Shown piece by piece: positions 1 through 64,000 of a stretch of DNA of 64,000 nt. This DNA is from Bdellovibrionota bacterium. GTDB lineage: Bacteria > Bdellovibrionota > Bdellovibrionia > Bdellovibrionales > JAMPXM01. A model generated the notes under the pieces. The model saw only the letters and a list, made by a program, of their open reading frames with translations. It was not told the DNA's origin and ran no database searches. The position numbers and the translations under genes were made by a program. Numbering within the stretch: the stretch's first letter is position 1; each line of letters begins with the position of its first letter. The stretch spans positions 1 to 64,000 of the forward strand of contig CAUJGS010000025.1 of assembly GCA_963170185.1 (NCBI GenBank), read 5' to 3'.

Positions 1-2
1 GT

Positions 3-1646
3 CGTGACTGCGAAGACATCGCCACCTCACGCGCGGTCGACGTGGTGGAAATCGACGGAGCTTCGAACAACGGTGTCGATGCCATTCGTGAACTTCGCGA
101 GAGCGTCGGCTACATGCCATCTTCCGGCAAATACAAAGTCTACATCATCGACGAAGTTCACATGCTCTCAACCGCGGCGTTCAACGCTCTTCTCAAAACT
201 TTGGAAGAGCCGCCTGCGCACGTGGTGTTCATCCTGGCGACGACGGAATCACAAAAGATCCCAAACACGATCCTCTCGCGCTGCCAACGTTTTGATTTTC
301 GCCGGATCCCATCGCGCCAAATTGCCGATCAACTGATGAAGATCTGCACAGCAGAAGGTGTTCAGGTTTCACCCGAAGCCGTCTGGGCCATCGCACGACA
401 AGCCGACGGCTCGATGCGCGATAGCCAAAGCCTTCTCGATCAAGTGATCACGTTTTCGAATAAAGAGATCACGCTTGAAAAGGTGATCGAGGTTTTGGGT
501 CTCACCGATCGTCAGCTTGTCATCGATGGCGTCACAGCTTTGGTTCGTCGCGACTCGGGCTTGGCGCTAGGCCTCATTGAAAAAGTGCACCGCACGGGTG
601 TGGACCCCAAAATCTTCGCGCAAGATCTTCTGGAAGAGGTTCGGAACACGCTGATGGTGCGCCTCTGCGCAGACGACCCAGCTCGTGTTGTGGATCTCTC
701 GGATAGTGAGATCCAAGCCCTCTCGGCCCTCGCGCAGGAAACCACCGAAGAAGATCTGCACGCCCTGTTTGATATGATGCTGAAAGGGGTTTCTGACCTC
801 TTGCGCGCGTCAGACCCTCGTCTGGTTCTCGAGATGGTGGTGCTGCGAGTGGCTTCTTCGCCCTCGATGACGTCGCTTCGTGCCCTGTTCACAGGCGCTC
901 CGGTCGCACTCAATTCGAACCCCAGTCCTTCGCGAGCAACCGCGGCTGCGGCTCCCGCTGCGGCACCGGCTCCAGCGCCGGTTTCGACTTCGGCCGCAAG
1001 TCCGGCGACGCCACCAGACGCTGGTGATCCCTCGTCAAAATACACCGTGGACTCCTTCACGCGCGCGGTGAAACCGGGCGCTGCAAAAGTTTATGGTCAG
1101 CGCCAGGGCGAGCCCAGTGCCACCGACTCCAACCCGGGAGGCGCACGCGCCGTCGTGACCGCTCTTCCTCCGGAGTCGCCAAAGGCCTCAAACGCTGGCG
1201 GCGCCGAACATGGCGCCACGGACGACGCTCCGAAATCCAACGACCCATGGCAGCTTTTTGTCTATCGCGTGCGCAAGTCCAACGGACTCTTGGGCGCGAT
1301 GCTCGAGAACACACACATTTTGGAAAAGACCGAAACGCAACTGACCCTTGGAGTTCCAAAGCGTGTCGGATTTGTGCTCGACAAACTGCGCGATTCAGAA
1401 AATGTGAAACGAATCGAGCAATTCATCGAGACATTCTGGGAAAAGCGTCTGAAAGTAGAGATCAGGCTAGCGGACGGACAATCCGAGGCGCTCACGCCAA
1501 AGGCGAAAGAGGAACAAGCTCGCTCCGCGCGAAAACAGTCCATCGAGGCGGCGGTCGAGCAGAACCCTCTTGTCCGAACAGCCAAAAATGTTTTTAAAAC
1601 TCAAGTGAAGGCAATTCGAGATTTAGACAAACCTTCGAAGGGGTAG
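3..1646 (+). CDS. dnaX: DNA polymerase III subunit tau/gamma (5' partial)
   Basis: Clamp-loader ATPase subunit that loads the sliding clamp and, in its long form, links polymerase cores to the helicase. The frame is open from the left edge, so the start, the Walker A motif and part of the zinc site lie upstream of the window. Visible are the family signature VEIDGASNNGVD, the Walker B IIDEVHMLS, the sensor stretch LATTESQKIPNTILSRCQRFDF, an Ala/Pro-rich linker at about nt 930-1000, and a C-terminal tau-like region with the DPWQLF segment. I see no A-AAA-AAG slippery site in the visible part, so a programmed frameshift to make gamma is not supported here. It heads an operon with ybaB and recR, a common bacterial order. 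Confidence 0.97.
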   Translation, partial: RDCEDIATSRAVDVVEIDGASNNGVDAIRELRESVGYMPSSGKYKVYIIDEVHMLSTAAFNALLKTLEEPPAHVVFILATTESQKIPNTILSRCQRFDFRRIPSRQIADQLMKICTAEGVQVSPEAVWAIARQADGSMRDSQSLLDQVITFSNKEITLEKVIEVLGLTDRQLVIDGVTALVRRDSGLALGLIEKVHRTGVDPKIFAQDLLEEVRNTLMVRLCADDPARVVDLSDSEIQALSALAQETTEEDLHALFDMMLKGVSDLLRASDPRLVLEMVVLRVASSPSMTSLRALFTGAPVALNSNPSPSRATAAAAPAAAPAPAPVSTSAASPATPPDAGDPSSKYTVDSFTRAVKPGAAKVYGQRQGEPSATDSNPGGARAVVTALPPESPKASNAGGAEHGATDDAPKSNDPWQLFVYRVRKSNGLLGAMLENTHILEKTETQLTLGVPKRVGFVLDKLRDSENVKRIEQFIETFWEKRLKVEIRLADGQSEALTPKAKEEQARSARKQSIEAAVEQNPLVRTAKNVFKTQVKAIRDLDKPSKG

Positions 1647-1650
1647 ATTT

Positions 1651-1986
1651 ATGAAAGGCCGTGGAGGATTCGGCGGTGGCGGCATGGCAGGCATCATGCG
1701 CCAAGCGAATCAGATGCAAGCGAAGATCAAAAAACTTCAAGAAGAGCTCGCCGAACGCACGCACGAAGGCACAGCTGGCGGCGGAGCCGTAACCGCTGTG
1801 TTCAAGGGCGAAAACAAACTGCAGAGTCTCACCATTTCCCCTGACGCCATGAAGGCGGGTGACGCCGAAATGTTGCAAGACATGGTTGTTGCTGCGGTGA
1901 ACGACGCGCTCAAGAAAGCCAAAGACACACAAGCCGCCGAAATGGAAAAGATCACGGGCGGTCTTGGACTCTCTGGGATGTTCTGA
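1651..1986 (+). CDS. ybaB: YbaB/EbfC family nucleoid-associated protein
   Basis: Small DNA-binding protein of 111 residues, within the usual 100-115 of the family, thought to bind DNA as a dimer. It starts with a Gly-rich stretch (GRGGFGGGGMAGIMRQA) and continues with the helical region QMQAKIKKLQEELAE and the core VTAVFKGENKLQSLTISPDAM typical of YbaB. AGGGG lies just before the ATG at 1651. The gene begins four bases after dnaX and its TGA stop shares a base with the recR start (TGATG), so the three are co-transcribed and probably translationally coupled. The dnaX-ybaB-recR order itself supports the call. Confidence 0.95.
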   Translation: MKGRGGFGGGGMAGIMRQANQMQAKIKKLQEELAERTHEGTAGGGAVTAVFKGENKLQSLTISPDAMKAGDAEMLQDMVVAAVNDALKKAKDTQAAEMEKITGGLGLSGMF

Positions 1987-2594
1987 TGCTTCGAATTGCG
2001 GCTCTCGAAAAACTGGTGCACCAGCTGAACCGGCTTCCCGGTATTGGACCGAAGACGGCTCAGCGTCTGGCGTATCAAATTCTTCGCGAGCCGGAACTCT
2101 CGACAGGCCTGCAAGAAGCCCTGGTCGCTGTCCGCGAGACCGTGCACCTCTGCGAGAGATGTTTTTCCTACACCGATGAACCGACCGCCTGTCGGTACTG
2201 CGCCGACACGTCTCGCAAAGATGACGTGATCTGTGTCGTCGAAGAGCCCAGTGACATTGTGCGAGTCGAAAGCTCCGGCGCGTTTCGCGGTCGCTACCAT
2301 GTGCTTCATGGCGCAATTTCACCGCTAGATGGTGTCGGGCCAGATGATCTCAAAATTCGTGAGCTCTTAAGCCGTATCGAAGAATCGCAAGGCTCAGCTC
2401 CTATCACAGAGGTGATCTTGGCGTTGGACCCAGACTTAGAGGGCGACACGACGGTGCTTTATCTGGCAAAGATATTAACTGAGCGCGGGCTGAAGGCGAC
2501 TCGAATCGCCAGCGGTGTTCCGCTTGGCAGTGATATTGACTACGTAGACGACCGTACGCTTGGTCGTGCTTTGGAAAACCGGGTTGAACTGTAA
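1986..2594 (+). CDS. recR: recombination mediator protein RecR
   Basis: RecR works with RecF and RecO to load RecA on gapped single-stranded DNA. The 202-residue product has the usual length and order: N-terminal helix-hairpin-helix (KLVHQLNRLPGIGPKTAQRLAYQIL), a four-cysteine zinc finger (CERCFSYTDEPTACRYC) at about residues 56-72, a Toprim domain beginning ICVVEEPSDIVRVE and containing LALDPDLEGDTT, and the C-terminal ASGVPLGSDIDYVDDRTLGRAL. It overlaps ybaB by one base, and its TAA stop overlaps the mglA ATG by one base, so mglA is expressed from the same transcript. Confidence 0.98.
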   Translation: MLRIAALEKLVHQLNRLPGIGPKTAQRLAYQILREPELSTGLQEALVAVRETVHLCERCFSYTDEPTACRYCADTSRKDDVICVVEEPSDIVRVESSGAFRGRYHVLHGAISPLDGVGPDDLKIRELLSRIEESQGSAPITEVILALDPDLEGDTTVLYLAKILTERGLKATRIASGVPLGSDIDYVDDRTLGRALENRVEL

Positions 2595-3184
2595 TGGCAT
2601 TTATCAATAAAGAAGCCGGCGAAATTCACTGCAAACTTGTCTATTACGGACCATCGCTTGGGGGCAAAACCACCAACGTACAGTGGGTTTACAACCGTAC
2701 TACCGGACAAGACCAAACTCAGATGCAGGCGTTTAACGCCAATCCCGAGCGCACGCTCTTCTTCGACTTTCTTCCAATGGATGTCGGACAAATTCGTGGA
2801 CTCAAAACGCGCTTTCACCTGTACACGGTTCCTGGACAGGTCGTTTACGACTCGTCTCGCAAACTCATCATGAAAGGTCTCGACGGAGTCGTCTTCGTCG
2901 CTGATTCGCAGATCGAGCGCATGGAAGAAAACCTCAAAGCCATGCAGAACCTCGAAAAGAATCTCGAGCAACAGGGCTACGACATCCGTCGCATCCCTCT
3001 CGTGATTCAGTACAACAAGCGGGATCTTCCGAACGTCACACCAATCGCCGAAATGCGAGCAGCTTTGAACCGCTACAACGCTCCGGATTTCGAAGCCGTT
3101 GCCAGCAGCGGCAAGGGTGTGATGGACACTCTAAAGACTATTTCGAAAACCATTGTTACGACTTTAAAAGGTGGCGAGATTTGA
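2594..3184 (+). CDS. mglA: MglA-type small Ras-like GTPase
   Basis: MglA is a cytoplasmic GTPase that marks the leading pole and activates motility machinery in Myxococcus; in Bdellovibrio an MglA homologue takes part in pole-associated functions. This 196-residue protein has the P-loop GPSLGGKTTN at residues 19-28, the altered switch region TVPGQ at 78-82 where Ras proteins have DxxG, and NKRD at 141-144 for guanine recognition. All three fit the MglA/Arf-like branch, not Era or Ras. Its start overlaps the recR stop and its stop overlaps the next TTG start, so it lies inside the dnaX operon. No mglB (Roadblock GAP) is in the window. The GYF and coiled-coil genes 1.1 kb downstream are plausible partners. 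Confidence 0.95.
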   Translation: MAFINKEAGEIHCKLVYYGPSLGGKTTNVQWVYNRTTGQDQTQMQAFNANPERTLFFDFLPMDVGQIRGLKTRFHLYTVPGQVVYDSSRKLIMKGLDGVVFVADSQIERMEENLKAMQNLEKNLEQQGYDIRRIPLVIQYNKRDLPNVTPIAEMRAALNRYNAPDFEAVASSGKGVMDTLKTISKTIVTTLKGGEI

Positions 3185-4257
3185 ATATTCCGGTCGAACT
3201 CACGAAGCAGCCCAAAACTCTTCCTCCTGCAAAGGAGTTCGGCTTCGGTCGGTTCTTCTCAGACCACATGGCGATCGTCGAGTACTCGAAAGATGGCGCG
3301 GGCCCATCGCGCTCGTGGAAAAATCCGAAAGTCACTCCTTACGCTCCAATTCCCCTTGATCCAGGCGCCGCTGTTCTTCACTACGGTCAAGAGTTGTTTG
3401 AAGGCTTGAAGGCCTATCGCGGAGACGACGGCAAAGTTCGCTTGTTCCGCCCCGAGATGAACTGGAAGCGCATGCAAGCGGGCGCGGCTCGCATTTGCAT
3501 GCAGGCTCCGCCGCTGGAACTCTTCATCGAAATGCTTAAGAGTTTTTGCCGCGTCGAAGATCGCTGGATTCCAAAAGAACCTAAGTGCGCGTTCTATCTT
3601 CGTCCGACTTTGATCGCAACAGAGGCCTTCTTGGGTGTACGCCCGTCAAACGACTACCTCTTTTACGTGATCGGTTCGCCAGTGGGCTCTTACTACGGTG
3701 AAGGCTCCGACACCGTGAAGATCAAAGTCGAAACGGAATTCGTTCGCGCTGCCCCTGGTGGAATCGGCGCCGCGAAAACTGGCGGTAACTACGCAGCTAG
3801 CCTTCGCGCCGCTCTTGAAGCCAAGCAAGAAGGCTTCGCCCAGGTGTTGTGGCTCGACACGACAAAAAAGCACATCGAAGAAGTCGGCACAATGAACGTG
3901 TTCTTTAAAATGAACGGAAAAATCGTGACGCCGTCTTTGGACGGAACGATTCTTCCCGGCGTCACACGTGACTCCGTTCTTCGTCTCCTCGAAGAAATGG
4001 GAACGCCCGCAGAAGAACGTCCAATTTCTCTGGAAGAAATCCTAACGGCTTCTCATAACGGCAAGCTCGAAGAGGTCTTCGGCACAGGTACGGCGGCAAG
4101 CATCTCTCCGGTTGATTCGCTTGGAATCAATGGCGAGCGCGTTCGCGTGGGTGAAGGAAAAACAGGCCCCGTTGCTTCTGAGCTCCTCAAACGCCTTACT
4201 GATATTCAATACGGCCGCTCGGAAGACACATTCGGCTGGACCTTGGCCATCGGCTGA
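3181..4257 (+). CDS. ilvE: branched-chain amino acid aminotransferase
   Basis: PLP-dependent fold-IV transaminase for the last step of valine, leucine and isoleucine synthesis (or the first of their breakdown). The 358-residue length and motifs match the longer BCAT branch: HYGQELFEGLKAYR near residues 62-75, FYLRPTLIATE, PGGIGAAKTGGNYAAS with the likely PLP lysine at about 199, and the C-terminal EVFGTGTAASISPV. The start is taken as TTG at 3181 because it overlaps the mglA TGA (TTGA) and the N-terminal stretch KEFGFGRFFSDHM is typical of the family; no ATG precedes it in frame. It ends in tandem stops (TGA TAG). It is probably the last gene of the dnaX operon. Confidence 0.93.
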   Translation: MNIPVELTKQPKTLPPAKEFGFGRFFSDHMAIVEYSKDGAGPSRSWKNPKVTPYAPIPLDPGAAVLHYGQELFEGLKAYRGDDGKVRLFRPEMNWKRMQAGAARICMQAPPLELFIEMLKSFCRVEDRWIPKEPKCAFYLRPTLIATEAFLGVRPSNDYLFYVIGSPVGSYYGEGSDTVKIKVETEFVRAAPGGIGAAKTGGNYAASLRAALEAKQEGFAQVLWLDTTKKHIEEVGTMNVFFKMNGKIVTPSLDGTILPGVTRDSVLRLLEEMGTPAEERPISLEEILTASHNGKLEEVFGTGTAASISPVDSLGINGERVRVGEGKTGPVASELLKRLTDIQYGRSEDTFGWTLAIG

Positions 4258-4325
4258 TAGGCGATAAGTCCGGTTCGCACCTAGACCACTTTATAACTCC
4301 GCTACGAGGCCTCAGAATTGGAAGT

Positions 4326-5681
4326 ATGGAGCCTCGCTTTCCCGTCGGTGAAGACACCCTTTGGTTTGTATTCCAAGAAGACAACCAGTCGGGTCCCTTC
4401 GTCACATCTGAACTCGCAAGCCGCATGAACGCCGGAGAAATCTCCGAGGAATCCTTCGTATGGGCACAAGGGTTTTCGGACTGGACACCGGCAAGCGAGA
4501 TCCCGGGTCTTGCCGCCTATCGATTGGACCTAAAGTCTTTTGAGCAAGCGGAGGCCATGGACAAGGTTCATGATTCACTCGCACTTCGTCATACGGAGTT
4601 CGTTGGAACACAGTCCGACGAAAAGGCCAGCGTCGAAGACTGGGTCGCAAGGCAAGCCGTCGTAAACGAAAAGCTTGCGAAGGTTGAATCCATCCTCGAT
4701 CGGGCAGCTTCGCACGAAGCCAAGCAGGCCGAAGAAAAGGCGTCGCCCTTCGTGCGACACAAGTACAAGATCGCAGTTGGACTAAGTGCCTTCATCTTTG
4801 CTGCGGGCTCCTTTGCCATGCAAAGCCACAAGCAAGACCCCATCGGCACGCTCAGCCTTTCGGCTTCCGACCGAAGCGCGCTTCGCAATGCGATCTCTCA
4901 AAGTCATCTTTTTTCCGGACCAAGCGCCGATGTCGTGGTCGCATCGGCAAACGGCGAAAACCCTCGATTCGCAATCGGCACAAATCTCGCCGATGGCTCG
5001 AAGCTTGAGATTCGTATCGATGGCGTTCCGGGCAAGATGCTCGATCGCAGTCGCTATGCAATGAAAGCCGTCCTTCTGCCGAAAAACGGGTTTCTTCTCA
5101 CCGATCGTCTCGCGGAGGTGGATGGAAAACCGTTTCGCGCAGGCCTGTATCGTGTGACCGTAAAAGACAGCCAACGCGACTCGATTCTTTCGACCAAGAC
5201 ATTCTTCCTTGGCGCAGTCCCCGGTGGCGATTTCGAGGCGGCACTCGCTTTGTATCAGGCCGATCTTAAAGAACAGGCCCAAATGGAAACGATGGAGCTT
5301 CGTCAGCTTCTAGAAACGACATCTAAGATTTTAAACGATAGCTCAAAGTGGTTCGCCAAATCGGAATCAAAAACCACCTTGGCGACCCAGTGGCGAGAGC
5401 GCTTTCAACAGTTTGGCGTCATCGACGCGCAGCTGAAGTCGTTGGAACAGCAGTGGTCGACCGAGCCGCTGGCCTCACAAATCGTGAACATCGAGGCCTA
5501 TCGCAAAATGGCAGAGATGATTCAACAGGTCCGCGCTGGACACACGGCCATAGAAAACTTCGTAAACACATCTGATCCCATGAGCCGCGCCGCAAACCGC
5601 GAGCTGATCGCTCAGTCCTGGCTCAAGGCCCAATCGGCCAGTGAAAATCTCACCAAGTTGCTCGAAGGCACCAACCAATAG
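4326..5681 (+). CDS. GYF-domain single-pass membrane protein
   Basis: A 451-residue inner-membrane protein. The N-terminal cytoplasmic part carries a GYF_2-type domain at about residues 12-62, with the family marks WFVF, SGPFVTSEL, WAQGFSDWTPASEIPGL. One transmembrane segment follows at about 148-165 (IAVGLSAFIFAAGSFAM), preceded by positive residues, which puts the C-terminal 280 residues in the periplasm. There a small beta domain (about 200-300, ending KTFFLGAVPGG) is followed by a helical region. GYF domains generally bind proline-rich peptides. The next gene encodes a coiled-coil protein with a PPPPP tail, and mglA is 1.1 kb upstream. In Myxococcus the gliding protein GltJ also has a cytoplasmic GYF domain; orthology is not claimed. 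GGAAG precedes the ATG. Confidence 0.8.
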   Translation: MEPRFPVGEDTLWFVFQEDNQSGPFVTSELASRMNAGEISEESFVWAQGFSDWTPASEIPGLAAYRLDLKSFEQAEAMDKVHDSLALRHTEFVGTQSDEKASVEDWVARQAVVNEKLAKVESILDRAASHEAKQAEEKASPFVRHKYKIAVGLSAFIFAAGSFAMQSHKQDPIGTLSLSASDRSALRNAISQSHLFSGPSADVVVASANGENPRFAIGTNLADGSKLEIRIDGVPGKMLDRSRYAMKAVLLPKNGFLLTDRLAEVDGKPFRAGLYRVTVKDSQRDSILSTKTFFLGAVPGGDFEAALALYQADLKEQAQMETMELRQLLETTSKILNDSSKWFAKSESKTTLATQWRERFQQFGVIDAQLKSLEQQWSTEPLASQIVNIEAYRKMAEMIQQVRAGHTAIENFVNTSDPMSRAANRELIAQSWLKAQSASENLTKLLEGTNQ

Positions 5682-5744
5682 TCTGGTCTCGCTTTAGAAC
5701 GTCTCGGTTTGATCCGAAATGTTTCATAGCGGAGGTTTTCTATC

Positions 5745-8375
5745 ATGAGTAACAGTGATCTCATTGCTCGCCTGACCGAGATGCGCCTAAAGGAATCCGA
5801 GCTTCTCCGCTCGCGCAATTTCGAACTGCGACGTCTTGAAGAAGAATGCGCGCAAAAAGACGCCGATATTCTACGCCTGCGAACAATCGAGTCCGATCTC
5901 CAAGCACAGATGTCGAATCTTAAGAGCGACAACCAGTCGGCAATCGAGCAACGTCACTTATTTGAACGAGAGATTTCGGAATTAAAAGAAGAAATCGGTA
6001 AAAACGAAGCACGAATTCAAGCCATCCATGAGGACTGCAGCCGGAAGCTTGCACGCATTACCGACAAGGCCTGGGCAAAAGATCTCGAACTCGAGGCCAT
6101 AAAGAACGAACAGTCGAAAACACATTCGGAAATCGCCGCTCTTACTCAGATGAAGTATGAAGCCGAGCGCCGAATGCAGGATCTTCAGCAACGCCTCATT
6201 GAGACTCGAAACGAAGTCACCGCATTGAAGACGGATCTTAAGTCCGCCCAAGATGCTGTTCGTGGTTCCGAAAATCAGGCGCGTGTCGACGCTCAAATGG
6301 CGGCCCAGTCGCTTCTCAATGCGACTCGAGAACGCGAAGAGTATGTTCGAAGTCTCGAACGCGAGATCGCAAGCCTTCAGGGACAGCTTCACACATTGAA
6401 AGCCGATCGCGAACACGCTCGTACGAATATCGAAACTCGCAGCGAGACTGTAAGAACACTAGAAGGTGAGATCCACCAGCTCCGAAACACGTTAAATGTC
6501 ATTCGTTCAGAGCACGCGACGGAAGTGCAAAGTCTTATCGAGGAAAATCGCATCTTTGTTGCAAAGCTCAAAGAAAAGCACCGCGAAAATGTCGGCAAGC
6601 TTCAGGCTGATTTCGAGGTTGAGAAGTCGACCATGATTTTCGACTTCGCCGGCGAAAAAGCTGTTTTGGCGGAACAACACGAGGCCGAGATCGACAAGAT
6701 CGTCAGCGAACACGGGGCTCATCGCGAGGATTTCAAACGAATTGAGCTTCGCATGGAAGCCGACATCGCGCGCCTAAACGCCGTAGCCGCCGGGCAAGAA
6801 CAACAGATCTCGTTTCTTTCTAAGAACAACGACGAGCTGAAAACTCTGGCAACGAATCTCAGCCAAACCAACGATCGGCTTCGTGATGAGGCCAAATCCT
6901 TGGAAGGTGTCATTCGCAAGCTGGAAATCGAGGCGGAAAAGTCTTTTGCACGCCTAAGCGATGCACACGACGAATGCGCGCGCGAACGAATTACGCGAGA
7001 AAAGGTCGAGTCCCGGCTTGATGAGACGATCGAAAAAAACTCGGAACTCGTTGGACAAATCGCCTCACTGCACGAACAGGTCGCCGATCACACATCGGCC
7101 GCTCGCTCTCTCGAGCAGGAGTTTATAAAAACCAACGCCGCTCTAGCTGAGGTCGAACATCGCCTTGCCGCGACAAAGAGTGAGCTTGAGAATGCCAATG
7201 TCAGAATCGCGAACATGCAACGGACTCACGAGGACGAAGTTCGAAAATTCGCCTTGCTTCACGAGAATGATATCAAAGAAGAGCGACTAAAGCGCCAAGC
7301 AGAGGCTCTTGAATGGTCGGCACGCTTCAACGAGCAAGCCCAAACCGTCTCACGCCTAACAGGTGAACTGGAAGAAAAGCGCTCGCGGCTGGACGCCGTC
7401 AACACCGAGCTAGAAACTCAAACGAAGCAAACCGCTTCATTTGCCAACCGGCTTTCGTCCGTCGAAAAACGCTTTCTTTCGACTCAAACAGAATTCGAAA
7501 ACTACCGCGAGAAGTCCGTACGCAAGTACGCAGATCTCGAAGAGAGATACGCCGCGCTTCGACTGGAATCGACGCGACAGCTGAAAGACGCGAAAGTCGC
7601 GTCCGCACGTGCGCTTCGTTCAGAACAGAATCGCAAAAATGAACAGATCTTGAGTTTACGGCGCGAGTTCGAAGAGCTAACCGCCAAAGAACGTGCTGAA
7701 CACGCGGCAAGCATGGAACGCGTACGTCAGGAGCTCACCGCCCGCCTTGAAACCGAACGCGCTTCGCAGTCAGTTGATCTTGCCGAACTTGAAAAACGGG
7801 TTGAAGAGCTTGCGCGAGAGAATGCGAATCTCAAGCTCGCACTGAATAGCAAGACCTCGAGTTTCGAGTCCGAACAACGCGAGTTCGAACTGCGCTCGCA
7901 ACACCGCGAGCGCCAGATCGCGACTCGTGAGAAGCAAGCATCGATTCGCGAGATGCAGCTTAAACAGTATGCAAACTCCATCACCGAGCAGAAGACCGAG
8001 TTCGTTCGGCAAACAAAAATTCTTGCAGAAGAGGTCGGCACAGCTTCCAAGATGCACCCTCTGAAGGATTATTTAAAGATGACCGAGTTCGAACTTTCGC
8101 GAGTCGAAGTTCAACTCAAATTGACGCCCACTGTCTCTAGCGATCGCGCCAAGCTGGAAAGCTATTTCGAAAAGATGGTTGAACAGCGAAACTTCCTGAC
8201 AAAAGTCGTAGCCGAGAGCGAGAAGAAGTTTGCTGAACAAGCACAAAAGCTCCTCGAGCTGATTCGCAGTCCGAAGATGGCCGCAACCCCGCCGCCGCCG
8301 CCGGTTTTCGCACCAAAAGTCGAGCCCGCCCCTATGAAGGAGCTGCTCTCCGATGGTCCGGTCTTCGAGAACTAA
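5745..8375 (+). CDS. large coiled-coil protein with proline-rich C-terminus
   Basis: 876 residues, almost entirely long heptad-patterned helix (about residues 1-800) rich in Glu, Arg, Lys, Ala and Leu; no signal peptide or membrane segment, so cytoplasmic. After the helices comes a short compact region and a tail with PPPPP at about 849-853 and further PAP motifs. It resembles SMC-hinge-less, AglZ-like or bactofilin-partner filaments only in being coiled coil, and I assign no family. GGAGG at 5731-5735 precedes ATG 5745. It sits between the GYF membrane gene and the LysM lipoprotein gene, all on one strand, and ends in a strong hairpin terminator. A role as a cytoplasmic scaffold for the GYF protein is an inference from order and the proline tail. 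Confidence 0.85.
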   Translation: MSNSDLIARLTEMRLKESELLRSRNFELRRLEEECAQKDADILRLRTIESDLQAQMSNLKSDNQSAIEQRHLFEREISELKEEIGKNEARIQAIHEDCSRKLARITDKAWAKDLELEAIKNEQSKTHSEIAALTQMKYEAERRMQDLQQRLIETRNEVTALKTDLKSAQDAVRGSENQARVDAQMAAQSLLNATREREEYVRSLEREIASLQGQLHTLKADREHARTNIETRSETVRTLEGEIHQLRNTLNVIRSEHATEVQSLIEENRIFVAKLKEKHRENVGKLQADFEVEKSTMIFDFAGEKAVLAEQHEAEIDKIVSEHGAHREDFKRIELRMEADIARLNAVAAGQEQQISFLSKNNDELKTLATNLSQTNDRLRDEAKSLEGVIRKLEIEAEKSFARLSDAHDECARERITREKVESRLDETIEKNSELVGQIASLHEQVADHTSAARSLEQEFIKTNAALAEVEHRLAATKSELENANVRIANMQRTHEDEVRKFALLHENDIKEERLKRQAEALEWSARFNEQAQTVSRLTGELEEKRSRLDAVNTELETQTKQTASFANRLSSVEKRFLSTQTEFENYREKSVRKYADLEERYAALRLESTRQLKDAKVASARALRSEQNRKNEQILSLRREFEELTAKERAEHAASMERVRQELTARLETERASQSVDLAELEKRVEELARENANLKLALNSKTSSFESEQREFELRSQHRERQIATREKQASIREMQLKQYANSITEQKTEFVRQTKILAEEVGTASKMHPLKDYLKMTEFELSRVEVQLKLTPTVSSDRAKLESYFEKMVEQRNFLTKVVAESEKKFAEQAQKLLELIRSPKMAATPPPPPVFAPKVEPAPMKELLSDGPVFEN

Positions 8376-8389
8376 GCAGAACTGACCTC

Positions 8390-8416
8390 TAGAGTCATTC
8401 AAGGTCCTCCGATAGA
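8390..8416 (+). promoter_or_regulatory. FliA-like promoter candidate before the LysM gene
   Basis: TAGA at 8390-8393 and TCCGATAGA at 8408-8416 are 14 bases apart, close to the E. coli FliA pattern TAAA-N15-GCCGATAA. The -10-like part lies inside the 5' arm of the terminator hairpin. Similar CCGATAG elements precede three other units in this window. It may be chance, since the hairpin itself constrains the sequence. Confidence 0.3.
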
Positions 8417-8434
8417 GATATCGGAGGACCTTTT
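8403..8434 (+). terminator. perfect hairpin terminator that also hides a ribosome binding site
   Basis: GGTCCTCCGAT (8403-8413) and ATCGGAGGACC (8420-8430) form a perfect 11-bp stem with a six-base loop, followed by TTTT. It lies 28 bases after the coiled-coil gene stop. The GGAGG in the 3' arm (8423-8427) is also the only ribosome binding site for the TTG start at 8433, so in read-through RNA the stem would block translation of the next gene. Confidence 0.8.
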
Positions 8435-9356
8435 GTTTCAACGATTCCGCGTCGAATGGATTCTCGTCGCAGGCCTCACCGTAGCGTTTACGGTGTCGCC
8501 CGGCTGCGCGCTCTTTGGTGGCCCCGGAAACTCCGGCGGACCAGAGAACGCAGGCTTTCATCGCACGGCAACGACCTCCACGAATCCCGTTCCACTACCA
8601 GTCGAAATCGTAAGCGATATCTCGGTGATCGCTTCGGGCTATGGCAATCCGCAAGACGGTGTCTGGAAACCCGTCTACCCGGAAGTCGAACGCAAGCCCG
8701 CTACACCGGAAAATACTGAAGCGACGGCAGGGCACACCGCCGGTCCAACCGTAGCAAGCGACACCGTGATCCCCGACCCACCCGACCGGTCGACGCCTGA
8801 GACCAATACCTCTGAAACAGATGGCGGTTCGGTTTCGTCGCGCCCTCGCGGCGGAAAAACCGAAGAATACAAAGTTCGCGCTGGCGATACGCTGATGAAA
8901 ATCTCGTTTGAGAAGTTTGGAAACATCTATCGCTGGCGAGAAATCTACAACAAAAATCGCGAACGTATTCCGAACTTCAATCGACTGACGGCCGGAACCG
9001 TGCTCGTCATAGAAGGCGTGGAATATGTCGTTATCACACGTAACGGTGTCCCATATCTCATTCGACGTGGAGATACCTTAGGGAAAATTTCGGACAAAGT
9101 GTACGGTGTCACCACGAAGTGGCGTGCGATTTGGAAGAACAATCCCGAGTTGATCAAAGATCCGAACAAGATCTATGCGGGATTCACGCTATACTACGTT
9201 CCAACCATCGGCAAACCGGCCGCCAAACCTATAAAACAAGTCACACAATCCAAGCCCGACACTACAAATGCGCTTCCCGAAAAAGCTCCGGCCTCGGTCA
9301 CAGAACCCGCCGTCGTGCCTCCGGCGCCAGAAAGCAGCTGGGTTCCGGCACAATAA
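8433..9356 (+). CDS. lipoprotein with two LysM domains
   Basis: A 307-residue exported peptidoglycan-binding lipoprotein. The signal segment ILVAGLTVAFTVSPGC ends in a lipobox with the modified Cys at residue 25. A Pro/Thr/Ser-rich linker (about 60-140) leads to two LysM modules: about 146-195 (YKVRAGDTLMKISFEKFGN) and about 206-258 (YLIRRGDTLGKISDKVYG), both with the GDTL signature. The C-terminus is Ala/Pro/Lys-rich and low in complexity. The start is TTG at 8433; no other in-frame start precedes the signal peptide, and GGAGG is six bases upstream. It probably anchors an outer-membrane complex to the cell wall together with the next gene, a probable barrel. Confidence 0.88.
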   Translation: MFQRFRVEWILVAGLTVAFTVSPGCALFGGPGNSGGPENAGFHRTATTSTNPVPLPVEIVSDISVIASGYGNPQDGVWKPVYPEVERKPATPENTEATAGHTAGPTVASDTVIPDPPDRSTPETNTSETDGGSVSSRPRGGKTEEYKVRAGDTLMKISFEKFGNIYRWREIYNKNRERIPNFNRLTAGTVLVIEGVEYVVITRNGVPYLIRRGDTLGKISDKVYGVTTKWRAIWKNNPELIKDPNKIYAGFTLYYVPTIGKPAAKPIKQVTQSKPDTTNALPEKAPASVTEPAVVPPAPESSWVPAQ

Positions 9357-9406
9357 TCAGCCGCGATTCTTGTTGGCAAAATTCCCGACAATTGAGAGCT
9401 TAAACC

Positions 9407-10495
9407 ATGGGCTCTGCTCACTGGTCTCGGTCTCTCTTTTTTTTGCTGATCGCTTCGTTGTTTGTGTCTCTCGCCACAAGCGAGACGGCAATCGCGCAGA
9501 CCGCCCCAGCTACGCCGAATCCCAATAGCGAGGTCAAGGAGCCCGTTCGTAAGACCTCTTGGATCGCACATCTTTTGCGACGCACACCCGACAATCTGAA
9601 GTTAAAAACTCTGGAATTTGGCGAAACGCAGATCCCGGTATTGCTAATTGCTCGACCCGGAAACTTAAGACCATTGGTGGAAGTGAAAGGGAAATTCGGT
9701 CGCCCCGGATGGACCTTGTTCGCGCAAAACAGTCCCGTCGCACAAGCCGCCGGGAGTACGGATTTTAAGTTTTACGCCTTCCTTAACGGACGCATCAACG
9801 AAGTCGTACTCAACGCAAAAGGACCTAACGGTGAGCTCGAAGAAGAGCGCGTTTATCTTTTTGCACCCGAGGCACAAGAGTTCACATTGGTATCCCCCTG
9901 GAACTCTCTCGTCATCAGCGCCGGACTATCGAGTGTCGACTACACACAAACAGGCTTCGGCAACTACCTGGCCTACACCGGTTCTCTTTCCGCTCGATAT
10001 TCGACGTTCGATGCTCCGACTCAGCTCAGTTATTATGGGAGTCTCGATTTCACGGCTGTCACGTTTGCCTCTCAGCCTCAGCAAAGCAATCCACAGTTTA
10101 TCGAGGCACGCTTCGATGCGGCCTGGATGATTCCATTTGCGCCGAATCAGTCGTGGAAAACGCAGATTATCGCCGGAGGGTTTTACTCGACCATGCTGGC
10201 AAACGGCAGCGCGATTGGATTTTCAAATCTCATCGCACCCGAATTGGGCCTCCGAACGCGCCACATACTTTCGCCATTCGATGCTCTTATCAGCGATTTC
10301 CGAATCGTTGTCTTAAGCTCTAACTTTGACTTCGTAGATCGCGGCTTCCTTGCAAGCCTCACCTTCAGCCGCAATCTGATCAATTCGCATCGAATGGAAT
10401 TGGGTCTTAACTATTCGAATACCAGCTATCAGGCCACCGACACGACTCGTGTGAGTTACGGTGTACTTAGTCTTATGGTTGGCTACAGCCTGTAA
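9407..10495 (+). CDS. secreted protein, probable outer-membrane beta-barrel
   Basis: 362 residues with a cleavable signal peptide (SRSLFFLLIASLFVSLATSETAIAQ). The mature part starts with a short linker and a beta-rich region, then from about residue 165 shows alternating hydrophobic and polar strands with aromatic girdle residues (LSYYGSLDFTAV, ARFDAAWMIPF, YGVLSLMVGYSL) and ends in a Leu after aromatic positions, as outer-membrane barrels often do. No named family recognised. It follows the LysM lipoprotein by 50 bases and is the last gene of the 4326-10495 same-strand group. A role in an envelope complex with the LysM and GYF proteins is inferred from position only. Confidence 0.7.
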   Translation: MGSAHWSRSLFFLLIASLFVSLATSETAIAQTAPATPNPNSEVKEPVRKTSWIAHLLRRTPDNLKLKTLEFGETQIPVLLIARPGNLRPLVEVKGKFGRPGWTLFAQNSPVAQAAGSTDFKFYAFLNGRINEVVLNAKGPNGELEEERVYLFAPEAQEFTLVSPWNSLVISAGLSSVDYTQTGFGNYLAYTGSLSARYSTFDAPTQLSYYGSLDFTAVTFASQPQQSNPQFIEARFDAAWMIPFAPNQSWKTQIIAGGFYSTMLANGSAIGFSNLIAPELGLRTRHILSPFDALISDFRIVVLSSNFDFVDRGFLASLTFSRNLINSHRMELGLNYSNTSYQATDTTRVSYGVLSLMVGYSL

Positions 10496-10660
10496 TCGCG
10501 ACCGCAAGGTCGTCTCAATATGAGATCTGAGTTTTCCCTGAAGATTGCCTTAACAATCAAGCTCGACCATCGTCTGATTCGCTGACCGCCCTTTTAGGTT
10601 TTATCACCGTCTCGAACTGATTCGTCTCAAATCCAGATCATCCCTAAGCCTGGGATTAAT
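10496..10660 (+). other. intergenic stretch with small dyads
   Basis: Non-coding. It holds two small adjacent hairpins just after the barrel gene, CGACC-GCAA-GGTCG (10499-10512) and TCTCA-ATA-TGAGA (10513-10525), and ATCCC/GGGAT further on. None has a T-tract directly behind it, so I do not call an intrinsic terminator. Confidence 0.4.
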
Positions 10661-10688
10661 CAAAAAAATAACTGAAAATTCCGATAGG
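10661..10688 (+). promoter_or_regulatory. FliA-like promoter candidate of the giant lipoprotein operon
   Basis: CAAA (10661-10664), 15 bases, then TCCGATAGG (10680-10688). The E. coli sigma-28 consensus is TAAA-N15-GCCGATAA. The same 11 bases CCGATAGGTAA occur upstream of clpP on the other strand, and CCGATAGGT with the same spacing occurs upstream of 57185. In Bdellovibrio, FliA-type promoters are reported to drive attack-phase genes, which would suit surface proteins. Confidence 0.5.
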
Positions 10689-10695
10689 TAAGCCG

Positions 10696-10712
10696 GGAGA
10701 CCAGGTGTCTCC
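10696..10712 (+). promoter_or_regulatory. leader hairpin next to the ribosome binding site
   Basis: GGAGAC (10696-10701) and GTCTCC (10707-10712) form a perfect 6-bp stem with a five-base loop. It lies between the presumed transcription start and AAAGGG (10714-10719), the ribosome binding site. It could modulate translation or mRNA stability. It does not match a riboswitch class I know. Confidence 0.4.
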
Positions 10713-10729
10713 GAAAGGGTATGGCAGAT

Positions 10730-13700
10730 ATGCGACTCGCGTTGAAATTTTTCGTTTCATCTCTCACAGCCCTATCCGCTGCGTTTCTTCTTACGGCCTG
10801 CCCGAAAGATGTTTCGCTTCCATCGAGCGCAAATTCATCCGTGGGAACGCCTGGTTACGACGGCTTCACCGGTGCAATGACGGCCTCAACCGTCGGTCCG
10901 ACAAAAGTCAAACTCACATGGTCACGCGCAAGCGATCCAAAGGTTGTCGCCTACAACATTTACGACGCGACACTTTTTTTCGCTCCGAAACTTATCAAAA
11001 CGGTCACGGCAGAAGCGTCTGAAGTCACGATCAACAACCTTGAAACTCAAACATATTACAAGTTTCGAGTTCGCGCCGCCGACAAGGACATGACCGAAGA
11101 CGGCAACCTGATCGATCTTCCGGCTGTCCCCTATGCCGGAGTTTTACCGGCACAGGTGCAAAGCAGTACGTCGGCGATTGTACCGTTTAGCGATGCCAGC
11201 AACGCCGACGCCGTACGCATTCTCTGTCGGACAGCAACGAACCCCGTCGAAGAATCCATTGCTGAAGTCACGAACGTGATTTCTGTCACTCAGGCGACTC
11301 TCAATGGCCTCAGTGCCGGTTCTATCTACACCTGCCGCGCGGCGACTGTGTTCGGAGATTTCGTCGACAACAACTCGGTTACGACGACCTTCACTCCAAT
11401 GGGAACCGCGGCATCGCTTGTGTTTGCAACTCAACCAGGAAGTGCCGCAGCTGGCGCAAATCTTTCCACTCAACCTTCGATTCGAGTTCTTGACGCCAAC
11501 GGAACACTTGTCAGCGCCGGCCCGGATTCCCGTGCCGTAATCACACTGACGGTTTCCAATAGCTCGCCAACGGTGGGTACGATTCGCGGTACCGCGGCCA
11601 TGCAAGCCGTTGGCGGTGTAGCGACGTTCTCTGGCCTTAATCTGCAGGAAGCTGGCGCGAAGATCTTCACGGCTACGAAAGAAGACACCGCTTCACAGCC
11701 GCAAGGTTCCGCCGCAATCTCTCAGGACTCGAACCAATTCACAATCACGCCAGGAGCAGTCAGCGCCACAACCACAACGATCGCACTTTCTCCCGCCGTG
11801 CCACCGGCCGATCCTTTGATCGCAAACGGGATCGACTCCTATACCATCACGATCACTCTGAAAGACATGTACGGAAACGCCGTCGCCGGCACTCGTCCGG
11901 TCTTCGCGTCTAGCATCTCAGGCGACACACTCACCCAACCGAATATGAACACCAACGCGATGGGCGAAGCGACTGGCGCAATCTCATCGACGGTCGCCGA
12001 TAGCACACCCCCTTATCGCACCCTCAGTATCACATCTCCGGCCGGACTCACCGGCGTTACAGTCGCGGCACCTTTTGTTCCCGGTACCGCAACGAAACTC
12101 GCCTTCACAACTCAGCCATCCAATTCTCCGGCCGGTAACAACGGTATGGGTACGATTCGCGTCGCCGTTCAAGATACCAACGGCAACACGATTACAACCG
12201 GCCCCAACGCGACGGCACCGGTATCAATGGCAATTTCCAACAACGTAAATGGCGCCGTCCTAACAGGCACCACGACCGTCAACGCAGTTGCGGGTGTTGC
12301 CACTTTCACCGGCCTCGGTATCAGCAAAACCGGTACTGGCTACCGCTTGCTTGCCACCTCAGGCTCATTCACCGCGGCCTATAGCAACAGCTTCAATATC
12401 ACCGCCGGTACGCCGAATCGTATTGCGGTCACTGGACCGGCATCAGTTGTTTCGGGACTGTGTAGCACGGCCGTTACATTTCAGTTGCAGGATCTTGGCG
12501 GTAACCCCGCCAATGCCGTGCAGAACACATCTATTAATATCTCTGGCTTAGGCACTGGTCAGCTCTTCTCAAGCTCGACGTGTTCGGGTGCGGCCATCGC
12601 TGCGACTCAAACATTTACGGCGGGTACGAACACAAAGACCTACTACCTACGAGATGTAAAGGGCGAAGCCCTGACGATCACGGCGACAGACCCGTCGATG
12701 GTTCTTACGACGGGAACACACGGTTTAAATGTTCTTCCAAATAAAATTGCGCTTCTTGCAGAGAGCTCGCCCGGTGTTCCTCTCTCTGTCGTAGCGGGTC
12801 GTTGCTCGACGGCGCTGTATATCACTCCGGCCGGTGAGAACGGGGCCGCTGCTCCGGTTTTCTCCGCGACGAATGTCGCTATCACTGGCGTCATGGGCAC
12901 ACAAGCACAGCTCTATTCCGACGCGGCTTGTACCGTGGCAATCAACGCTTCAAACTTCGCACTCCCAGTCACGGCTGGTGGCAACTATCAAATTCCAATT
13001 TATCTCAAAGACGACAAGGCCGAGTCGTTAAGCCTTAACGTCACAGACCCCGGCTCTGTCATGACGACGACATCGGGATTGCAGTCGGTTTCCGTGCTCG
13101 CATCGAACATCGACTTCACAGGCCCAGCCAGCGTTATCTCGGGCCAGTGTTCCGCGGCATACACTCTATCAATGAAAGATGCGCAAGGGACTTTGGTAGC
13201 AGCCCCCGCGAACCGCACCCTCAATATTCGCGGTCTCGAGTCCAGTGCGAACGGCATGTTTTATACCTCGGCTTCTTGTACAACCGGCGGCAGTAAGACC
13301 GCGATGACAATCCCGCAAGGAAACTCGTCGCTGCAAATCTACTTTAAGAACACGGCTGCAGAAAACCTCGCCGTCTACTTCCAAGACTCGCTTTCACAGA
13401 TGGCTGATTCGCCGACTCGGAATATCGCCATTTCCCCTTCTGCTTTGACCATCACGGCCCCTGTTGCCGGCTCGTCTAAAACGACTGTGTGTGCGGGACC
13501 ATTTACCATCAACACACGCGATGGAGCCAACGGCGTCACCGCTGCTCTTTCGCCAATCAATGTCACTTTGACCGGAGCCAATACAGGCGGAGCCTTTTAT
13601 ACCAGCAGCAGTTGCGACACGACGATGACCGGAACAACATTCGCTGTCGGCCAAAGCGCTAGAACGTTCTACTTCCAAGGCCAGTATCCGCAAGCGGCAC

Positions 13701-16495
13701 TGACGTTTACGGCGACCGACAATGCCGGCGTCTTGACTTCAGGTACCGCGAACTGGGCCGTAACACCGGCACCTGGTTTTATCGGAACCATGGCAACGAC
13801 AGAGGACAGCGGTGGAAATCTGATCTGGTTCACGCAAGGCGAGGTCCCGGTTTCCGCCAAACAAGACGCTCCTCGAGGCGTTTCGGCTCTGCACTTCGAT
13901 AGCTCGCGCTCGTATCTCTATGTGGTCGATCCAAGTGGACATCGCGTATTGAAGTACGACTACATCAATCGTCGTTACATCGGTTGGATCGGCGGCTTCC
14001 GCTCTGGAACCGGAATCTCACCAACCGGAAGTAATCTCGCAACGCCAAGTCCGGCGGCCTGCGTATCGGTTTCTTCTTATCAACAACCAATGCCAGGCTG
14101 GTGTGTCGGCGGTCTTTCGATTGATAACGGAAACACAACGGCCGGCGCTTTCAACTATCCATATGGTATCGCATCTGACGCCAACTACATCTATGTGACC
14201 AATCGTAACAGCGGCACCATCAATCGCTACAACGCGACGACCGGCGCCTACGACGGTTGGATCGGACGCATCTCTTCAACGCCGACAGGTGTCGGTACCG
14301 GTGGACCAGCAAGCTGTACTTCTTCGGGAGCAGGCACAGTCACTCCGGGATGGTGTCGCGGAGGCGATCGCTCGATGCCATCGAACCTCGGCGATGGAAG
14401 CATGTACTACCCGCGCGCAATCGTGACGGCAGGTGGTTACATCTACGTCGGAACTCAAGGCGCTATTCTTCGCTTCAACGCGGCCGATGGAAGTTATGCT
14501 GGCTGGGTCGGTATGGTCGGCACAAGCTCGCCAACTGGCGGAGCGGCCGGTTGCTCGACTACTTTAAATACGCAGATTACTCCGGGATGGTGTACAGGCG
14601 GTACCACCGTTACGACAAACCCTCGCACAAATCCGGGAGGAGTTCGCGATCCATCCGGCATGCATATTCTGGGAACAACGTTGTACGTGGTCGACGATCA
14701 AAACGGAGGCGTCATCGGACGATACGACCTCGATACCGGCGCCTTCCTTGGTTTGATGCCGAGCTTGGCTTTCAACTGGGTAAGTCCTCGTCAAATCACA
14801 AGCGACGGAAGTCAGTTCTTTGTCGCCGATTGGCACCGACTTATCAAAGTCGATATGGATGGTCTCGTTACCGGTTGGATCGGTAAAGTCAGCAACAACA
14901 ACTCGATGAGCGGAACGGGTTGTACATCGTTGCAACCAAACGACAACACACCCGGATGGTGTCTTGGTGGTTCGTCGAAACATGGTATGGACGAACGAGC
15001 GTTCCACAACCTGACAGCGATTGCGTACGACGGTTCAGGTAACATCGTGACAGGTCAGGGCGACAACTTCCCGGCGGTTAAGATCTTCAACGCCACGACA
15101 GGCGTGTATGGTGGATCGCTTGGTGCGAAGAGTATCAGCCCGACCGCATGGTCCAACAACGCGATGAGCGATGCCGAGTTTTACGGATTTGATGACAACT
15201 CGATGTACTCGCCAAACGGGTCTTATATCCATAACGGCTACATCTACTTCGTCGAGCTAAACGCCGCACGTATCAAGAAAGTCGAACTGGCCACGGGACG
15301 CCTCATAGGTTGGATCGGCGGGATCACGACTGTGCCGACAGGCGGAGCCTCTGGGTGTCTTTCGGCAAATGCGATGGGACCATCGCCTGGATGGTGCTTG
15401 GGCGCTCTGTTTAATCCGGAATACATGTGGAACAGCATGATTCCGAGTACGACATCGGGAATCCTCTATCACCCTACAGGAATCACGGGCGACGGGACTC
15501 ACCTGTATGTCGCGGACAAGGGCCTTGATCGCATTCACAAATTCAATCTCGCGACAGGGGCGTATGTCGGCTGGATTGGACGAGCGTCAAGCACGGCGCC
15601 AACCGGTGGTGCTGCGGGCTGTATCGGTCTCGCAAACGGCAGTGCGACTCCCGGTTGGTGTACTGGTGGTACATCGACCACCGGTAGCGGAGATGGACAT
15701 CTCAACAACCCACTTGATGTCGTCGAAAACGGTGGATTGCTCTATGTCCTCGACAGCGACAACCACCGGATCTCTCGCTACAATGCCGCGACCGGTGCAT
15801 TCATGGGATGGATCGGTCGAACGAATACGGCACCGACAGGCGGCTGTACCGTGGGCTCTAACGGCGGTTACAACGTCTCCACCAACAACTGGTGCACGGG
15901 CGGAACATCTCAGCTTGCGAGTTCAAACGATCGCGGCGGCGGCTTTAGCTTCTGGGAGAACCAGCGCGGTGGTTTAACAACCGACGGAACGCATCTGTAC
16001 GTAGCCAACTTCCGAAACATTCGTATCGACAAGATCACGCTCGCGGGTGTTTGGGTCGGAGCCTACTCGACTCGCCAAGATATCTACGTTCGTCCGTTCT
16101 CCAACGATCCGGCCACGGTTGCCGCATGGGGTGGCGCGGGCTGTAGTTATCCTACCGGTGTTCACGTCGGTTCCGATGGCTACATCTACGGCGTGAACTA
16201 CAACTCGTGTAACGGTAACGGAACCGCCGGTTCAGTTTGGAAGATCAACGCCACCACCGGATTTATGTACGGCTGGAAGGGCGGCATCATGGCGGGCAAC
16301 TCGCCCTCAGGCGGAGAAACCGGATGTACTGGTGCGACGAACACGACTCCGGCTTGGTGTCAGGGCGGCCGCGCGCAAACTGGCTACAAGCTTGGTCAGT
16401 TCTCGTCGAATGCGTATCAGCTCTCCGGTGACGATCACTTTATCTACGTGTCAGACCAAGATAACAACCGTTTGATTCGTATCCCGAAACAGTAG
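10730..16495 (+). CDS. giant surface lipoprotein with Ig/FN3 domains and Cys-paired NHL-like propeller
   Basis: About 1,921 residues. The signal peptide ends LTALSAAFLLTAC, a lipobox. In order: two FN3-like domains (about 40-225), three Ig/invasin-like domains (about 230-565; e.g. LVFATQPGSAAAGANLS, IDSYTITITLKDMYGN), five repeated beta domains each with two cysteines (about 567-1020; start VVSGLCSTAV), then an NHL-like propeller region to the end. The propeller has eight copies of a unit with GWIG, PTGG, a Cys, then PGWCxGG. The start 10730 is preferred because AAAGGG is ten bases upstream; ATG 10721 is in frame but almost touches it. It is first in a three-gene operon. Likely outer surface, with adhesion as the inferred role. 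Confidence 0.85.
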   Translation: MRLALKFFVSSLTALSAAFLLTACPKDVSLPSSANSSVGTPGYDGFTGAMTASTVGPTKVKLTWSRASDPKVVAYNIYDATLFFAPKLIKTVTAEASEVTINNLETQTYYKFRVRAADKDMTEDGNLIDLPAVPYAGVLPAQVQSSTSAIVPFSDASNADAVRILCRTATNPVEESIAEVTNVISVTQATLNGLSAGSIYTCRAATVFGDFVDNNSVTTTFTPMGTAASLVFATQPGSAAAGANLSTQPSIRVLDANGTLVSAGPDSRAVITLTVSNSSPTVGTIRGTAAMQAVGGVATFSGLNLQEAGAKIFTATKEDTASQPQGSAAISQDSNQFTITPGAVSATTTTIALSPAVPPADPLIANGIDSYTITITLKDMYGNAVAGTRPVFASSISGDTLTQPNMNTNAMGEATGAISSTVADSTPPYRTLSITSPAGLTGVTVAAPFVPGTATKLAFTTQPSNSPAGNNGMGTIRVAVQDTNGNTITTGPNATAPVSMAISNNVNGAVLTGTTTVNAVAGVATFTGLGISKTGTGYRLLATSGSFTAAYSNSFNITAGTPNRIAVTGPASVVSGLCSTAVTFQLQDLGGNPANAVQNTSINISGLGTGQLFSSSTCSGAAIAATQTFTAGTNTKTYYLRDVKGEALTITATDPSMVLTTGTHGLNVLPNKIALLAESSPGVPLSVVAGRCSTALYITPAGENGAAAPVFSATNVAITGVMGTQAQLYSDAACTVAINASNFALPVTAGGNYQIPIYLKDDKAESLSLNVTDPGSVMTTTSGLQSVSVLASNIDFTGPASVISGQCSAAYTLSMKDAQGTLVAAPANRTLNIRGLESSANGMFYTSASCTTGGSKTAMTIPQGNSSLQIYFKNTAAENLAVYFQDSLSQMADSPTRNIAISPSALTITAPVAGSSKTTVCAGPFTINTRDGANGVTAALSPINVTLTGANTGGAFYTSSSCDTTMTGTTFAVGQSARTFYFQGQYPQAALTFTATDNAGVLTSGTANWAVTPAPGFIGTMATTEDSGGNLIWFTQGEVPVSAKQDAPRGVSALHFDSSRSYLYVVDPSGHRVLKYDYINRRYIGWIGGFRSGTGISPTGSNLATPSPAACVSVSSYQQPMPGWCVGGLSIDNGNTTAGAFNYPYGIASDANYIYVTNRNSGTINRYNATTGAYDGWIGRISSTPTGVGTGGPASCTSSGAGTVTPGWCRGGDRSMPSNLGDGSMYYPRAIVTAGGYIYVGTQGAILRFNAADGSYAGWVGMVGTSSPTGGAAGCSTTLNTQITPGWCTGGTTVTTNPRTNPGGVRDPSGMHILGTTLYVVDDQNGGVIGRYDLDTGAFLGLMPSLAFNWVSPRQITSDGSQFFVADWHRLIKVDMDGLVTGWIGKVSNNNSMSGTGCTSLQPNDNTPGWCLGGSSKHGMDERAFHNLTAIAYDGSGNIVTGQGDNFPAVKIFNATTGVYGGSLGAKSISPTAWSNNAMSDAEFYGFDDNSMYSPNGSYIHNGYIYFVELNAARIKKVELATGRLIGWIGGITTVPTGGASGCLSANAMGPSPGWCLGALFNPEYMWNSMIPSTTSGILYHPTGITGDGTHLYVADKGLDRIHKFNLATGAYVGWIGRASSTAPTGGAAGCIGLANGSATPGWCTGGTSTTGSGDGHLNNPLDVVENGGLLYVLDSDNHRISRYNAATGAFMGWIGRTNTAPTGGCTVGSNGGYNVSTNNWCTGGTSQLASSNDRGGGFSFWENQRGGLTTDGTHLYVANFRNIRIDKITLAGVWVGAYSTRQDIYVRPFSNDPATVAAWGGAGCSYPTGVHVGSDGYIYGVNYNSCNGNGTAGSVWKINATTGFMYGWKGGIMAGNSPSGGETGCTGATNTTPAWCQGGRAQTGYKLGQFSSNAYQLSGDDHFIYVSDQDNNRLIRIPKQ

Positions 16496-16532
16496 GAGGC
16501 CAGTTCTGAACAGCGGTTAGGACTTTAAAAAA

Positions 16533-19500
16533 ATGGATGGACGTTTGCTGAACACCACGAATATGAACCGAGTCCTCGGGCGCCAACTCATGGCACTCGT
16601 GCTGCTTGCCGCCGTTACCGGTTGCCGAGCGGGCGGTGGTGTAACCAACTCGCCAAGCCAAAACACGGTCACCGTTGTCGAGATCCCAACGATCGCCTCG
16701 CCTCTTACGACGCCCCACTATTCGCGAAACGACACTCTCACGATCACCGGTATGTGCATGACTGGCTACACAGTCAGCATCAGCGGTGACGCCAGCGAAA
16801 CCAAGACATGCGAGAACTCGGAATATTCGTTTGATGTTTTAAAAGTTCTAGATGGTCTTTATACATTTCAGATTTCACAAACAGGCAGCAACGGCACCAC
16901 GTCGGCCGGCGCACCGCTTGTATGGGTGAAAAAGACCAGTGTTCCACCCCCGACAATCACCACCCCTTCGAGTTCTCCTTTCCCATCGGCACAAGGTACT
17001 TTGACGATCGTCGGCGGTTGCGAAACCGGGTCGACAATTGCGTTGTCCGGAGATAGCGCGGGCACGGTTACTTGCGCAAATTCACTTTTCGCGTTCAGCG
17101 TTCCCAAAGTAGCTGACGGCGACTACAGCTTTCAGATTATGCAGACCGATCGTGCCGGCAACACGGCAAGTTCGAACCTTGTTTGGCACAAATACGGAAT
17201 CTCCGTGACGCCAAATAATCCATCGCTAGTCGTAGCCACCCAGCAGGCCCTTACCATCACCGGTGGTTCCGGCTCCTATGCGGTGAACGTCACGTCAAAT
17301 AACTCCGGTGGGTCCTACAACGCAATGACTCGTGTTTACACCACCGGTACTTTGGCCGGCGTCAACGACACCCTTCAGATTTCAGACACACTTGGCGCCG
17401 CACGCACTTTAACCATCACCACAGTGCCCGGCCCAGTCGATCACTTTTCGCTGCCGACAATCAATGGCGACGCCCAGGTGAAACCCGTCGGACAGCAGCT
17501 GGATGACGATCTTTCCATTAAAGTCGTCGATCGCTTTGAGAACGGGATTTCGAACTACCAAGTTTATTTCCATGTCGTCGACGGCGACAGCCGCGTCGTC
17601 GGCAATCCCGTAAGAACCACCAATGCCCAAGGGATCGCGAGCGTACCGGTGCGTACCGGATTCAGCAGCACAAAAAACGAGATCCTAATTAAACCGCTAT
17701 CGGGCTCACTCCCCGACCTAGCTGCCACCGGTAGAACGACTGTCACCATGACTCAAACCACGACGACTTCTGGTAAGGGACCACTGGGAACCGTGTTCAA
17801 TGTCGGCTCTTCTCCTAGCACAACCGCAGTCGTCGACCTAAACGGCGACGGCTATCGCGATGTCATCGTGCTAAACTCCGGTGAGCCAAGCATCGGAATC
17901 TTGCTGGGAAAAGGAAACGGTCTTTTCAATAACATGACCCGTATCACCGGCGTTTGTAATACGCCGACAGGGTTCACTGTTGGAAGTTTCAACTCCAACA
18001 TCGACACCTTTCTCGACATCGCCGTTTCGTGTGGCGGGTCCGACTCGATCGTGGTCTATACCGGACGAGGCGATGGCACTTTCAACACGCCACCGACAGT
18101 GATTTCGACCGCACCCAATGCCACGATTCCTCTTGCTATCGTGAGCGGCGATTTCAACAAAGACGGTCGACTCGATCTTGCGATCGCATCCACAGGCGGA
18201 TCCGTTGTCGCGACCTACACCGGCAACGGAAACGGCGGGTTTGCCGGTGAACAGATTTTCAACGTTGGCCTTTCTCCCAACTCTCTTGCGGTGGTTGATC
18301 TCGACAAGGATGGAAATCTCGACATCGTCGCTTCCAACGCCGGAGACAACACCTTGAGCGTGTTAAACGGCGACGGCACCGGCGGCTTTGGCCCACAAAT
18401 GACTTACGGCTCCGGAATCGGAGTCGTTTCCATTGCGTCGGCCGATTTCAACAAAGACGGCTGGCCGGATATTGCCGTTGCCGTGAACGGCGAGGACAAC
18501 GTCGCTATTTACCTCAACGATTTAACTGGTCTACTGGAAGCTCCGAACACCAACCCGGTCGGTGTCGGCCCGACATCTTTGACGATCGTAGATTACGACG
18601 GTGATGGAAACGATGATATCGTCGCCGTCACAAATGGCGACAGCATGGTGAGTGTCTTGCCGGGCTTAGGAAACGGAGCCTTTGGTGGCGCAATTTCAAG
18701 ACAAACCGTCATCAATCCCGCGTTCGTGTCTGTCGGTGACGTGAACGGTGACGGAACAAAGGACTTCGTCATATCTGGCGATGGTAAACTCGATGTCGTA
18801 CTGGTATTTGCTGGCGGAACGATAGGACTCGCGGTCGACACCGGAGCAAATCCGGTCGATGCCGTTTTTGCTCGATTCGATGACGATATCTACCTCGACA
18901 TGGCTGTGATCAACAGCGGCTCCAACAGTGTTCAAATCTTCCGCAGCGACGGCAAAGGTCGTTTCACCCTGATTACAACCATGGGGACAGGTGTCACTCC
19001 TATCGCACTAAAAACCGCGGACTTCAATCACGACGGACACATCGACCTCGTCGTCGCGAACAACGGAAATTCCAGCGTTCGAGTTTACCTCGGAAAAGGC
19101 GACGGCACGTTTGAGACACCTCTCGACTTCACGACCGCTTCCGGTCCTTCGGGAATCGCTATCCAAGACTTCAATGGCGATGGCTACGATGATCTCGCTG
19201 TCACCGGATCCAACGCCAATCGTGTCAGCATACTCCTTGGACTGGGTGACGGAACGTTCGGAACAAAAGTCGATTACATGACGGGTTCGAGTCCGACAGG
19301 CATCACGACCATTGACCTCAACGAGGATCAAGTTCCGGACCTTATCACGGCAAACAATTCGAGTAACGACGTCAGCGTACTTATCGGAAACGGCGACGGC
19401 ACGTTCCGCGCAAATGTCGAATACACGGCAGGCAACGGCCCGACTTCCATTGTCTCGGCAGACCTCAACAACGATGGCGTCGGCGACATCGCCGTGCTGA

Positions 19501-19835
19501 ACTCGACCGACGGTACCGTCAGTATCTTGCGTGGACTTGGCGACGGGTCTCTTTCGACCAACTCCGACTTCTCCACCGGTCTTTCCCCAGTCGGCCTTGT
19601 CGTCGGCGACTTCAATGGCGACACGAGACTGGATCTCGCCACAGGAAACGGCGCAAGCCTCGGTTTCACGACCTTGTACGGAGCAGGCAACGGTCAGTTC
19701 AACGTTTCCAACAGCTTCTCTTCCGAATATCCGGTCAATGGCATCGCGACGGGCGACGTCAACGGTGACTACGCCCTGGATATCATTCTGCTCGACAACA
19801 GCGGATCGAAGGCGCACACGTGGCTTGGACAATAG
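16533..19835 (+). CDS. surface lipoprotein with Ig-like domains and 14 FG-GAP/VCBS repeats
   Basis: 1,100 residues. Signal peptide with lipobox (LMALVLLAAVTGC). Two Big-type Ig domains (about 50-130 and 145-225, each with a Cys pair such as CETGSTIALSGDSAGTVTC), two further beta domains to about 400, then 14 FG-GAP/VCBS-type repeats with calcium-binding loops of the form DxNxDGxxD (DLNGDGYRD, DFNKDGRLD, DFNHDGHID, DVNGDYALD). Fourteen would make two seven-bladed propellers, as in integrin alpha heads. AGGA at 16518-16521 supports ATG 16533; ATG 16563 is a second in-frame option directly before the signal peptide. The start is 37 bases after the preceding stop, and the end overlaps the next gene by 16 bases. 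Likely exported to the surface. Confidence 0.85.
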   Translation: MDGRLLNTTNMNRVLGRQLMALVLLAAVTGCRAGGGVTNSPSQNTVTVVEIPTIASPLTTPHYSRNDTLTITGMCMTGYTVSISGDASETKTCENSEYSFDVLKVLDGLYTFQISQTGSNGTTSAGAPLVWVKKTSVPPPTITTPSSSPFPSAQGTLTIVGGCETGSTIALSGDSAGTVTCANSLFAFSVPKVADGDYSFQIMQTDRAGNTASSNLVWHKYGISVTPNNPSLVVATQQALTITGGSGSYAVNVTSNNSGGSYNAMTRVYTTGTLAGVNDTLQISDTLGAARTLTITTVPGPVDHFSLPTINGDAQVKPVGQQLDDDLSIKVVDRFENGISNYQVYFHVVDGDSRVVGNPVRTTNAQGIASVPVRTGFSSTKNEILIKPLSGSLPDLAATGRTTVTMTQTTTTSGKGPLGTVFNVGSSPSTTAVVDLNGDGYRDVIVLNSGEPSIGILLGKGNGLFNNMTRITGVCNTPTGFTVGSFNSNIDTFLDIAVSCGGSDSIVVYTGRGDGTFNTPPTVISTAPNATIPLAIVSGDFNKDGRLDLAIASTGGSVVATYTGNGNGGFAGEQIFNVGLSPNSLAVVDLDKDGNLDIVASNAGDNTLSVLNGDGTGGFGPQMTYGSGIGVVSIASADFNKDGWPDIAVAVNGEDNVAIYLNDLTGLLEAPNTNPVGVGPTSLTIVDYDGDGNDDIVAVTNGDSMVSVLPGLGNGAFGGAISRQTVINPAFVSVGDVNGDGTKDFVISGDGKLDVVLVFAGGTIGLAVDTGANPVDAVFARFDDDIYLDMAVINSGSNSVQIFRSDGKGRFTLITTMGTGVTPIALKTADFNHDGHIDLVVANNGNSSVRVYLGKGDGTFETPLDFTTASGPSGIAIQDFNGDGYDDLAVTGSNANRVSILLGLGDGTFGTKVDYMTGSSPTGITTIDLNEDQVPDLITANNSSNDVSVLIGNGDGTFRANVEYTAGNGPTSIVSADLNNDGVGDIAVLNSTDGTVSILRGLGDGSLSTNSDFSTGLSPVGLVVGDFNGDTRLDLATGNGASLGFTTLYGAGNGQFNVSNSFSSEYPVNGIATGDVNGDYALDIILLDNSGSKAHTWLGQ

Positions 19836-22800
19836 CACGCCTTCCCCTATGTATAGCTCTTTTGGGAGCCGCTTTTTCAACGGGATGTTTGGGAGGCGGA
19901 GGAGGCGGATCTTCGAGTCAACAAAGCCTGGGTAGCGTCCAATATCTCGGACATTCGGTTTCTACCTACGATTCACTGACGGCAACCATAAAAGCCCAAG
20001 GCCTTCTCAATATTTCCGGCGTCACCGATCTCAATGAAATTCAGATCTATTCGGACTCACAGTGTTTGCTAAACAGAGTGGGACACGGACTTCATCGTGA
20101 CTTCTCGGCCGACGGAATCGATGTCACTCTTCCAAGCACGGCCATCACGGATCTCTATCTCTCAACGAATACTTCGAAAACTTGCTACTATTTCTTTCAG
20201 TACGTTCCGAAGTACGACGCACCACCGGCGCCGGTATTCGGCTCGACAAGCCCCGCCTCACCATCGCGAGTCACGTTTCGTCCGTATATTTCCGGCGAAG
20301 TTTCACCCGCGACACTTTCGGTTCGGTTTTACCTCGATAACGCCTGTACGGTATCGGCCGGAACCGGGACCGCAAGTCAGTTCAAGACAACAGGCATTCA
20401 ACTCACTTTGCAGCCAGAAACAGATAACGAAATTTTCGCCATCGCGGCCGACGCGTTTGGAAAGTCCTCTGCCTGTGCGCCATTGACTCGGTTTCTTCAC
20501 GACTCCAACGGTCCAAACCCTCCCGTCTACGTCTCAACGACGCCGGTCTCTCCGTCGGGAGCATCGGCCACTCCCTTGATTAAGGGAACCGTCACCATGG
20601 AAACCCAGACGGTCTCGATATACACAGATGCGTCCTGCACACTGGAGACCGCCGCCGGAACCGCGGAGGACTTCCGCACGACAGGCATCCAGGTGACGGC
20701 AGCGCCAAACACGTCGACTTCTTATTACGCGATCGCGGTCGACGACAAAATGGTTCCATCTGACTGCACGTTCCTCACGATCTTCACACACGACGCCGTC
20801 GCACCAAACGCTCCGATCTTTGCGACCATCACGCCGATCTCGCCTTCTAAAACAACTCTCGTTCCACGCATTGCCGGCACGGCCTCTTCCGATACTCAGC
20901 AAGTCCGACTTTTTAGCAACGCGACCTGCACGACGATGATCGGATCAGGTACGAAAGCTGTTTTCGAAGCCGCCGGAATTCCAGCCGGTGTTCAAGCAAA
21001 CGAGATCACGACTATTTACGGTGTCGCAGTCGACGCCGCCGGAAATCTCTCCGCGTGTTCTCAATTGACTTCTTTTGAACACGACACGATTCCGCCCGAT
21101 CCTCCTATTTTCGGTCTCTCAATCCCGGCCTCTCCGAACAATCAATCCACGACTCCCTATCTTCAGGGCACTTCCGATATCAGCGCGGTCAACGTTCGTT
21201 TTTACAACGACGAAAACTGTACGAGTCTCATCGGCAGCGGCTCTACCGCCGCATTCGAATCTCCCGGCATTCAGGTTACCGTTGCAGGTAACACCACAAC
21301 TACGCTTTATGCGACTTCCGATGATGCCGCTGGCAACACATCAGTGTGCTCGGCACTCTCCAACTACGCTCACTCGACTCTTCCCGCTCCGGCACCCGGA
21401 TTCTTTCAGGCCACACCGCAATCACCGACGAGAATCACAAACCGTCCGTATATCATCGGAACCGCCGCCAGTACGGTCACAAAGGTCACGCTGTATAGCG
21501 ATGCCGCGTGTACCGGAAACCTCGGATCGGCAAGCCGATCGTTTTTTGTAACTTCAGGCGTGCAGGCCACCGTCGCAATGAACTCGCAAAGCTCGCTTTA
21601 TGCGATCTCGGAGGACGTGTATGGCAACGTCTCCGGATGCACCTTCATGACGAATTACATTCACAATACGATTCCTCCACTTAACCCTGTATTCACCTCG
21701 GTAACGCCGCTTTCGCCCAACAACCAATCCACCTCGCCCGTGATTCGCGGAAATCTTATCTTCGACCCGGGAAACGTTCTTCAGCCGAACGAAGTTTCTC
21801 TCTACGACGGCTTTTTATGCTTGAACAAAATCGGAACCGGAACACCCGCGGAATTTCAAGGAGCAGGGCTCACAGCTTCGCTTCCGGCAAACACAGCTTC
21901 GTCTGTCTACGCTCGAGTTTTTGATGCCGCAGGAAATATGAGCGATTGCACGCACATGACGGATTACATTCACGACGCCCTCGTACCAGGTCGTCCCGTC
22001 CTCGCCAGTATCAACCCGGGCACGCCGTCCTATAGCGCAAACACCGTCATGGTTGGCGCGGTGGGAACCACTCTCGACTTCTTGCCTCCGACAAATATGG
22101 TCGTGTACGACGACTCCAGCTGCCAATCGATTCTTAAATCCGCGCCTGTTTCACAGTTCACCGCAGGCACCTATACGCTGAACGTCGCCAAGAACACGAC
22201 CACAACTCTTTACGGTGCGATCTTTAACGAAGTCGGAACGGCTTCTCCTTGTACACTTCTAGTAAACTACCTGCACTCCGACGTTGGCCCGTCAAACCTT
22301 GGCGCCTCACAGAGCCTCGACGGTTCGGTGATTCTCAACTGGATGCCCGACACCGTCGCTCGTCCAGTGCCGACCTACGAGGTTCGTCGCTCTTTGCAAT
22401 CTGGAGGGCCATACACGACGATCGCCGAAGGAATCATCGGGACAACCTACACAGACTCCGCGATTTCGAACGGTCAAACCTACTTTTACGTCGTGGCCGC
22501 GAGAAACAACACGGGCGTCACCAAGAACTCGACGGAAACTTCGCACACCGTCAATGTCGCGACACCAAGCCAGCTGATGGGCCTCGCCGCGACTCCGGGG
22601 CCGGCACAGGTTTCTCTCACGTGGATCGGGTCGAGCGAAAACATGACCTATACGGTTCGCAGGTCCACCAACGCCGGAGGTCCTTACTCGGTAGTTGCCG
22701 CCGGATTAACCAACGCTTCTTATATCGATCAGCCGCTCGTGAACAGCACGACCTATTATTATGTCGTGACCGGAACCAACCCCGCCGGTCGTAGCGTCGA

Positions 22801-25800
22801 CTCCAACCAGGCCTCGGCAACGCCGCTTGAAGTCTCCGATGCGCCCACGAATTTGCAGCTCACTCAGGTCGAAAACTCATCGGACTGCGGCGGCTCTTTT
22901 GGAGTTTTGCTGACGTGGACACCGACAAAGCACTTCTCAAGCTTCAGCGTAAACCGCGGCACAAGTGCTTCGGCCAGCACTCCGATTCACAGTACGACCG
23001 GAACAAGCTGGGTCGACTGCAACCCAGCCAACTGGGTCAACGGCGGCGGTCAGGCTGACTACAACTACTACACCGTCACCGCGAACTGGGGCATGCTTCA
23101 ATCGGCGGAGTCCAACAAGGTTGTCTTCGTCAACGATGGCTCCGGCACTCTCCGGGCAAATCCCGGCAACGGGCTCGTCGAGATCACTTGGACCCCTGTT
23201 ACATACTCGTCGAGCTATCGTCTCTATCGATCGACAACGCCGGGAGGACCGTACACTCTGATTACCAACACGGCGAGCACCGCGTACATCGACTCCGCCG
23301 TCGTGAACAATCAATCTTATTTTTATATCATGATGGCGGAGTTCCCCAACGACTCGGCCCTCGGTCGTCAGACTCCGGAAGTCGCGGCGATGCCGGGAGC
23401 AAATCCCGAAGCGCCAACAAACCTGATCGTGAACGTCAACTCAAGCCGTCACCCTGTGTTGAGCTGGACATCTCCGCACGCCTTCAACTACTTCCGTATC
23501 TATCGCGCGAGCAACGCCGGCGGACCATACTCATTAGCGGGAACATCAAATGCCAACACGTTCACCGACACCACGCCGTCAATCGGAATGAATTTCTACC
23601 GAGCCGTAAGAGTCTGGGGCACTTCGGAGTCCGCACCGACAAATACCGTTCAAGTTCGTATCGGTTACCCGACGACAATCAATAGCAACTCGACGACAAC
23701 GGCGATCAACGTGACCTGGTCTTCTGTAGCAGGAGCCGATACGTACACCCTACTTCGATCGCTGACCTCCAACGGACCATACAGTGCCATCGACACCGTC
23801 GCCAATACGACGTATTCCGATACCAGCGTCGTCATCGACACCGGCTATTTCTATGTCGTTCGAGCCAACTTCCCGGATCTCACAGTCGGGCAGCTATCAA
23901 ACGAAGTCTCCGGAGCGCTTTCAAATTCGACGATTCCAACCGGCCTCACCGTTACCGCGACAACACAGTCGAGCGTCACACTCAATTGGCCACGCATCTC
24001 AGGTGCGACTAGTTACAAAATTTTTCGCGCCTCGACCATCAACGGGACGTATCTTCTCGCGGCTCAGCAGTCGAGCATCGGAATCAATATCACTGCTTTG
24101 GCAGGTCTTTCCGAACACTTCTTCAAATACTCTTTTGTGCGAGGCGGAATCGAATCCGTAGCGTCGGAAGCGGTCTCCGCCTACACATGGGCCACTCCAT
24201 CAGCGCCGGTCGTGACCGCCGGAAGTGGCTCAATTGATCTCGGCTGGGGAACCGTATCGGGCTCCAGTTCCTATTCGGTTGAACGCTCGACAGACGGCGA
24301 GACTTTCGGCACGATCGCCTCTGGCCTCACGCTTCCTCAATACACCGATGCAACCGTGGCCAACGGCACGCTCTATCTGTATCGTGTGGTCGCGCACTTC
24401 CCTTCTTCCGACACAAGGACATCCGCCGCTTCTACGGCAGTTACACCGGGACTTGTGCCGCGAGCTCCAACCGGATTGTCGATCACAAAGAATCTCGACG
24501 GCACCGATATCGAACTTTCTTGGGGACCTAGCGCAGGAGCGACATTCTACCGAATTTATCGGTCGACAGTGAATGGCGGTCCCTATACGCAGGTTTCTCA
24601 AACGTCGAACTATCTCAACAACACCGTTAGCGGCCACACTCCCGGCACGAAATACTACTTCGTGGTGGCTGCCGTCATTGGAAGTCTGGAGTCGCCATAC
24701 TCCAATCAGGTTGCGACGATCCCGCTTTCATCACCGAACGCTCCGATCGTCGCTGTGAATGGCGCAAATATCGATATCTCCTGGAGCGCGGTCGCCGGCG
24801 CGACTCAGTATTACGTTCGTCGTGCGACCGATCGAGCCAACTTCGCGACGATTGCAGGCCCCATCGGGGCAACAAACTACACTGACACATCGACCACAGC
24901 TGGGATGACATATTCTTATCGATTCCAACCAGTCGACACTGCCGGCGCTTATCTCGCGGAATCGCTGATTAGCTCCGACATCACGATCGGAGTTCTACCG
25001 GAAACTCCTCAAAACCTTATCGGCGCTTCCTCATCGACAAACTCTATCTCATTAAGCTGGACACAAGTGCCAAACTCGGTGGGATACATCTTGTATCGCT
25101 CGACTGTATCGGGTGGACCCTACTCGCGGATTGCGACGCCTGGAGCAACCAATCACACCGACAACGGACTGACTCCCGGCACGACCTATCACTATGTCGT
25201 TAGCTCGCGCGATCTTTCCGGCAACCGTTCGCTTTATTCGAATCAGGTTTCTATTCGCTTAGCTTCGCAGCCGGCAAACCTCATCGCCACGGCGCTCTCA
25301 GACGTCATCCAGCTCACCTGGAATGCTGTCGGTGGAGCCTCTGGGTACTCGGTCTATAGATCGCTTAATTCGGGCGGCCCCTATGGACGAATCGCTCAAA
25401 CCGTCGCAAGCAATAGTTATCAGGACAATAGCATTCAAAACGACGTCGTCTACTACTACGTCGTACGAGCCGAATTTGGATCGGAACTCTCCCCGCAGTC
25501 GACGGAAGCCAGCGCTATCGGAGTTCGACGCATTAATCTGCAAGTTCCTATCGAACTCGTCGATCAAAGTCTCTCGTCGGATACAAACACTCACGCCTTT
25601 GAACGGACGCTCACGACTTTCGATACATCCCTTTACGATGGAACCGTGACCTATGAGTTCGAGGCCGTGGTTTTAAACGCCGATAGCTCTGCGCGCAACG
25701 TGCGCTTGGTAAATGAAACCGATGCGGTCGTCGGCACTCTTGTCGTTCCTGCCGGAACCAACGAGCGGCGCCGAATGCGAACTACCTTCACACCGACGGT

Positions 25801-26722
25801 TGGTGACCATCGCTATCGCGTGCAGACAGAGGGCACTTCATCCTCCGGTATGCTTGAAGTGACAACCGCTAGGATCCTTGTAACGCAAGTTTCCGCTAGC
25901 AAAACCGCGATTTATATTCCGCTGTTAAGCTCGTCGGCCGGTGCCTACATTGGTGATGCCGACGGTCCGGTGAGTACCGCCAATCAGATGACTTACGAGT
26001 CCCTATCCGCCGCTTCGATATTCCGTCGTGAAGCGTCCAAGTATGCTGAGTTGGTTTCGCAGAACCCATGGCGCCTGGAGACTCTTGTATCGGCAACTGG
26101 AACCACCGTCGGTGCCGTTTCACTTTACAACATCACACGCGCGGACCATGTCGACGACACCGAATCGATGTTCTCAGGATCAAGCGTTCAGCTTTCCGTT
26201 TCTCCGTTTCAAGACGGCGTCACCGGGTTTTCAAGCGCCAACGAGATGGATCTCTATCAAGTAGCGCTTCGCTGCGTAGCCGAATGTGACTCGGGCCAGG
26301 CTCGTCTTTACAAAGCAGGTCTTTGGGTTTATTTGAAAAACCTCGACAAGGCGCAGGTGATTTTCCGTATCGGCCTCGGTGCAACTCCCTCGTCACCAAC
26401 AAACTATGAGCATCAGCGCACTCGCATCAACCTCAGTCAGTTCTCGAACCCAGTTTCCTACTTCCAGGCAACAGCGACGATTCTTGCCGGTATGAGTTCT
26501 GGAACAGTTTGGTTGAGCGATGTCGGCAACGAGGACTTTGGCCTCACAAGCCCGACCCTCGTGCCTTCATCCGAGCTCACCGTGAATTCCAACACGAAGT
26601 CTTTATATCGATCGCCGGCACTCGCGCCGACATCAGACCACCGCTTTGTTCCAAGCGTTGATCCCGGAAGCGCCATGCTTCAGATCACCGATAGCGCGAT
26701 CGTTATAGACGTCAGCCACTAA
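19820..26722 (+). CDS. 2300-residue surface lipoprotein with eight Cys-paired Ig-like and twelve FN3 domains
   Basis: Starts at GTG 19820 inside the end of the preceding gene (16-base overlap). Signal peptide LPLCIALLGAAFSTGC is followed by a Gly/Ser linker (GGGGGG). The N-terminal 830 residues hold about eight repeats with the pattern PxxPxF-TPxSPS, a mid-repeat Cys in DxxCT, GTG..F, and a second Cys before LT or MT, ending FxHD. Then come twelve FN3 domains of about 85 residues with the recurrent YRS-GGPY and YYYVV elements, then a 400-residue C-terminal part of beta type with no recognised family (GTVTYEFEAVVLNADSSA, YQVALRCVAECDSG). The product is most likely anchored in the outer membrane and facing outward. 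The FN3 units are diverged from each other, so this is an old expansion. Confidence 0.85.
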   Translation: MAWTIARLPLCIALLGAAFSTGCLGGGGGGSSSQQSLGSVQYLGHSVSTYDSLTATIKAQGLLNISGVTDLNEIQIYSDSQCLLNRVGHGLHRDFSADGIDVTLPSTAITDLYLSTNTSKTCYYFFQYVPKYDAPPAPVFGSTSPASPSRVTFRPYISGEVSPATLSVRFYLDNACTVSAGTGTASQFKTTGIQLTLQPETDNEIFAIAADAFGKSSACAPLTRFLHDSNGPNPPVYVSTTPVSPSGASATPLIKGTVTMETQTVSIYTDASCTLETAAGTAEDFRTTGIQVTAAPNTSTSYYAIAVDDKMVPSDCTFLTIFTHDAVAPNAPIFATITPISPSKTTLVPRIAGTASSDTQQVRLFSNATCTTMIGSGTKAVFEAAGIPAGVQANEITTIYGVAVDAAGNLSACSQLTSFEHDTIPPDPPIFGLSIPASPNNQSTTPYLQGTSDISAVNVRFYNDENCTSLIGSGSTAAFESPGIQVTVAGNTTTTLYATSDDAAGNTSVCSALSNYAHSTLPAPAPGFFQATPQSPTRITNRPYIIGTAASTVTKVTLYSDAACTGNLGSASRSFFVTSGVQATVAMNSQSSLYAISEDVYGNVSGCTFMTNYIHNTIPPLNPVFTSVTPLSPNNQSTSPVIRGNLIFDPGNVLQPNEVSLYDGFLCLNKIGTGTPAEFQGAGLTASLPANTASSVYARVFDAAGNMSDCTHMTDYIHDALVPGRPVLASINPGTPSYSANTVMVGAVGTTLDFLPPTNMVVYDDSSCQSILKSAPVSQFTAGTYTLNVAKNTTTTLYGAIFNEVGTASPCTLLVNYLHSDVGPSNLGASQSLDGSVILNWMPDTVARPVPTYEVRRSLQSGGPYTTIAEGIIGTTYTDSAISNGQTYFYVVAARNNTGVTKNSTETSHTVNVATPSQLMGLAATPGPAQVSLTWIGSSENMTYTVRRSTNAGGPYSVVAAGLTNASYIDQPLVNSTTYYYVVTGTNPAGRSVDSNQASATPLEVSDAPTNLQLTQVENSSDCGGSFGVLLTWTPTKHFSSFSVNRGTSASASTPIHSTTGTSWVDCNPANWVNGGGQADYNYYTVTANWGMLQSAESNKVVFVNDGSGTLRANPGNGLVEITWTPVTYSSSYRLYRSTTPGGPYTLITNTASTAYIDSAVVNNQSYFYIMMAEFPNDSALGRQTPEVAAMPGANPEAPTNLIVNVNSSRHPVLSWTSPHAFNYFRIYRASNAGGPYSLAGTSNANTFTDTTPSIGMNFYRAVRVWGTSESAPTNTVQVRIGYPTTINSNSTTTAINVTWSSVAGADTYTLLRSLTSNGPYSAIDTVANTTYSDTSVVIDTGYFYVVRANFPDLTVGQLSNEVSGALSNSTIPTGLTVTATTQSSVTLNWPRISGATSYKIFRASTINGTYLLAAQQSSIGINITALAGLSEHFFKYSFVRGGIESVASEAVSAYTWATPSAPVVTAGSGSIDLGWGTVSGSSSYSVERSTDGETFGTIASGLTLPQYTDATVANGTLYLYRVVAHFPSSDTRTSAASTAVTPGLVPRAPTGLSITKNLDGTDIELSWGPSAGATFYRIYRSTVNGGPYTQVSQTSNYLNNTVSGHTPGTKYYFVVAAVIGSLESPYSNQVATIPLSSPNAPIVAVNGANIDISWSAVAGATQYYVRRATDRANFATIAGPIGATNYTDTSTTAGMTYSYRFQPVDTAGAYLAESLISSDITIGVLPETPQNLIGASSSTNSISLSWTQVPNSVGYILYRSTVSGGPYSRIATPGATNHTDNGLTPGTTYHYVVSSRDLSGNRSLYSNQVSIRLASQPANLIATALSDVIQLTWNAVGGASGYSVYRSLNSGGPYGRIAQTVASNSYQDNSIQNDVVYYYVVRAEFGSELSPQSTEASAIGVRRINLQVPIELVDQSLSSDTNTHAFERTLTTFDTSLYDGTVTYEFEAVVLNADSSARNVRLVNETDAVVGTLVVPAGTNERRRMRTTFTPTVGDHRYRVQTEGTSSSGMLEVTTARILVTQVSASKTAIYIPLLSSSAGAYIGDADGPVSTANQMTYESLSAASIFRREASKYAELVSQNPWRLETLVSATGTTVGAVSLYNITRADHVDDTESMFSGSSVQLSVSPFQDGVTGFSSANEMDLYQVALRCVAECDSGQARLYKAGLWVYLKNLDKAQVIFRIGLGATPSSPTNYEHQRTRINLSQFSNPVSYFQATATILAGMSSGTVWLSDVGNEDFGLTSPTLVPSSELTVNSNTKSLYRSPALAPTSDHRFVPSVDPGSAMLQITDSAIVIDVSH

Positions 26723-26741
26723 AATCGAGCAAATGGGCTGA

Positions 26742-27401
26742 CTAGAGAAGAATGAAGAGACCGCAGCCGAGCGAGTATTCCGACAAACTCGAAGACAGCG
26801 TCGGCGATTGGAAAATCGTCGTGGAATAAAGAAACTCAGGCCGAATGCCAATCCCAGGGGCCAAGGGATAGTCAGCACCCAAACGAATTCCGAAATACAC
26901 GCCACTGCCTTCGATCGAAGGCACTAAGTCGTTGTCGCGCTTGATGGTCGCCATGGCCGCACCCACTGCTCCACCAACGTAGGGAGTAAAACGGCGGATT
27001 AGCAGAAGAGGTTTTTCGCCTTCGGTATCGCCCACAGAAGCGGCCGGCCCCCAGAAGTACCACCTTGCAGATACACCGGTAAAAGAAGAACCCATCGAAA
27101 AGGGAGCGAAATTCACCCCGCGCGTGTGTTCGATACCAAGAGAAAAGAAATCCGAAAGAAGACGATCCGCGAAGATCGAGATCACTGCGGGGCCTTCGCT
27201 TCGCTCGACAATCGTTAACTGATCTTGGACCGTCGCGACTTGCGTGACGCCGGATCCTCCAAAACCCAAAGAGCCCCCAAGACGATAGCGAGACGACTTC
27301 GCGATCGCGGGAGTCGCGGCCGCCATGATAGCCATCGACATCAAAACCGATATCGTGATCGCTTGGATCAACGCTATGTTACGCCGCACGATTTCGCTCA
27401 T
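26742..27401 (-). CDS. outer-membrane beta-barrel protein
   Basis: A 219-residue protein with a signal peptide (IQAITISVLMSMAIMAAATPAIAKS). The mature part alternates hydrophobic and polar residues in strands with Gly and aromatics (YRLGGSLGFGG, VSARWYFWGPA, RFTPYVGGAVGAAMATI, GVYFGIRLGADYPL, YSLGCGLFILL), as in small OmpA/OmpW-like barrels. ATG 27401 is chosen because AGGGG is four bases upstream; a GTG at 27422 is also in frame. It overlaps the 3' end of the FliF/FliG-like gene by 23 bases, so both are translated from one message. It ends 19 bases from the convergent giant lipoprotein gene, with no evident terminator between. Confidence 0.75.
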   Translation of the reverse strand: MSEIVRRNIALIQAITISVLMSMAIMAAATPAIAKSSRYRLGGSLGFGGSGVTQVATVQDQLTIVERSEGPAVISIFADRLLSDFFSLGIEHTRGVNFAPFSMGSSFTGVSARWYFWGPAASVGDTEGEKPLLLIRRFTPYVGGAVGAAMATIKRDNDLVPSIEGSGVYFGIRLGADYPLAPGIGIRPEFLYSTTIFQSPTLSSSLSEYSLGCGLFILL

Positions 27402-29253
27402 CTTGCCCCTCGACGTTTCCACCCTCGGTCACGCTAGCACCGTTCTCTTTGAAGGGGAAGATTTCATCTAGCACCAGCGTCTTGGTCATCACCAACGTCC
27501 TTAAGCGCTTCGCAAGAGACTCGATCCATACACCTTTGTCCTTTGCCGACAGTTTGTCGGGCTTCGACAATTCATCGGTGACCATCGCAACCGTCAACTG
27601 AGGTGCAACCTTCAACAGACGTTCTTGCAAATCGGGTCGAACACGGCAAAGTGCGACAACCTCATCCGTCGAGGCTTGTGCCAGAAGAGTCCCAACTGCA
27701 TCATCCGGCCACTCGGCAAGGAACGCCAATGTCGGCGTCGTACGACGGAACTCCTCCGCGGCAGGCCCCTGCATCCCAGCAAGAAGCACAACCTCTTCCA
27801 CCGGCTCCAAGGCCTCGACGAGTTTGTTCAGTGTCATCTCAAGAGGCACGATCTCCGCTTTTTCGTCGGACTTGAACTTTGACATCAAGCCGCGATCAAA
27901 ATCCCGGAGCTCAGCCGAAGGAATTTCGCTCATGCCAGCTGCCGCCACCAAGAGCTCACGCTTGGCATCGAGACTCATCGTCTTCATAAATTTCGAACGA
28001 AGTTCAGTCGGCATAAAGAGCGAGACCACTGTGCGCATCTTCGGATTTTGCTCCATCAGCACTTGGCTCACCATTCCGATATTGAGGCCACCAAGGTACC
28101 CAAATGGCTGTTCCAGGGCTGACGGACCGACGTTCAAAACTGTCAGAAGATCCCAATAAGATTTCTGTAAAATTTCATGTTTCTCGCGTACCTGCACTTC
28201 CGACATGCGCGCAAAGATACGAGTGATATCGGAAACCGCATCCACCGGGATCGGCAACTTTCCAACCTCTTTGCCAACGACTTCCGAGAAAATCGCCACT
28301 TTCTTCCAACCCGTTTCTCCGCTCTGACTCCAAGAACGCATAATCGCTTCGAGATGCAGGTTGATCTTCGGCAAAACTTCGAGGATTTTTTCTTTCAAAG
28401 AGTCCACACCAAGCCGCGCGATTTCCTCTTCGCGGGCCTGCTTTTCGTCTGCCAAACGCTGCTTTTCTTCTTCGCTCATGCCAACGGCCGCGGCCGTGGT
28501 ACCAGAAGACACGTTGGTATTGCTGGTCGTCGAGGAGGATTCAACAGGTGCAGCACCTTGTGTCGCGGCCTTCCGAGGAGTCAAAATCCCCCACAGCAGA
28601 ACACCCAAGACGATCGCCGCAGCCAAAGCCAACTGGCCCGCGAGGCTTTGAAACTGGTTCAGCATGTCCCACGTGGTTTTAGGAGCCGCCATCTCGGGAG
28701 CTTTTTGTGGAGCTACACGAATCGTCGTTACCGTGCCCTTGCCGACTTTGCCAAACTCGGAGTTCACGCGCTCGGTGACCCACTTCTCGATCTCCGTGCG
28801 AGCTTCCGCGGGAACTGTTTCGCTGAGCCCGACATTTACCGCAACGGTGCGAATCTTAAAGCCTTCCAAAAACTGCTTCGCCACTTCGTGCTGTTGACCC
28901 GGCGGAGAATAGTTTTTCAGCAACGCCTCCGGATCTAGCATTCCCAATGTCAAATCGGAGATCGGCTCCATTTCACCAGATACTGCAACCGTCGGCGGTT
29001 GCTCGATCTTCCTAGGAACCGCTTGTAAATCGAGCTCCGCGCTGATCGAAAACATCGAGCGGTCCAAGCGAGTCGCCAAATTCTGTGTAAAACGTCTTGC
29101 CAGAAGATCTTCAAGCAAAGCCTTGGCGCTTAATGCATCCGGCGCGAGCGCCGTAGGTGACGCCGCATAGCTCGCCGGGAAAACAAATTGAACCGCGATG
29201 AAAATCGCAGTCGCCAATCGAACAAATCTATTTTTCCGTTTCGGGTGACTCAT
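27379..29253 (-). CDS. FliF-FliG-like single-chain rotor protein
   Basis: 624 residues. A signal peptide (about 1-31) is followed by a periplasmic domain that matches the last ring-building part of FliF: SISAELDLQAV at 69-79, and KIRTVAVNVGL followed by EKWVTERVNSEFGKVGKGTVTTIRV at 133-180, like FliF 'rlsvavvvd...' and its closing strand. One membrane helix lies at about 206-224 (LALAAAIVLGVLLWGIL). After a Ser/Thr linker and a charged helix come three segments in FliG order: N-like GWKKVAIFSEVVGKEV at 315-330 with MSEVQVREKHEIL; M-like VLMEQNPKMRTVVSLFMP at 398-415 (FliG has EHPQ here); and a C-like helical part at about 470-590. In flagella FliF and FliG are separate proteins. The family call is by eye. 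Confidence 0.7.
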   Translation of the reverse strand: MSHPKRKNRFVRLATAIFIAVQFVFPASYAASPTALAPDALSAKALLEDLLARRFTQNLATRLDRSMFSISAELDLQAVPRKIEQPPTVAVSGEMEPISDLTLGMLDPEALLKNYSPPGQQHEVAKQFLEGFKIRTVAVNVGLSETVPAEARTEIEKWVTERVNSEFGKVGKGTVTTIRVAPQKAPEMAAPKTTWDMLNQFQSLAGQLALAAAIVLGVLLWGILTPRKAATQGAAPVESSSTTSNTNVSSGTTAAAVGMSEEEKQRLADEKQAREEEIARLGVDSLKEKILEVLPKINLHLEAIMRSWSQSGETGWKKVAIFSEVVGKEVGKLPIPVDAVSDITRIFARMSEVQVREKHEILQKSYWDLLTVLNVGPSALEQPFGYLGGLNIGMVSQVLMEQNPKMRTVVSLFMPTELRSKFMKTMSLDAKRELLVAAAGMSEIPSAELRDFDRGLMSKFKSDEKAEIVPLEMTLNKLVEALEPVEEVVLLAGMQGPAAEEFRRTTPTLAFLAEWPDDAVGTLLAQASTDEVVALCRVRPDLQERLLKVAPQLTVAMVTDELSKPDKLSAKDKGVWIESLAKRLRTLVMTKTLVLDEIFPFKENGASVTEGGNVEGQDERNRAA

Positions 29254-29268
29254 CCGTGAACCCCCTCC

Positions 29269-29910
29269 TTATGGTCCGCGCGGTCTGGTGGCCGCCGGAT
29301 CCCTTCCACTTTGAATAGCCTTGACCTTCGCGACCATCTTGACCGCATCCTCCATCTGAGGATCTGAGACCAACGCCTGTTCGTAGAACTTCAAACTTTC
29401 CGAATAATTTTTCTGCGCAAAGTAAATAGAAGCTTTCATGGAAAGTGCACGAGCGAAGCCCGGAAAGTCCGTGAGAATCTTATCGAGTTCGATCAAGGAA
29501 CGCTCGTACTGTTGGGAGAGCGCGAATTTCTGCGCCAAGAACAACCGATCCAACACGGACTTCGCAAAACGCTCTTCTTTCGGAGTCGTACCTTGCACCA
29601 ACGGAACATTTAGTTCCGTCACCAGAGTCCCAAACTGAGCGGCCGGCAGCAGAAAGGATTGAGTGACATGCCCGGCCTTCTCAACCGAGACCGTAAAAAA
29701 CTCCCCGGAAACCATTTCGTCGCCGACCTTTTCGCGAATCTCCGACATCGGCATCTCGAGTGGGGTTTTTCCCACGAGTTTCTTCTCCGAAGACTTCGGA
29801 TTCACAAAGTAAACATCCGCTTCAATCGGCTCGCTCTGCACTTTGAACTTGTGCGCGCAACCAACCAGAAGACCACAAACAACAATAAGAAGAGCAATTG
29901 GTGTTTTCAT
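29269..29910 (-). CDS. TPR lipoprotein with PEGA-like N-terminal domain
   Basis: 213 residues from ATG 29910. The signal peptide MKTPIALLIVVCGLLVGC ends in a lipobox. Residues about 20-105 form a PEGA-like beta domain (SEPIEADVYFVN, GKTPLEMPMSEI, FTVSVEKAGHVTQSF). The C-terminal part has at least two TPR motifs (ALSQQYERSLIELDKILTDFP, IYFAQKNYSESLKFYEQAL, with SDPQMEDA next). ATG 29919 and a GTG at 29952 are also in frame; none has a clear ribosome binding site, and 29910 gives the cleanest signal peptide. It precedes the FliF/FliG-like gene by 15 bases in one operon, so it is a likely outer-membrane or periplasmic partner of that rotor-like protein. Confidence 0.8.
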   Translation of the reverse strand: MKTPIALLIVVCGLLVGCAHKFKVQSEPIEADVYFVNPKSSEKKLVGKTPLEMPMSEIREKVGDEMVSGEFFTVSVEKAGHVTQSFLLPAAQFGTLVTELNVPLVQGTTPKEERFAKSVLDRLFLAQKFALSQQYERSLIELDKILTDFPGFARALSMKASIYFAQKNYSESLKFYEQALVSDPQMEDAVKMVAKVKAIQSGRDPAATRPRGP

Positions 29911-30059
29911 CTGAATCATATATCGACTTAATTCGAGACGAACTTGAGACACCTGAGACAGTCACGCCTGGCTCCCGACCAAGGTCTATCGGACCCGACA
30001 CCACTACTCATCAACGCCTCGCTCGCGATATTCTCTTCTCCATGAAGGAAACCCACATC

Positions 30060-30767
30060 ATGCATCAGCCATTCTTTCTCTCGGCCGTTCTTCTAGCGAC
30101 CGCCTCCGTCACTTTATTGGGCTGCTCCAAGCCCGACCTGAAAGATCCGAACATTCAAGAGAGCTACGCCATCGGCAGAGAAGTCGGCGAGACCTTCGTC
30201 CGCCAAGAGATGAAGGTGAACGAAGACGCCTTTCTACTTGGTCTACGTGATGCCATGAAAAACGAACCTTCAAAGCTTGACTCGGCGACTTTGGCCGAGG
30301 CCTCACACCGAGCCCGTCAACAAGCGATGAAGAAGTTCCAGGACATGCAGGCGCAAGCCGCCGAGTTTTTGCGAGCTAGCGAGGCCTACTTGGCCGAGAA
30401 CAAAAAGAAGCCCGAGGTTAAAACGACTTCGTCTGGCTTACAGTACGAAGTTCTCACCCTGGGCAAGGGTCAAAAACCCAAAGACCAGCAGATGGTCGAA
30501 GTGCACTACGAGGGAAAACTCATCGATGGAACGATTTTCGATTCGTCGGTTCAACGAAAGAAAAGCGCCGAATTCAATTTGAACCAAGTGATTCCCGGGT
30601 GGATAGAAGTTCTTAAAATGATGCCCGTGGGATCAAAATGGAAAGTCACGATTCCGCCCGCGCTCGCTTACCGCGATGCAGGTATGCCGCCGAAAATTCC
30701 ACCAAACGCTGTTCTGATATTTGAAATTGAGCTTTTAAAAGCCTGGGATGCGCCCAAAGCTCCGTAG
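30060..30767 (+). CDS. FKBP-type peptidyl-prolyl isomerase lipoprotein
   Basis: Periplasmic folding helper of the FkpA/Mip type, 235 residues. Signal peptide FFLSAVLLATASVTLLGC with lipobox. An N-terminal helical dimerisation domain (about 25-115, YAIGREVGETFVRQEMKVNEDAFLLGLRD and onward) is followed by the FKBP domain at about 130-232 with VEVHYEGKLIDGTIFDSS, VIPGWIEVLKMMPVGSKW, IPPALAYRDAGMPPKIPPN and LIFEIELL, which hold most of the usual active-site positions. ATG 30060 is chosen over 30042 because AAGGA is ten bases upstream of it and the signal peptide begins there. It lies between the TPR lipoprotein (divergent) and motB (convergent, ten bases away). Confidence 0.92.
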   Translation: MHQPFFLSAVLLATASVTLLGCSKPDLKDPNIQESYAIGREVGETFVRQEMKVNEDAFLLGLRDAMKNEPSKLDSATLAEASHRARQQAMKKFQDMQAQAAEFLRASEAYLAENKKKPEVKTTSSGLQYEVLTLGKGQKPKDQQMVEVHYEGKLIDGTIFDSSVQRKKSAEFNLNQVIPGWIEVLKMMPVGSKWKVTIPPALAYRDAGMPPKIPPNAVLIFEIELLKAWDAPKAP

Positions 30768-30777
30768 GCTCGGAACT

Positions 30778-31488
30778 CTAATCCAAAGGTGCCGATTTCA
30801 GAATCTGGATAACAACACGACGATTAGCCGACTGGTTTTCCAAGTGTGGCACACCTTGATCGTCGCGGTTATTCACAGCCGGTTTCGTATCAGCCCAACC
30901 GACAGACATGAGATGAGTGCGATCGAAGTTTTCTCGTTCGAAAAACCGCACGATGCTGCTGGCACGCAACGCCGAGAGCTCCCAGTTGGATGCGATCACA
31001 CCTTGCGTGATCGGCGTGTCGTCGGTGTGACCTTCCACCAAAATATAGAAGCCCGGAGCTTCTGTCTTGATCACCGGTGTCAGCTCTCCGAGCAAGCTAA
31101 TCGCCTCCGAACGAGGATTCACCGAACCAATATCAAAAAACACCGTTCCGCGAAATGTGATCCCCACCCCGCGCGCGTTGGTCTCGACGGTGACCTGCTC
31201 GGAAAGCCCTTTTGCCTCGATCACAGCTTGAATTTGCTTCTGCAGCTCTTCGAACGGTTTTTTGTACTCGCCACCAAAGAGTTCCGCGGAATGCATACGC
31301 ATCTCTTCGGCCTTCTTGTCGTCGAACTTCGAGAAACTCAGCATCAACGCGAAAAAGCCCATCAGCAATGTCATCAAGTCCGCATACGAAACCAGCCAAG
31401 GGCCTTCGCCCTCTTCTGCCTTATGAGCCTTAGGTGGCCCTCCGGCAGGTAGCTCGTCTTCGTCGTGATGGTGCTGTTCGGCAGCCAT
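30778..31488 (-). CDS. motB: MotB-type stator protein
   Basis: Stator subunit that conducts ions and anchors to peptidoglycan. 236 residues, shorter than the roughly 300 of E. coli MotB. The His/Asp/Glu-rich N-terminus leads to one membrane helix with the ion-binding Asp at residue 37 in PWLVSYADLMTLLMGFF. After the helix come a plug-like amphipathic stretch (SKFDDKKAEEMRMHSAELF), a helical linker and an OmpA-like domain from about residue 110 (VFFDIGS, VEGHTDDTPI, NWELSALRASSIVRFF, NQSANRRVVI) which binds the cell wall. It starts three bases after motA. Together with the rotor-like gene on the same strand 1.5 kb further on, it could drive a motor other than the flagellum, although a flagellar stator is equally possible. 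Confidence 0.93.
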   Translation of the reverse strand: MAAEQHHHDEDELPAGGPPKAHKAEEGEGPWLVSYADLMTLLMGFFALMLSFSKFDDKKAEEMRMHSAELFGGEYKKPFEELQKQIQAVIEAKGLSEQVTVETNARGVGITFRGTVFFDIGSVNPRSEAISLLGELTPVIKTEAPGFYILVEGHTDDTPITQGVIASNWELSALRASSIVRFFERENFDRTHLMSVGWADTKPAVNNRDDQGVPHLENQSANRRVVIQILKSAPLD

Positions 31489-31491
31489 GTT

Positions 31492-32277
31492 CTATGCCGC
31501 CTTCTTCAGAGTCGCGCGCTCTTTAGGAAGCAAATACGACTTGAGAGATTCCTCGACGATCAAAGGGTGCTTCTTTAAGCGGATGAGCTTCACGCCTTCG
31601 ATCACCATCATGCGAATGTTGTAATCCATCTTCGTCAGCTTCGTGAGATACTCGCCAAGCGGTAGAAAAATGAAGTTCGCGACAGCGATACCGTAAAGTG
31701 TCGCGACGAGCGCGATCGCAAGCGACGGACCAACCGACTTGATCGCGTCCGACGACCCAAGACCTTGCATCATCGCCACAATCCCCATAACCGCGCCAAG
31801 AAGACCAAAAGCCGGCGGGAACTTGGACATCGTTTTGAAAATCTCCGCATCTTGCTCGTAACGATGAAAGTGCGTCATCGCACGCTTCATCAAGATCGTA
31901 TCAAGCTCTTTTGGCTCAATTCCCCCAGCCGCCATCAGCTCGAGAGCTTCTTTGAAGAACGGGTTCTTCACGGTTTTGGACTTTTCACCAATTGCCGCGG
32001 GATTGTCGCGATAGGCTTTCGCCACTTCGACAACCTCTTTGATAAGGATGTCGTAACGATCGACTTCGTTTTTCAGAACTCGAGTAAAGAACACCTTCGT
32101 CATGTTCAACATGCTGGCGCCACCAAACGAAACCAGCCAGGCGGCGAGTGTGCCACCGAGAACGATTAGCGCCGCGTGATAATCCAAAAAGACTTTGTAT
32201 TCCTTGGTCGACGTGAGCGCCGCACCAAGAAAGACAACAAGGGAAAGGACGAGACCGATTAACATCGAGATGTTCAT
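31492..32277 (-). CDS. motA: MotA-type stator protein
   Basis: Ion channel and torque subunit, 261 residues, close to the PomA/MotA length. Four membrane helices: about 3-20, 33-55, and a pair at about 150-175 (FPPAFGLLGAVMGIVAMMQGL) and 182-207 (VGPSLAIALVATLYGIAVANFIFLPL), which is the Pro-containing signature region. The cytoplasmic loop between helices 2 and 3 is charged (RYDILIKEVVEVAKAYRDN, HFHRYEQDAEIFKTMSKF) as expected for contact with FliG. It is the first gene of the motAB pair; upstream I find no clear ribosome binding site and no CCGATAG promoter. Confidence 0.95.
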   Translation of the reverse strand: MNISMLIGLVLSLVVFLGAALTSTKEYKVFLDYHAALIVLGGTLAAWLVSFGGASMLNMTKVFFTRVLKNEVDRYDILIKEVVEVAKAYRDNPAAIGEKSKTVKNPFFKEALELMAAGGIEPKELDTILMKRAMTHFHRYEQDAEIFKTMSKFPPAFGLLGAVMGIVAMMQGLGSSDAIKSVGPSLAIALVATLYGIAVANFIFLPLGEYLTKLTKMDYNIRMMVIEGVKLIRLKKHPLIVEESLKSYLLPKERATLKKAA

Positions 32278-32374
32278 GTCTAACTTTTCGGAAATCCTAG
32301 GTACTTTCTAATGCGACCGCTAAACAATCTGGACCACGAGGCCTTCCAAAAACCCTAGACCGGACCAAGATCCC

Positions 32375-32404
32375 TTGACCCCGCCAGTGGGAAACAAGAT
32401 AACC
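32375..32404 (+). promoter_or_regulatory. sigma-70-type promoter giving a near-leaderless nadA mRNA
   Basis: TTGACC (32375-32380), 17 bases, GATAAC (32399-32404). The expected transcription start falls at or next to ATG 32410. There is no ribosome binding site before that ATG, which fits a leaderless message. Confidence 0.45.
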
Positions 32405-32409
32405 GCGAC

Positions 32410-33396
32410 ATGGCGAGCCCCGACGTGCTTTTGAAGAACGAAATCCAGGAACTTCGCAGCAAACACGATGCGCTGATTCTGGCCCATTACTACGAAGATG
32501 GCGCGATCCAGGACCTCGCCGACCATGTCGGAGACTCCCTCGCCCTGGCGCAGTGGGGTCAACGGGCCGACAACCCGGTGGTCTTAATGGCCGGTGTCGT
32601 TTTCATGGCCGAAAGCGTAAAGCTGCTCTCGCCCGGAAAACGCGTGTTGGTTCCGGACCTCAAAGCGGGGTGCTCGCTCGTCGACCACTCTCCGTACCGG
32701 AAGTACCTCGAGTGGCGCCTCAAATACCCGGACGCGATTTGTCTCACCTACGTCAACTCAAGCGCCGAGGTAAAAGCGATCACCGATGTCTGCGTGACCT
32801 CATCGAATGCCGAAAAAATCGTGAACGCGATTCCGAAAGATCGACGCATTCTATTTGGTCCCGATCGCAATCTCGGCCGCTATCTTTCAAAAAAACTCGG
32901 CCGCGAAATGATTCTCTGGGAAGGCTCGTGCGAAGTACACGTGCTCTTCTCCTCGCGCCGCTTGCAGGAACTCAAACTGCGCTATCCAGAAGCTTTGGTG
33001 ATCGCGCATCCCGAGTGCGATCCGGCGATTCTCGCAGAAAGCGACGTCATCGGTTCAACCTCGCGCCTTCTCGACGAAGTGACGAACAATCGTCAACGAA
33101 AGCAGTTCATTGTCGCGACCGAACACGGCATTCTTCACCAGATGCAACGCGCCCGCCCGGATGCGGAACTGATTCAGGCTCCGGCCGAAGGCTCCTGCGC
33201 CTGCAATGAATGCCCGTACATGAAACTCAACACTCTCGAAAAAGTCCGGGATGCGCTCAAAGGTCTCTCTCCAGAAGTGACTGTGCGTAGCGATGTGCAG
33301 GCTCTGGCGCGCGTAAGTCTCGAACGCATGATGGCCATCACCGAGGGTCGCCCTGTCGAGTGGCCTACCACCTTCAAAGATCCCGGTCTGAAATGA
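32410..33396 (+). CDS. nadA: quinolinate synthase
   Basis: Iron-sulfur enzyme that condenses iminoaspartate and dihydroxyacetone phosphate to quinolinate in NAD synthesis. 328 residues, as usual for the short NadA form. Seen: ILAHYYEDGAIQDLADHVGDS, VVFMAESVKLLSP, and cysteine ligands for the 4Fe-4S cluster at C88 (KAGCSL), C174 (EGSCEVH) and, in CACNECPYMKL, C268 with C263 and C265 close by. The spacing of the first two matches the family. nadB and nadC are not in the window. The TGA stop overlaps the next gene's ATG (ATGA). Confidence 0.96.
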   Translation: MASPDVLLKNEIQELRSKHDALILAHYYEDGAIQDLADHVGDSLALAQWGQRADNPVVLMAGVVFMAESVKLLSPGKRVLVPDLKAGCSLVDHSPYRKYLEWRLKYPDAICLTYVNSSAEVKAITDVCVTSSNAEKIVNAIPKDRRILFGPDRNLGRYLSKKLGREMILWEGSCEVHVLFSSRRLQELKLRYPEALVIAHPECDPAILAESDVIGSTSRLLDEVTNNRQRKQFIVATEHGILHQMQRARPDAELIQAPAEGSCACNECPYMKLNTLEKVRDALKGLSPEVTVRSDVQALARVSLERMMAITEGRPVEWPTTFKDPGLK

Positions 33397-34058
33397 GCCC
33401 TGCCGATGGCGATCTTGCAGCTTGGTTGAAAGGCCGACTTGCCGATCCTCTCGGACTCACCCAAGCTATCGTCTCGCTTTCCGAAAACTGGAGTTCCGAG
33501 GCCAACGAGCACCGGCTTGCAATTCGAACAGCGGTCGCCGAAGCACTCCGGTCGTCGAACTCCAAAACGTCCACACAAAACGAGAAAGATCTCGACGGCT
33601 TGTCTGACCTTAGTAAAATTCCTCGCCTTCTCGGACACGCGCTTTCGATCTCGCATTGCCCCGATCTCGGCGGCTTTGTGCTTGTTAAGAACTTTGAAGG
33701 GACGATCGGGTTCGACGCGGAAATCTCCTCGCGCATCACGGTGCCCGTCGCGACGCGCGTTTTGCCCCACGCAAGCGAAGCATTTCTTCGAGAGCGGCTT
33801 CAAGACGACGATACAGCCACGCCTGCGACCTCGGTCGCGACCTCAATCTGGACGGCGAAAGAGTCCGCCATAAAATGTTTCGGGAACGCCTTTGCGGATC
33901 GAACTCTGAACTACACAAATGTCGAACTGATCTCCCTAAGTTGCGATCCGAGACTGGGGTTTACTTTCACGGCGCGTTTTGAAAATCACTCCGCCCGAGG
34001 TATTCTCGCCTCGAATTTACATCGCAGCTTTGCACTGGCTGTTCGCAATTCTTCATAA
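33393..34058 (+). CDS. 4'-phosphopantetheinyl transferase superfamily protein
   Basis: 221 residues. The enzyme would move phosphopantetheine from CoA to a carrier-protein serine. The superfamily marks are seen: ALSISHCPDLGGFVLV near residue 85, GFDAEISSR near 110 (the magnesium-binding G[IV]DxE motif, here with Ala and Glu), and SIWTAKESAIKCFG near 155 (the WxxKEA/S..K motif). ATG 33393 is chosen because it overlaps the nadA stop as ATGA. The N-terminal 65 residues are not part of the family core and are poorly defined. No polyketide, peptide-synthetase or acyl carrier gene is in the window, so the target is unknown. It could be the cell's AcpS-type enzyme. Confidence 0.75.
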   Translation: MSPADGDLAAWLKGRLADPLGLTQAIVSLSENWSSEANEHRLAIRTAVAEALRSSNSKTSTQNEKDLDGLSDLSKIPRLLGHALSISHCPDLGGFVLVKNFEGTIGFDAEISSRITVPVATRVLPHASEAFLRERLQDDDTATPATSVATSIWTAKESAIKCFGNAFADRTLNYTNVELISLSCDPRLGFTFTARFENHSARGILASNLHRSFALAVRNSS

Positions 34059-34255
34059 TGTTTCGCGAAACTATCAAGATGTTCGACAGCACCATCGCAG
34101 CCGCCGCTAGTTTCGTAACCTTCTGAAAAACTGGGGCTTCTTGCGGCGCCGTCTCATATCGAGACGCGAATTTTCGCGTTCTTTTCGGTTCCCGTGAATG
34201 TCTCTCAACTTAGGTCCGGCGATCTCCGAAGAGTTATTAAGACAGCGAGGTAAAC
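34059..34255 (+). terminator. intergenic stretch with hairpins, possible terminator
   Basis: CGTCTC-ATAT-CGAGACG at about 34159-34175 is directly followed by CGCGAA-TT-TTCGCG (about 34175-34188) and then TTCTTTTC, which could end transcription after the phosphopantetheinyl transferase gene. The rest of the gap holds no gene; the PilZ gene promoter is presumably in its last 60 bases. Confidence 0.4.
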
Positions 34256-34684
34256 ATGGCTGACAAAAAAACTGCACGACTCAAAGCCTCACCAAAATCT
34301 GGTCAGGACGCCCATCACCACCGGGCGGCGCGTGAGGATCTCGAGCCACTTTCTATTCGAGGCCTCACCTCGATCGACCACATGACACTGCTGGCGCGCA
34401 AGGGTTTGCTCATTGAAGCCTCAACGACAGGGTTCTTGCTTGAAATCGAACGACGCGATCTCGCACCTAAAACGTTTCGCGACTCTCTAAGCCTAAAAGA
34501 ACTCGAAGGCGACAAAGTCTATCTGATGATCGATGCGATGAATTTGGAAATTGGCGGCACCATCACTCGCACAAACCGTGTGAACAAGGACCGATGGCAG
34601 ATCGCCGTGGACTTCCGCGAAGATGCTCCCGAGTATTGGCGCGAATGCCTTCTCGAACTACTGCCACGACCCGGCGGCTTCTAA
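34256..34684 (+). CDS. PilZ-like domain protein
   Basis: 142 residues, cytoplasmic. PilZ domains bind cyclic di-GMP. The features that suggest PilZ are an Arg pair in HHRAAREDLE near residue 24, a later EASTTGFLLEIERRDLAP (compare the D/NxSxxG motif), and the strand pattern KVYLMIDAMNLEIGGTITRT...WQIAVDF. The first motif is RxxR and not the usual RxxxR, so ligand binding is uncertain. The C-terminus PEYWRECLLELLPRPG resembles a conserved tail seen after PilZ in related bacteria, to my memory. GCGAGG precedes ATG 34256. It stands alone, ten bases from a convergent gene. Confidence 0.6.
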   Translation: MADKKTARLKASPKSGQDAHHHRAAREDLEPLSIRGLTSIDHMTLLARKGLLIEASTTGFLLEIERRDLAPKTFRDSLSLKELEGDKVYLMIDAMNLEIGGTITRTNRVNKDRWQIAVDFREDAPEYWRECLLELLPRPGGF

Positions 34685-34693
34685 AGGTACCTG

Positions 34694-35347
34694 CTACAGT
34701 TCGACGAAACCGGGGAGCGTCGATTCGCGCATGAGCACGATCGAATAGTGACCGGGCAAGAACCAGCTAATCGCTTCCGCGATTCCGGCATGCTCCGCCT
34801 CAGGCGGTGATCCGAGAGATTCCAACGACACCGCCAGATCCCATCGCTTTTGATCTTCGCTCACCATCAAAACCTTGGGAGCCAAGACTTTCTGTTGGCG
34901 CAAGAACTCGCGCATAATCACTCGCACATCTTTTGGAAGGTAGGCTTCGCTTGGCGGCCCGGCGTACACCTGCTGACCGTCCTTCAGATCCACCGGCCCC
35001 GTGCTTGGTTTTTCCAGGCGTGTGAAAAACTCCCCGCGCTCGCGCAAGTTCCAAATCATGCCATAGGTGACTACATAGTCCGGGATCGGTTTTTCCGGAT
35101 TGATGACGACTCCCACGCCCTGCGTGACTAGCCACTGCGCGACCTTCAAAAAAGGCTCGTCGCCATCCGTTGCAACCAAGAGGTACGGCCAACCATCGGG
35201 GCCTGCGACTGGCGTGTCGTTCACGATACGCAACTGAGCTTGCGGCAAGGCTTTGAGAAAGCTCTCCTCCCAAGCCTGATCGCGCTTGGAAACAGGTACT
35301 TCCGTTAAACTTTTGAGGTCCATCAAGTCAGTTTCATTTAGGCTCAT
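34694..35347 (-). CDS. hypothetical cytoplasmic protein
   Basis: 217 residues from ATG 35347 (a longer in-frame start exists at 35380 but adds an Arg/Trp-rich stretch unlike the rest). No signal peptide or membrane helix. Segments with good coding character: GWPYLLVATDGDEPFLKVAQWLVTQGVGVVINPEKP, then YVVTYGMIWNLRERGEFF, and VRVIMREFLRQQKVLAPKVLMVSEDQKRWDLAVSLESLG. The pattern suggests an alpha/beta fold but I recognise no family. It faces the PilZ gene, convergent with ten bases between them, and is divergent from the metalloprotease gene. Confidence 0.75.
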   Translation of the reverse strand: MSLNETDLMDLKSLTEVPVSKRDQAWEESFLKALPQAQLRIVNDTPVAGPDGWPYLLVATDGDEPFLKVAQWLVTQGVGVVINPEKPIPDYVVTYGMIWNLRERGEFFTRLEKPSTGPVDLKDGQQVYAGPPSEAYLPKDVRVIMREFLRQQKVLAPKVLMVSEDQKRWDLAVSLESLGSPPEAEHAGIAEAISWFLPGHYSIVLMRESTLPGFVEL

Positions 35348-35535
35348 GGCGCGCCAAGCTAGAGGGCGTGAACACATCAAGCAAGCAAGAAAACCCCTTT
35401 ATCCACAGACTTTCTGTCATGTTCTGTCGCGGCAGCGCTTCAATTTTTCTTCGACAAGAAATGCTCGTCGACAACGTTCCGCCAGAGGAGGAGTCTACCC
35501 CTTACATTTTTTCATAGCGCACGAGGGGGTACGCG

Positions 35536-38118
35536 ATGAACTCGAACGGAATCGTAAAGATTTTCCTGACGTCGGCTACGGTCCTGACCGCAGCTTCACT
35601 AATTGGTGCCTGCACAAAGGCACCTTCAACCGCAGCTCAGGCAAAACCCGACATGGTCTCACAAATCACGTCAGGGGTTCGTCGCGATGAGCGACCAGAA
35701 ACTCAGGCCGCGCTCAAAGCCCATGCGAAAATCGCGAGCCTCAAGTCCCGCTACCTCGCAAGACCGAAGGCAGACGGTTCGACGAAGTCTCACATGGAGC
35801 TTCATCCCGCTTTCCAATCGACGACGAGTCCGATCGTTTCAAGCACCGTGAGTTTCGCTCGCGCTGCGATTCTTGATCGTGTCTTCTTGTACGGAACAGA
35901 TCTTCAATACTCATCGGTAGGCGAAGACGGCGGCATGCTCTTGCAGTCGATGGCCGTCGGTCACGCGACCGTGCGCTTTCAGATCCTGGGCGACAAACTC
36001 CAGCTTCTCGCCGAAGAAAAGTATCGCTTCCAAAGCGATATCAATATCCCACTTCGTCTCGTACATGAATGGCCGATCATCGCGACGTCGCCCGACACAC
36101 TGACCGTCAAGATCGAGTCCGCTTCACCTGTGCTCGGTGGTCTCTTCGGTTCCGAAAATCCCGCTCGCACAACATGGGTTCGCTCCGTCGAGTACGTTGC
36201 CGACGGCGACTACCTGCTCATCGAATCTTCGGTGGAACTTGCGGATGGCAAAGTCGCCGAATTCATGGAGAGCGTTTTCCCACGCGAAACCCTGGTGAAA
36301 GACGCGCCGGCACCTCTTTTCGATGACGCCTCGATGGAACCCTTCGCCAGCCGCTTCGGTTTCCTTAGCGACTCAGTCTGGATGACACTTCCAGGAAAGG
36401 GCCGCGTAAAAACTGCGGTCGCCAATCGCTTCCTGATTCCGGCCGCGGGGAAAACCGTCGACTGGTACGTGACACCCAATGTTCCTGCCGAGTTTTTGCC
36501 AGCTATTCGCGACGGCGTTGAGGGCTGGAACCGTTACTCGCAAAAAATGTGGGGCCGCGACTTCTTGCGCTTCAAAGGTGTTTTGCCCAAAGGCGTGAAA
36601 ATCGGAGATCCGCGTTTCAATGTCATCAACTGGGACTCCGTCATCGACGCAAGCTCGGCTTACGAGTCGCAAGCAGCCGACCCCGAGACCGGACTACAGT
36701 CGCATTCGTTGATCTATCTCCCTTACGCGTGGATCAAAATCGGAGAGGAGTTCTGGAACTCCAGCCAACTCACGCAGGATAAGTCCGAGGTGCTAAAAGA
36801 AGCTCTCGACAAGATCCACTTCCTTGGCCGCAAAGTCGAAGCCCGTTGCTTCAACGAAGGCGCCAACGCCGTTCATCCTGAAATGCTGAACAACCCCCGC
36901 AGCTTCGCAAAAGAACTCTTGAAAGGCGTTCTTTTCCACGAGGTCGGACACGCCCTTGGCATGGCTCACAACTTCAAAGGCTCGCTCGAGTGGGACCCAG
37001 ACGTACCGGGCTCGCTCTTCACGTCGTCGATCATGGAGTACAACCAGTACCAGATCGAAGGCGGAGCATTCGACACCTTCAGCACGGAAACCCAAAACGG
37101 TGCAGGTGGCCCACTGCTTGAGTACGACCGCCAAATCCTTTCTGTTCTGTACAACTCGGCAAAAGACATCGCGCCAACGGACCGCGTAGTTCCGCATTGC
37201 AGCGACAGAGCCGCTGATTCCACAGCGGGCGGAGTTGATCCGTTCTGTATCCGCTACGATGCCGGAAAAGACCCAAGCCAAACTCTCGAACGCACGCTCG
37301 CGCTCGTTCAAGATCCGGCTGCCACGTTTGGAAAAACAAAGAGCATGGCCGCTGCTATCGGAGCCCTACAGACTGGCTTTCCTGATCCGGCGACGGTTCA
37401 AACCGAACAACAAGTTCGACTGATCGAACTTGCCTACCAGACAAAAGTTCTTGCGACCGCGCAGTACTATCTTTCGGCCGGCGCACAAGGTTTGAACTAC
37501 ATGATGCTGCAAAACCTCCGCGCACTTCAGATCTTCCGCGCAGGAGCGGACCCTGTCGGAATCAGTCCGACCGATCTCCGCATCCGCGTTGCCAACATCA
37601 TGGATCAAGTCATGAAAATGGAGAACTTCTCTCCGGCGACGAAAAAGGAGCTCGAACGCATCGGCGACAATTCGATGCAATGGCTTCGTTCGACAGCATG
37701 GTACAGCACGGCGGCTGCCGATGTTCGTCAGAGCCGCGAAGATAGCCTTCGCCAAACAGCGACCCGTGCGTTGACCACGCTCGAAACGACGCTCTTGCCC
37801 CGCATTCGTGCGCGTCAAGTTGGCGCCCTACGTGCCAATCCAAACGCGCCGTTCTTCTTGGCGCCGCAAGCCGATTACGAAAAGAAAGCGCTCGAGTGGT
37901 TGGAACTCACGCTTGTAACCGGCCTTCCTTCGGGAGGAGCTTATTCGGTTGCCGAGCGCCTTGCGGCCGCTCAGAGTCTCGCGACATTCGTACTCAACCC
38001 AGAGGCCGAAGAACTGAAAGAAAAAGCTCAGGAAAAAGTTCGACTCGAAATCCAGTCGGCGCCGTCGGCGCCAGAGCGCCAAGCTCTACGCGCGATTCTC
38101 GCCGCTTTGGAATCATGA
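35536..38118 (+). CDS. zinc metalloprotease lipoprotein
   Basis: 860 residues. The signal peptide ends ASLIGAC, a lipobox. The catalytic zinc motif HEVGHALGMAH lies at about residue 467, followed by NFKGS and a Met-turn-like SSIMEYN about 30 residues later, which places it in the metzincin-like group with extended HExxHxxGxxH. The N-terminal 330 residues are a beta-rich region of unknown family, and the C-terminal 300 are mostly helical. This layout fits the large secreted 'zinc-dependent metalloprotease' family with DUF5117-like parts; the exact family is not certain. GAGGGGG is seven bases upstream of ATG 35536. It overlaps msrC by ATGA. In a predator it could act on prey envelope proteins (inference). 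Confidence 0.85.
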   Translation: MNSNGIVKIFLTSATVLTAASLIGACTKAPSTAAQAKPDMVSQITSGVRRDERPETQAALKAHAKIASLKSRYLARPKADGSTKSHMELHPAFQSTTSPIVSSTVSFARAAILDRVFLYGTDLQYSSVGEDGGMLLQSMAVGHATVRFQILGDKLQLLAEEKYRFQSDINIPLRLVHEWPIIATSPDTLTVKIESASPVLGGLFGSENPARTTWVRSVEYVADGDYLLIESSVELADGKVAEFMESVFPRETLVKDAPAPLFDDASMEPFASRFGFLSDSVWMTLPGKGRVKTAVANRFLIPAAGKTVDWYVTPNVPAEFLPAIRDGVEGWNRYSQKMWGRDFLRFKGVLPKGVKIGDPRFNVINWDSVIDASSAYESQAADPETGLQSHSLIYLPYAWIKIGEEFWNSSQLTQDKSEVLKEALDKIHFLGRKVEARCFNEGANAVHPEMLNNPRSFAKELLKGVLFHEVGHALGMAHNFKGSLEWDPDVPGSLFTSSIMEYNQYQIEGGAFDTFSTETQNGAGGPLLEYDRQILSVLYNSAKDIAPTDRVVPHCSDRAADSTAGGVDPFCIRYDAGKDPSQTLERTLALVQDPAATFGKTKSMAAAIGALQTGFPDPATVQTEQQVRLIELAYQTKVLATAQYYLSAGAQGLNYMMLQNLRALQIFRAGADPVGISPTDLRIRVANIMDQVMKMENFSPATKKELERIGDNSMQWLRSTAWYSTAAADVRQSREDSLRQTATRALTTLETTLLPRIRARQVGALRANPNAPFFLAPQADYEKKALEWLELTLVTGLPSGGAYSVAERLAAAQSLATFVLNPEAEELKEKAQEKVRLEIQSAPSAPERQALRAILAALES

Positions 38119-38594
38119 CCAAAACCGAAACCTACCGAGAGCTCTACCTCGAGCTCTCGGGTCTTCTGACAGACGACTGGCTTTCCAATCTTTCCAACTT
38201 CAGCTCTGCGGTGTTCAATAACCTGCCCGATCTGAATTGGTGTGGCTTCTACCTAGTTCGCGAAAGCTTTGGCCCCAATCACCTCAAGCTTGGCCCCTTC
38301 ATGGGACGTCCGGCTTGTCTCGATATCCCCTTTCACCGCGGCGTTTGCGGCCAATCCGCCAGCACGAGAGCCGTCGTTTTGGTCGAAGATGTACACGCTT
38401 TCCCTGGTCATATCGCATGCGACGAACGTTCTCGTTCAGAACTGGTTGTCCCCGTAATCGCCAACGGAAAGCTGATTGGCGTTTTCGATATGGACTCTCC
38501 AACCGTGGCGCGCTTTGATTCGACAGATGCCGAGGAAACCGGCAAGCTGATCGCACTTCTCAACGAGAAAACAAAGTGGCCAAACAGCATCTAA
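38115..38594 (+). CDS. msrC: free methionine-(R)-sulfoxide reductase
   Basis: GAF-domain enzyme of 159 residues that reduces free methionine-R-sulfoxide using thioredoxin. The three functional cysteines are present: ACLDIPFHRGVC and, further on, HIACDERSRSELVVP. Their spacing, ten then 24 residues, equals that of E. coli Cys84, Cys94 and Cys118. NLPDLNWCGFYLV near the N-terminus is also typical. ATG 38115 overlaps the metalloprotease TGA (ATGA); a longer upstream in-frame start would run inside that gene and is rejected. Its own stop lies 19 bases inside the TonB-like gene. Confidence 0.95.
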   Translation: MTKTETYRELYLELSGLLTDDWLSNLSNFSSAVFNNLPDLNWCGFYLVRESFGPNHLKLGPFMGRPACLDIPFHRGVCGQSASTRAVVLVEDVHAFPGHIACDERSRSELVVPVIANGKLIGVFDMDSPTVARFDSTDAEETGKLIALLNEKTKWPNSI

Positions 38595-39598
38595 GAACCT
38601 TAGGACTCTCCCTTTTCCTTCACACGCTTTTAGTGCTTCTTTTTGCCTATCGCTCGGAGAAAACTCCTGTTCGGCCTCCTTTGAAGCCGGACACTAACCC
38701 ACTTGCTGTCGAACTTACCGAGTCACCCACTACCTCGACAGCAAGTCGCCCGCACGCTGCCAGCGGTTCAAACCGGAGTTCCGGTAAGACGCCGCCCTCT
38801 AGTGAAAACGGAGAGCCGCTTCTGCTTGGCGGCGACTTTCTTCGGCAGAACCTGGCTACGCGTTTTAGCAAACCCACGTCTCAACCGGGCGAAGACTCGG
38901 ATCAAGACAGCCAAGAGCAATCCGGTTCCGGTCACGGTTGGTCACCTGCCACCCAAGAGACCAACCGAATGACGATCCAGAAGACGCTCGAGACTCTTCC
39001 GTTTTTCATGACCCTTCACTCACGAGTAAATTCCGTTTTGGTTTACCCAGACGACTTCTCAAGACAGCGAATCACTGGTCGCGTACGGATAGAGGTCGAA
39101 CTTGGTCGAGATGGTACCCTCAAACGGTTTCTCACTTCGACCACCGACGACCGTCTCCTACAAACTTATTGCTTCGCGCTTTTGCTGCAAACTCTCGCAC
39201 GCCCACTTCCCTCAAGAGCCCATCTCACGGAAGGGGAATCGATCGCGGTTTCTTTTGAGTTCGAATTTCACGCCCGTATCGTAGGGGCACCAAAACGTGG
39301 GTTCCCGACGGTGATTCAGAAAAACCACCTAGCCTTCGGCCGCGAGAACGAAGTCGATCCCATCGTCACCGAGCGCATTCAGGAGATCTTCACCCACTAT
39401 GTGCCACCAATCGTTCCGCTTCCTGGTGGGGTCTACATCGATTTCGTCATGGCCTATCAGTTCATTCAAAATATTATGAACGACGCCCCGACGGAACGAG
39501 AACAGCGGGCGTCCCGAATAGAGACTTTGCACGAGGATCTGCGTCGGTTTGTTCGAATCGGCAGTTCTCCTACGCCTACAGCGACGCCTGAGTCTTAA
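38576..39598 (+). CDS. TonB-family energy-transducing protein
   Basis: 340 residues. A short N-terminal cytoplasmic piece and one membrane anchor (LGLSLFLHTLLVLLFAY, about 9-25) are followed by a Pro/Ser/Gly-rich periplasmic spacer (about 30-125) and a TonB C-terminal-like domain at about 145-235: VNSVLVYPDDFSRQRITGRVRIEVELGRDGTL and SFEFEFH. An additional 100-residue C-terminal extension has no match I know. The start is GTG 38576, overlapping msrC by 19 bases. No exbB/exbD or TonB-dependent receptor is nearby; MotAB-type stators are distant relatives of ExbBD but are 6 kb away. Confidence 0.75.
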   Translation: MAKQHLRTLGLSLFLHTLLVLLFAYRSEKTPVRPPLKPDTNPLAVELTESPTTSTASRPHAASGSNRSSGKTPPSSENGEPLLLGGDFLRQNLATRFSKPTSQPGEDSDQDSQEQSGSGHGWSPATQETNRMTIQKTLETLPFFMTLHSRVNSVLVYPDDFSRQRITGRVRIEVELGRDGTLKRFLTSTTDDRLLQTYCFALLLQTLARPLPSRAHLTEGESIAVSFEFEFHARIVGAPKRGFPTVIQKNHLAFGRENEVDPIVTERIQEIFTHYVPPIVPLPGGVYIDFVMAYQFIQNIMNDAPTEREQRASRIETLHEDLRRFVRIGSSPTPTATPES

Positions 39599-39659
39599 TC
39601 TTTAAATTATAAAGAAATTAACTTTTTATATCTACCAGAATTGATATCCTCTCTCGATC

Positions 39660-40532
39660 ATGATGGGGAAACGACTCCTCTTTATCAGTCTCGTCTCACT
39701 GGCAGCCCTCGCGCTGATTGGCTCAATTCTATATATCAGGTACAAAAACTTTGACGCCAAAGCGACCACTCCCGTGGCAGCCGAGCCCGAAGCCCACCCC
39801 TCTCCGCCTCACCCGCCGCCACCCCGAAGCGACGACGAGCCACTTACTATCGTCTTCGGCGTGTTTCGGCCGCCCTACATCTTCGAAAAAAAGGACGTCG
39901 GTATCGACTTCGATCTGGCCAAAGCAACGCTTGAAATGGCTGGCTACAAAGTAAAGTCGCTCCACTCGCCAAACAATCGAGCCTTTCGAGAAATCGAAAT
40001 GGGAAAAGTCGACGGGGTGATTGGCCTGTCGCCACTTCAGGATCGTCCCGGGATTTATTATTCCAAGCCGATTATTCTTTACGACAACGTCGTCGTCACA
40101 AAACGAAAAAAGCGATTCGCGATACGAAGCATCGACGATCTCAAAAATGTTCGCTTTCTGACTTTTTCAAATGCCCGAAACTACCTAGGGCCGGCGTATG
40201 CCGAAATGGTCTCTACTCTGAAGTACGACACCGACATCAGCAACCAAGAGATGCAAAACCGCATGTTCTGGCAAGACAAAGTGGACGCCATTGTTCTTGA
40301 TCTCAATGTCTTCCGTTACTACCGAAGTTCTTTGGCGACAGAATTCGACACGTCCGAAGAGGTCGACATTCATCGCGTGTTCACTCAACACGAGAACGAG
40401 CGCGTGGCCGCTTTTCGAGACTCCAAAATTCGAGACGACTTCGACAAAGCACTCGCGGAACTGAAGGCCAACGGCCAATATCAAAAAGTCCTAGATCAGT
40501 ATCTGCACGTTAAGCCGCTCACGCCTCAATAA
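39660..40532 (+). CDS. membrane-anchored solute-binding protein, SBP_bac_3 type
   Basis: 290 residues. An N-terminal hydrophobic helix (about 5-27, LLFISLVSLAALALIGSILYI) without an obvious cleavage site probably anchors it; a Pro-rich linker follows (PHPPPPRSDD). From about residue 60 the family-3 solute-binding fold is seen: LTIVFGVFRPPYIFEKKDVGIDFDLAKATLEMAGYKV, then FREIEMGKVDGVIGLSPLQDRPG, and MFWQDKVDAIVLDLNVFRYY. No ABC permease is adjacent. It converges on a histidine kinase gene and overlaps its end by 14 bases, so the two could form a sensing pair in which this protein binds the signal. The 60-base AT-rich gap before ATG 39660 holds no clear ribosome binding site. Confidence 0.85.
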   Translation: MMGKRLLFISLVSLAALALIGSILYIRYKNFDAKATTPVAAEPEAHPSPPHPPPPRSDDEPLTIVFGVFRPPYIFEKKDVGIDFDLAKATLEMAGYKVKSLHSPNNRAFREIEMGKVDGVIGLSPLQDRPGIYYSKPIILYDNVVVTKRKKRFAIRSIDDLKNVRFLTFSNARNYLGPAYAEMVSTLKYDTDISNQEMQNRMFWQDKVDAIVLDLNVFRYYRSSLATEFDTSEEVDIHRVFTQHENERVAAFRDSKIRDDFDKALAELKANGQYQKVLDQYLHVKPLTPQ

Positions 40533-42015
40533 ATAGCGGCAAGCGGATTTCAAATATCGTCGGCTCACGTTCGTTTAACAGTTCGATTTCGCCGCCGTGT
40601 TGTTGAACGATACCGTGTGCGATAGAAAGACCGATTCCCGTGCCCTCTCCGACTGACTTCGTCGTAAAGAATGGCTGAAATATTTTTTCGACATTTTCTC
40701 TCGAGACACCCGTTCCTCTATCGGAAACTCGAATGCAACAGTGACGATCGGTCCGATAGAGCTTCAAGGTGATTTCCCTTACTTCGCGATGTTTGACCGC
40801 ATCGATTGAGTTTTGCAGAAGATTCACTAGAACTTGGGAGATCTGAACCTCTTGGCCATACATACGAATATCTTCGGCGGGAAGCTCGGTCTTGAACGAA
40901 ATCTTATACTGGCCCATTTGCATCGAAAGCAGATTGGTCACTTCCTCCAGCATCTGGTTTACGGAAAATTCAAGTCTCGGGTCATTGGCGCCGTCGCGCG
41001 CGAAGTATTTAAGACTCTTCACGATGCTATTGATCCGCAGAACCATCATCGAGATTTTCTCAAGATGACTCTTTACCGCTTCAACTCCCGAAGCTTCTTG
41101 AGTCGGCATCCGTTCGATCTGATTTTCAATCAAACTCACCGTTCCCTGAATCACCGTTAGAGGATTGTTGATCTCATGCGCCAATCCGGCAGAGACTTCA
41201 CCTATCGAAGCGAGCTTCGCCGCATTCAGCGAGTTCATACGCTCGCGATCACGCTCCTCCGTTCGAGCATCAACCAAGTCTTCGAGATTCGAGGCGTATC
41301 GCGATAGCTGGGTGTCGCGTTGTTCAATTCCGGCGATCGCTCGCTGAAAGGCCTTTGCCAAAGTCGAAAGCTCACCGGCATAAGCTTGCCGCAAATTGAT
41401 CTTGTAGTTCGCCCGTTCAACCTGGTCGAGATTCGCGATCAGTTCCTCCAGTGGCCGACTGAGCAAACGATTCAGAACCAAAAACGAGACGATCGCCATC
41501 GTCACCGAAACCAACGTAGCGGCCCCCCAGATGTAAATCTGAATTCCTTCGAAATGCTCGAGAATACCCTGAGCACGCGCGCGCATTCGGACAGACCCGA
41601 CGACTTCCCCTTGGTGATTGATACGAAACTCTTCGACCAAATCCTCGGGCTCGTGCTGAGTTCCGTCCGAAACGTCGACAATCGTAAGTCCGTCCCGATC
41701 TTTGACTTCAAGCTCCCTTACAAAGCTATCAGGCGACTCGATCATCACGTGAGCGAGTTCCGACAAGAGATCCTCGTTGTAGCTCCAAACCGGTTCGGCA
41801 AAGACCTTTTGCACCCAGATCTTCGATTGCTGGAAAACGGCGCGTTCTTTTCCCTTGGCGTTCATGGAGTTTATCCACCACGCGGTCAAACTGAAGACCA
41901 AGACACATAGTGTGAATATCAGTGTCAGTGCGATTGCGATTCTCAGCGCAAGTCGGCCGCGTCGTTTCACCGGCGTACCTGCTGGGGTCAAATCGTACGG
42001 AGAGTAGGATTGCAT
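40519..42015 (-). CDS. sensor histidine kinase with HAMP domain
   Basis: 498 residues from ATG 42015. Two membrane helices (about 22-46 and 161-183) enclose a periplasmic sensor region of about 115 residues; HAMP follows at about 184-236 (NRLLSRPLEELIANLDQVERANY). The dimerisation H-box is GLAHEINNPLTVIQGT with the phospho-accepting His at 280, and the ATPase domain has the N-box LLQNSIDAVKHRE, DRGTGVSRENVEKIFQPFFTTK and GTGIGLSIAHGIVQQHGG. It is complete. No response regulator gene is adjacent. Longer in-frame starts (to 42138) add a non-conserved Arg-rich stretch. It overlaps the solute-binding gene by 14 bases, tail to tail. Confidence 0.93.
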   Translation of the reverse strand: MQSYSPYDLTPAGTPVKRRGRLALRIAIALTLIFTLCVLVFSLTAWWINSMNAKGKERAVFQQSKIWVQKVFAEPVWSYNEDLLSELAHVMIESPDSFVRELEVKDRDGLTIVDVSDGTQHEPEDLVEEFRINHQGEVVGSVRMRARAQGILEHFEGIQIYIWGAATLVSVTMAIVSFLVLNRLLSRPLEELIANLDQVERANYKINLRQAYAGELSTLAKAFQRAIAGIEQRDTQLSRYASNLEDLVDARTEERDRERMNSLNAAKLASIGEVSAGLAHEINNPLTVIQGTVSLIENQIERMPTQEASGVEAVKSHLEKISMMVLRINSIVKSLKYFARDGANDPRLEFSVNQMLEEVTNLLSMQMGQYKISFKTELPAEDIRMYGQEVQISQVLVNLLQNSIDAVKHREVREITLKLYRTDRHCCIRVSDRGTGVSRENVEKIFQPFFTTKSVGEGTGIGLSIAHGIVQQHGGEIELLNEREPTIFEIRLPLFIEA

Positions 42016-42142
42016 CGCGATGTTTAGTCTATCCGGAATCCGCCGTTGGTCGAGAGATTTGTATGCGACCATCGTCAAGATTCGGTCCGGCTCCCGACGG
42101 ACGAATCCAAGACTGGGTCGCCTCCCGTTTAAAATCATCCCT

Positions 42143-42937
42143 ATGGCATATATCCAAATTCGGTCTTTCTACAAAACCTCCCGTCGCGCACTTTCCCTGC
42201 TCATCGCCTTCGGCATGACCGCGTGCTCCCCGGGATTCGACCTCAGCAAACTCAGCAGCGCCACGCCTGCCCCTGAACAACCATCGACGCCGAACGAACC
42301 CGTACCAGATCCTGGAACTCCGACTACTCCCCCGAGGGAATACCAGCTACCCCGCATCGCCTGGGAAACCAAATCCGGCGCGCGCAACTGGTCTCTTCAC
42401 GCGTATCGGGTCATTCTAGACAAGGGCGCCTCGCTACTTGAAGGCGCCGACGACGTTGTCGAATACTGCCCGCTTTACTACCGAATTATTAAGGAAGAAC
42501 GGGCATGGTTCTGGACATCCCTGATCGCGGCAATGGCCTACTACGAAAGCGCCTGGGAACCCACCGCACGCATGCATGAGACGACAATGGGGACGGACCC
42601 CGTTACGGGACAGCCCGTCTATAGCGAGGGCCTGCTTCAGCTCTCCTATCAAGACCGGCTCGGTCACGCCTACTGCAATGAGTTCGACTGGAACAGCGAC
42701 CGTCATCTAAGCGCGAAAGACCCACGAAAGACGATCCTGAATCCAGAAAAGAACCTCTCTTGTGGAATTCAGATTCTCAATCGTCAGATCAGAAAGCATC
42801 GAAAGATCGGGATTGGAAAAGGAGCCTATTGGGCCGTGATCAAAACCACCAAACCCAGCAACAAGATCGAACGCATTAAGGCGCGGATCAAAGCCGAAGT
42901 GCCCGCATGTTATGTCGAATCACAGTCGCGGTCGTAA
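42143..42937 (+). CDS. lipoprotein with lytic transglycosylase-like fold
   Basis: 264 residues. Signal peptide ALSLLIAFGMTAC with lipobox, then a Pro/Thr-rich linker. The domain from about residue 85 has SLT-like elements: LIAAMAYYESAW (Glu in the position of the catalytic residue in ESxW), SEGLLQLSYQD (the GLLQ motif), NPEKNLSCGIQILNRQI and AYWAVI. This suggests cleavage of peptidoglycan glycan strands. ATG 42143 is preferred as it begins directly before the signal peptide. Its end overlaps the next, convergent gene by 18 bases. Confidence 0.8.
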   Translation: MAYIQIRSFYKTSRRALSLLIAFGMTACSPGFDLSKLSSATPAPEQPSTPNEPVPDPGTPTTPPREYQLPRIAWETKSGARNWSLHAYRVILDKGASLLEGADDVVEYCPLYYRIIKEERAWFWTSLIAAMAYYESAWEPTARMHETTMGTDPVTGQPVYSEGLLQLSYQDRLGHAYCNEFDWNSDRHLSAKDPRKTILNPEKNLSCGIQILNRQIRKHRKIGIGKGAYWAVIKTTKPSNKIERIKARIKAEVPACYVESQSRS

Positions 42938-43972
42938 CAACGGGCCTATATGCTCTCGCACCGAAGGGTCTTGAAAGCGAAACAGGATCGAGTCGAGATA
43001 GTAGTGCGTGAACTCCACCCACACTCCAAAAAAGACAAACGCCCGAATCCATTCGGCCGTCATATACTGCTTAATCGGAAATGTCGTTTTCAAAATCGCG
43101 ACTTTCGAGAGTCCCGTCAAAAACAGAGCCACTAAAAGTAGCGTCCACGCACCAAGCCCCCACTTCACGCTCGAGCGCTTGGTCATTCCTATCGATAAAA
43201 AAAGATACTCGACACCATGTAGGGCCCGCTGAAACACGAAAGCCGCTGGCGAAAGCAATAACAGCGGGTGATAGATCGCCGTCGTGGAAAACCAAAACTT
43301 TTTAGATCGAAAACTTCGTTGATACCGAAAAGCCAAAACGATCAATGCCAAAAAAACAGCCGACCCTACGACAAGCCACGCTGTATTCCACCAACTGGGG
43401 AGAAAGCCCTTGAGGTGCTTGCTGAGCATCAGCTTCAAGCCTCCCAAAAATATCGCGATCACAAAGAGGTCAAAAAATCTTCGCTCCCAATGCGCGATCT
43501 TCTTGTCGCCCTGAATCTGATGCGTCTGCATCAGAGCAAGGCCTTTGGTTTGTCCGACATTGTGAAACGACGCCAACACCACCAAAACCAGAGACAAAGT
43601 AATACGAATCTCCGGAGCATGACTTTTAAAGACAAAAACTTCCGCAACTGTCCAAGTTACACCGGCCATCACCGTCAAAACGATCCAGCGCCTTAGACGC
43701 CCGGAGGCGCCTTCCGACTTCCATTGCGCCCTGACCAGGCTTCTCGCCTCCGGAAGTAAAAACAATCCGAGCCATGTGAGAACCGTGTGAAGCGCGTTAA
43801 AAAAAATGAAAGCCACGACGATTCGGACCGTCGGCTGCTCCCAGCTGACCGAAGGAAGAACCCCCACCGCCATGGCTATCGTCAAAATAAAGAAGATGGC
43901 ATGCAGAGCAAAGTAAATCGCATCCAAGCGAGGAGAAAAAAGAGTGGCCGATGCATTCTGAGATTGTTCCAC
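42920..43972 (-). CDS. multi-pass membrane protein of unknown function
   Basis: 350 residues with about eight hydrophobic helices (e.g. ALHAIFFILTIAMAVGVLP, WIVLTVMAGVTWTVAEVFVF, TLSLVLVVLASFHNVGQTKG, LLVALFLTGLSKVAILKT). Conserved-looking polar positions inside the membrane region include FHNVGQTKGLALM, HALFFI-type His near the first helix, and WVEFTHYYLDSILFRFQDPSVREH at the C-terminus. The His-rich ends suggest a metal- or quinone-linked or desaturase-like fold, but I recognise no family. It is alone on the minus strand between the transglycosylase-like gene (18-base tail overlap) and the next secreted protein gene. Confidence 0.75.
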   Translation of the reverse strand: MEQSQNASATLFSPRLDAIYFALHAIFFILTIAMAVGVLPSVSWEQPTVRIVVAFIFFNALHTVLTWLGLFLLPEARSLVRAQWKSEGASGRLRRWIVLTVMAGVTWTVAEVFVFKSHAPEIRITLSLVLVVLASFHNVGQTKGLALMQTHQIQGDKKIAHWERRFFDLFVIAIFLGGLKLMLSKHLKGFLPSWWNTAWLVVGSAVFLALIVLAFRYQRSFRSKKFWFSTTAIYHPLLLLSPAAFVFQRALHGVEYLFLSIGMTKRSSVKWGLGAWTLLLVALFLTGLSKVAILKTTFPIKQYMTAEWIRAFVFFGVWVEFTHYYLDSILFRFQDPSVREHIGPLLRPRL

Positions 43973-44019
43973 AAGTTCTCATCATATTGGGAGCTTGGCG
44001 TGGCTGTACAGACCAGTTC

Positions 44020-45099
44020 TTATTGCGGCCGAAACGCCAAATCACACTGGCCTGCGCCACCAACGACGACGATCTGCCCCATCAGCAAGCGCGCCTTACG
44101 CCGATCACCCTGTTCACGCGCCCTGCGCGTCAGTTCGAACTGACGGCCCGGCGCTTTCTCAAGCTCCGTCGCCAGCTCAAGGCGCACCAGCGGATCCATC
44201 ACCGCATCGATTTGCGACAATCCTTTGATGGCTTTATTCTGGATATCTCGTTTTGCGCGAGCGGCGTTGACCCATTCAATCAGAAGGTCGCTGCGAAGCT
44301 CACGGTTCTCCATAACCCAATCCATAGAATGAACGCTCATCTGCGCGCCGGCAAACTTCTCCATCAACGTAGAGCGAAGTGCCGGGTTGCCCTCGTACTT
44401 CGAGGCCTCTTCCAGCAGAGCTCGGTTGCCCATTCTTCCCAACGTCTCCTCCAGGAGAAGCGCCGTTGTGATCTTCGTTACCATATCGAGTACAGGAAAA
44501 TAGAGTCTCGACTCACGAGCCTGGAAGTGCGAAGCCGCGGCAGCCTGCTGCACGATCTCGACGATCGAGGTCAACAAGATCGTTTGGCGGATCAACGGAC
44601 TTTCTTTTAAGCCTTCGATTATTTCTACACGAACACTCGTCTCACCATCTGAAGTCGAATACGACGCGCGTTGAAACCTTCTGCCGGCCTCGACTCGCCA
44701 AATTTCAGAAGTCTCCGCCACCCCGCGGCCCTCGAAATACATCTGACGTAAAGGAAGACGTAACTCTTCGGGTGCTTGCGCGATGAGAGTTTCGGCCGTT
44801 GTCGCGAGATAGTTACCTAGCCCGGAACCCTGCTTTACGAAATCTGTCAGATGCAAGTACGGGAAGTTCGCGGCTAAAGGCGCCACAGAAATGAACTGCA
44901 TGACCTCCGGCGAGCGATGCACAACATTTTTCACAGCCTCCGGATACACCGTCCGCCGAACTCCATTGCCGTCTTCCTCCATAGGAAAACGCACAGCATA
45001 GGCCGACGAGACAAAATGGGAGGCCAGAAAAACCGCCAAGAGTGTCAAAACTGTCGACAGCCGTGAAAACCAGGAAAATCGTCCGCTCAAAAAAGTCAT
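44020..45099 (-). CDS. secreted protein of unknown function
   Basis: 359 residues from ATG 45099 (a longer start at 45156 adds a basic stretch). The signal peptide is FSRLSTVLTLLAVFLASHFVSSAYA. The mature part is mainly helical with many Glu and Arg (ETLIAQAPEELRLPLRQMYFEGRG, VEIIEGLKESPLIRQTILLTSIVEIVQQAAA, LLLEETLGRMGNRALLEEASKY) and ends in a basic segment (RKARLLMGQIVVVGGAGQCDLAFRPQ). No family recognised. It is divergent from the hemolysin III gene. Confidence 0.7.
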   Translation of the reverse strand: MTFLSGRFSWFSRLSTVLTLLAVFLASHFVSSAYAVRFPMEEDGNGVRRTVYPEAVKNVVHRSPEVMQFISVAPLAANFPYLHLTDFVKQGSGLGNYLATTAETLIAQAPEELRLPLRQMYFEGRGVAETSEIWRVEAGRRFQRASYSTSDGETSVRVEIIEGLKESPLIRQTILLTSIVEIVQQAAAASHFQARESRLYFPVLDMVTKITTALLLEETLGRMGNRALLEEASKYEGNPALRSTLMEKFAGAQMSVHSMDWVMENRELRSDLLIEWVNAARAKRDIQNKAIKGLSQIDAVMDPLVRLELATELEKAPGRQFELTRRAREQGDRRKARLLMGQIVVVGGAGQCDLAFRPQ

Positions 45100-45301
45100 C
45101 GTCACTCGCTTCAACTTAAACACAAAGCGTCTCTCGACCGCTCGATTCGTTCCCACGCGGGATAAGACAAACTGTTACATTGCCAATGCGTTGGATATGC
45201 AATGTCGGTGCAACACCCGACTGATGTAGCACCAACCTCAGTTGGCTCTTTGCACCTAAGGCCAATTGTAAAATCTTGCTTTAGCGACTACTCTAAATGC
45301 C

Positions 45302-46054
45302 ATGGCCTCGTCGCTCAGCAAGTCCATCGCGACACTTTTCTCGAAGCACATCACCAAGCACACTGACCACAGTCTGCGACTGTTCCTCGCACGCACGATC
45401 TCAGCTCAGCTGCATGTTTTTGGTTTTTTTCTGGCACTTGGTTTTTCAACGACTTTGCTTCTGACGGTTCACCAGCGCTCTTCTAGTCTTGAAACTTCTC
45501 ACTGGATCTCGGCCCTGGTGTTTAGTGCGACGGGACTCATGGTTTTCGCCAGCAGTTCAGCTCTGCATTTCTTAGCTGATGGATTTCAGATCTCGGCTCC
45601 CGCCCGCAATATCCTGAGACTTCTGGACCATTCGTCGATCTATCTATTCATAGCCGGGTGCTACACGGTGTTCGTGTTGAACACCATCAAAGCCCCTTGG
45701 GATGCCTATGTGCTAACTCTGGTTTGGAGCACGGCCCTCTTGGGGATGTTGTACACCGCTCTCAAAAGCCGACTTCCAAAGGCATTACAAAATCGATGGG
45801 TTTCAACAGGTCTCTTCCTCGCCCTAGGATGGACGGTCCTAATAATCCTGCCGGAAGCTTGGTCCGCGCTCGACGGCACCAAACGGGGGCTTCTTGTCCT
45901 CGGTGGATTCTCTTATACACTCGGAGCGTTCGTCTACGCCAGCCAACGTCCCGATCCCATTCCGAAAGTTTTTGGTCACCACGAAATCTGGCACATCGCC
46001 GTGTTGTTTGGGTTTTGCTTTCATTCGACAATGATCCTCAAGTTCTATCTCTAG
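45302..46054 (+). CDS. hemolysin III (PAQR) family membrane protein
   Basis: 250 residues with seven membrane helices. The PAQR marks are seen: SSSALHFLADGF after the first helices, LRLLDHSSIYLFIAGCYTVFVL, and GHHEIWHIAVLFGFCFHSTMIL near the end, i.e. the Ser-His, Asp-His and His-x4-His positions that bind zinc in the family. Bacterial members are called hemolysin III (YqfA); their physiological role is not settled. The start at ATG 45302 has no evident ribosome binding site. It is followed 23 bases later by a small secreted protein gene. Confidence 0.9.
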   Translation: MASSLSKSIATLFSKHITKHTDHSLRLFLARTISAQLHVFGFFLALGFSTTLLLTVHQRSSSLETSHWISALVFSATGLMVFASSSALHFLADGFQISAPARNILRLLDHSSIYLFIAGCYTVFVLNTIKAPWDAYVLTLVWSTALLGMLYTALKSRLPKALQNRWVSTGLFLALGWTVLIILPEAWSALDGTKRGLLVLGGFSYTLGAFVYASQRPDPIPKVFGHHEIWHIAVLFGFCFHSTMILKFYL

Positions 46055-46077
46055 TCACTCTCAAATCTGGAGGCTCG

Positions 46078-46503
46078 ATGCGCACCCACGCTTTGCGACG
46101 ACTCATGACTCCTTGCTTGCTCGCGTTTTCAAGTTCCCTCTACGGAGCTAAGACCCAGGCCACCCCAAGCATCAACTTTGAAGGAAAAAAGACCGCTTGT
46201 GTCGCGGCCAAGGCCCTGACACACAAACCATCCCTCTCTCTCTTTCAAGTCGAAGAAAAAAAGAAGCTCAACACGGCCTTCAAAAAGATCGACATCAAAA
46301 AATACTGCGCTTGTGTTTTCGAAGGATACGAACGGGTTTTTGGACGAGAGGTCTACGAAAAGATCATCGATCCGAAATTACCCACCTACACGGCACCGGG
46401 CATGACGATTATCGACGAAAACCGAAAAATGTCGGAAGTGCAGTTCGAATGTTTCGGAAAACTCACCGACCGCCCGGGACTCGCTCCTCCGTCAGCCGGT
46501 TAA
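46078..46503 (+). CDS. small secreted protein of unknown function
   Basis: 141 residues. The signal peptide is TPCLLAFSSSLYGAKTQA. The mature domain is basic, with paired cysteines (KTACVAAKAL, KKYCACVFEGYERVF, VQFECFGKL), which would suit disulfide bonds in the periplasm. GGAGG at 46069-46073 supports ATG 46078; the frame is open upstream inside the hemolysin III gene but those starts have no support. No family recognised. It may be co-transcribed with the hemolysin III gene. Confidence 0.75.
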   Translation: MRTHALRRLMTPCLLAFSSSLYGAKTQATPSINFEGKKTACVAAKALTHKPSLSLFQVEEKKKLNTAFKKIDIKKYCACVFEGYERVFGREVYEKIIDPKLPTYTAPGMTIIDENRKMSEVQFECFGKLTDRPGLAPPSAG

Positions 46504-46527
46504 AAATGGATTGGGAAACGAGTCCAA

Positions 46528-46650
46528 TTACTTAGTGAGCTTGCCTTCGATCTTACTGATGCCGGATCGAACAACCACGCCATTTTCCACGATCTGAACA
46601 CCACCGCCGCAGCGATCATCGAAAACTGTTTCATTGCTATTCCTCGTAAA
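46528..46650 (-). pseudogene. remnant of a coding 3' end
   Basis: On the minus strand a 40-codon open stretch ends in TAA at 46528-46530 and reads with protein-like character (ETVFDDRCGGGVQIVENG followed by VVVRSGISKIEGKLTK). It has no start codon or ribosome binding site in frame. It looks like the C-terminal end of a lost gene. Together with the fragment at 46698-47033 it suggests decay in this 600-base interval before the tRNA. Confidence 0.4.
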
Positions 46651-46697
46651 GATTTACTTTGCGATCGCGGGCATAAAATCTCTGGCGTGAGTTCCCG

Positions 46698-47033
46698 CTA
46701 CTGATTGCCAGTTACACTGACGCTGGTGAGGGTTGCCTGATTCGTGGCGTAGGTCCCCGAACCGAAGAGCGCTCTGACTCTCAAAGTGCCGGCGCCGATA
46801 TCCAAATGAAACCGGCGAATATTTGCATTCACTTGGGCCTCGGTATTGGTGTGACTCCCTAGAGTCGCCGCCACCCAACGCGTTCCATCGTGGTAGTAAG
46901 GACTTCCGTCGCGGATCAGCTGAAAGCGAATCGTACCCGCGCCTCCGGCGGACGCCGTAAAAGACTGAAGCTGAGAAAATGCCACGTCGGACGAGGTCAC
47001 TAGACGCAAAACACAGACGTTTCGCCGGATTTC
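46698..47033 (-). pseudogene. C-terminal fragment of a repeat-containing secreted protein
   Basis: About 110 codons are open and end in TAG at 46698-46700. The reading (VAFSQLQSFTASAGGAGTIR, FQLIRDGSPYYHDGTRW, NTEAQVNANIRRFHLDIGAGTLRVRALF, ending SVSVTGNQ) is a complete beta-domain unit of the type found at the C-terminus of large surface proteins. The only start is a TTG at 47009 with no ribosome binding site, a TAG lies just before, and there is no signal peptide. I therefore take it as the leftover end of a bigger gene. A free-standing 103-residue protein is less likely. Confidence 0.5.
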
Positions 47034-47120
47034 CTAGCCACTAGACCTAGTTAAAAACTGTTAAGAGTTCTAAGAGGGGCGCCTCGTATCGAGACAATGG
47101 GCGGTGCTTAAAAGCAAAAA

Positions 47121-47196
47121 TGGTAGGGGATACCGGACTCGAACCGATGACATCCACCTTGTAAGGGTGGCGCTCTACCAACTGAGCTAATCCCCT
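47121..47196 (-). tRNA. tRNA-Val (anticodon UAC)
   Basis: 76 bases with an encoded CCA (47121-47123 on the complement). The acceptor stem AGGGGAT pairs with ATCCCCT; D-arm GCTCAGTTGGTAGAGC; anticodon stem CCACC/GGTGG with loop CTTACAA, giving anticodon TAC, which reads GTA valine codons; T-arm ATCGG-TTCGAGT-CCGGT. All four arms fold. It stands alone. Confidence 0.97.
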
Positions 47197-47290
47197 AAAA
47201 CCGACTCACCCACTAAGAGGCTTCGCAAGAAGCAAATGGGCGAGCGAATGTGATACCGACCCGCAACGCGCGAGTCAATACAATATGATT

Positions 47291-47998
47291 CTAACGAACG
47301 GCCCGAGCCGCACGTTCTGCCTCAATATCGCGCTGACGTTGGATGTATTGATCCAAAGTCAGAGACGAGGCTTTGCGGGCGATCATGTGAACGTCGTCGT
47401 TGTTCGAGCCATTGAATGGACGGATCGTCACGACTGTCGAAATCTTAGAACCTGCTTTTCCAACCGGCACTTTATACTGGCGGATGAAGAGCATGTGCTG
47501 CGAAGCCGACGACGTCATAACCGCGCGAACCGTCGTATCGTTTGCCAGAGCCAGACCCACGCCTTCCGACTGCACACGGAACGACTTCTGGTCGAAATTC
47601 ACGACTCTCAAGAAACGGCGACCATCGCAGTCCGCTTGAACTTGCAGACTCAAATAAACCGCAGTTCCATCTGGCAGTTTCATCGACCAGATCCCGTCGA
47701 TGGATGCCCATGAGAACGGAACAAGCGCCGACAAAGGAAACGGCCCCACTGGGTCCGTCGAACGAAGTTCGATCATCGTGCCCGAAGCATCAACAACGGC
47801 CGCGGGCGCCGTCTCAGAAGCCTCGGTGATAACCGGAAGCGTCGGCATCACCACGCAAGCCGAAGCCTGCGCTCGAGAAACCGCCGGAGAAAGAAGAGCA
47901 AGAACAAGCGCCACAGCCTTGAGACTGTTGAACTTCGAGCCGCTGGAAATCGAATCTGATGACTGACCTTTTGTGATGAACAAGTTCCCCTCCCCCAT
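47291..47998 (-). CDS. secreted protein of unknown function
   Basis: About 235 residues. The signal segment is LKAVALVLALLSPAVSRAQA. The mature part is beta-rich with a few cysteines (ACVVMPTLPV, VQADCDGRRFL) and ends in a charged helix (LTLDQYIQRQRDIEAERAARAVR). ATG 47998 overlaps the upstream regulator stop (TGATG). A TTG at about 47983 preceded by GGAGGGG is an alternative start with a better ribosome binding site. No family recognised. Coupling to the TPR/winged-helix regulator suggests a common function. Confidence 0.7.
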   Translation of the reverse strand: MGEGNLFITKGQSSDSISSGSKFNSLKAVALVLALLSPAVSRAQASACVVMPTLPVITEASETAPAAVVDASGTMIELRSTDPVGPFPLSALVPFSWASIDGIWSMKLPDGTAVYLSLQVQADCDGRRFLRVVNFDQKSFRVQSEGVGLALANDTTVRAVMTSSASQHMLFIRQYKVPVGKAGSKISTVVTIRPFNGSNNDDVHMIARKASSLTLDQYIQRQRDIEAERAARAVR

Positions 47999-49170
47999 CA
48001 CTGCTCTAACAGAACTTTGGTGTTTTTATTCAGGTAGTAGCCGTTCTTAGCTCTGAAAATATATCGAGGCTTTTCGTAGTCAGGCTCGATCAGTTTTCTC
48101 AACCTCTTGATTGTCACGTAGATCTTATTGTCATGGACGGCAGGATCGTAATCCTGCTTCCAAACCTGCTTCACCAGGAACTCTTTCGAGTACACTTGGC
48201 CAGGCGTTTTCATAAACAAGCGCAGCATGTCCAAAAGAATGAACTGATTCTTAAAGTCCACGCGGCCTTTTTTGCGTTCCAAAACCGAATGCGAGCCCGC
48301 ATCAAAAACGAGATCGTAGTCTTCTTTCGAAGTTACACCGAGATCGCCCAGTTGAGCGTCGATGTGGCGGCTCAAGTACTTAACGTTTTCAGGATCAGCC
48401 GATTTTTTAGCAAGCTTAAAGTACATGCGCGCCATGTCTGTCTCGCCCGAATCGCGATACGTCGCGGCCGTCGAGTACAGAAGCTGCAGGTACATGTAGA
48501 GGTTCTTTTCTTCGCGAAGCAGATCGTAGCAGTCCCAGAAGATCTCGAGGGCCTGATCGTACTTCTTCATTTTACGAAGAATATTGCCGTTCATCATTTG
48601 GCTCGAAAGCTTCAGATCACGAAGCTGCATAACCTGGAAGAAGACCTGAAGGTTGTAGATCTCTTTCAGAGCTTCGCTGAGACGATCGAGCGAATAGTAA
48701 GTGATCGCAAGACCGTTGATCGCGTAGCAGATGTCAGCCTTCTGATCGCTAGCCAACGCAATCGCGAGCGACTTCTGGAAATAGTCGAGAGCGACATCGA
48801 ACTGATTCTTGTAGGCCGCGCAAATTCCAAGCGTGTAGTAGGTCTTTGCGTTGAGTTCAAAGCCCTCTTTCAAAACCAAGTCTTGCAAAGCTTCTTTGGT
48901 TTTGTTGATCGCCTCGGCATCTTCGCGCTCAGCATACATGCGCAAAAGATGGTTCTGGCATTTCAGATATTTTTCGTAATCTTTGGTACGGAACGCCTCT
49001 TCGGAAGCCTGCTTAAACTTTTCGATCGCGATCTGAAAATCGCAACGCTCGTAATAAAGCTTCGCTAGCTCCATCAAAGCATCAAGAGGTGTTGCCGCTC
49101 CGGTTTGCGACGTGGAAACCGGGGGTTGAGGGTCGCGCTCGAGATTTGGAATGTCACTATTTTGCGCCAT
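47998..49170 (-). CDS. TPR protein with OmpR-type winged helix
   Basis: 390 residues, cytoplasmic. Residues about 25-270 form an array of TPR motifs (ALMELAKLYYERCDFQIAIEKF, YYTLGICAAYKNQFDVALDYF, NILRKMKKYDQALEIFWDCY). The C-terminal 95 residues are an OmpR/PhoB-type winged helix (Trans_reg_C): VDFKNQFILLDMLRLFMKTPG, YSKEFLVKQVWKQDYDP, NKIYVTIKRLRKLIEP, YIFRAKNGYYLN. The DNA-binding domain at the C-terminal end with TPR in place of a receiver domain suggests control by a protein or peptide partner and not by phosphorylation. The next gene, a secreted protein, overlaps by one base. Confidence 0.85.
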   Translation of the reverse strand: MAQNSDIPNLERDPQPPVSTSQTGAATPLDALMELAKLYYERCDFQIAIEKFKQASEEAFRTKDYEKYLKCQNHLLRMYAEREDAEAINKTKEALQDLVLKEGFELNAKTYYTLGICAAYKNQFDVALDYFQKSLAIALASDQKADICYAINGLAITYYSLDRLSEALKEIYNLQVFFQVMQLRDLKLSSQMMNGNILRKMKKYDQALEIFWDCYDLLREEKNLYMYLQLLYSTAATYRDSGETDMARMYFKLAKKSADPENVKYLSRHIDAQLGDLGVTSKEDYDLVFDAGSHSVLERKKGRVDFKNQFILLDMLRLFMKTPGQVYSKEFLVKQVWKQDYDPAVHDNKIYVTIKRLRKLIEPDYEKPRYIFRAKNGYYLNKNTKVLLEQ

Positions 49171-49310
49171 ACCGCTAAAGCTTGCTCCGAACTATCTTAA
49201 ATTATCTGTCCGCAGTTCGAGAGTGGTTCTTACACCGCCTTTCATGGCGGTCAACAGGCGGCAAAACAAAGACCGATGAATCTTGTCAGCCAGTAAGAGT
49301 TTCCTAAGGC

Positions 49311-49630
49311 TTACCGCGTCGGCTGACCGGCCGCAGCGGCGGCTTGAGAGCGGCACTCCAGGGGCGTGAGACCTGGAAGATCATAGAGCTCCCCGTCCAG
49401 ATCGCCATTAACGCGGGAAGGCCTCGGTTTTGACTGCCTTTCAACCTGCAGCGCGCCGTCCCGCAGCAGCCCCTTTGGTTCAACGACAATTGAATCTATT
49501 TTTGGGCGGGCTCCTCGCGTCACATAGAGTTTCATCAACAAGGTGTCGGGCTTCAATCCCTGGAAGGCAAAAGCCCCCTCTTGCGCCGGCTCACTTAAGG
49601 ATCGCATCTTAAAAGACCACGAATCCGCGA
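49311..49630 (-). pseudogene. remnant of a secreted-protein gene
   Basis: The minus-strand frame is open from a TAG at about 49630 to 49311, about 105 codons. It reads as protein (DSWSFKMRSLSEPAQEGAFA, FQGLKPDTLLMKLYVTRG, KIDSIVVEPKGLLRDGALQVE, GELYDLPGLTPLEC), beta-rich with a pattern like carboxypeptidase-regulatory domains, but the protein-like part begins upstream of the first ATG (49607) and there is no signal peptide or ribosome binding site. It is most easily read as a truncated 3' end. Confidence 0.35.
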
Positions 49631-49662
49631 CCTATTACGCCGATTAAACCTACACGGCGCCC

Positions 49663-49797
49663 ATGTCACTGAGTCGCGAAACTGCAAAACAGATCCGCGC
49701 AGAGCTTCCCGCATTCATCGAACGAATTGTGAAACTGGTTGGACCCTCACCAAGTCAAACTGTACGCTGTCTGAACCTCGACTGGTTTACCTACTAA
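49663..49797 (+). CDS. possible 44-residue small protein
   Basis: ATG 49663 to TAA 49797: a Lys/Arg/Glu-rich amphipathic helix (SRETAKQIRAELPAFIERI), then a short tail. There is no ribosome binding site. It lies just upstream of the CoA-binding protein gene on the same strand. It could be a real small protein, an upstream ORF or a remnant. Confidence 0.25.
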   Translation: MSLSRETAKQIRAELPAFIERIVKLVGPSPSQTVRCLNLDWFTY

Positions 49798-49830
49798 CCA
49801 TTCCCACTCACTCAGAAGGAGGCGGTTCAG

Positions 49831-50241
49831 ATGAACGTCGCAGATTCGGAAATCAAAGCTCTGATGGAGAAATACAAAAAAATTGCCGTCTATGGCCTCA
49901 GCCCGGATGAAAGCAAATCGAGCCACGAAGTTCCTTCCTACATGCGAAACCAGGGCTGGGACCTCGTCGGGACCTACCCCAAACCCCATGCGGAAGGTGG
50001 CTTCACCATCTACCCCACCTTGGCGGAAGTACCACCCGAGTATCGAAAATTCGTCGATGTGTTCCGAAGCTCTGACAAAATTCCTGACGTCGTCGACGAA
50101 GTCCTAAGGGTGGGCGGAGTCGAAGTGCTTTGGCTGCAACTTGGAATCTCACATCCCGAAGCCGAAGCTCGAGCCGAGCGCGCTGGGATCAAAGTCGTAT
50201 CCAATCGCTGCCTCGTCATCGAACACCGTCGTTGGTTTTAG
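49831..50241 (+). CDS. CoA-binding domain protein (YccU type)
   Basis: 136 residues forming a single Rossmann-like CoA_binding_2 domain: KIAVYGLSPDESKSSHEVPSYMRNQGW, then GTYPKPHAEGGFTIYPTLAEVPP, VDVFRSSDKIPDVVDEVLRVGGVEVLWLQLGISHPEAEARAERAGIKVVSNRCLVIEH. The last part, with the Cys in NRCLVIEH, is diagnostic of the family. The function is not established; members bind CoA in structures. AAGGAGG at 49817-49823 precedes ATG 49831. Confidence 0.92.
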   Translation: MNVADSEIKALMEKYKKIAVYGLSPDESKSSHEVPSYMRNQGWDLVGTYPKPHAEGGFTIYPTLAEVPPEYRKFVDVFRSSDKIPDVVDEVLRVGGVEVLWLQLGISHPEAEARAERAGIKVVSNRCLVIEHRRWF

Positions 50242-50298
50242 CAACCGCACACGCGGTGCCGATTCGTACTTCTAACGAGGTTTTTGAAACTCATCCCC

Positions 50299-50332
50299 AA
50301 AAAAAGAAGAGCGGCTCATTTCTGAACCGCTC
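50299..50332 (-). terminator. intrinsic terminator of lon
   Basis: On the minus strand GAGCGGTTCA-GAAA-TGAGCCGCTC (10-bp stem with one G-T pair and a GAAA tetraloop, 50309-50332) is followed by TTCTTTTTTT. It lies 35 bases beyond the lon stop, after the 26-base shared element. Confidence 0.9.
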
Positions 50333-50340
50333 GACGCAAT

Positions 50341-50366
50341 GCAAATCAAAAAACAAGGAGGTACCT
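50341..50366 (-). repeat. 26-base element after lon, copy 1
   Basis: The plus-strand sequence GCAAATCAAAAAACAAGG, followed by AGGTACCT, lies directly next to the lon stop codon. The copy at 53200-53225 next to clpX differs at one base of 26 (A/C). Outside the 26 bases a weaker similarity continues into both terminators. Confidence 0.85.
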
Positions 50367-52883
50367 TCAGTGGGTCTGAAGTTCGTGGCCTTGGTGTTGA
50401 GGTTTTACACCTGAACCACGCTCCGGACGATTCTTGAACAGCTCTTTGGGATTCTTGATATCCAGAGCGTTGACCAAGACTTGATCGACGTGATCGACCA
50501 AGATGATCTTCAGCTCCTTCAAGACTTCCTTAGGGATGTCCTTGATGTCCTTTTCGTTCTCTTTCGGGCAGATGATCGTGCGGATGCCACCGCGGTGAGC
50601 CGCAAGGACCTTTTCCTTAAGTCCACCAATCGCAAGCACGCGACCACGAAGTGTCACTTCGCCCGTCATCGCAACCGTGCGACGAACCGGGATCTTCATA
50701 CACGCCGAGACAATCGAATTCGTGATTGCACATCCTGCCGACGGACCGTCTTTTGGAATCGCACCCTCTGGAACGTGGATATGAATATCAACGTTCGAGA
50801 AGTATTCTTTGTCGAGAGCAAACAGTGGCCCACGCGAGCGCACGTAGCTCATCGCCGCCGAGCAGCTCTCTTTCATTACATCGCCAAGCTGACCCGTGAC
50901 TGTGAACTTGCCCTTGCCCGGAACAACCGTGACTTCGATCGGGAGAAGATCTCCGCCGACCTCGGTGTAGGCCATGCCGTTGGTGAGACCGATTTCGTTA
51001 TCCTCTTCGATCTTGCCATGCTTGTACTTGTGCGGCCCGAGAAGCTCGATAAGTTTCTTCGGCGTGACGATGAAGCCCTTGGCGTACTTTCCGCCCTTGC
51101 CCTTCAAAGTCTTCTTCTCTTTTGTCGCGCCACCCGCTTTGGTTTCGGCGATGGCTTTTTCTTTGATCAGAACCGTCGCCACTTTCCGGCACACGTTTGC
51201 CACCTGACGCTCCAGGTTTCGCACACCAGCTTCGCGTGTGTAGAACTGAATCAACTGACGAATCGTCTGATCGGGAATGGAAACCTTGTAATCCGTAAGT
51301 CCGTGCATCTTAAGCTGCTTCGGCACGAGGTACTTCTTTGAGATAAAGAACTTCTCGCTTTCGATGTAGCCTTCGATATTGATGACTTCCATACGATCCA
51401 AAAGTGGACGCGGGATCGTGTACAGCGAGTTCGCCGTCGTCACGAACATACACTTCGAAAGGTCGTAATCGACTTCCAAGTAGTGATCGTTGAACGTCGA
51501 GTTTTGCTCTGGATCCAAAACTTCAAGCAATGCCGACGACGGATCGCCGCGGAAGTCGCTCGACATTTTGTCGATTTCATCCAAAAGCAGAACTGGGTTA
51601 CCAGTGTCTGTTTTGCGAAGAGCTTGAAGAACTTTACCTGGCATCGCTCCAACGTATGTTTTCCTGTGTCCGCGGATCTCAGCCTCATCACGAACCCCGC
51701 CAAGCGAGATTCGAGCAAAGCTTCGGTTCAAGGATTTTGCAATTGATCGCGCAAGCGATGTCTTACCGACACCGGGAGGTCCAACAAGACACAAGATTGG
51801 TCCACGCATGTCTGGCGAAATCGCCTGTACCGCAAGATGCTCAAGAATACGTTCTTTTACTTTCTCAAGACCCCAATGATCTTCATCCAAAATACGTTCG
51901 GCTTCGCCGATGTCGTGTTTATCCGTCGAATAATTCTGCCAAGGCAGCCCCAGCATCCAGTCGATGTAGTTACGAACAACAGTCGCTTCAGCCGACATCG
52001 GAGACATCATCTTAAGCTTCTTGATCTCCTTCATCGTCTTTTCACGAGCTTCGGTAGACATCTTTTTCTTCTTAGTCTGCTCTTCAAGCTCTTGAATCTC
52101 GGCTTGGTAATCGTCTTTTTCACCGAGCTCTTTTTGAATCGCCTGCATTTGCTCGTTTAGGTAGTACTCCTTCTGCGAGCGCTCCATTTGCTTTTTCACG
52201 CGCGTGCGAATCTTCTTCTCGACCTCGAGAATTTCGATTTCGCCCGACATCATTTCCAAAAGCTGTTCGAGACGTTTTCCTGGGTCGTTTAGCTCAAGAA
52301 TCTTTTGCTTATCTTCGAGCTTCAGATTCATCTGTGCGGCGATGATATCGGCAAGCTCCGAAGACGCTTCGATATTTGTCACCTTCATCAGAATTTCTGG
52401 TGGGATGCGCTTGTTGAGCTTCACGTATTGTTCGAACGTCGCCTTCACCGAACGCATCAGCGCTTGGATCTCGACCTCGCGCTCACTGACTTCCGGAAGG
52501 TCTTTCACTTCCACCATGAAGAAACCTTCGTTTGCTACATAGCGCTCGATTTTCACTCGACGCTTACCTTCGACAAGTACTTTCACTGTGCCGTCGGGCA
52601 AGCGAAGCAGCTGAATGATCGAACCCACTGTGCCGACATCATAGATGTCCGTCGCCTCAGGGTTGTTCGTCTTCGCATCGCGCTGAGCTGCGAGCACGAT
52701 ATCGAGTTGTTTCGACATCGCCTCCTCAAGCGCGTTGATAGATTTTTCGCGACCTACGAAAAGCGGCATCATCATATGCGGGAAAATGATGAGATCCCGC
52801 AATGGAAGCATCGGCAATGTATGCGTTGCTGCTTCTCCGCCACTTGTTTTGTCGGCTGTCTTATCCTGTTTGCGTCCCGACAT
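50367..52883 (-). CDS. lon: Lon ATP-dependent protease
   Basis: AAA+ serine protease for damaged and regulatory proteins, cytoplasmic. 838 residues from ATG 52883, chosen because GGAGGAGGGG is just upstream; an in-frame start at 52919 adds 12 residues without support. Domains: N-terminal LON substrate-recognition domain ([23 protein letters not shown]), coiled region, AAA+ domain with Walker [13 protein letters not shown] and Walker B LLLDEID, and the protease domain with catalytic Ser in [11 protein letters not shown] and Lys in [14 protein letters not shown]. An inserted Lys/Gly-rich stretch ([20 protein letters not shown]) sits between the AAA+ and protease parts. It is the last of clpP, clpX, lon on this strand but has its own leader. 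Confidence 0.97.
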
Positions 52884-53163
52884 AGGCCCCTCCTCCGTGG
52901 TGTCTATAGGAACCTCCAAATCGGAGGTCCTTCCTTAATGATGGCAGACCCGGGCCAGAGAGCAATCGGTCAATTGAGGTTCGTCGAAAGTTCGCCAAAA
53001 TGCGTTTGGCCCTCGGCCTAACTCAACTAGGCTCGAGCCTCGTTTAGAAGGACGAATAAAAAGATTTCGTGAAGCCAAACCTGGGAACGCCATAAGCAAT
53101 GCCTATGGTTCTAGACCAACGTCCAAACCAGCCGAAGAGGCCGCCTGCTCGCGCCGAAAAACA
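52884..53163 (-). promoter_or_regulatory. leader and promoter region of lon
   Basis: No gene. On the minus strand a stem GGACCTCC/GGAGGTTCC (8 pairs with one G-U, 52910-52930) lies about 30 bases before the lon ribosome binding site. Two dyads lie farther up: GCCAAA-ATGCG-TTTGGC at 52994-53010 and the palindrome AGGCTCGAGCCT at 53029-53040. Either could be an operator. TTGACC occurs at about 52965 but I cannot pair it with a convincing -10. No CIRCE element is seen. Confidence 0.4.
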
Positions 53164-53191
53164 AAACGGCCACCGTTTCCGGCAGCCGCTT
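53164..53191 (-). terminator. intrinsic terminator of clpX
   Basis: On the minus strand a 12-pair stem (with G-U pairs) and a GAAA loop, AAGCGGCTGCCG-GAAA-CGGTGGCCGTTT, is followed by TGTTTTTC. It is 40 bases past the clpX stop. Confidence 0.85.
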
Positions 53192-53199
53192 GACTCAGC

Positions 53200-53225
53200 G
53201 CAAATCAAAAAACAAGGCGGTACCT
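53200..53225 (-). repeat. 26-base element after clpX, copy 2
   Basis: Second copy of the element found after lon (25 of 26 bases the same), six bases from the clpX stop and just ahead of the terminator hairpin. On the mRNA strand it reads AGGTACCGCCTTGTTTTTTG and on. Its position in both cases is between the stop codon and a GAAA-loop terminator of an AAA+ protease-complex gene. Confidence 0.85.
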
Positions 53226-53230
53226 GTAGC

Positions 53231-54526
53231 CTAAGCGCCTTGTTTCTTTTGGGCTTCGGACTCTTCTAGCGCTCGCATTTCGTCGTCGGTGCGATACACG
53301 AGAGTCGGCTGCTTTTTATTGACGATGGTTTCTTCGTCGATGATGCACTCTTTGACGTTCGTCTTCGATGGGATTTCGAACATCACGTCAAGCATCGCCG
53401 TCTCGATGACGCCGCGAAGACCGCGGGCTCCCGTCTTGCGAACCAAAGCTTGCTTCGCGATCGCGCGCAGCGCTTCGTCGGTGAATTTCAAATCCACTTT
53501 CTCGTAAGCCATAAGCTTTGCGTACTGTTTCGTGAGCGCATTTTTAGGTTTAACGAGAATGTCGATCAAAGCCTCTTCACTTAGCGGATCAAGTACCGCC
53601 GTTACCGGCATACGACCGATGAATTCCGGAATAAGACCGAACTTCACCAAATCATCTGGCTCGACGAACTGAAGAATGTTTTCTCCGGCGTCGCGCTCGC
53701 TTGACGAGCGAATGTCGGCACCGATTCCAAGCGACTTCGAAGAACGACGGTTTTCGATGACTTTATCAAGACCAACAAACGCTCCACCTACGATGAAGAG
53801 GATGTTGCTGGTGTCGACTTGAATGAATTCCTGCTGCGGATGCTTACGACCACCTTTAGGCGGAAGGTTTGCAACCGTGCCTTCAAGAATCTTCAAAAGA
53901 GCCTGCTGAACGCCCTCACCCGAAACGTCACGTGTGATCGATGGGTTTTCGCTCTTACGAGAAATCTTATCGATCTCGTCGACGTAGATAACGCCTTTTT
54001 GCGCCTTTTCGACATCGTAGTCAGCCGCTTGCAAGAGATTCAGAACCACGTTCTCAACGTCTTCACCAACGTAACCGGCTTCTGTCAAAGTCGTCGCATC
54101 GGCCATCGCAAACGGGACGTTCAAGATCTTCGCAATGGTTTGCGCAAGAAGCGTCTTACCCGAACCTGTTGGACCAATCAGAAGGATGTTCGACTTCTGA
54201 ATTTCGACTTCATCCTTACGGCCACCCATGGCGTTGATACGCTTGTAGTGGTTGTGAACCGCAACCGCGAGCGATTTCTTGGCGCGCTCTTGGCCGATCA
54301 CATAATCATCGAGGTAATTTTTGATATCGAGAGGTTTAGGAACTTTCAGCGACGGCTTCACCGTCTCTTCACGATCTTTTTCCTCGGCAATGATGTCGTT
54401 ACAAAGCTCAATACACTCGTCGCAAATGTAAACGCCCGGTCCTGCGATAAGTTTTTTCACCTCGTTCTGCGTTTTGTTACAGAACGAACAGCGAAGTATT
54501 CCTGAGCCAGATTCTTTCTTATTCAT
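53231..54526 (-). CDS. clpX: ClpX ATPase subunit of ClpXP
   Basis: Unfoldase that feeds substrates to ClpP. 431 residues, standard length. N-terminal zinc-binding domain with four cysteines ([14 protein letters not shown] and [10 protein letters not shown]), Walker [19 protein letters not shown], Walker [14 protein letters not shown], an IGF-like ClpP-contact loop region ([14 protein letters not shown]), the sensor region with GFIPEFIGR-type [11 protein letters not shown], and the C-terminal small domain. ATG 54526 is supported by AGGAAG upstream; a GTG at 54532 is also in frame. It lies 43 bases after clpP with no terminator between, so clpP-clpX is an operon. Confidence 0.98.
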
Positions 54527-54569
54527 CGTCACTTCCTACTAGCTGGTTCCTAGCCGATCAAGTCGCTGA

Positions 54570-55172
54570 TTAAGCCTTCGAGCCCTTACGCACTTTCACA
54601 ACGTGGTCGACAATTCCCCACTCCAAAGCCTCGTTCGCGCTCAGATAAAAATCCCGATCCATCGCTTTGTCGAGAGTGTCGTAATCTTTACCTGTGTGCG
54701 CCGCATAGATTTCTGTCAGACGCTTTTTCGTGTTCAACATTTCGTTAGCCGCGATCTCGATATCGCTCGCCTGCCCCGACAATCCGCCCATGATATGCGG
54801 TTGATGCAGCATGACTCGCGCGTGCGGCAGAATGTAACGCTTTCCCTTCGCGCCCGCGTTGAGAAGCAGCGAGCCCATGCTCGCGGCAAGACCAATGCAA
54901 GTCGTTGCCACGTCGCACTTCACAAACTGCATGATGTCGTAAATCCCAAGCCCCGAGGACACCGAGCCACCTGGAGAGTTGATGTAGAGCTGAATATCTT
55001 TATCTGGATTGTCAGCTTCCAAGAAAAGCATCTGCGCAATCACGGCGTTCGCCACGTCGTCATTGATCGCCGTCCCAAGAATGATGATCCGGTCTTTAAG
55101 AAGACGAGAATAGATGTCGTAACTTCTTTCACCGCGAGCCGTCTGCTCTACAACGATCGGTATAAGCGCCAC
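54570..55172 (-). CDS. clpP: ATP-dependent Clp protease proteolytic subunit
   Basis: Serine peptidase that forms the ClpP barrel. 200 residues. The catalytic triad is visible: Ser in [16 protein letters not shown], His in [12 protein letters not shown], and Asp in the later [15 protein letters not shown] region. The start is GTG 55172, giving the usual [30 protein letters not shown] lies 12 bases upstream. A FliA-like element is about 60 bases upstream of the start. It is the first gene of the clpP-clpX pair. Confidence 0.98.
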
Positions 55173-55490
55173 TGCTTCAAACCCCTTGCAATTCGATCCC
55201 GTACAGCCATTTAAATGCTTTACGGCAGTTACCTATCGGTCAGACGCTCCGTAAATTGAAGCGGACCTTGAAGCGATCCATGAAACAATCTCATGGTCCA
55301 ACCCTTCTATCGTCTCAGATCGGACATCCAACTTCATGTTGCACAAGGTCGAGGTGGACGAAAGCCTCTGTTTCCACATCGCGTCGGCGAAAAATTCATC
55401 GCTCGGCGAAAGTCTTGAGTGCCCCAAAAGCGCACACTCTACTAAGCTGTCCCACTCATAACCGTGCTTGAGGAATAAGGTCTAAAAATT
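55173..55490. other. divergent intergenic region clpP/pepA
   Basis: 318 bases without a convincing gene. It holds the clpP promoter candidate (55232-55259, minus) and, on the plus side, the leader of pepA with no clear promoter. A 64-codon minus-strand frame at 55233-55427 has no ribosome binding site or recognisable product and overlaps the promoter candidate; it is not called. Confidence 0.6.
55232..55259 (-). promoter_or_regulatory. FliA-like promoter candidate of clpP
   Basis: On the minus strand TCAA (55259-55256), exactly 15 bases, then ACCGATAGG (55240-55232), followed by TAA. It shares CCGATAGGTAA with the element before the giant lipoprotein operon (10681-10691). Confidence 0.45.
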
Positions 55491-57053
55491 ATGAAACTCG
55501 AACTCTTGAAATCGTCGTTTGAACAAATCTCGTCTGATCTCGTCGTCGTCTTCGCAACTAAAGCCGCCGCGAAAGACACCGGAAAAGAATCCGGAAAAAA
55601 AGCAGACAAAAAAGACAAAGAGCAAAAGCCGAAAGTCACCGTCGAAGGTCTTGGAAAAACCGGAACAGCGACAGTCACTGAGAAAATCGCCTCGGCATTG
55701 GAAGATGGCAGCCTCTCGGCAAGCGCTTGCGAATTTGTACTCTTCCGCGACGCAAAAGTTGCGCAAGCCCGCCACCTGGCCGTTGTCGGCCTAGGAGAAG
55801 TCAAAGACATCACCGCGGAAGTTATCCGCCAAGCCGTCGCGACGGCGTTCACAAGTGCTAAGGCGGCAAAAGCGAAGTCCGTTTCCTTTGCGATGGATTC
55901 CCTCGCTCATAACTCGCTTTCACCGGAAATCGTGATGCAGGCGGCGGCCGAGGGTGCGGCTCTCGCGAGCTACTCGTTCCACGAGTTCAAAAGCGGCAAA
56001 AAAGACGATGGCGTTACGACCGTCCACTTTGTTTCAACTTCGAAAAACAAAGGCCAAGAAAAAGGCCTCGAAACCGCGACCGTTCTTGCGGAGTGCGTGA
56101 ATTTCTCACGTTGGCTTGGCGACCGTCCGGGCAACCGCATGACTCCCACGATCCTAGCGGAAGAAACCGCAAAAGCAGCCAAGGGCACAAAACTGAAAGT
56201 CACTGTCTGGGACAAGGCAAAAATCAAAACCGAGAAGATGAATTCGTTCCTTTCGGTTTCTCTCGGCTCATCGCAGGACCCAAAGTTCATCATCATGGAA
56301 TACAAGGGCGCTGCCGCTTCGAAGAAGCCGGTTTGCTTCGTTGGAAAAGGCCTGACTTTTGATTCGGGTGGTATCTCGATTAAGCCTTCGGGCGGCATGG
56401 AAGAAATGAAGTACGACATGTGTGGTGGCGCCAACGTCATCGGCACCATGCTCGCGATCGCGAAACTCGGCCTCAAGGTCAACGCCATCGGCCTCGTACC
56501 AGCTACCGAAAACATGCCGGGCCCAAGCGCCAACAAACCGGGCGACATCGTGATTGCCCGCAACGGCAAGTCGATCGAAGTGAACAACACGGATGCGGAA
56601 GGCCGCCTAATCCTTAACGACGCACTCGTGTACGCGTGCGAACAAAAGCCGGCCGCGATCTTCGATGCTGCGACTTTGACTGGCGCGATGGTTGTGGCTC
56701 TTGGCAACATCCACACGGGCTTCTTCACTCGCAACGACAAACTCGCTGCCAAGGTCGACGCCGCGGCGAAATCCACCGGCGAGCTCGTATGGCGCATGCC
56801 GCTTGTGGACTTCCACGCACGCGACATGAAAGGCACGTACGCGGATCTTTCCAACATCAGCTCCGGAAAAGGCGCTGGCTCGGCGACGGCGGCAGCGTTC
56901 CTCGAGAACTTCGTTGATAAAGATATTCCTTGGGCGCACTTCGATATCGCAGGCACAGGCTGGCACAACGGCGACCGCTTCCCTTACAACCCACGTAAAG
57001 GGGCGTCCGGTGCGATGATCCGTACCTTCGTCGAGCTGGCGCAAGCGTTCTAA
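55491..57053 (+). CDS. pepA: leucyl aminopeptidase, M17 family
   Basis: Two-metal aminopeptidase, cytoplasmic, hexameric in relatives. 520 residues. The C-terminal catalytic domain has the metal and active-site motifs FVGKGLTFDSGGISIKP, MKYDMCGGANVIGTM and NNTDAEGRLILNDAL, and near the end PWAHFDIAGTGW and KGASGAMIRTFVEL. The N-terminal domain contains an unusual Lys-rich insertion at about residues 25-48 (AKDTGKESGKKADKKDKEQK), which is probably a flexible loop. The gene stands alone between the clpP intergenic region and a strong terminator. Confidence 0.97.
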   Translation: MKLELLKSSFEQISSDLVVVFATKAAAKDTGKESGKKADKKDKEQKPKVTVEGLGKTGTATVTEKIASALEDGSLSASACEFVLFRDAKVAQARHLAVVGLGEVKDITAEVIRQAVATAFTSAKAAKAKSVSFAMDSLAHNSLSPEIVMQAAAEGAALASYSFHEFKSGKKDDGVTTVHFVSTSKNKGQEKGLETATVLAECVNFSRWLGDRPGNRMTPTILAEETAKAAKGTKLKVTVWDKAKIKTEKMNSFLSVSLGSSQDPKFIIMEYKGAAASKKPVCFVGKGLTFDSGGISIKPSGGMEEMKYDMCGGANVIGTMLAIAKLGLKVNAIGLVPATENMPGPSANKPGDIVIARNGKSIEVNNTDAEGRLILNDALVYACEQKPAAIFDAATLTGAMVVALGNIHTGFFTRNDKLAAKVDAAAKSTGELVWRMPLVDFHARDMKGTYADLSNISSGKGAGSATAAAFLENFVDKDIPWAHFDIAGTGWHNGDRFPYNPRKGASGAMIRTFVELAQAF

Positions 57054-57099
57054 TCGCTGCCGACAATCAAGGCCGCAATCACGACCTTCGTCGGTGCGG

Positions 57100-57127
57100 A
57101 AAAAAGGGGGCTTCGGTCCCCTTTTTT
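57100..57127 (+). terminator. intrinsic terminator of pepA
   Basis: GGGGGC-TTCG-GTCCCC stem with a UUCG tetraloop (57106-57121), flanked by AAAAAA and TTTTTT, so it can work in both directions. It lies 47 bases past the pepA stop. Confidence 0.92.
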
Positions 57128-57137
57128 GTTCACCGTT

Positions 57138-57165
57138 TTAAGTCGAGACGTATTTCGCCGATAGG
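57138..57165 (+). promoter_or_regulatory. FliA-like promoter of the 57185 gene
   Basis: TTAA (57138-57141), exactly 15 bases, GCCGATAGG (57157-57165): seven of eight bases of the E. coli sigma-28 -10 element GCCGATAA at its spacing. Transcription would begin near 57171, which leaves just the GGGAG ribosome binding site in the leader. Confidence 0.6.
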
Positions 57166-57184
57166 TTTCATGGGAGATCACGAC

Positions 57185-57889
57185 ATGTCGAAAAATCGCT
57201 CGCATGATATGACGCTTTGGACGGGAATCGGCGCGTTCCTCTTGTTTGCAGGATTCGGATTCTGGATCACGGTTTCGGCGTGGGACGGAATGATCTACGT
57301 GTCCGACCTAAAACTCAAAGGCCTCTCAGGCCGCGTACCCGCGGCGATTCGCAAAGATCTCGACTTCTCCCGACTCAACGGCGCCGAGCTCATGAGCGCT
57401 TCGCAAAAACGCCTGTTCACGGCCGCACGTGTAATCACCACACAGAAGAATGTCGGTATCGAATTCGGACAGTTTATTATTCGATCAAACGACGGCCAGC
57501 GACAACTTGCCTGCGATTTCTATGATCGCGTTCGAGTGAAACTTCAAGCCGACGGCATGGCGGTCTCCGGCGAACGTCCCGAGATTGAAATCAACGCTCC
57601 TTGCGCGACATCGACGGACCTTGCGCGCACGGAACCGATTTGGATTCCGACAGAGGAGATCATGTCTGGGAACGCGGCCGACGGCGAAGCCACGTTCGCA
57701 AGCGTCGAGCGTTCGTCTTTCCGGTTCCGAAATATGAGCCACCACTGGCCACGCCGTTGGGCTGTAACGGAAGTCACTTTGTATCGGGAGTCAGAGCCCG
57801 GGCATGAAGTCCACGTCGATCAGGGCGATATGAAGGATTTCAATCAGAAACCCCTCATCGTCACCTGGCCCGAATCCGCCGTTCGTTAA
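57185..57889 (+). CDS. single-pass membrane-anchored protein of unknown function
   Basis: 234 residues from ATG 57185. One N-terminal membrane helix (TGIGAFLLFAGFGFWITVSAW) is followed by a periplasmic domain of about 200 residues (VSDLKLKGLSGRVPAAIRKDLDF, RVRVKLQADGMAVSGERPEIEINAPCA, WAVTEVTLYRE). ATG 57185 is preferred over 57170 because GGGAG (57172-57176) is eight bases upstream of it and the upstream start would lie at the expected transcription start. No family recognised. It converges on gshA with ten bases between. The FliA-like promoter suggests expression together with motility genes (inference). Confidence 0.75.
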   Translation: MSKNRSHDMTLWTGIGAFLLFAGFGFWITVSAWDGMIYVSDLKLKGLSGRVPAAIRKDLDFSRLNGAELMSASQKRLFTAARVITTQKNVGIEFGQFIIRSNDGQRQLACDFYDRVRVKLQADGMAVSGERPEIEINAPCATSTDLARTEPIWIPTEEIMSGNAADGEATFASVERSSFRFRNMSHHWPRRWAVTEVTLYRESEPGHEVHVDQGDMKDFNQKPLIVTWPESAVR

Positions 57890-57899
57890 TCGGGCGATT

Positions 57900-59207
57900 T
57901 CAATCGGGCAACGCACACTCTTTGGCGTCAAGACCCACGCGATCATAGCCGTTATACCGTACACCCATTTCACGAGCCTCTCGACCGATCGCCAACACGC
58001 CCAGACGTGAAATCCAACCGTACACGTTTTCAAGCGGATGCCCCTCGACCGAAATCTTGAGATCCGAAACGCAGAGTCGTTTGTACACCGCGCCCGGGCT
58101 ATTAAGTGATTCGGTCGGACCTTTTTCCGAATGGCTTCGCAAAAAACCGCCAGCCAACTGGCAGCCGAAAAGGTACAGAGTTGGTTCGGCCGTGATGCCT
58201 TCCGATTGAACGATCGAAGGCACCCCTTCTTGAATGATCACTTCCTCGACATCGCGACCGCCTTTTGCCGCCTTCATTTTCGTGCGCGAACGGTTATTGA
58301 GATTCAACACCTCTTCGCCCGAAGCGACCCGCATCACAGCGAGGCCATAAGTTCCCGCGTTGTTTTTCACAAACGTAACCGGATCGCCAGCAATACCACG
58401 AGCCGCGTATTGCTGCTTCATGCGGTCAATCATGGCCTGAACACGGCCCGCAAGAGCCTCGCGGCTGCCGGGTTCCGAAATATCAAATCCGGTAAAAAGC
58501 TCGGTTTCCACCGTCAAAAGCCAAGGGTCGACATCCGCGACTTTCGCAAACTCAGTGGCAAGATCGTTGTAGTGTTTAAAGTATGTCGATTTTTTTCGCT
58601 GCCACCAGCCGAGTTCGCGAGGCGGGTTGAGTTTCACTTCAAGCTTTTCGCCCCACTCTTGATAAAACTCCGAGAAATCGTTGTTCGACACGATGAGATC
58701 GGGTTCAAAGCACGTGCACTGCACACGTCCGTCGGAAACCGTTACCGAGACGACTTCGACCGTGCGACCGCTGGCCGCCGTCATCGTTGCGCGTTCGTTG
58801 CCGGTCTTTTCCTGTAGTCGCGGAATCGCCACGCACACTTCAAGATCAGCCCCAGTTAAAATCTCGCGAAGCGTGAACACGTTGTCCCAGTAGTAGGGAT
58901 TGTTCGTGTGCTCCTCGGTGATCAACATAAGCTTCTTAACGCCCTTGCCGCCAGCGCCGCGCGCATAATGACGATCGATGTAGTACCGCACTAGGGGAGG
59001 AGCACTTTCCCGATCCGTCGGACAAATGTTGTTGAAGCCGGCTGGATAAATATTGGCGTCAACGTTGACGACCTTGTATCCCGAATCGCGAATGTCGTAG
59101 CTCGAATAAAATGGCAGATCAACCTGACCACGCTCCGCCTGAAACCATTCACGGATCTGAGGCAGCTTCGCGACAATCGCTCGGTGCAGTTCGTCTTTCC
59201 GATTCAT
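57900..59207 (-). CDS. gshA: glutamate-cysteine ligase, proteobacterial type III
   Basis: First enzyme of glutathione synthesis, 435 residues. The sequence matches the GshA type described in Acidithiobacillus and related bacteria rather than E. coli GshA: PFYSSYDIRDSGYKVVNVDANIYPAGFNNI near residues 33-62, EEHTNNPYYWDNVFTLREIL, WWQRKKSTYFKHYNDLA, FVKNNAGTYGLAVM (nucleotide-binding ATP-grasp-like part) and EVIIQEGVPS. I identify it from memory of this family. It is last in the five-gene minus-strand operon, 20 bases after the EI24/CysZ-like gene. gshB is not in the window. Confidence 0.88.
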   Translation of the reverse strand: MNRKDELHRAIVAKLPQIREWFQAERGQVDLPFYSSYDIRDSGYKVVNVDANIYPAGFNNICPTDRESAPPLVRYYIDRHYARGAGGKGVKKLMLITEEHTNNPYYWDNVFTLREILTGADLEVCVAIPRLQEKTGNERATMTAASGRTVEVVSVTVSDGRVQCTCFEPDLIVSNNDFSEFYQEWGEKLEVKLNPPRELGWWQRKKSTYFKHYNDLATEFAKVADVDPWLLTVETELFTGFDISEPGSREALAGRVQAMIDRMKQQYAARGIAGDPVTFVKNNAGTYGLAVMRVASGEEVLNLNNRSRTKMKAAKGGRDVEEVIIQEGVPSIVQSEGITAEPTLYLFGCQLAGGFLRSHSEKGPTESLNSPGAVYKRLCVSDLKISVEGHPLENVYGWISRLGVLAIGREAREMGVRYNGYDRVGLDAKECALPD

Positions 59208-59227
59208 ACTTTCCTCACTCTCAAAAG

Positions 59228-60013
59228 CTACATCACTCGGATCTCGGTCGATCGTTTCTCGGCTGCGTTTTCCGAGTCGGCGCTGCGCTTAAGCAGCAAG
59301 CCGCCGCCAACCACGGCAGCAGGCATGATAATCACACTCATGCCGGGGATAACCAAAACCGATCCCAAGCCGACAGCAAAACCCGAGTACATCGCAAGAT
59401 GACTGCGAAAATGCTGAAAGCGCCGACGAATTCCCCAACCCATGGCTTCGAAGCTGTAGTCCGAAACGTCAAAAGCCAAGATGAGCACGAAACCCATTGT
59501 GGCAATCAGGTTGATGAGCGGAATAAGAGAGCACATAAACAAAATCGCAGCCGCTACCGCGAAAATCAGACTCTTCACGAGGCTGACCAGCAGCATACGT
59601 ACCGTAAACACCAACCACTCGCGCATCTGAAAGGGTTGATCTTTCCTCATTCCAATCACAACCAGAGCAAGTTCCGCAAGAATCGAGTAAAACGGAGCCA
59701 CGACCAATCTCACGGAAACGTAAACTGCCACGCCCAAAGCCAGCAAAGCGATCGGCCAAAGCACCAAGGTCAGCGCGAAGATCGCCCAAGACCCGGGCGC
59801 CAGCGAAATCCAAGAACCCAACGAGACCGCAAAACTCCCGATAGAGCCACCGATAAAATACAAACCCGAAATGGTGATCAACGTTCCCAGCACCAAGGCC
59901 ACCGCAAACGGGATGAGTGACCAAGTCCGCAATTTACTGTCGCCGACAAGAATCTGAAAGCCGCGAAACAAGGCCGTTAACCCGTAAAAAAAATCGCTCA
60001 TGAAATTACTCAT
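59228..60013 (-). CDS. EI24/CysZ-like membrane protein
   Basis: 261 residues with about five or six membrane helices (LIPFAVALVLGTLITISGLYFI, WAIFALTLVLWPIALLALGVAVYVSVRLVVAPF, LIFAVAAAILFMCSLIPLINLIATMGFVLILAF). The starting DFFYGLTALFRGFQILVGDSKLRTWSLIP and the central VAPFYSILAELAL are typical of the EI24 (PF07264) family that includes the sulfate permease CysZ. ATG 60013 is supported by AAGGAGG five bases upstream and overlaps the preceding TPR lipoprotein by eight bases. Proximity to gshA could mean sulfate or cysteine supply, but the family is too broad to say. Confidence 0.8.
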   Translation of the reverse strand: MSNFMSDFFYGLTALFRGFQILVGDSKLRTWSLIPFAVALVLGTLITISGLYFIGGSIGSFAVSLGSWISLAPGSWAIFALTLVLWPIALLALGVAVYVSVRLVVAPFYSILAELALVVIGMRKDQPFQMREWLVFTVRMLLVSLVKSLIFAVAAAILFMCSLIPLINLIATMGFVLILAFDVSDYSFEAMGWGIRRRFQHFRSHLAMYSGFAVGLGSVLVIPGMSVIIMPAAVVGGGLLLKRSADSENAAEKRSTEIRVM

Positions 60014-61241
60014 CAGAGCCTCCTTCTTCCGAAGCATCGGACGCCCCTTCGCCAGGAAAGGCCGGTTTCGCCTCTAACACGCGAGGCTTGCGCTCTTCAC
60101 GACGTCTCGCAGAGTCCGGTGTCTCGCTCTCACCCGCAGGACGATCCAGCATCAGCGTCGACTGTAGGTTTTCGTCAAAGTCCTCGGCAAAATCCACGAT
60201 CTTGCGAAGCGGGCTATCGGGGTGCGCCGCTTTGACGATTTCCGTGACGAACAACGCCTTCAAAGCCGCAACGGCATCCGACAAACGTACCAGACGACTC
60301 CACCGTTCGCGCTGTTGTTCCCGAGCCGCGATCACGATTTCCGCCGCGGCCGGAACTGGAACCGCATCGATCGATTTTCGTAGGGCACCGTAGCTCGCAA
60401 TCAACTCTTCGGCCGACTGTTCTGCCCACGGAGAAATACCAAGTTCGGCGGACTGGAGCAGGTAGATCTGACTGCGCTCGATCGGAACCAAACTCGATTC
60501 AAAACGCTCCCATGTGACTTCGCCTAGCGGACGATGCCCCATCGCGTACAAGATTCTTGGCACCCACTCGGGCTGGTCGCCAGCCGCAATCTGCGAGCGC
60601 AGTCGAGCCAGCTGCCCTTCCGCTAGGTTGTAGTACCTCTCGGCTTCGGCAAAGATCCGCTCACGCGCGTAGGCCGCAGCCAGTCTTGCCGGTAATTCCG
60701 TTTGAGCGACTTCGACCGGCAAGTATCGACTCCGGCGTTCCGCATCCTTCAGCGCGGCCAAACTCTTGTCGTCTTCACCAAGCGCCTCATACAAAACGCC
60801 CGCGCGCAAAAGCGAGAGCCCCTGAAGTCGAGGAGCGCGCTTTGCGGTTTCCGCGACACTTCGATAAATCGTCAACGCCTCCTGGTGACGACCAAGTCCC
60901 TCAAGAGCGCGAGCCCGGTTAAACTGAGCCGCCAGCGTCCAATTCGTCGTCGGATGCGCCCGAAGCATTTTTTGAAAAAGATCATCCGCCTTTTCGTACT
61001 CTCGCTTCTCGAGAAGATCGAAAGCATCCCGATACATCTTCGGCGCATCTGGAATCGGCGCCTGATAAGGATCTTCCGGAAACCCCAATACACGTTTGAT
61101 CTTCGCGGCATCCCAAGTGCCCATTCTACCAGACACTGGCTCCGCTGCCACCGGCGGACGAGTCGCGCATCCCGCAAGAGCGAAACTCACGATGGCGAAA
61201 CCAACCAAGCCCGTCCCGCGCCAAACACTTGAACGCTTCAT
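60006..61241 (-). CDS. TPR lipoprotein
   Basis: 411 residues. Signal peptide GLVGFAIVSFALAGC with lipobox. The mature protein has TPR-like helix pairs at about 65-235 (MYRDAFDLLEKREYEKADDLFQKMLRAHP, FNRARALEGLGRHQEALTIYRS, LLRAGVLYEALGEDDKSLAAL) and a helical C-terminal half ending in an acidic tail (GASDASEEGGSDE). ATG 61241 shares a base with the stop of the ArsA-like gene upstream. Its place right after two ArsA/Get3-like ATPases may be meaningful. It is probably a periplasmic or outer-membrane adaptor. Confidence 0.85.
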   Translation of the reverse strand: MKRSSVWRGTGLVGFAIVSFALAGCATRPPVAAEPVSGRMGTWDAAKIKRVLGFPEDPYQAPIPDAPKMYRDAFDLLEKREYEKADDLFQKMLRAHPTTNWTLAAQFNRARALEGLGRHQEALTIYRSVAETAKRAPRLQGLSLLRAGVLYEALGEDDKSLAALKDAERRSRYLPVEVAQTELPARLAAAYARERIFAEAERYYNLAEGQLARLRSQIAAGDQPEWVPRILYAMGHRPLGEVTWERFESSLVPIERSQIYLLQSAELGISPWAEQSAEELIASYGALRKSIDAVPVPAAAEIVIAAREQQRERWSRLVRLSDAVAALKALFVTEIVKAAHPDSPLRKIVDFAEDFDENLQSTLMLDRPAGESETPDSARRREERKPRVLEAKPAFPGEGASDASEEGGSDE

Positions 61242-62395
61242 CACTTCAGCCCTCCCTCATCGGCCGTCGCTAAAAACTTCGCAAGCTCCTCGAGATCCGC
61301 CAAACCCGCCAAATCTTGCCGGTATTCCGGCACTCGCAGAACCGAAATCGCCCGTCCGGTTTCTCGATCCTTCAAATCGCGCTCAAAGAGGTCAAATTGT
61401 TTGAAACGTGCTTCGTGGTCGCGTCGAACTTCGGCGTGATACGCACGCAGCTTCTCCAATGTCGTTCGCAGAGCCGATGGGATCTCATCGGCCCGAGACA
61501 TCTGCTCGTCAGAAGGAAGACTTTCCGGAAACGCACGATTCAAAACGCACGCGCCAAGCCGATAGCCAAACTGCTTGAGGTGCATGTTTAAATGCTGCGC
61601 CTCTTTCAGTTTCGCGACGTCAAAACTAGTAACCAAAACAAAGACCGACGATTGCGATTTCAATAACGTATTCACCGCTTCCGTGCGTTCGCGAAGTTTT
61701 TTTTGAATAGCCTGCATCGACTGAAAGAAATCGATCAGTTCTTCGATGAAGCGCGCCCCCGTCAGTACCTCAAGCGATTTTAACGCCGCCTTGGTGCCTC
61801 GCCCAAGAATCGAAGACACAAGGCCCTGCCCAAAAAAACCAGCTTGCGCTTCGGGATTCATAAACCACTTCGTGATGCCATCTTGAAAGAGCCCACGAAT
61901 GCGTTCCGGAGCCGAAAGAAAATCAATCGCATGCTGAGTTGGAGGCGTATCGAGAATAATGAGATCGTAACCGGCCTCACTCGCCTGAAGTAGGCGTTCC
62001 AAGGCGGTAAACTCCTGCGAACCCGAAAGCGTCGTCGACAGCTGATCGTAAAGACGATTCTTCGCAAGACGCTTCATCAAATCGGGGTCTGTCGAATGGC
62101 GCAGAATAAAACCGTCGAAAACCTTCTTCGAATCAATGACGGCTGCGTGCAGTTTCCCCGACGACGCGGCAGCTGCGCTTGCTCCTTCGGCCATCGGAAC
62201 CAAGCGCTCTTCCACTCCGGAAAGATCCAGCTGCAACGCCGAGGCAAGTCGCTTAGCCGGATCGACAGTCACGACCAAAACATTTTTCCCAAGTTGTCGA
62301 CCACGCAAGGCCAAAGCCGCGGCCATCGTCGTTTTCCCGACACCGCCAGACCCCACACAGACCACGACCTTGTGCTCACTTAAGAGCGCGTCCAA
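61241..62395 (-). CDS. ArsA/Get3-like ATPase, subunit with altered signature lysine
   Basis: 384 residues, cytoplasmic. The P-loop GSGGVGKTTMAAAL at residues 15-28 has Ser16 where the deviant Walker A motif KGGVGKT has its signature Lys. Other marks: VTVDPAKRLASALQLDL (ArsA switch region), LIILDTPPTQHAIDFL near 150, and a long helical subdomain. In ArsA, MinD and Get3 the signature Lys reaches into the partner's nucleotide site. The upstream gene encodes a partner that keeps it. Paired ArsA-like ATPases with one GK and one GS motif are also known from actinobacteria. Arsenic genes are absent, so an arsenite pump is unlikely. It overlaps its partner by 16 bases. Confidence 0.88.
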   Translation of the reverse strand: MDALLSEHKVVVCVGSGGVGKTTMAAALALRGRQLGKNVLVVTVDPAKRLASALQLDLSGVEERLVPMAEGASAAAASSGKLHAAVIDSKKVFDGFILRHSTDPDLMKRLAKNRLYDQLSTTLSGSQEFTALERLLQASEAGYDLIILDTPPTQHAIDFLSAPERIRGLFQDGITKWFMNPEAQAGFFGQGLVSSILGRGTKAALKSLEVLTGARFIEELIDFFQSMQAIQKKLRERTEAVNTLLKSQSSVFVLVTSFDVAKLKEAQHLNMHLKQFGYRLGACVLNRAFPESLPSDEQMSRADEIPSALRTTLEKLRAYHAEVRRDHEARFKQFDLFERDLKDRETGRAISVLRVPEYRQDLAGLADLEELAKFLATADEGGLK

Positions 62396-63402
62396 AGAAC
62401 CCGTAGGGCCTCCTTCGTGGCGTCGATCATCTCACGCGGTGACTTCGCAAGGTAGCGCGGAACCAACAATGCTTCGCTGGCGGCTGTTTCACCGATGGCG
62501 GCTTTTCCTATGGCCGCTCGCAAAAGCTCAATCATGTTCGCCTGGCTTTTCAACTGTCCGGCAAGACCATGCGCGTATCGCCCCAACTCATTGGCATCCG
62601 CCGACGCCGACGCCGTCGCCGTCGCCAGCGCCTCTAATTCGGAAACCTCCAGAGGAACTTCGAGCTTGCGATTTCCAACCACACAAACCGGCATCGCGAA
62701 CTCGCGATGCACCTGACCGACAAACTCTTCGGTTTCTACAATGGGAAGCTCTTCCAAAAGAGTCACTGCAACCAGGGCCGACGTCATCGGATCGCGAAGC
62801 AGGCGGTCGATCTCGCCAGAGTGTTGGGCGATAGGGCCTATTTGAATGGCATCCGCCATCCCCTTAGGGGTGCGAAACACCGCAAGCGCGTGCCCGGTAG
62901 CCGGCATGTCGACCACGATCGTGTCGTAGGTGATCGGTGGCCCCACTCGGCGAATGCCCGAAGTGATCTTCCCCAAGATCGCGATTTCCCCAAGACCCGG
63001 TGCAACATTCACCAAGGCCTTCATCACCTTGTTTTCGAAAAAAATCTTGTAGAGCCGTTCGAGCTTCAAAAGGTGCAAAACGTATTCGCGCAAACAGCTC
63101 TCGCCGCTCCAGAGCGCAATGTCGAAACCCAGTCCCGATGGACGCGGCGTGTGATCGACCACTGGCAATTCTAGAAAATCCTGAAAGTACGACCTCTCTC
63201 CGGTTTCCACGAGCAGCGTTTTTCGCCCTGATTCCGCGGTGCCGCTGGCCAACGCGGCGGCCACAAGCGACTTACCGACCCCGCCCTTGCCCGACACAAA
63301 AACATAGGGCCGCAAAGCAAACCCCGCCAAATCCGCCATAGACGCGGTTTTGGAGCTTTTGCTGGTGGAAGTTTTCGATCTCTCGGGCGCGGCGTCGCTC
63401 AA
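62380..63402 (-). CDS. ArsA/Get3-like ATPase, subunit with intact deviant Walker A
   Basis: 340 residues. A Ser/Lys/Thr-rich N-terminal extension of about 30 residues precedes the deviant Walker A YVFVSGKGGVGKSLVAAAL with signature Lys39. Also seen: LLVETGERSYFQDFLELP, YDTIVVDMPATGHAL (switch and Walker B-like) and AMPVCVVGNRKLEVPLEVSEL. The first gene of the five-gene operon; it most likely forms a heterodimer with the 384-residue ATPase that follows. A start at about 63339 (ADLAGFALRPYVF) would give a shorter protein without the Ser/Lys-rich region. The likely functional class is a protein-targeting or membrane-complex ATPase; substrate unknown. Confidence 0.85.
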   Translation of the reverse strand: MSDAAPERSKTSTSKSSKTASMADLAGFALRPYVFVSGKGGVGKSLVAAALASGTAESGRKTLLVETGERSYFQDFLELPVVDHTPRPSGLGFDIALWSGESCLREYVLHLLKLERLYKIFFENKVMKALVNVAPGLGEIAILGKITSGIRRVGPPITYDTIVVDMPATGHALAVFRTPKGMADAIQIGPIAQHSGEIDRLLRDPMTSALVAVTLLEELPIVETEEFVGQVHREFAMPVCVVGNRKLEVPLEVSELEALATATASASADANELGRYAHGLAGQLKSQANMIELLRAAIGKAAIGETAASEALLVPRYLAKSPREMIDATKEALRVLWTRS

Positions 63403-63508
63403 TCTGCGTTTTCCTTATTCAAAATCCTACATCTGCTATGAAAACATTAGACTTTTTTAGACTGTTCTCCTAACAATTCGCCACTTCTTTATTTAGGGGA
63501 ATACGTTC
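63403..63508. promoter_or_regulatory. divergent promoter region arsA-like operon/tig
   Basis: 106 AT-rich bases between divergent starts. On the plus side TTAGAC at about 63447 and TAACAA at about 63471 are weak promoter elements. AGGGG at 63495-63499 is the tig ribosome binding site. No CCGATAG element is present. Confidence 0.4.
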
Positions 63509-64000
63509 ATGAAAGCCACTCTCGAAACAGTTTCTAATTTGCAGCGCAAACTCAACATCCAAGTGCCTGCGTCGGAAGTTACAGCCGCGTTCAACAACGC
63601 CTATGCCTCGATCCAAAAACACGTGGCAATCAAAGGCTTCCGCAAAGGAAAAGCGCCCATTCAGACAGTTAAGTCGCTTTACGGCGATCGCGTGAAGCAG
63701 GACGTCGTCAACGACCTCGTTCAAAAGTACTATTCGACAGCACTACGCGAGCATTCGCTCAATCCGGTTAGCTTCCCAACTATCGAATTCGATAATCTCA
63801 CAGAATCTGCTGATTTTGCATTCACTGCGGAATTTGAAGTTCGCCCGGAAGTCGTTTTGAAGCAGGTCGAAAAGCTTCAAGTTCAGCGCGAAAAGTTCGC
63901 GATCGACGACGCGTTCGTCAACAACACGCTCGAAGACATCCGCAAGAGCCGCTCGGTCAACGTTCCGGTTCTCGAAAACCGCCCTGCTCAAAAAGGCGAC
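63509..64000 (+). CDS. tig: trigger factor (3' partial)
   Basis: Ribosome-bound chaperone with peptidyl-prolyl isomerase activity. The gene runs off the right edge; 164 residues are visible. The N-terminal ribosome-binding domain has the signature GFRKGKAP at about residues 43-50, and the reading KATLETVSNLQRKLNIQVP, then YYSTALREHSLNP and AEFEVRPEVVLKQ are typical. ATG 63509 is preceded by AGGGG. In many bacteria tig stands directly before clpP-clpX; here clpP is 8 kb away on the other strand. Confidence 0.95.
   Translation, partial: MKATLETVSNLQRKLNIQVPASEVTAAFNNAYASIQKHVAIKGFRKGKAPIQTVKSLYGDRVKQDVVNDLVQKYYSTALREHSLNPVSFPTIEFDNLTESADFAFTAEFEVRPEVVLKQVEKLQVQREKFAIDDAFVNNTLEDIRKSRSVNVPVLENRPAQKGD

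Follow-up and report, generated by a model that had tools for sequence, protein, structure and literature searches.

Gene content and organization of the locus

The window (the whole stretch of DNA analysed, 64,000 nucleotides of a Bdellovibrionota genome) contains, at 27,379–29,253 on the minus strand, a gene for a 624-aa FliF(RBM3–TM)–FliG fusion protein that we propose to be a one-chain rotor. On the same strand, downstream is a gene for an outer-membrane beta-barrel protein (26,742–27,422) that overlaps the fusion gene at its 3′ end, and upstream are genes for a PEGA-like/TPR lipoprotein with the lipobox LVGC (29,269–29,952), MotB (30,778–31,488) and MotA (31,492–32,277). The barrel protein is a conserved neighbour with a Pfam OMP_b-brl match (E = 4e-4) below the cut-off. 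MotB consists of a plug/TM segment with the ion-carrying Asp37 and an OmpA peptidoglycan-binding domain, and MotA, of the flagellar PomA/MotA type, has Arg90 and Glu98 in the positions of the torque interface. An FKBP-type peptidyl-prolyl isomerase gene lies between those of the lipoprotein and MotB on the opposite strand (29,898–30,767); it is also found in one other locus (L036) and is probably a bystander.

The remaining module members are encoded on the plus strand. These are, outwards from the fusion gene, a giant repeat-rich lipoprotein of 2300 aa (19,820–26,722; FN3-like by eye) that is conserved beside the fusion, a 1100-aa FG-GAP repeat lipoprotein (16,533–19,835), a 1924-aa lipoprotein with beta-propeller-like repeats by eye (10,721–16,495), a 362-aa predicted outer-membrane protein judged by eye to be a barrel (9,407–10,495), a LysM peptidoglycan-binding lipoprotein (8,433–9,356), an 876-aa coiled-coil protein (5,745–8,375) and a GYF-domain membrane protein (4,326–5,681). 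The last of these matches the gliding protein GltJ (AgmX) of Myxococcus with E = 6e-10, in the GYF domain only, and an NCBIfam search of the module for Agl-Glt parts likewise returned the GltJ GYF region only. A gene for the Ras-like GTPase MglA (2,594–3,184, plus strand; PDB MglA, E = 1e-80) lies ∼1.1 kb from that of the GYF protein. It may be a bystander of a dnaX-recR-mglA locus, and we left this linkage out of the evidence because the gene adjoins recR and dnaX.

Homologues of the window genes from 4,326 to 26,722 accompany the fusion in other genomes. Among ∼54 loci that contain the fusion or a relative, several of which end at contig ends, the TPR lipoprotein is present in 48, MotA in 34, MotB in 34 and the barrel protein in at least 33. 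No flagellar genes were found in the module.

Domain homologies of the fusion protein

The fusion gene is real, since full-length homologues (67% down to ∼22% identity) recur across the order, in 33 of its 141 genomes. A family-profile search also finds homologues in other classes of Bdellovibrionota; 76 of 369 genomes match the profile at E ≤ 1e-5, a count that includes canonical FliG and longer relatives. As a query for contig scans, an alignment of the closer homologues recovered eight loci, in Bdellovibrionales, Bdellovibrionaceae and Pseudobdellovibrionaceae MAGs; the single window protein recovered nothing, and the broad fusion alignment had no stretch sufficiently conserved to serve as a query. 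Two loci (L025, G103:C11; L026, G105:C18) contain similar fusion genes with one in-frame TGA, which is possibly a stop just outside the true start (i.e. an artefact) or the mark of a pseudogene; genome G105 has a stop-free copy as well.

The order of parts given by a reading of the sequence alone, i.e. signal peptide, RBM3, TM helix and FliG, holds overall. A hydrophobic N-terminal segment read from the sequence as a signal peptide (residues 1–31; 29,161–29,253) ends at a putative SPase I site, ASYA-AS. It is followed by a periplasmic, FliF RBM3-like ring-building domain (residues 38–178; 28,720–29,142), identified with AlphaFold and Foldseek and with hhalign, by a single TM helix in the position of FliF TM2 (residues 194–224; 28,582–28,674) and by a cytoplasmic part with a region of FliG homology (residues 315–598; 27,460–28,311) that is weak in the N domain and firm in M and C. 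In AlphaFold models of the protein and of its isolated domain (mean pLDDT ∼70), the periplasmic part comprises helix 38–60, strands 68–78 and 132–144, helix 149–170 and strand 171–178, an alpha-beta-beta-alpha-beta order as in a ring-building motif, and the cytoplasmic side comprises a long helix (261–310) and a helical FliG-like part that extends to ∼598.

We assign FliG M and C domains firmly from sequence comparisons. The Pfam matches of the single window protein (FliG_C, E = 0.003; FliG_M, E = 0.05) are both below the Pfam cut-off; among 24 homologues, FliG_C is matched in 18 and FliG_M in 14. The family profile retrieves crystal structures of FliG M + C first in the PDB (1lkv, E = 3e-12), and hhalign aligns the fusion family with Bdellovibrionota FliG at 97% (E = 1e-10) over FliG residues 22–338. 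This alignment begins at GWKKVAIF, exactly where the sequence-only reading had placed the start of FliG. The N domain of FliG, which that reading had included among the three FliG segments, does not reach significance in hhalign by itself (4%) and is only colinear, from FliG residue 22, in the full alignment. A Foldseek search with the AlphaFold model also places FliG at the top (FliG-C 1qc7, 2.2 Å over 80 columns) and finds the MotAB-bound FliG-C structure 8ucs with probability 0.99. A match to a generic helical repeat was considered and rejected, FliG always being the top match. Canonical FliG is a soluble cytoplasmic protein bound to FliF; the fusion instead carries a signal peptide, an RBM and a TM helix.

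Two lines, fold and profiles, support a FliF relationship of the periplasmic part. Modelled in isolation and submitted to Foldseek, this domain retrieves FliF first (9a67, an integrative model; E = 7e-6, probability 1.0), and ∼16 of the first 25 matches are FliF chains, those other than 9a67, to experimental structures, having E values of only ∼0.03–0.1. OsmC/Ohr proteins, which have a similar topology, score like these FliF chains, and PrgH/PrgK are also among the matches. By sequence the window family matches FliF weakly (P = 0.006–0.01), with the alignment placed at the start of RBM3. We held the direct match (P = 0.01, FliF of one order) to be unproven until diverse FliF sequences and a sister family of the fusion, hereafter type 4, were added. 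Profile–profile comparison (hhalign) then relates the periplasmic domains of type 1 (the window family) and type 4 at 94% (E = 1e-7), and type 4 to FliF RBM3 + TM2 at 94% (E = 1.5e-7); types 1 and 4 merged are colinear with FliF over 179 columns (69%, E = 4e-5). The RBM1–2 control in these comparisons gives ∼1% or less, the Pfam FliF family (PF01514: N-terminal TM helix, RBM1 and RBM2) has no match in the fusion, and the RBM-type periplasmic residues number only ∼140. At the sequence level, the RBM3–TM2 relationship is established through the type-4 bridge. Our results support the view that the fusion keeps FliF RBM3 and TM2 without RBM1–2, which bears out the FliF part of the sequence-only reading. 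That reading had named two structure searches that could refute it, and both came out in its favour, with the FliF RBM3 fold recovered for the periplasmic part and FliG for the cytoplasmic part.

We also analysed the residues of the torque interface, mapped through our alignment to FliG and given in E. coli FliG numbering (D288, D289 and R281). The position equivalent to D288 is acidic in all 24 homologues and that equivalent to D289 in 22; in the window protein they are D560 and E561 (27,571–27,576, minus strand). A basic residue occupies the R281 position in only 12 of the 24, and the window protein has Leu there. On the stator side, contact of MotA R90 with FliG D288/D289 has been described (PMC12505986). 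The Arg90 equivalent of the module MotAs is Arg in 14 of 16, the Glu98 equivalent is acidic in 8 of 16 (Glu in the window MotA) and Asp37 is invariant among the module MotBs compared. The module stator thus combines a MotA with an Arg90-type torque loop and the proline residues with a MotB that has the membrane Asp and an OmpA domain. The positions of the FliM-binding EHPQR motif are not conserved among the fusion homologues, and the window protein reads EQNPK there. A MotA tree separates the module MotAs mostly according to fusion type. The window MotA clusters with the MotAs of two non-flagellates (G042 and G131), and the flagellar-type MotA of the window's own genome is far off on a long branch.

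These data bear on a reading in which the protein forms a static ring or channel, like SctJ or SpoIIIAG, and its FliG-like part is an armadillo or MgtE_N-like scaffold that does not rotate. Rotation is not known for the RBM rings of injectisomes and of sporulation, and a static ring would be consistent with PrgH/PrgK among the fold matches and with a weak Pfam match to MgtE_N in 11 of the 24 homologues. However, FliG is the best match in both sequence and fold, including the MotAB-contacting C domain, the linkage and co-grouping with MotA are strong, and the torque acids are conserved. We consider a static ring extremely improbable.

Carriers with and without a flagellum, and variants of the fusion

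Most carriers are flagellated (FlhA in 47 of 50), and the window's genome itself has canonical fliF and fliG as separate genes in a flagellar operon elsewhere. Two carriers, G042 (97% complete) and G131 (99%), are without FliF, FlhA and FliM/N, and a third with a divergent fusion, G294 (89%), is without FlhA and FliM/N. G042 and G131 have the module set of the window (GYF, LysM, barrel and giant lipoproteins) and a module-type MotA on the fusion contig (E = 1e-107 and 1e-116, respectively); in G294, MotA and MotB adjoin the divergent fusion. Among relatives that have neither FliF nor the fusion, five with a completeness of at least 90% (G015, G056, G113, G130 and G133) have no MotA match. Weaker MotA matches occur in other FliF-less genomes; some of these are incomplete, but they also include G064 (95% complete) and G128 (94%), both without the fusion, where the matches are moderate. 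We rejected a flagellar pseudogene or a flagellar duplicate as explanations of the fusion, the module being conserved without flagella.

Could the fusion be an accessory part of the ordinary flagellum, e.g. a rotor ring of an alternative kind, or an additional set of stators at the polar motor? Besides the prevalence of flagellated carriers, this would agree with the contribution to swimming reported for MotAB pairs of Bdellovibrio bacteriovorus HD100 (see below). Against it stand the carriers without FliF, FlhA and FliM/N, the absence of flagellar genes from the module, the loss of the FliM-binding motif and the separate canonical FliF and FliG genes elsewhere in the window's genome. A flagellar accessory is, in our view, very unlikely. 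The MotA and MotB genes of the module and the same carriers lend support to the non-flagellar, MotAB-driven motor that the sequence-only reading had proposed, and the module looks like an undescribed motor because it has its own stator and is present even without a flagellum.

The fusion occurs in several versions. Type 2 proteins (f22/f26) are 750–830 aa long with a longer, cysteine-bearing periplasmic part, and match FliG with E = 2e-15 over residues 63–328. In variants of this length at eight loci (L132–L139), the periplasmic part seems to consist of two RBM-like repeats with conserved cysteine pairs. Type 4 proteins (∼580 aa; FliG match, E = 1e-28) are a sister version present in B. bacteriovorus HD100 and Tiberius. 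Type 3 (A9; TPR-MotA-MotB-577aa-barrel) has no FliG or FliF match in profile comparison and is therefore excluded from the fusion proteins. The window's genome contains a second stator module (L195, G000:C44:78000-96000, positions 6195–13907) with a TPR lipoprotein, MotA, MotB, a 577-aa signal-peptide/TM protein without a detectable FliG or FliF match, a barrel and a 1036-aa protein; similar modules occur at L194, L197 and L198. A lone 257-aa protein with a significant FliG_C match (E = 1e-9) is encoded on another contig (L056, G000:C40, 9907–10680) beside an ABC transporter and away from flagellar genes.

In HD100 (L231, G039:C1:2913421-2920190), the type-4 fusion, whose gene spans about 2913421–2915154 on the minus strand, is accompanied by a TPR lipoprotein, MotB and MotA. 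From position and orientation, this MotAB pair is most likely motA2-bd3021/motB2-bd3020, as named in PMC11323537. In the same paper, FliL-Bd1076 did not interact with either MotA2 or MotB2. Three MotAB pairs of HD100 are reported to contribute to swimming with the single flagellum (ref. 41, as cited in PMC11323537), and one of them is probably the pair of this sister module.

A candidate rotary motor and its relation to known systems

We propose that the fusion is the rotor of a dedicated non-flagellar, ion-driven (MotAB) motor, most likely one that drives surface components in gliding; as a whole this reading is a likely one. It is built on sequence and comparison, i.e. the homologies, the MotAB linkage, the torque residues and the presence without flagellar genes. 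These strongly suggest that the fusion is a rotor, and we hypothesize that gliding is the use to which the motor is put.

In such a motor, copies of the fusion would assemble into a ring by means of their RBM3-type periplasmic domains and their single TM helices, with the FliG part of each subunit facing the cytoplasm and fixed to the ring because it belongs to the same chain. The OmpA domain of MotB would tether MotA/MotB to peptidoglycan, and the MotA loop (Arg90) would act on the FliG torque helix (Asp560–Glu561) and turn the ring; given the loss of the FliM-binding motif, a FliM/FliN C-ring would not be needed. The periplasmic face may then hand rotation to the outer-membrane side (i.e. 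the TPR lipoprotein, barrel and LysM protein), which could so move the giant surface lipoproteins. Ring formation, rotation, coupling to surface proteins and gliding are what we infer from this arrangement, and its most likely use would be surface (gliding) motility or the moving of adhesins.

Alternatively, the same rotor could power a MotAB-driven envelope machine, Tol/Ton- or secretion-motor-like, whose role is not motility but the movement or export of surface lipoproteins, the upkeep of the outer membrane or a contribution to prey entry. Among stator-driven machines of the envelope, some are known to have other outputs. The module also has the parts that such a machine might require (barrels, the LysM protein, the coiled-coil protein and giant lipoproteins), and the giant lipoproteins might serve as cargo instead of as adhesins. 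This reading seems unlikely to us, albeit worth keeping in mind: the GYF protein matches the gliding protein GltJ, if only in its GYF domain, FliG-type torque residues are retained and the phylum has flagellum- and pilus-independent gliding without identified machinery (PMC13104615).

Bdellovibrio glides independently of flagella and of pili, by a machinery that a 2026 review describes as unidentified and as a major open challenge (PMC13104615). HD100 has an Agl-Glt system and an aglS mutant is defective in attachment (PMC3169522, PMC6561027), so gliding of this strain may use Agl-Glt. A more far-reaching possibility, which we put forward tentatively, is that the fusion module in its several versions is the gliding motor of Bdellovibrionota: a one-chain FliF–FliG ring with its own MotAB, which would be a second kind of rotary motor and either a descendant or a sister of the flagellar rotor. 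Type 4 of HD100 and Tiberius would then use MotAB2. If our proposal is true, torque of the flagellar type can be generated in the absence of a flagellum, a C-ring and an export apparatus, a point relevant to the evolution of the flagellar motor and to the smallest rotor that MotAB can drive. It also names a testable candidate for the Bdellovibrio gliding machinery that is present in the laboratory strain HD100, and a MotAB pair traditionally assigned to the flagellum may have to be reassigned.

In the open-licence papers searched, excluding preprints, we found no description of this system or of a non-flagellar FliG motor, and the FliF–FliG(M) fusion of Chlamydiaceae is the only natural precedent found. 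The fusion shares with the flagellar rotor and stator (i) RBM3–TM and FliG M/C homology, (ii) MotAB with an ion channel and torque loop and (iii) the torque acids and MotA Arg90. In contrast to the flagellar rotor, it is one chain in which a signal peptide replaces TM1, RBM1–2 are absent and the FliM motif is lost; unlike the flagellum, its module is without an export apparatus, rod and hook, and occurs in non-flagellates.

The Chlamydiaceae fusion is likewise natural, with a truncated FliF joined to FliG after the last TM helix, in non-flagellated bacteria (PMC4768692). It is ∼330 aa long, has two TM helices and FliG-M only, and is without the SpoIIIAG-like (RBM3) domain (Bergeron 2016, PMC4768692). 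A natural fusion of FliF and FliG is therefore not entirely new, albeit that the RBMs differ: the chlamydial protein has an SctJ-type RBM, whereas the window fusion has RBM3 and one internal TM helix. The latter keeps RBM3 without RBM1–2, carries the FliG-C torque domain as well as FliG-M and has MotAB in its module. Artificial FliF–FliG fusions in Salmonella and Vibrio show that a fused rotor assembles rings, and those of Salmonella still rotate; they are, however, laboratory or mutant constructs inside a flagellum.

Among gliding machineries, Agl-Glt of Myxococcus and Bdellovibrio is also stator-driven and envelope-spanning, with TPR and barrel proteins, and the GYF protein of the module resembles GltJ in one domain. 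The AglRQS stator of Agl-Glt is TolQ/TolR-type and FliG is not mentioned (PMC3169522), whereas here flagellar-type MotA/MotB accompany a FliG rotor; the module stators are MotA and MotB_plug + OmpA rather than a TolQ-like AglR with two TolR-like subunits and GltD/E/G. The closest functional analogue is GldLM/T9SS of Bacteroidota, a rotary motor that moves giant surface adhesins (PMC13104615). A FliF/FliG part has not been described for it, and GldLM resembles MotAB without being homologous (PMC13104615).

What the first reader, a model, noticed from the sequence alone, without database searches (positions are those of the whole stretch)
26742..32277. Envelope-spanning motor-like gene set: barrel, TPR lipoprotein, rotor-like fusion, MotAB
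All five genes lie on the minus strand. They give an outer-membrane barrel, a PEGA/TPR lipoprotein, an inner-membrane rotor-like protein and a stator pair, i.e. parts for every envelope layer. Only the FKBP isomerase gene, on the other strand, interrupts them. The Myxococcus Agl-Glt gliding motor has the same types of parts (stator, TPR and outer-membrane proteins), but no FliG part. Whether the MotAB here belong to this set is inferred from position only.
Basis: partly seen in the sequence, partly recalled or inferred. Interest (0 to 1): 0.7.

Follow-up and report, generated by a model that had tools for sequence, protein, structure and literature searches.

The report
Non-flagellar MotAB motor with FliF-FliG rotor
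This stretch encodes what looks like a separate ion-driven rotary motor spanning the cell envelope: a flagellum-type stator (MotAB) paired with a one-piece rotor that joins parts of FliF and FliG. It is conserved across Bdellovibrionota, even in two relatives that have no flagellum, and is a candidate for driving surface movement or adhesins in predatory bacteria.

Summary
The 'fusion' gene (27379-29253, minus) encodes signal peptide, FliF RBM3-like periplasmic domain, one TM helix and FliG-like cytoplasmic domains. This rests on fold matches (RBM3 Z about 11.5, rmsd 2.0-2.5 A; FliG MC Z about 12), profile matches (FliG 1lkv E=2e-28) and retained torque-ridge charges. The FliM-binding EHPQ motif is lost. 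TPR/PEGA lipoprotein, fusion, OM-barrel and motAB genes recur together across Bdellovibrionota. MotA lies in the fetched neighbourhood of 28 of 38 fusion loci not chosen by MotA. The window's MotA belongs to a clade made only of system stators, apart from flagellar MotA, and co-occurs with the fusion (41/43 against 15/100 genomes). Two near-complete genomes lacking FliF, FlhA and FliG keep the whole set. The conserved locus is about 30-35 kb and also holds a GltJ-like GYF protein, a coiled-coil protein ending in polyproline, a LysM lipoprotein, a secreted protein and three giant lipoproteins (window 4326-26722). Most likely this is a dedicated non-flagellar MotAB-driven envelope motor with a one-piece rotor. 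The output (gliding or adhesin movement) is inference. The FKBP gene and nearby MglA are not conserved parts.

The parts
31492..32277 (-). MotA-type stator subunit (261 aa); R90 equivalent conserved; in a clade made only of system-linked MotA
   Evidence: co-occurs with the fusion
30778..31488 (-). MotB-type stator subunit (236 aa): plug/TM with the 'YADLMT' channel aspartate, OmpA-type peptidoglycan-binding domain
29269..29952 (-). TPR/PEGA lipoprotein (lipobox cysteine C32, invariant in 23 relatives); directly upstream of the fusion in most relatives
27379..29253 (-). Rotor-like fusion (624 aa): signal peptide, FliF RBM3-like domain (about 37-180), TM (about 194-224), long helix (261-310), FliG-like domains (about 314-598)
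26742..27422 (-). Outer-membrane beta-barrel (226 aa), overlapping the 3' end of the fusion gene
   Evidence: conserved next to the fusion
19820..26722 (+). Giant fn3-repeat lipoprotein (2300 aa), next to the TPR-fusion-barrel genes in most type I loci
16533..19835 (+). FG-GAP repeat lipoprotein (1100 aa), conserved neighbour of the 2300-aa gene
10721..16495 (+). Giant lipoprotein (1924 aa) with Big_1, fn3 and NHL matches
9407..10495 (+). Secreted protein of unknown fold (362 aa), signal peptide and probably beta-rich; conserved position
8433..9356 (+). LysM (peptidoglycan-binding) lipoprotein (307 aa)
5745..8375 (+). Cytoplasmic coiled-coil protein (876 aa) ending in a proline-rich tail (PPPPP); the tail is present in all ten intact orthologues
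4326..5681 (+). GYF-domain protein (451 aa), weak TM segment, helical C-terminal part; GYF domain closest to that of Myxococcus GltJ among solved structures

Best explanation
A dedicated, non-flagellar, ion-driven rotary motor spanning the envelope. MotA5MotB2 (30778-32277) is the stator/drive. Many copies of the 27379-29253 protein form a membrane ring: the RBM3 domains make a periplasmic ring as in FliF's S ring, one TM helix crosses the inner membrane, and the FliG-type domains make a cytoplasmic ring whose C-terminal ridge is pushed by MotA. Fusing the FliF-like and FliG-like parts removes the need for a separate FliF-FliG joint. Loss of the FliM-binding EHPQ motif, with no FliM/FliN gene in the set, predicts a rotor without a CheY-controlled switch. 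Rotation is passed across the periplasm through the RBM3 ring to the TPR/PEGA lipoprotein and OM barrel, with LysM and MotB gripping peptidoglycan, and from there to giant surface lipoproteins (fn3, FG-GAP, Big/NHL) that act as adhesins or cargo. In the cytoplasm a GYF protein and a coiled-coil protein with a polyproline tail probably bind each other and place or switch on the machine. Shown: gene content, conservation, domain homology, dedicated stator clade, retention in two genomes without a flagellum. Inferred: ring assembly, rotation, the path of force, the output (gliding or adhesin movement) and GYF-polyproline binding.
For: Fusion = FliF RBM3 + TM + FliG: VIA-align RBM3 7d84/6sd1/7cg7 Z 11.4-11.6, rmsd 2.0-2.4 over 90-96 residues (nearest unrelated fold, OsmC family, Z 8.7); FliG MC 3ajc Z 11.8; FliG_C as bound to MotAB (8ucs) rmsd 2.0 over 87 residues, Z 10.9; profile match to 1lkv E 2.2e-28; to the genome's own FliG 7e-22. 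FliG ridge charges kept: positions of D288/D289 acidic in 24/33 and 31/33, K264 and R281 basic in 19/33 each, background 15% and 13%. EHPQ invariant in 30/30 flagellar FliG, lost in the fusion family. MotA closest in PDB to FliG-bound MotA (8ucs, 7e-29) and far from TolQ (2e-4); R90 equivalent is R in 47/60 system MotA. Linkage: TPR in 40, MotA in 34, MotB in 35 of 44 fusion loci with at least 5 kb on each side. MotA tree: 37-row all-system clade holding the window (96/99), 12-row all-system clade (97/100), flagellar-type clade apart (100/96). Co-occurrence 41/43 vs 15/100, Fisher 9e-21; fusion-MotA distances covary after removing flagellar FliF distance (partial r 0.46, permutation p 1e-4). 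G035 and G130 (97 and 99% complete) lack FliF_C, FlhA and FliG yet have fusion, TPR, barrel, MotAB and the giant lipoproteins.
Against: No experiment. Ring formation and MotA contact are not shown; no complex was modelled. RBM3 homology is weak by sequence (hhalign P 0.003) and rests on the fold. In the window protein itself the R281 position is L, and the MotA E98 position is acidic in only 32/60 system MotA. In the sister genome G011 motAB lie on another contig (82% identity), so linkage near the window is not fixed. The two non-flagellated genomes have sister MotA sequences (100/97) and may reflect one loss of the flagellum. Fisher's test ignores shared ancestry. The literature counts HD100 motAB2 (very likely the type II version) among the flagellar stators, citing Morehouse 2011, which is not held here.
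Confidence: 0.74

Rival explanations
1. Flagellar accessory: this MotAB is a spare stator for the ordinary flagellum, and the fusion, TPR and barrel proteins form an extra ring that scaffolds or tunes it.
For: Most genomes with the set are flagellated (35 of 38 have FliF_C). PMC11323537 treats HD100 Bd3021/Bd3020 (motAB2) as flagellar stator genes and reports their up-regulation in fliL mutants; the title of Morehouse 2011 says three motAB pairs contribute to motility of one flagellum.
Against: G035 and G130 have the set but no FliF, FlhA or FliG. System MotA forms its own clades. FliL Bd1076 binds MotB3 but not MotA2 or MotB2. The fusion carries its own FliG torque domain. Giant lipoproteins are linked to it.
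Confidence: 0.12
2. A static or secretion ring: the RBM3-FliG protein builds an export or envelope-stabilising ring (as SctJ/FliF do), and MotAB act as a Tol-like force generator on it or only supply ion-driven gating.
For: RBM folds are shared with T3SS ring proteins (8axn Z 7.7). Many large secreted lipoproteins lie beside the set.
Against: FliG_C, whose known role is torque, is kept with its acidic ridge. MotA is of the FliG-binding type, not TolQ type. No export gene was recognised among the conserved neighbours.
Confidence: 0.08
3. A lineage-specific version of the Agl-Glt gliding machine in which the AglRQS motor was replaced by MotAB plus a FliG rotor.
For: Same layers; TPR, barrel and GYF protein; the GYF domain matches Myxococcus GltJ (AgmX) 7z3c at E 2e-11.
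Against: The stator is MotA-type while AglR is grouped with TolQ/ExbB-type transporters (PMC12505986). The fusion was not found in 195 genomes of the Myxococcus phylum at E 1e-25. MglA in the window is not linked to the set in relatives. Only the GYF domain was compared with a Glt protein, and GYF_2 is a widespread domain.
Confidence: 0.06

Closest known systems
Bacterial flagellar motor (FliF MS ring, FliG of the C ring, MotAB)
   Same: MotA/MotB types; FliF RBM3 and FliG M/C folds; ridge charges on FliG_C
   Different: FliF-like and FliG-like parts are one protein; RBM1, RBM2 and TM1 absent; FliM-binding EHPQ lost; no FliM/FliN, export apparatus, rod, hook or filament genes in the set; kept without a flagellum
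Agl-Glt gliding machine of Myxococcus
   Same: Ion-driven stator plus TPR, OM-barrel, lipoprotein and GYF-domain components covering all envelope layers
   Different: AglRQS is TolQR-like and has no FliG-type rotor; fusion not found in 195 genomes of the Myxococcus phylum
GldLM motor of type IX secretion/gliding (Bacteroidota)
   Same: Ion-driven envelope motor acting on outer-membrane parts and moving surface adhesins (PMC13104615)
   Different: GldL/GldM are not MotA/MotB, and no FliF/FliG-like rotor; resemblance of output is only a hypothesis here
HD100 motAB2 (Bd3021/Bd3020)
   Same: Very likely the type II version of this set: G031 has the size of HD100 (3,782,950 bp, from memory) and its MotAB-TPR-fusion locus lies where those tags would fall
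   Different: Described so far only as one of three flagellar stator pairs (PMC11323537)

Membership tests
Bacterial flagellum | Flagellar-type MotA/MotB stator | tested here: met
Bacterial flagellum | Rotor with FliG torque domain | tested here: met
Bacterial flagellum | FliM-binding EHPQ motif / switch complex | tested here: not met
   EHPQ invariant in 30/30 flagellar FliG, absent in the fusion family; no FliM/FliN recognised among window neighbours
Bacterial flagellum | Occurs with the flagellar export apparatus (FlhA) and FliF | tested here: not met
   G035 and G130 have the set without either; most other carriers have a separate flagellar FliF/FliG
Agl-Glt gliding machine | AglRQS (TolQR-type) motor | tested here: not met
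   window MotA falls with MotA, not with ExbB/TolQ-like rows; PMC12505986 places AglRS in the generic group
Agl-Glt gliding machine | GltJ-like GYF protein | tested here: met
   A4 profile to 7z3c E 2.1e-11; domain level only
Agl-Glt gliding machine | Other Glt core proteins (GltC, D, E, G, A, B) | not tested
   barrel and TPR proteins are of generic types; no pairwise test with Glt proteins was run
Agl-Glt gliding machine | Linked MglA | tested here: not met
   MglA at 2594-3184 is not in any relative's system locus that was held
ExbBD/TolQR energisers | Short cytoplasmic loops, ExbD/TolR partner | tested here: not met
   full-length MotA with MotB (OmpA domain)

The most novel reading that the evidence does not exclude
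This is the unidentified motor of flagellum- and pilus-independent surface motility in Bdellovibrionota: a rotating RBM3-FliG ring driven by its own MotAB moves giant surface lipoproteins, giving gliding and prey contact, and existing as several paralogous versions (up to three per genome) specialised by their surface cargo.
Probability: 0.27. Interest if true: 0.95.

Novelty: new variant of a known kind. Interest (0 to 1): 0.86.

Why it matters
FliG-MotAB torque generation is, to my knowledge, known only in flagella. A machine that uses the same rotor-stator pair with the rotor fused into one protein, no FliM contact motif, and kept in genomes without a flagellum would show that the flagellar motor core can work as a stand-alone envelope engine. 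It bears on how the flagellar motor evolved and gives a minimal rotor for structural work. It also offers a concrete candidate for an open problem: a 2026 review (PMC13104615) states that the gliding machinery of Bdellovibrionota is unidentified and calls finding its motor and adhesins a major challenge. B. bacteriovorus HD100 appears to carry a version, so the idea can be tested with existing genetics.

Tried and rejected
MglA (2594-3184) as a part: rejected, it pairs with the aminotransferase gene and is not in system loci. FKBP (29976-30767) as a part: next to the set only in the window and G011. Single-protein scans of genome contigs and viral contigs with the fusion found nothing, and the A1 scan had no usable pattern. 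Sequence-level FliF match alone was weak; structure settled it. Morehouse 2011 is not held. No paper was found on Bd3014-Bd3018. Outside Bdellovibrionota: 38 genomes gave only FliG-sized or short partial matches and 195 genomes of the Myxococcus phylum none at 1e-25; the latter has no positive control, so absence there is provisional. The W4326 model outside its GYF domain gave only mixed, unconvincing fold matches.
Full report
WHAT IS THERE. The five minus-strand genes are at the stated coordinates, with the FKBP gene on the plus strand between them. Pfam names MotA (MotA_ExbB 6e-24), MotB (plug 3e-15, OmpA 3e-11), TPR repeats and FKBP clearly; the barrel (OMP_b-brl 4e-4) and the fusion (FliG_C 0.003, FliG_M 0.05) only faintly. 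The window is contig C25 of a 3.54-Mb Bdellovibrionota genome that also has an ordinary flagellar FliF and FliG on contig C62.

THE ROTOR-LIKE PROTEIN. Relatives were collected. An HMM built only from fusion relatives retrieves the genome's own flagellar FliG at 7e-22; profile-profile comparison gives probability 97, E 1e-10, collinear over the middle and C-terminal domains; the PDB profile search gives FliG 1lkv at 2.2e-28; individual relatives match Pfam FliG_C and FliG_M well. AlphaFold (pLDDT 75.7, 33 sequences) shows a periplasmic alpha-beta domain, a TM helix, a long helix and a helical array. Residues 37-180 match FliF RBM3 (Z 11.4-11.7, rmsd 2.0-2.4 over 90-96 residues; the best unrelated fold is at Z 8.7) and 381-598 match FliG MC; 508-595 match FliG_C as solved bound to MotAB (8ucs) at 2.0 A. 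So the protein is a FliF-RBM3, TM, FliG fusion. By sequence alone the FliF match is weak but runs along RBM3 and TM2 in order (P 0.003). FliG ridge charges are largely kept, while EHPQ, the FliM-binding motif that is invariant in 30 flagellar FliG of the same genomes, is lost. That EHPQ binds FliM and that the ridge residues carry torque is established knowledge of FliG, not tested here.

MOTAB BELONG TO THE SET. In relatives TPR, fusion, barrel, MotA and MotB are often consecutive and co-directional (G058, G105, G075, G072, G106, G064, G066, G068, G067, G107 and others). In G018, G130, G115, G035, G139 and G113 MotAB lie at the far end of a conserved locus whose order is MotB-MotA (divergent), GYF protein, coiled-coil, LysM lipoprotein, secreted protein, 1.9-kaa lipoprotein, FG-GAP lipoprotein, 2.3-kaa fn3 lipoprotein, TPR, fusion, barrel; where one contig holds all of it, MotA is about 24-26 kb from the fusion. 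The window has the same genes from 4326 to 29952, with MotAB lying between FKBP and NadA; in the sister genome G011, FKBP and NadA are direct neighbours there and MotAB (82% identity) are on another contig. Over 44 fusion loci with at least 5 kb on each side, TPR is present in 40, MotA in 34, MotB in 35. Six of these were fetched through MotA; without them MotA is present in 28 of 38. Since a genome holds about ten MotA/ExbB family genes, chance would put a MotAB pair within 10 kb in a few percent of cases (my estimate).

DEDICATED STATOR. The MotA tree has an all-system clade of 37 holding the window (96/99), an all-system clade of 12 (type II, with the probable HD100 motA2; 97/100) and a flagellar-type clade with the other two HD100 MotA and the window genome's own C63 MotA (100/96). 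Class-wide, a close MotA (E<=1e-38) is present in 41 of 43 genomes with the fusion and 15 of 100 without (Fisher 9e-21, not corrected for ancestry). Of those 15, G004 and G061 turned out to have divergent fusions beside the MotAB, and G061 has three such sets. Fusion and MotA distances covary beyond flagellar FliF distances (partial r 0.46, p 1e-4).

NOT THE FLAGELLUM. G035 (97% complete) and G130 (99%) have no FliF_C, no FlhA and no FliG match, yet keep fusion, TPR, barrel, MotAB and the giant lipoproteins. Their MotA are sisters, so this may be one event.

DISTRIBUTION. 58 of 368 Bdellovibrionota genomes have a fusion match at E<=1e-60 (my count from the listing), including three families outside the window's class (f22, f24, f26); 710-800-aa versions with TPR and MotAB occur there too. 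None was found in 38 genomes of other lineages picked through MglA or in 195 genomes of the Myxococcus phylum; provisional.

OTHER COMPONENTS. The GYF protein's domain is closest among solved structures to that of Myxococcus GltJ/AgmX (7z3c; E 2e-11; Foldseek). The coiled-coil protein encoded next to it ends in a proline-rich tail in all ten orthologues with an intact C-terminus (PPPPP, PLPPLPP and the like). GYF domains bind proline-rich peptides (general knowledge), so these two probably interact; this is inference.

MECHANISM AND LIMITS. The best reading is a stand-alone MotAB-driven ring motor spanning the envelope (0.74). Ring assembly, rotation and output are not shown. Gliding or adhesin movement is attractive because the machinery of Bdellovibrionota gliding is stated to be unidentified (PMC13104615) and HD100, a glider (PMC3169522), appears to have a type II set. 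Against it stands the literature view of HD100 motAB2 as a flagellar stator (PMC11323537).

Noticed in passing
L034 (G000:C44), 8195-15907: Second, more divergent copy of the set in the same genome: PEGA/TPR lipoprotein, MotA, MotB, a 577-aa protein with signal peptide, RBM3-like stretch and TM but no recognisable FliG by Pfam, OM barrel, and a 1036-aa NHL protein.
   Followed up: partly
L305, L313, L314 (G061): One genome carries three copies of TPR-fusion-(barrel)-MotB-MotA with strongly diverged fusions.
   Followed up: partly
L307-L311: A 710-800-aa relative of the fusion between TPR and MotAB genes in families f22/f26, a further variant.
   Followed up: no
   Followed up: partly
window 2594-3184: MglA-type GTPase followed by a class IV aminotransferase; this pair is conserved in some relatives independently of the motor set.
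   Followed up: yes
window 30778-32277 against L021: motAB sit between FKBP and NadA in the window, while in sister genome G011 FKBP and NadA are adjacent and motAB are elsewhere: a relocation in one of the two lineages.
   Followed up: yes
L091 (G073:C4): Orphan fusion gene without TPR, barrel or MotAB nearby and no close MotA in the genome.
   Followed up: no
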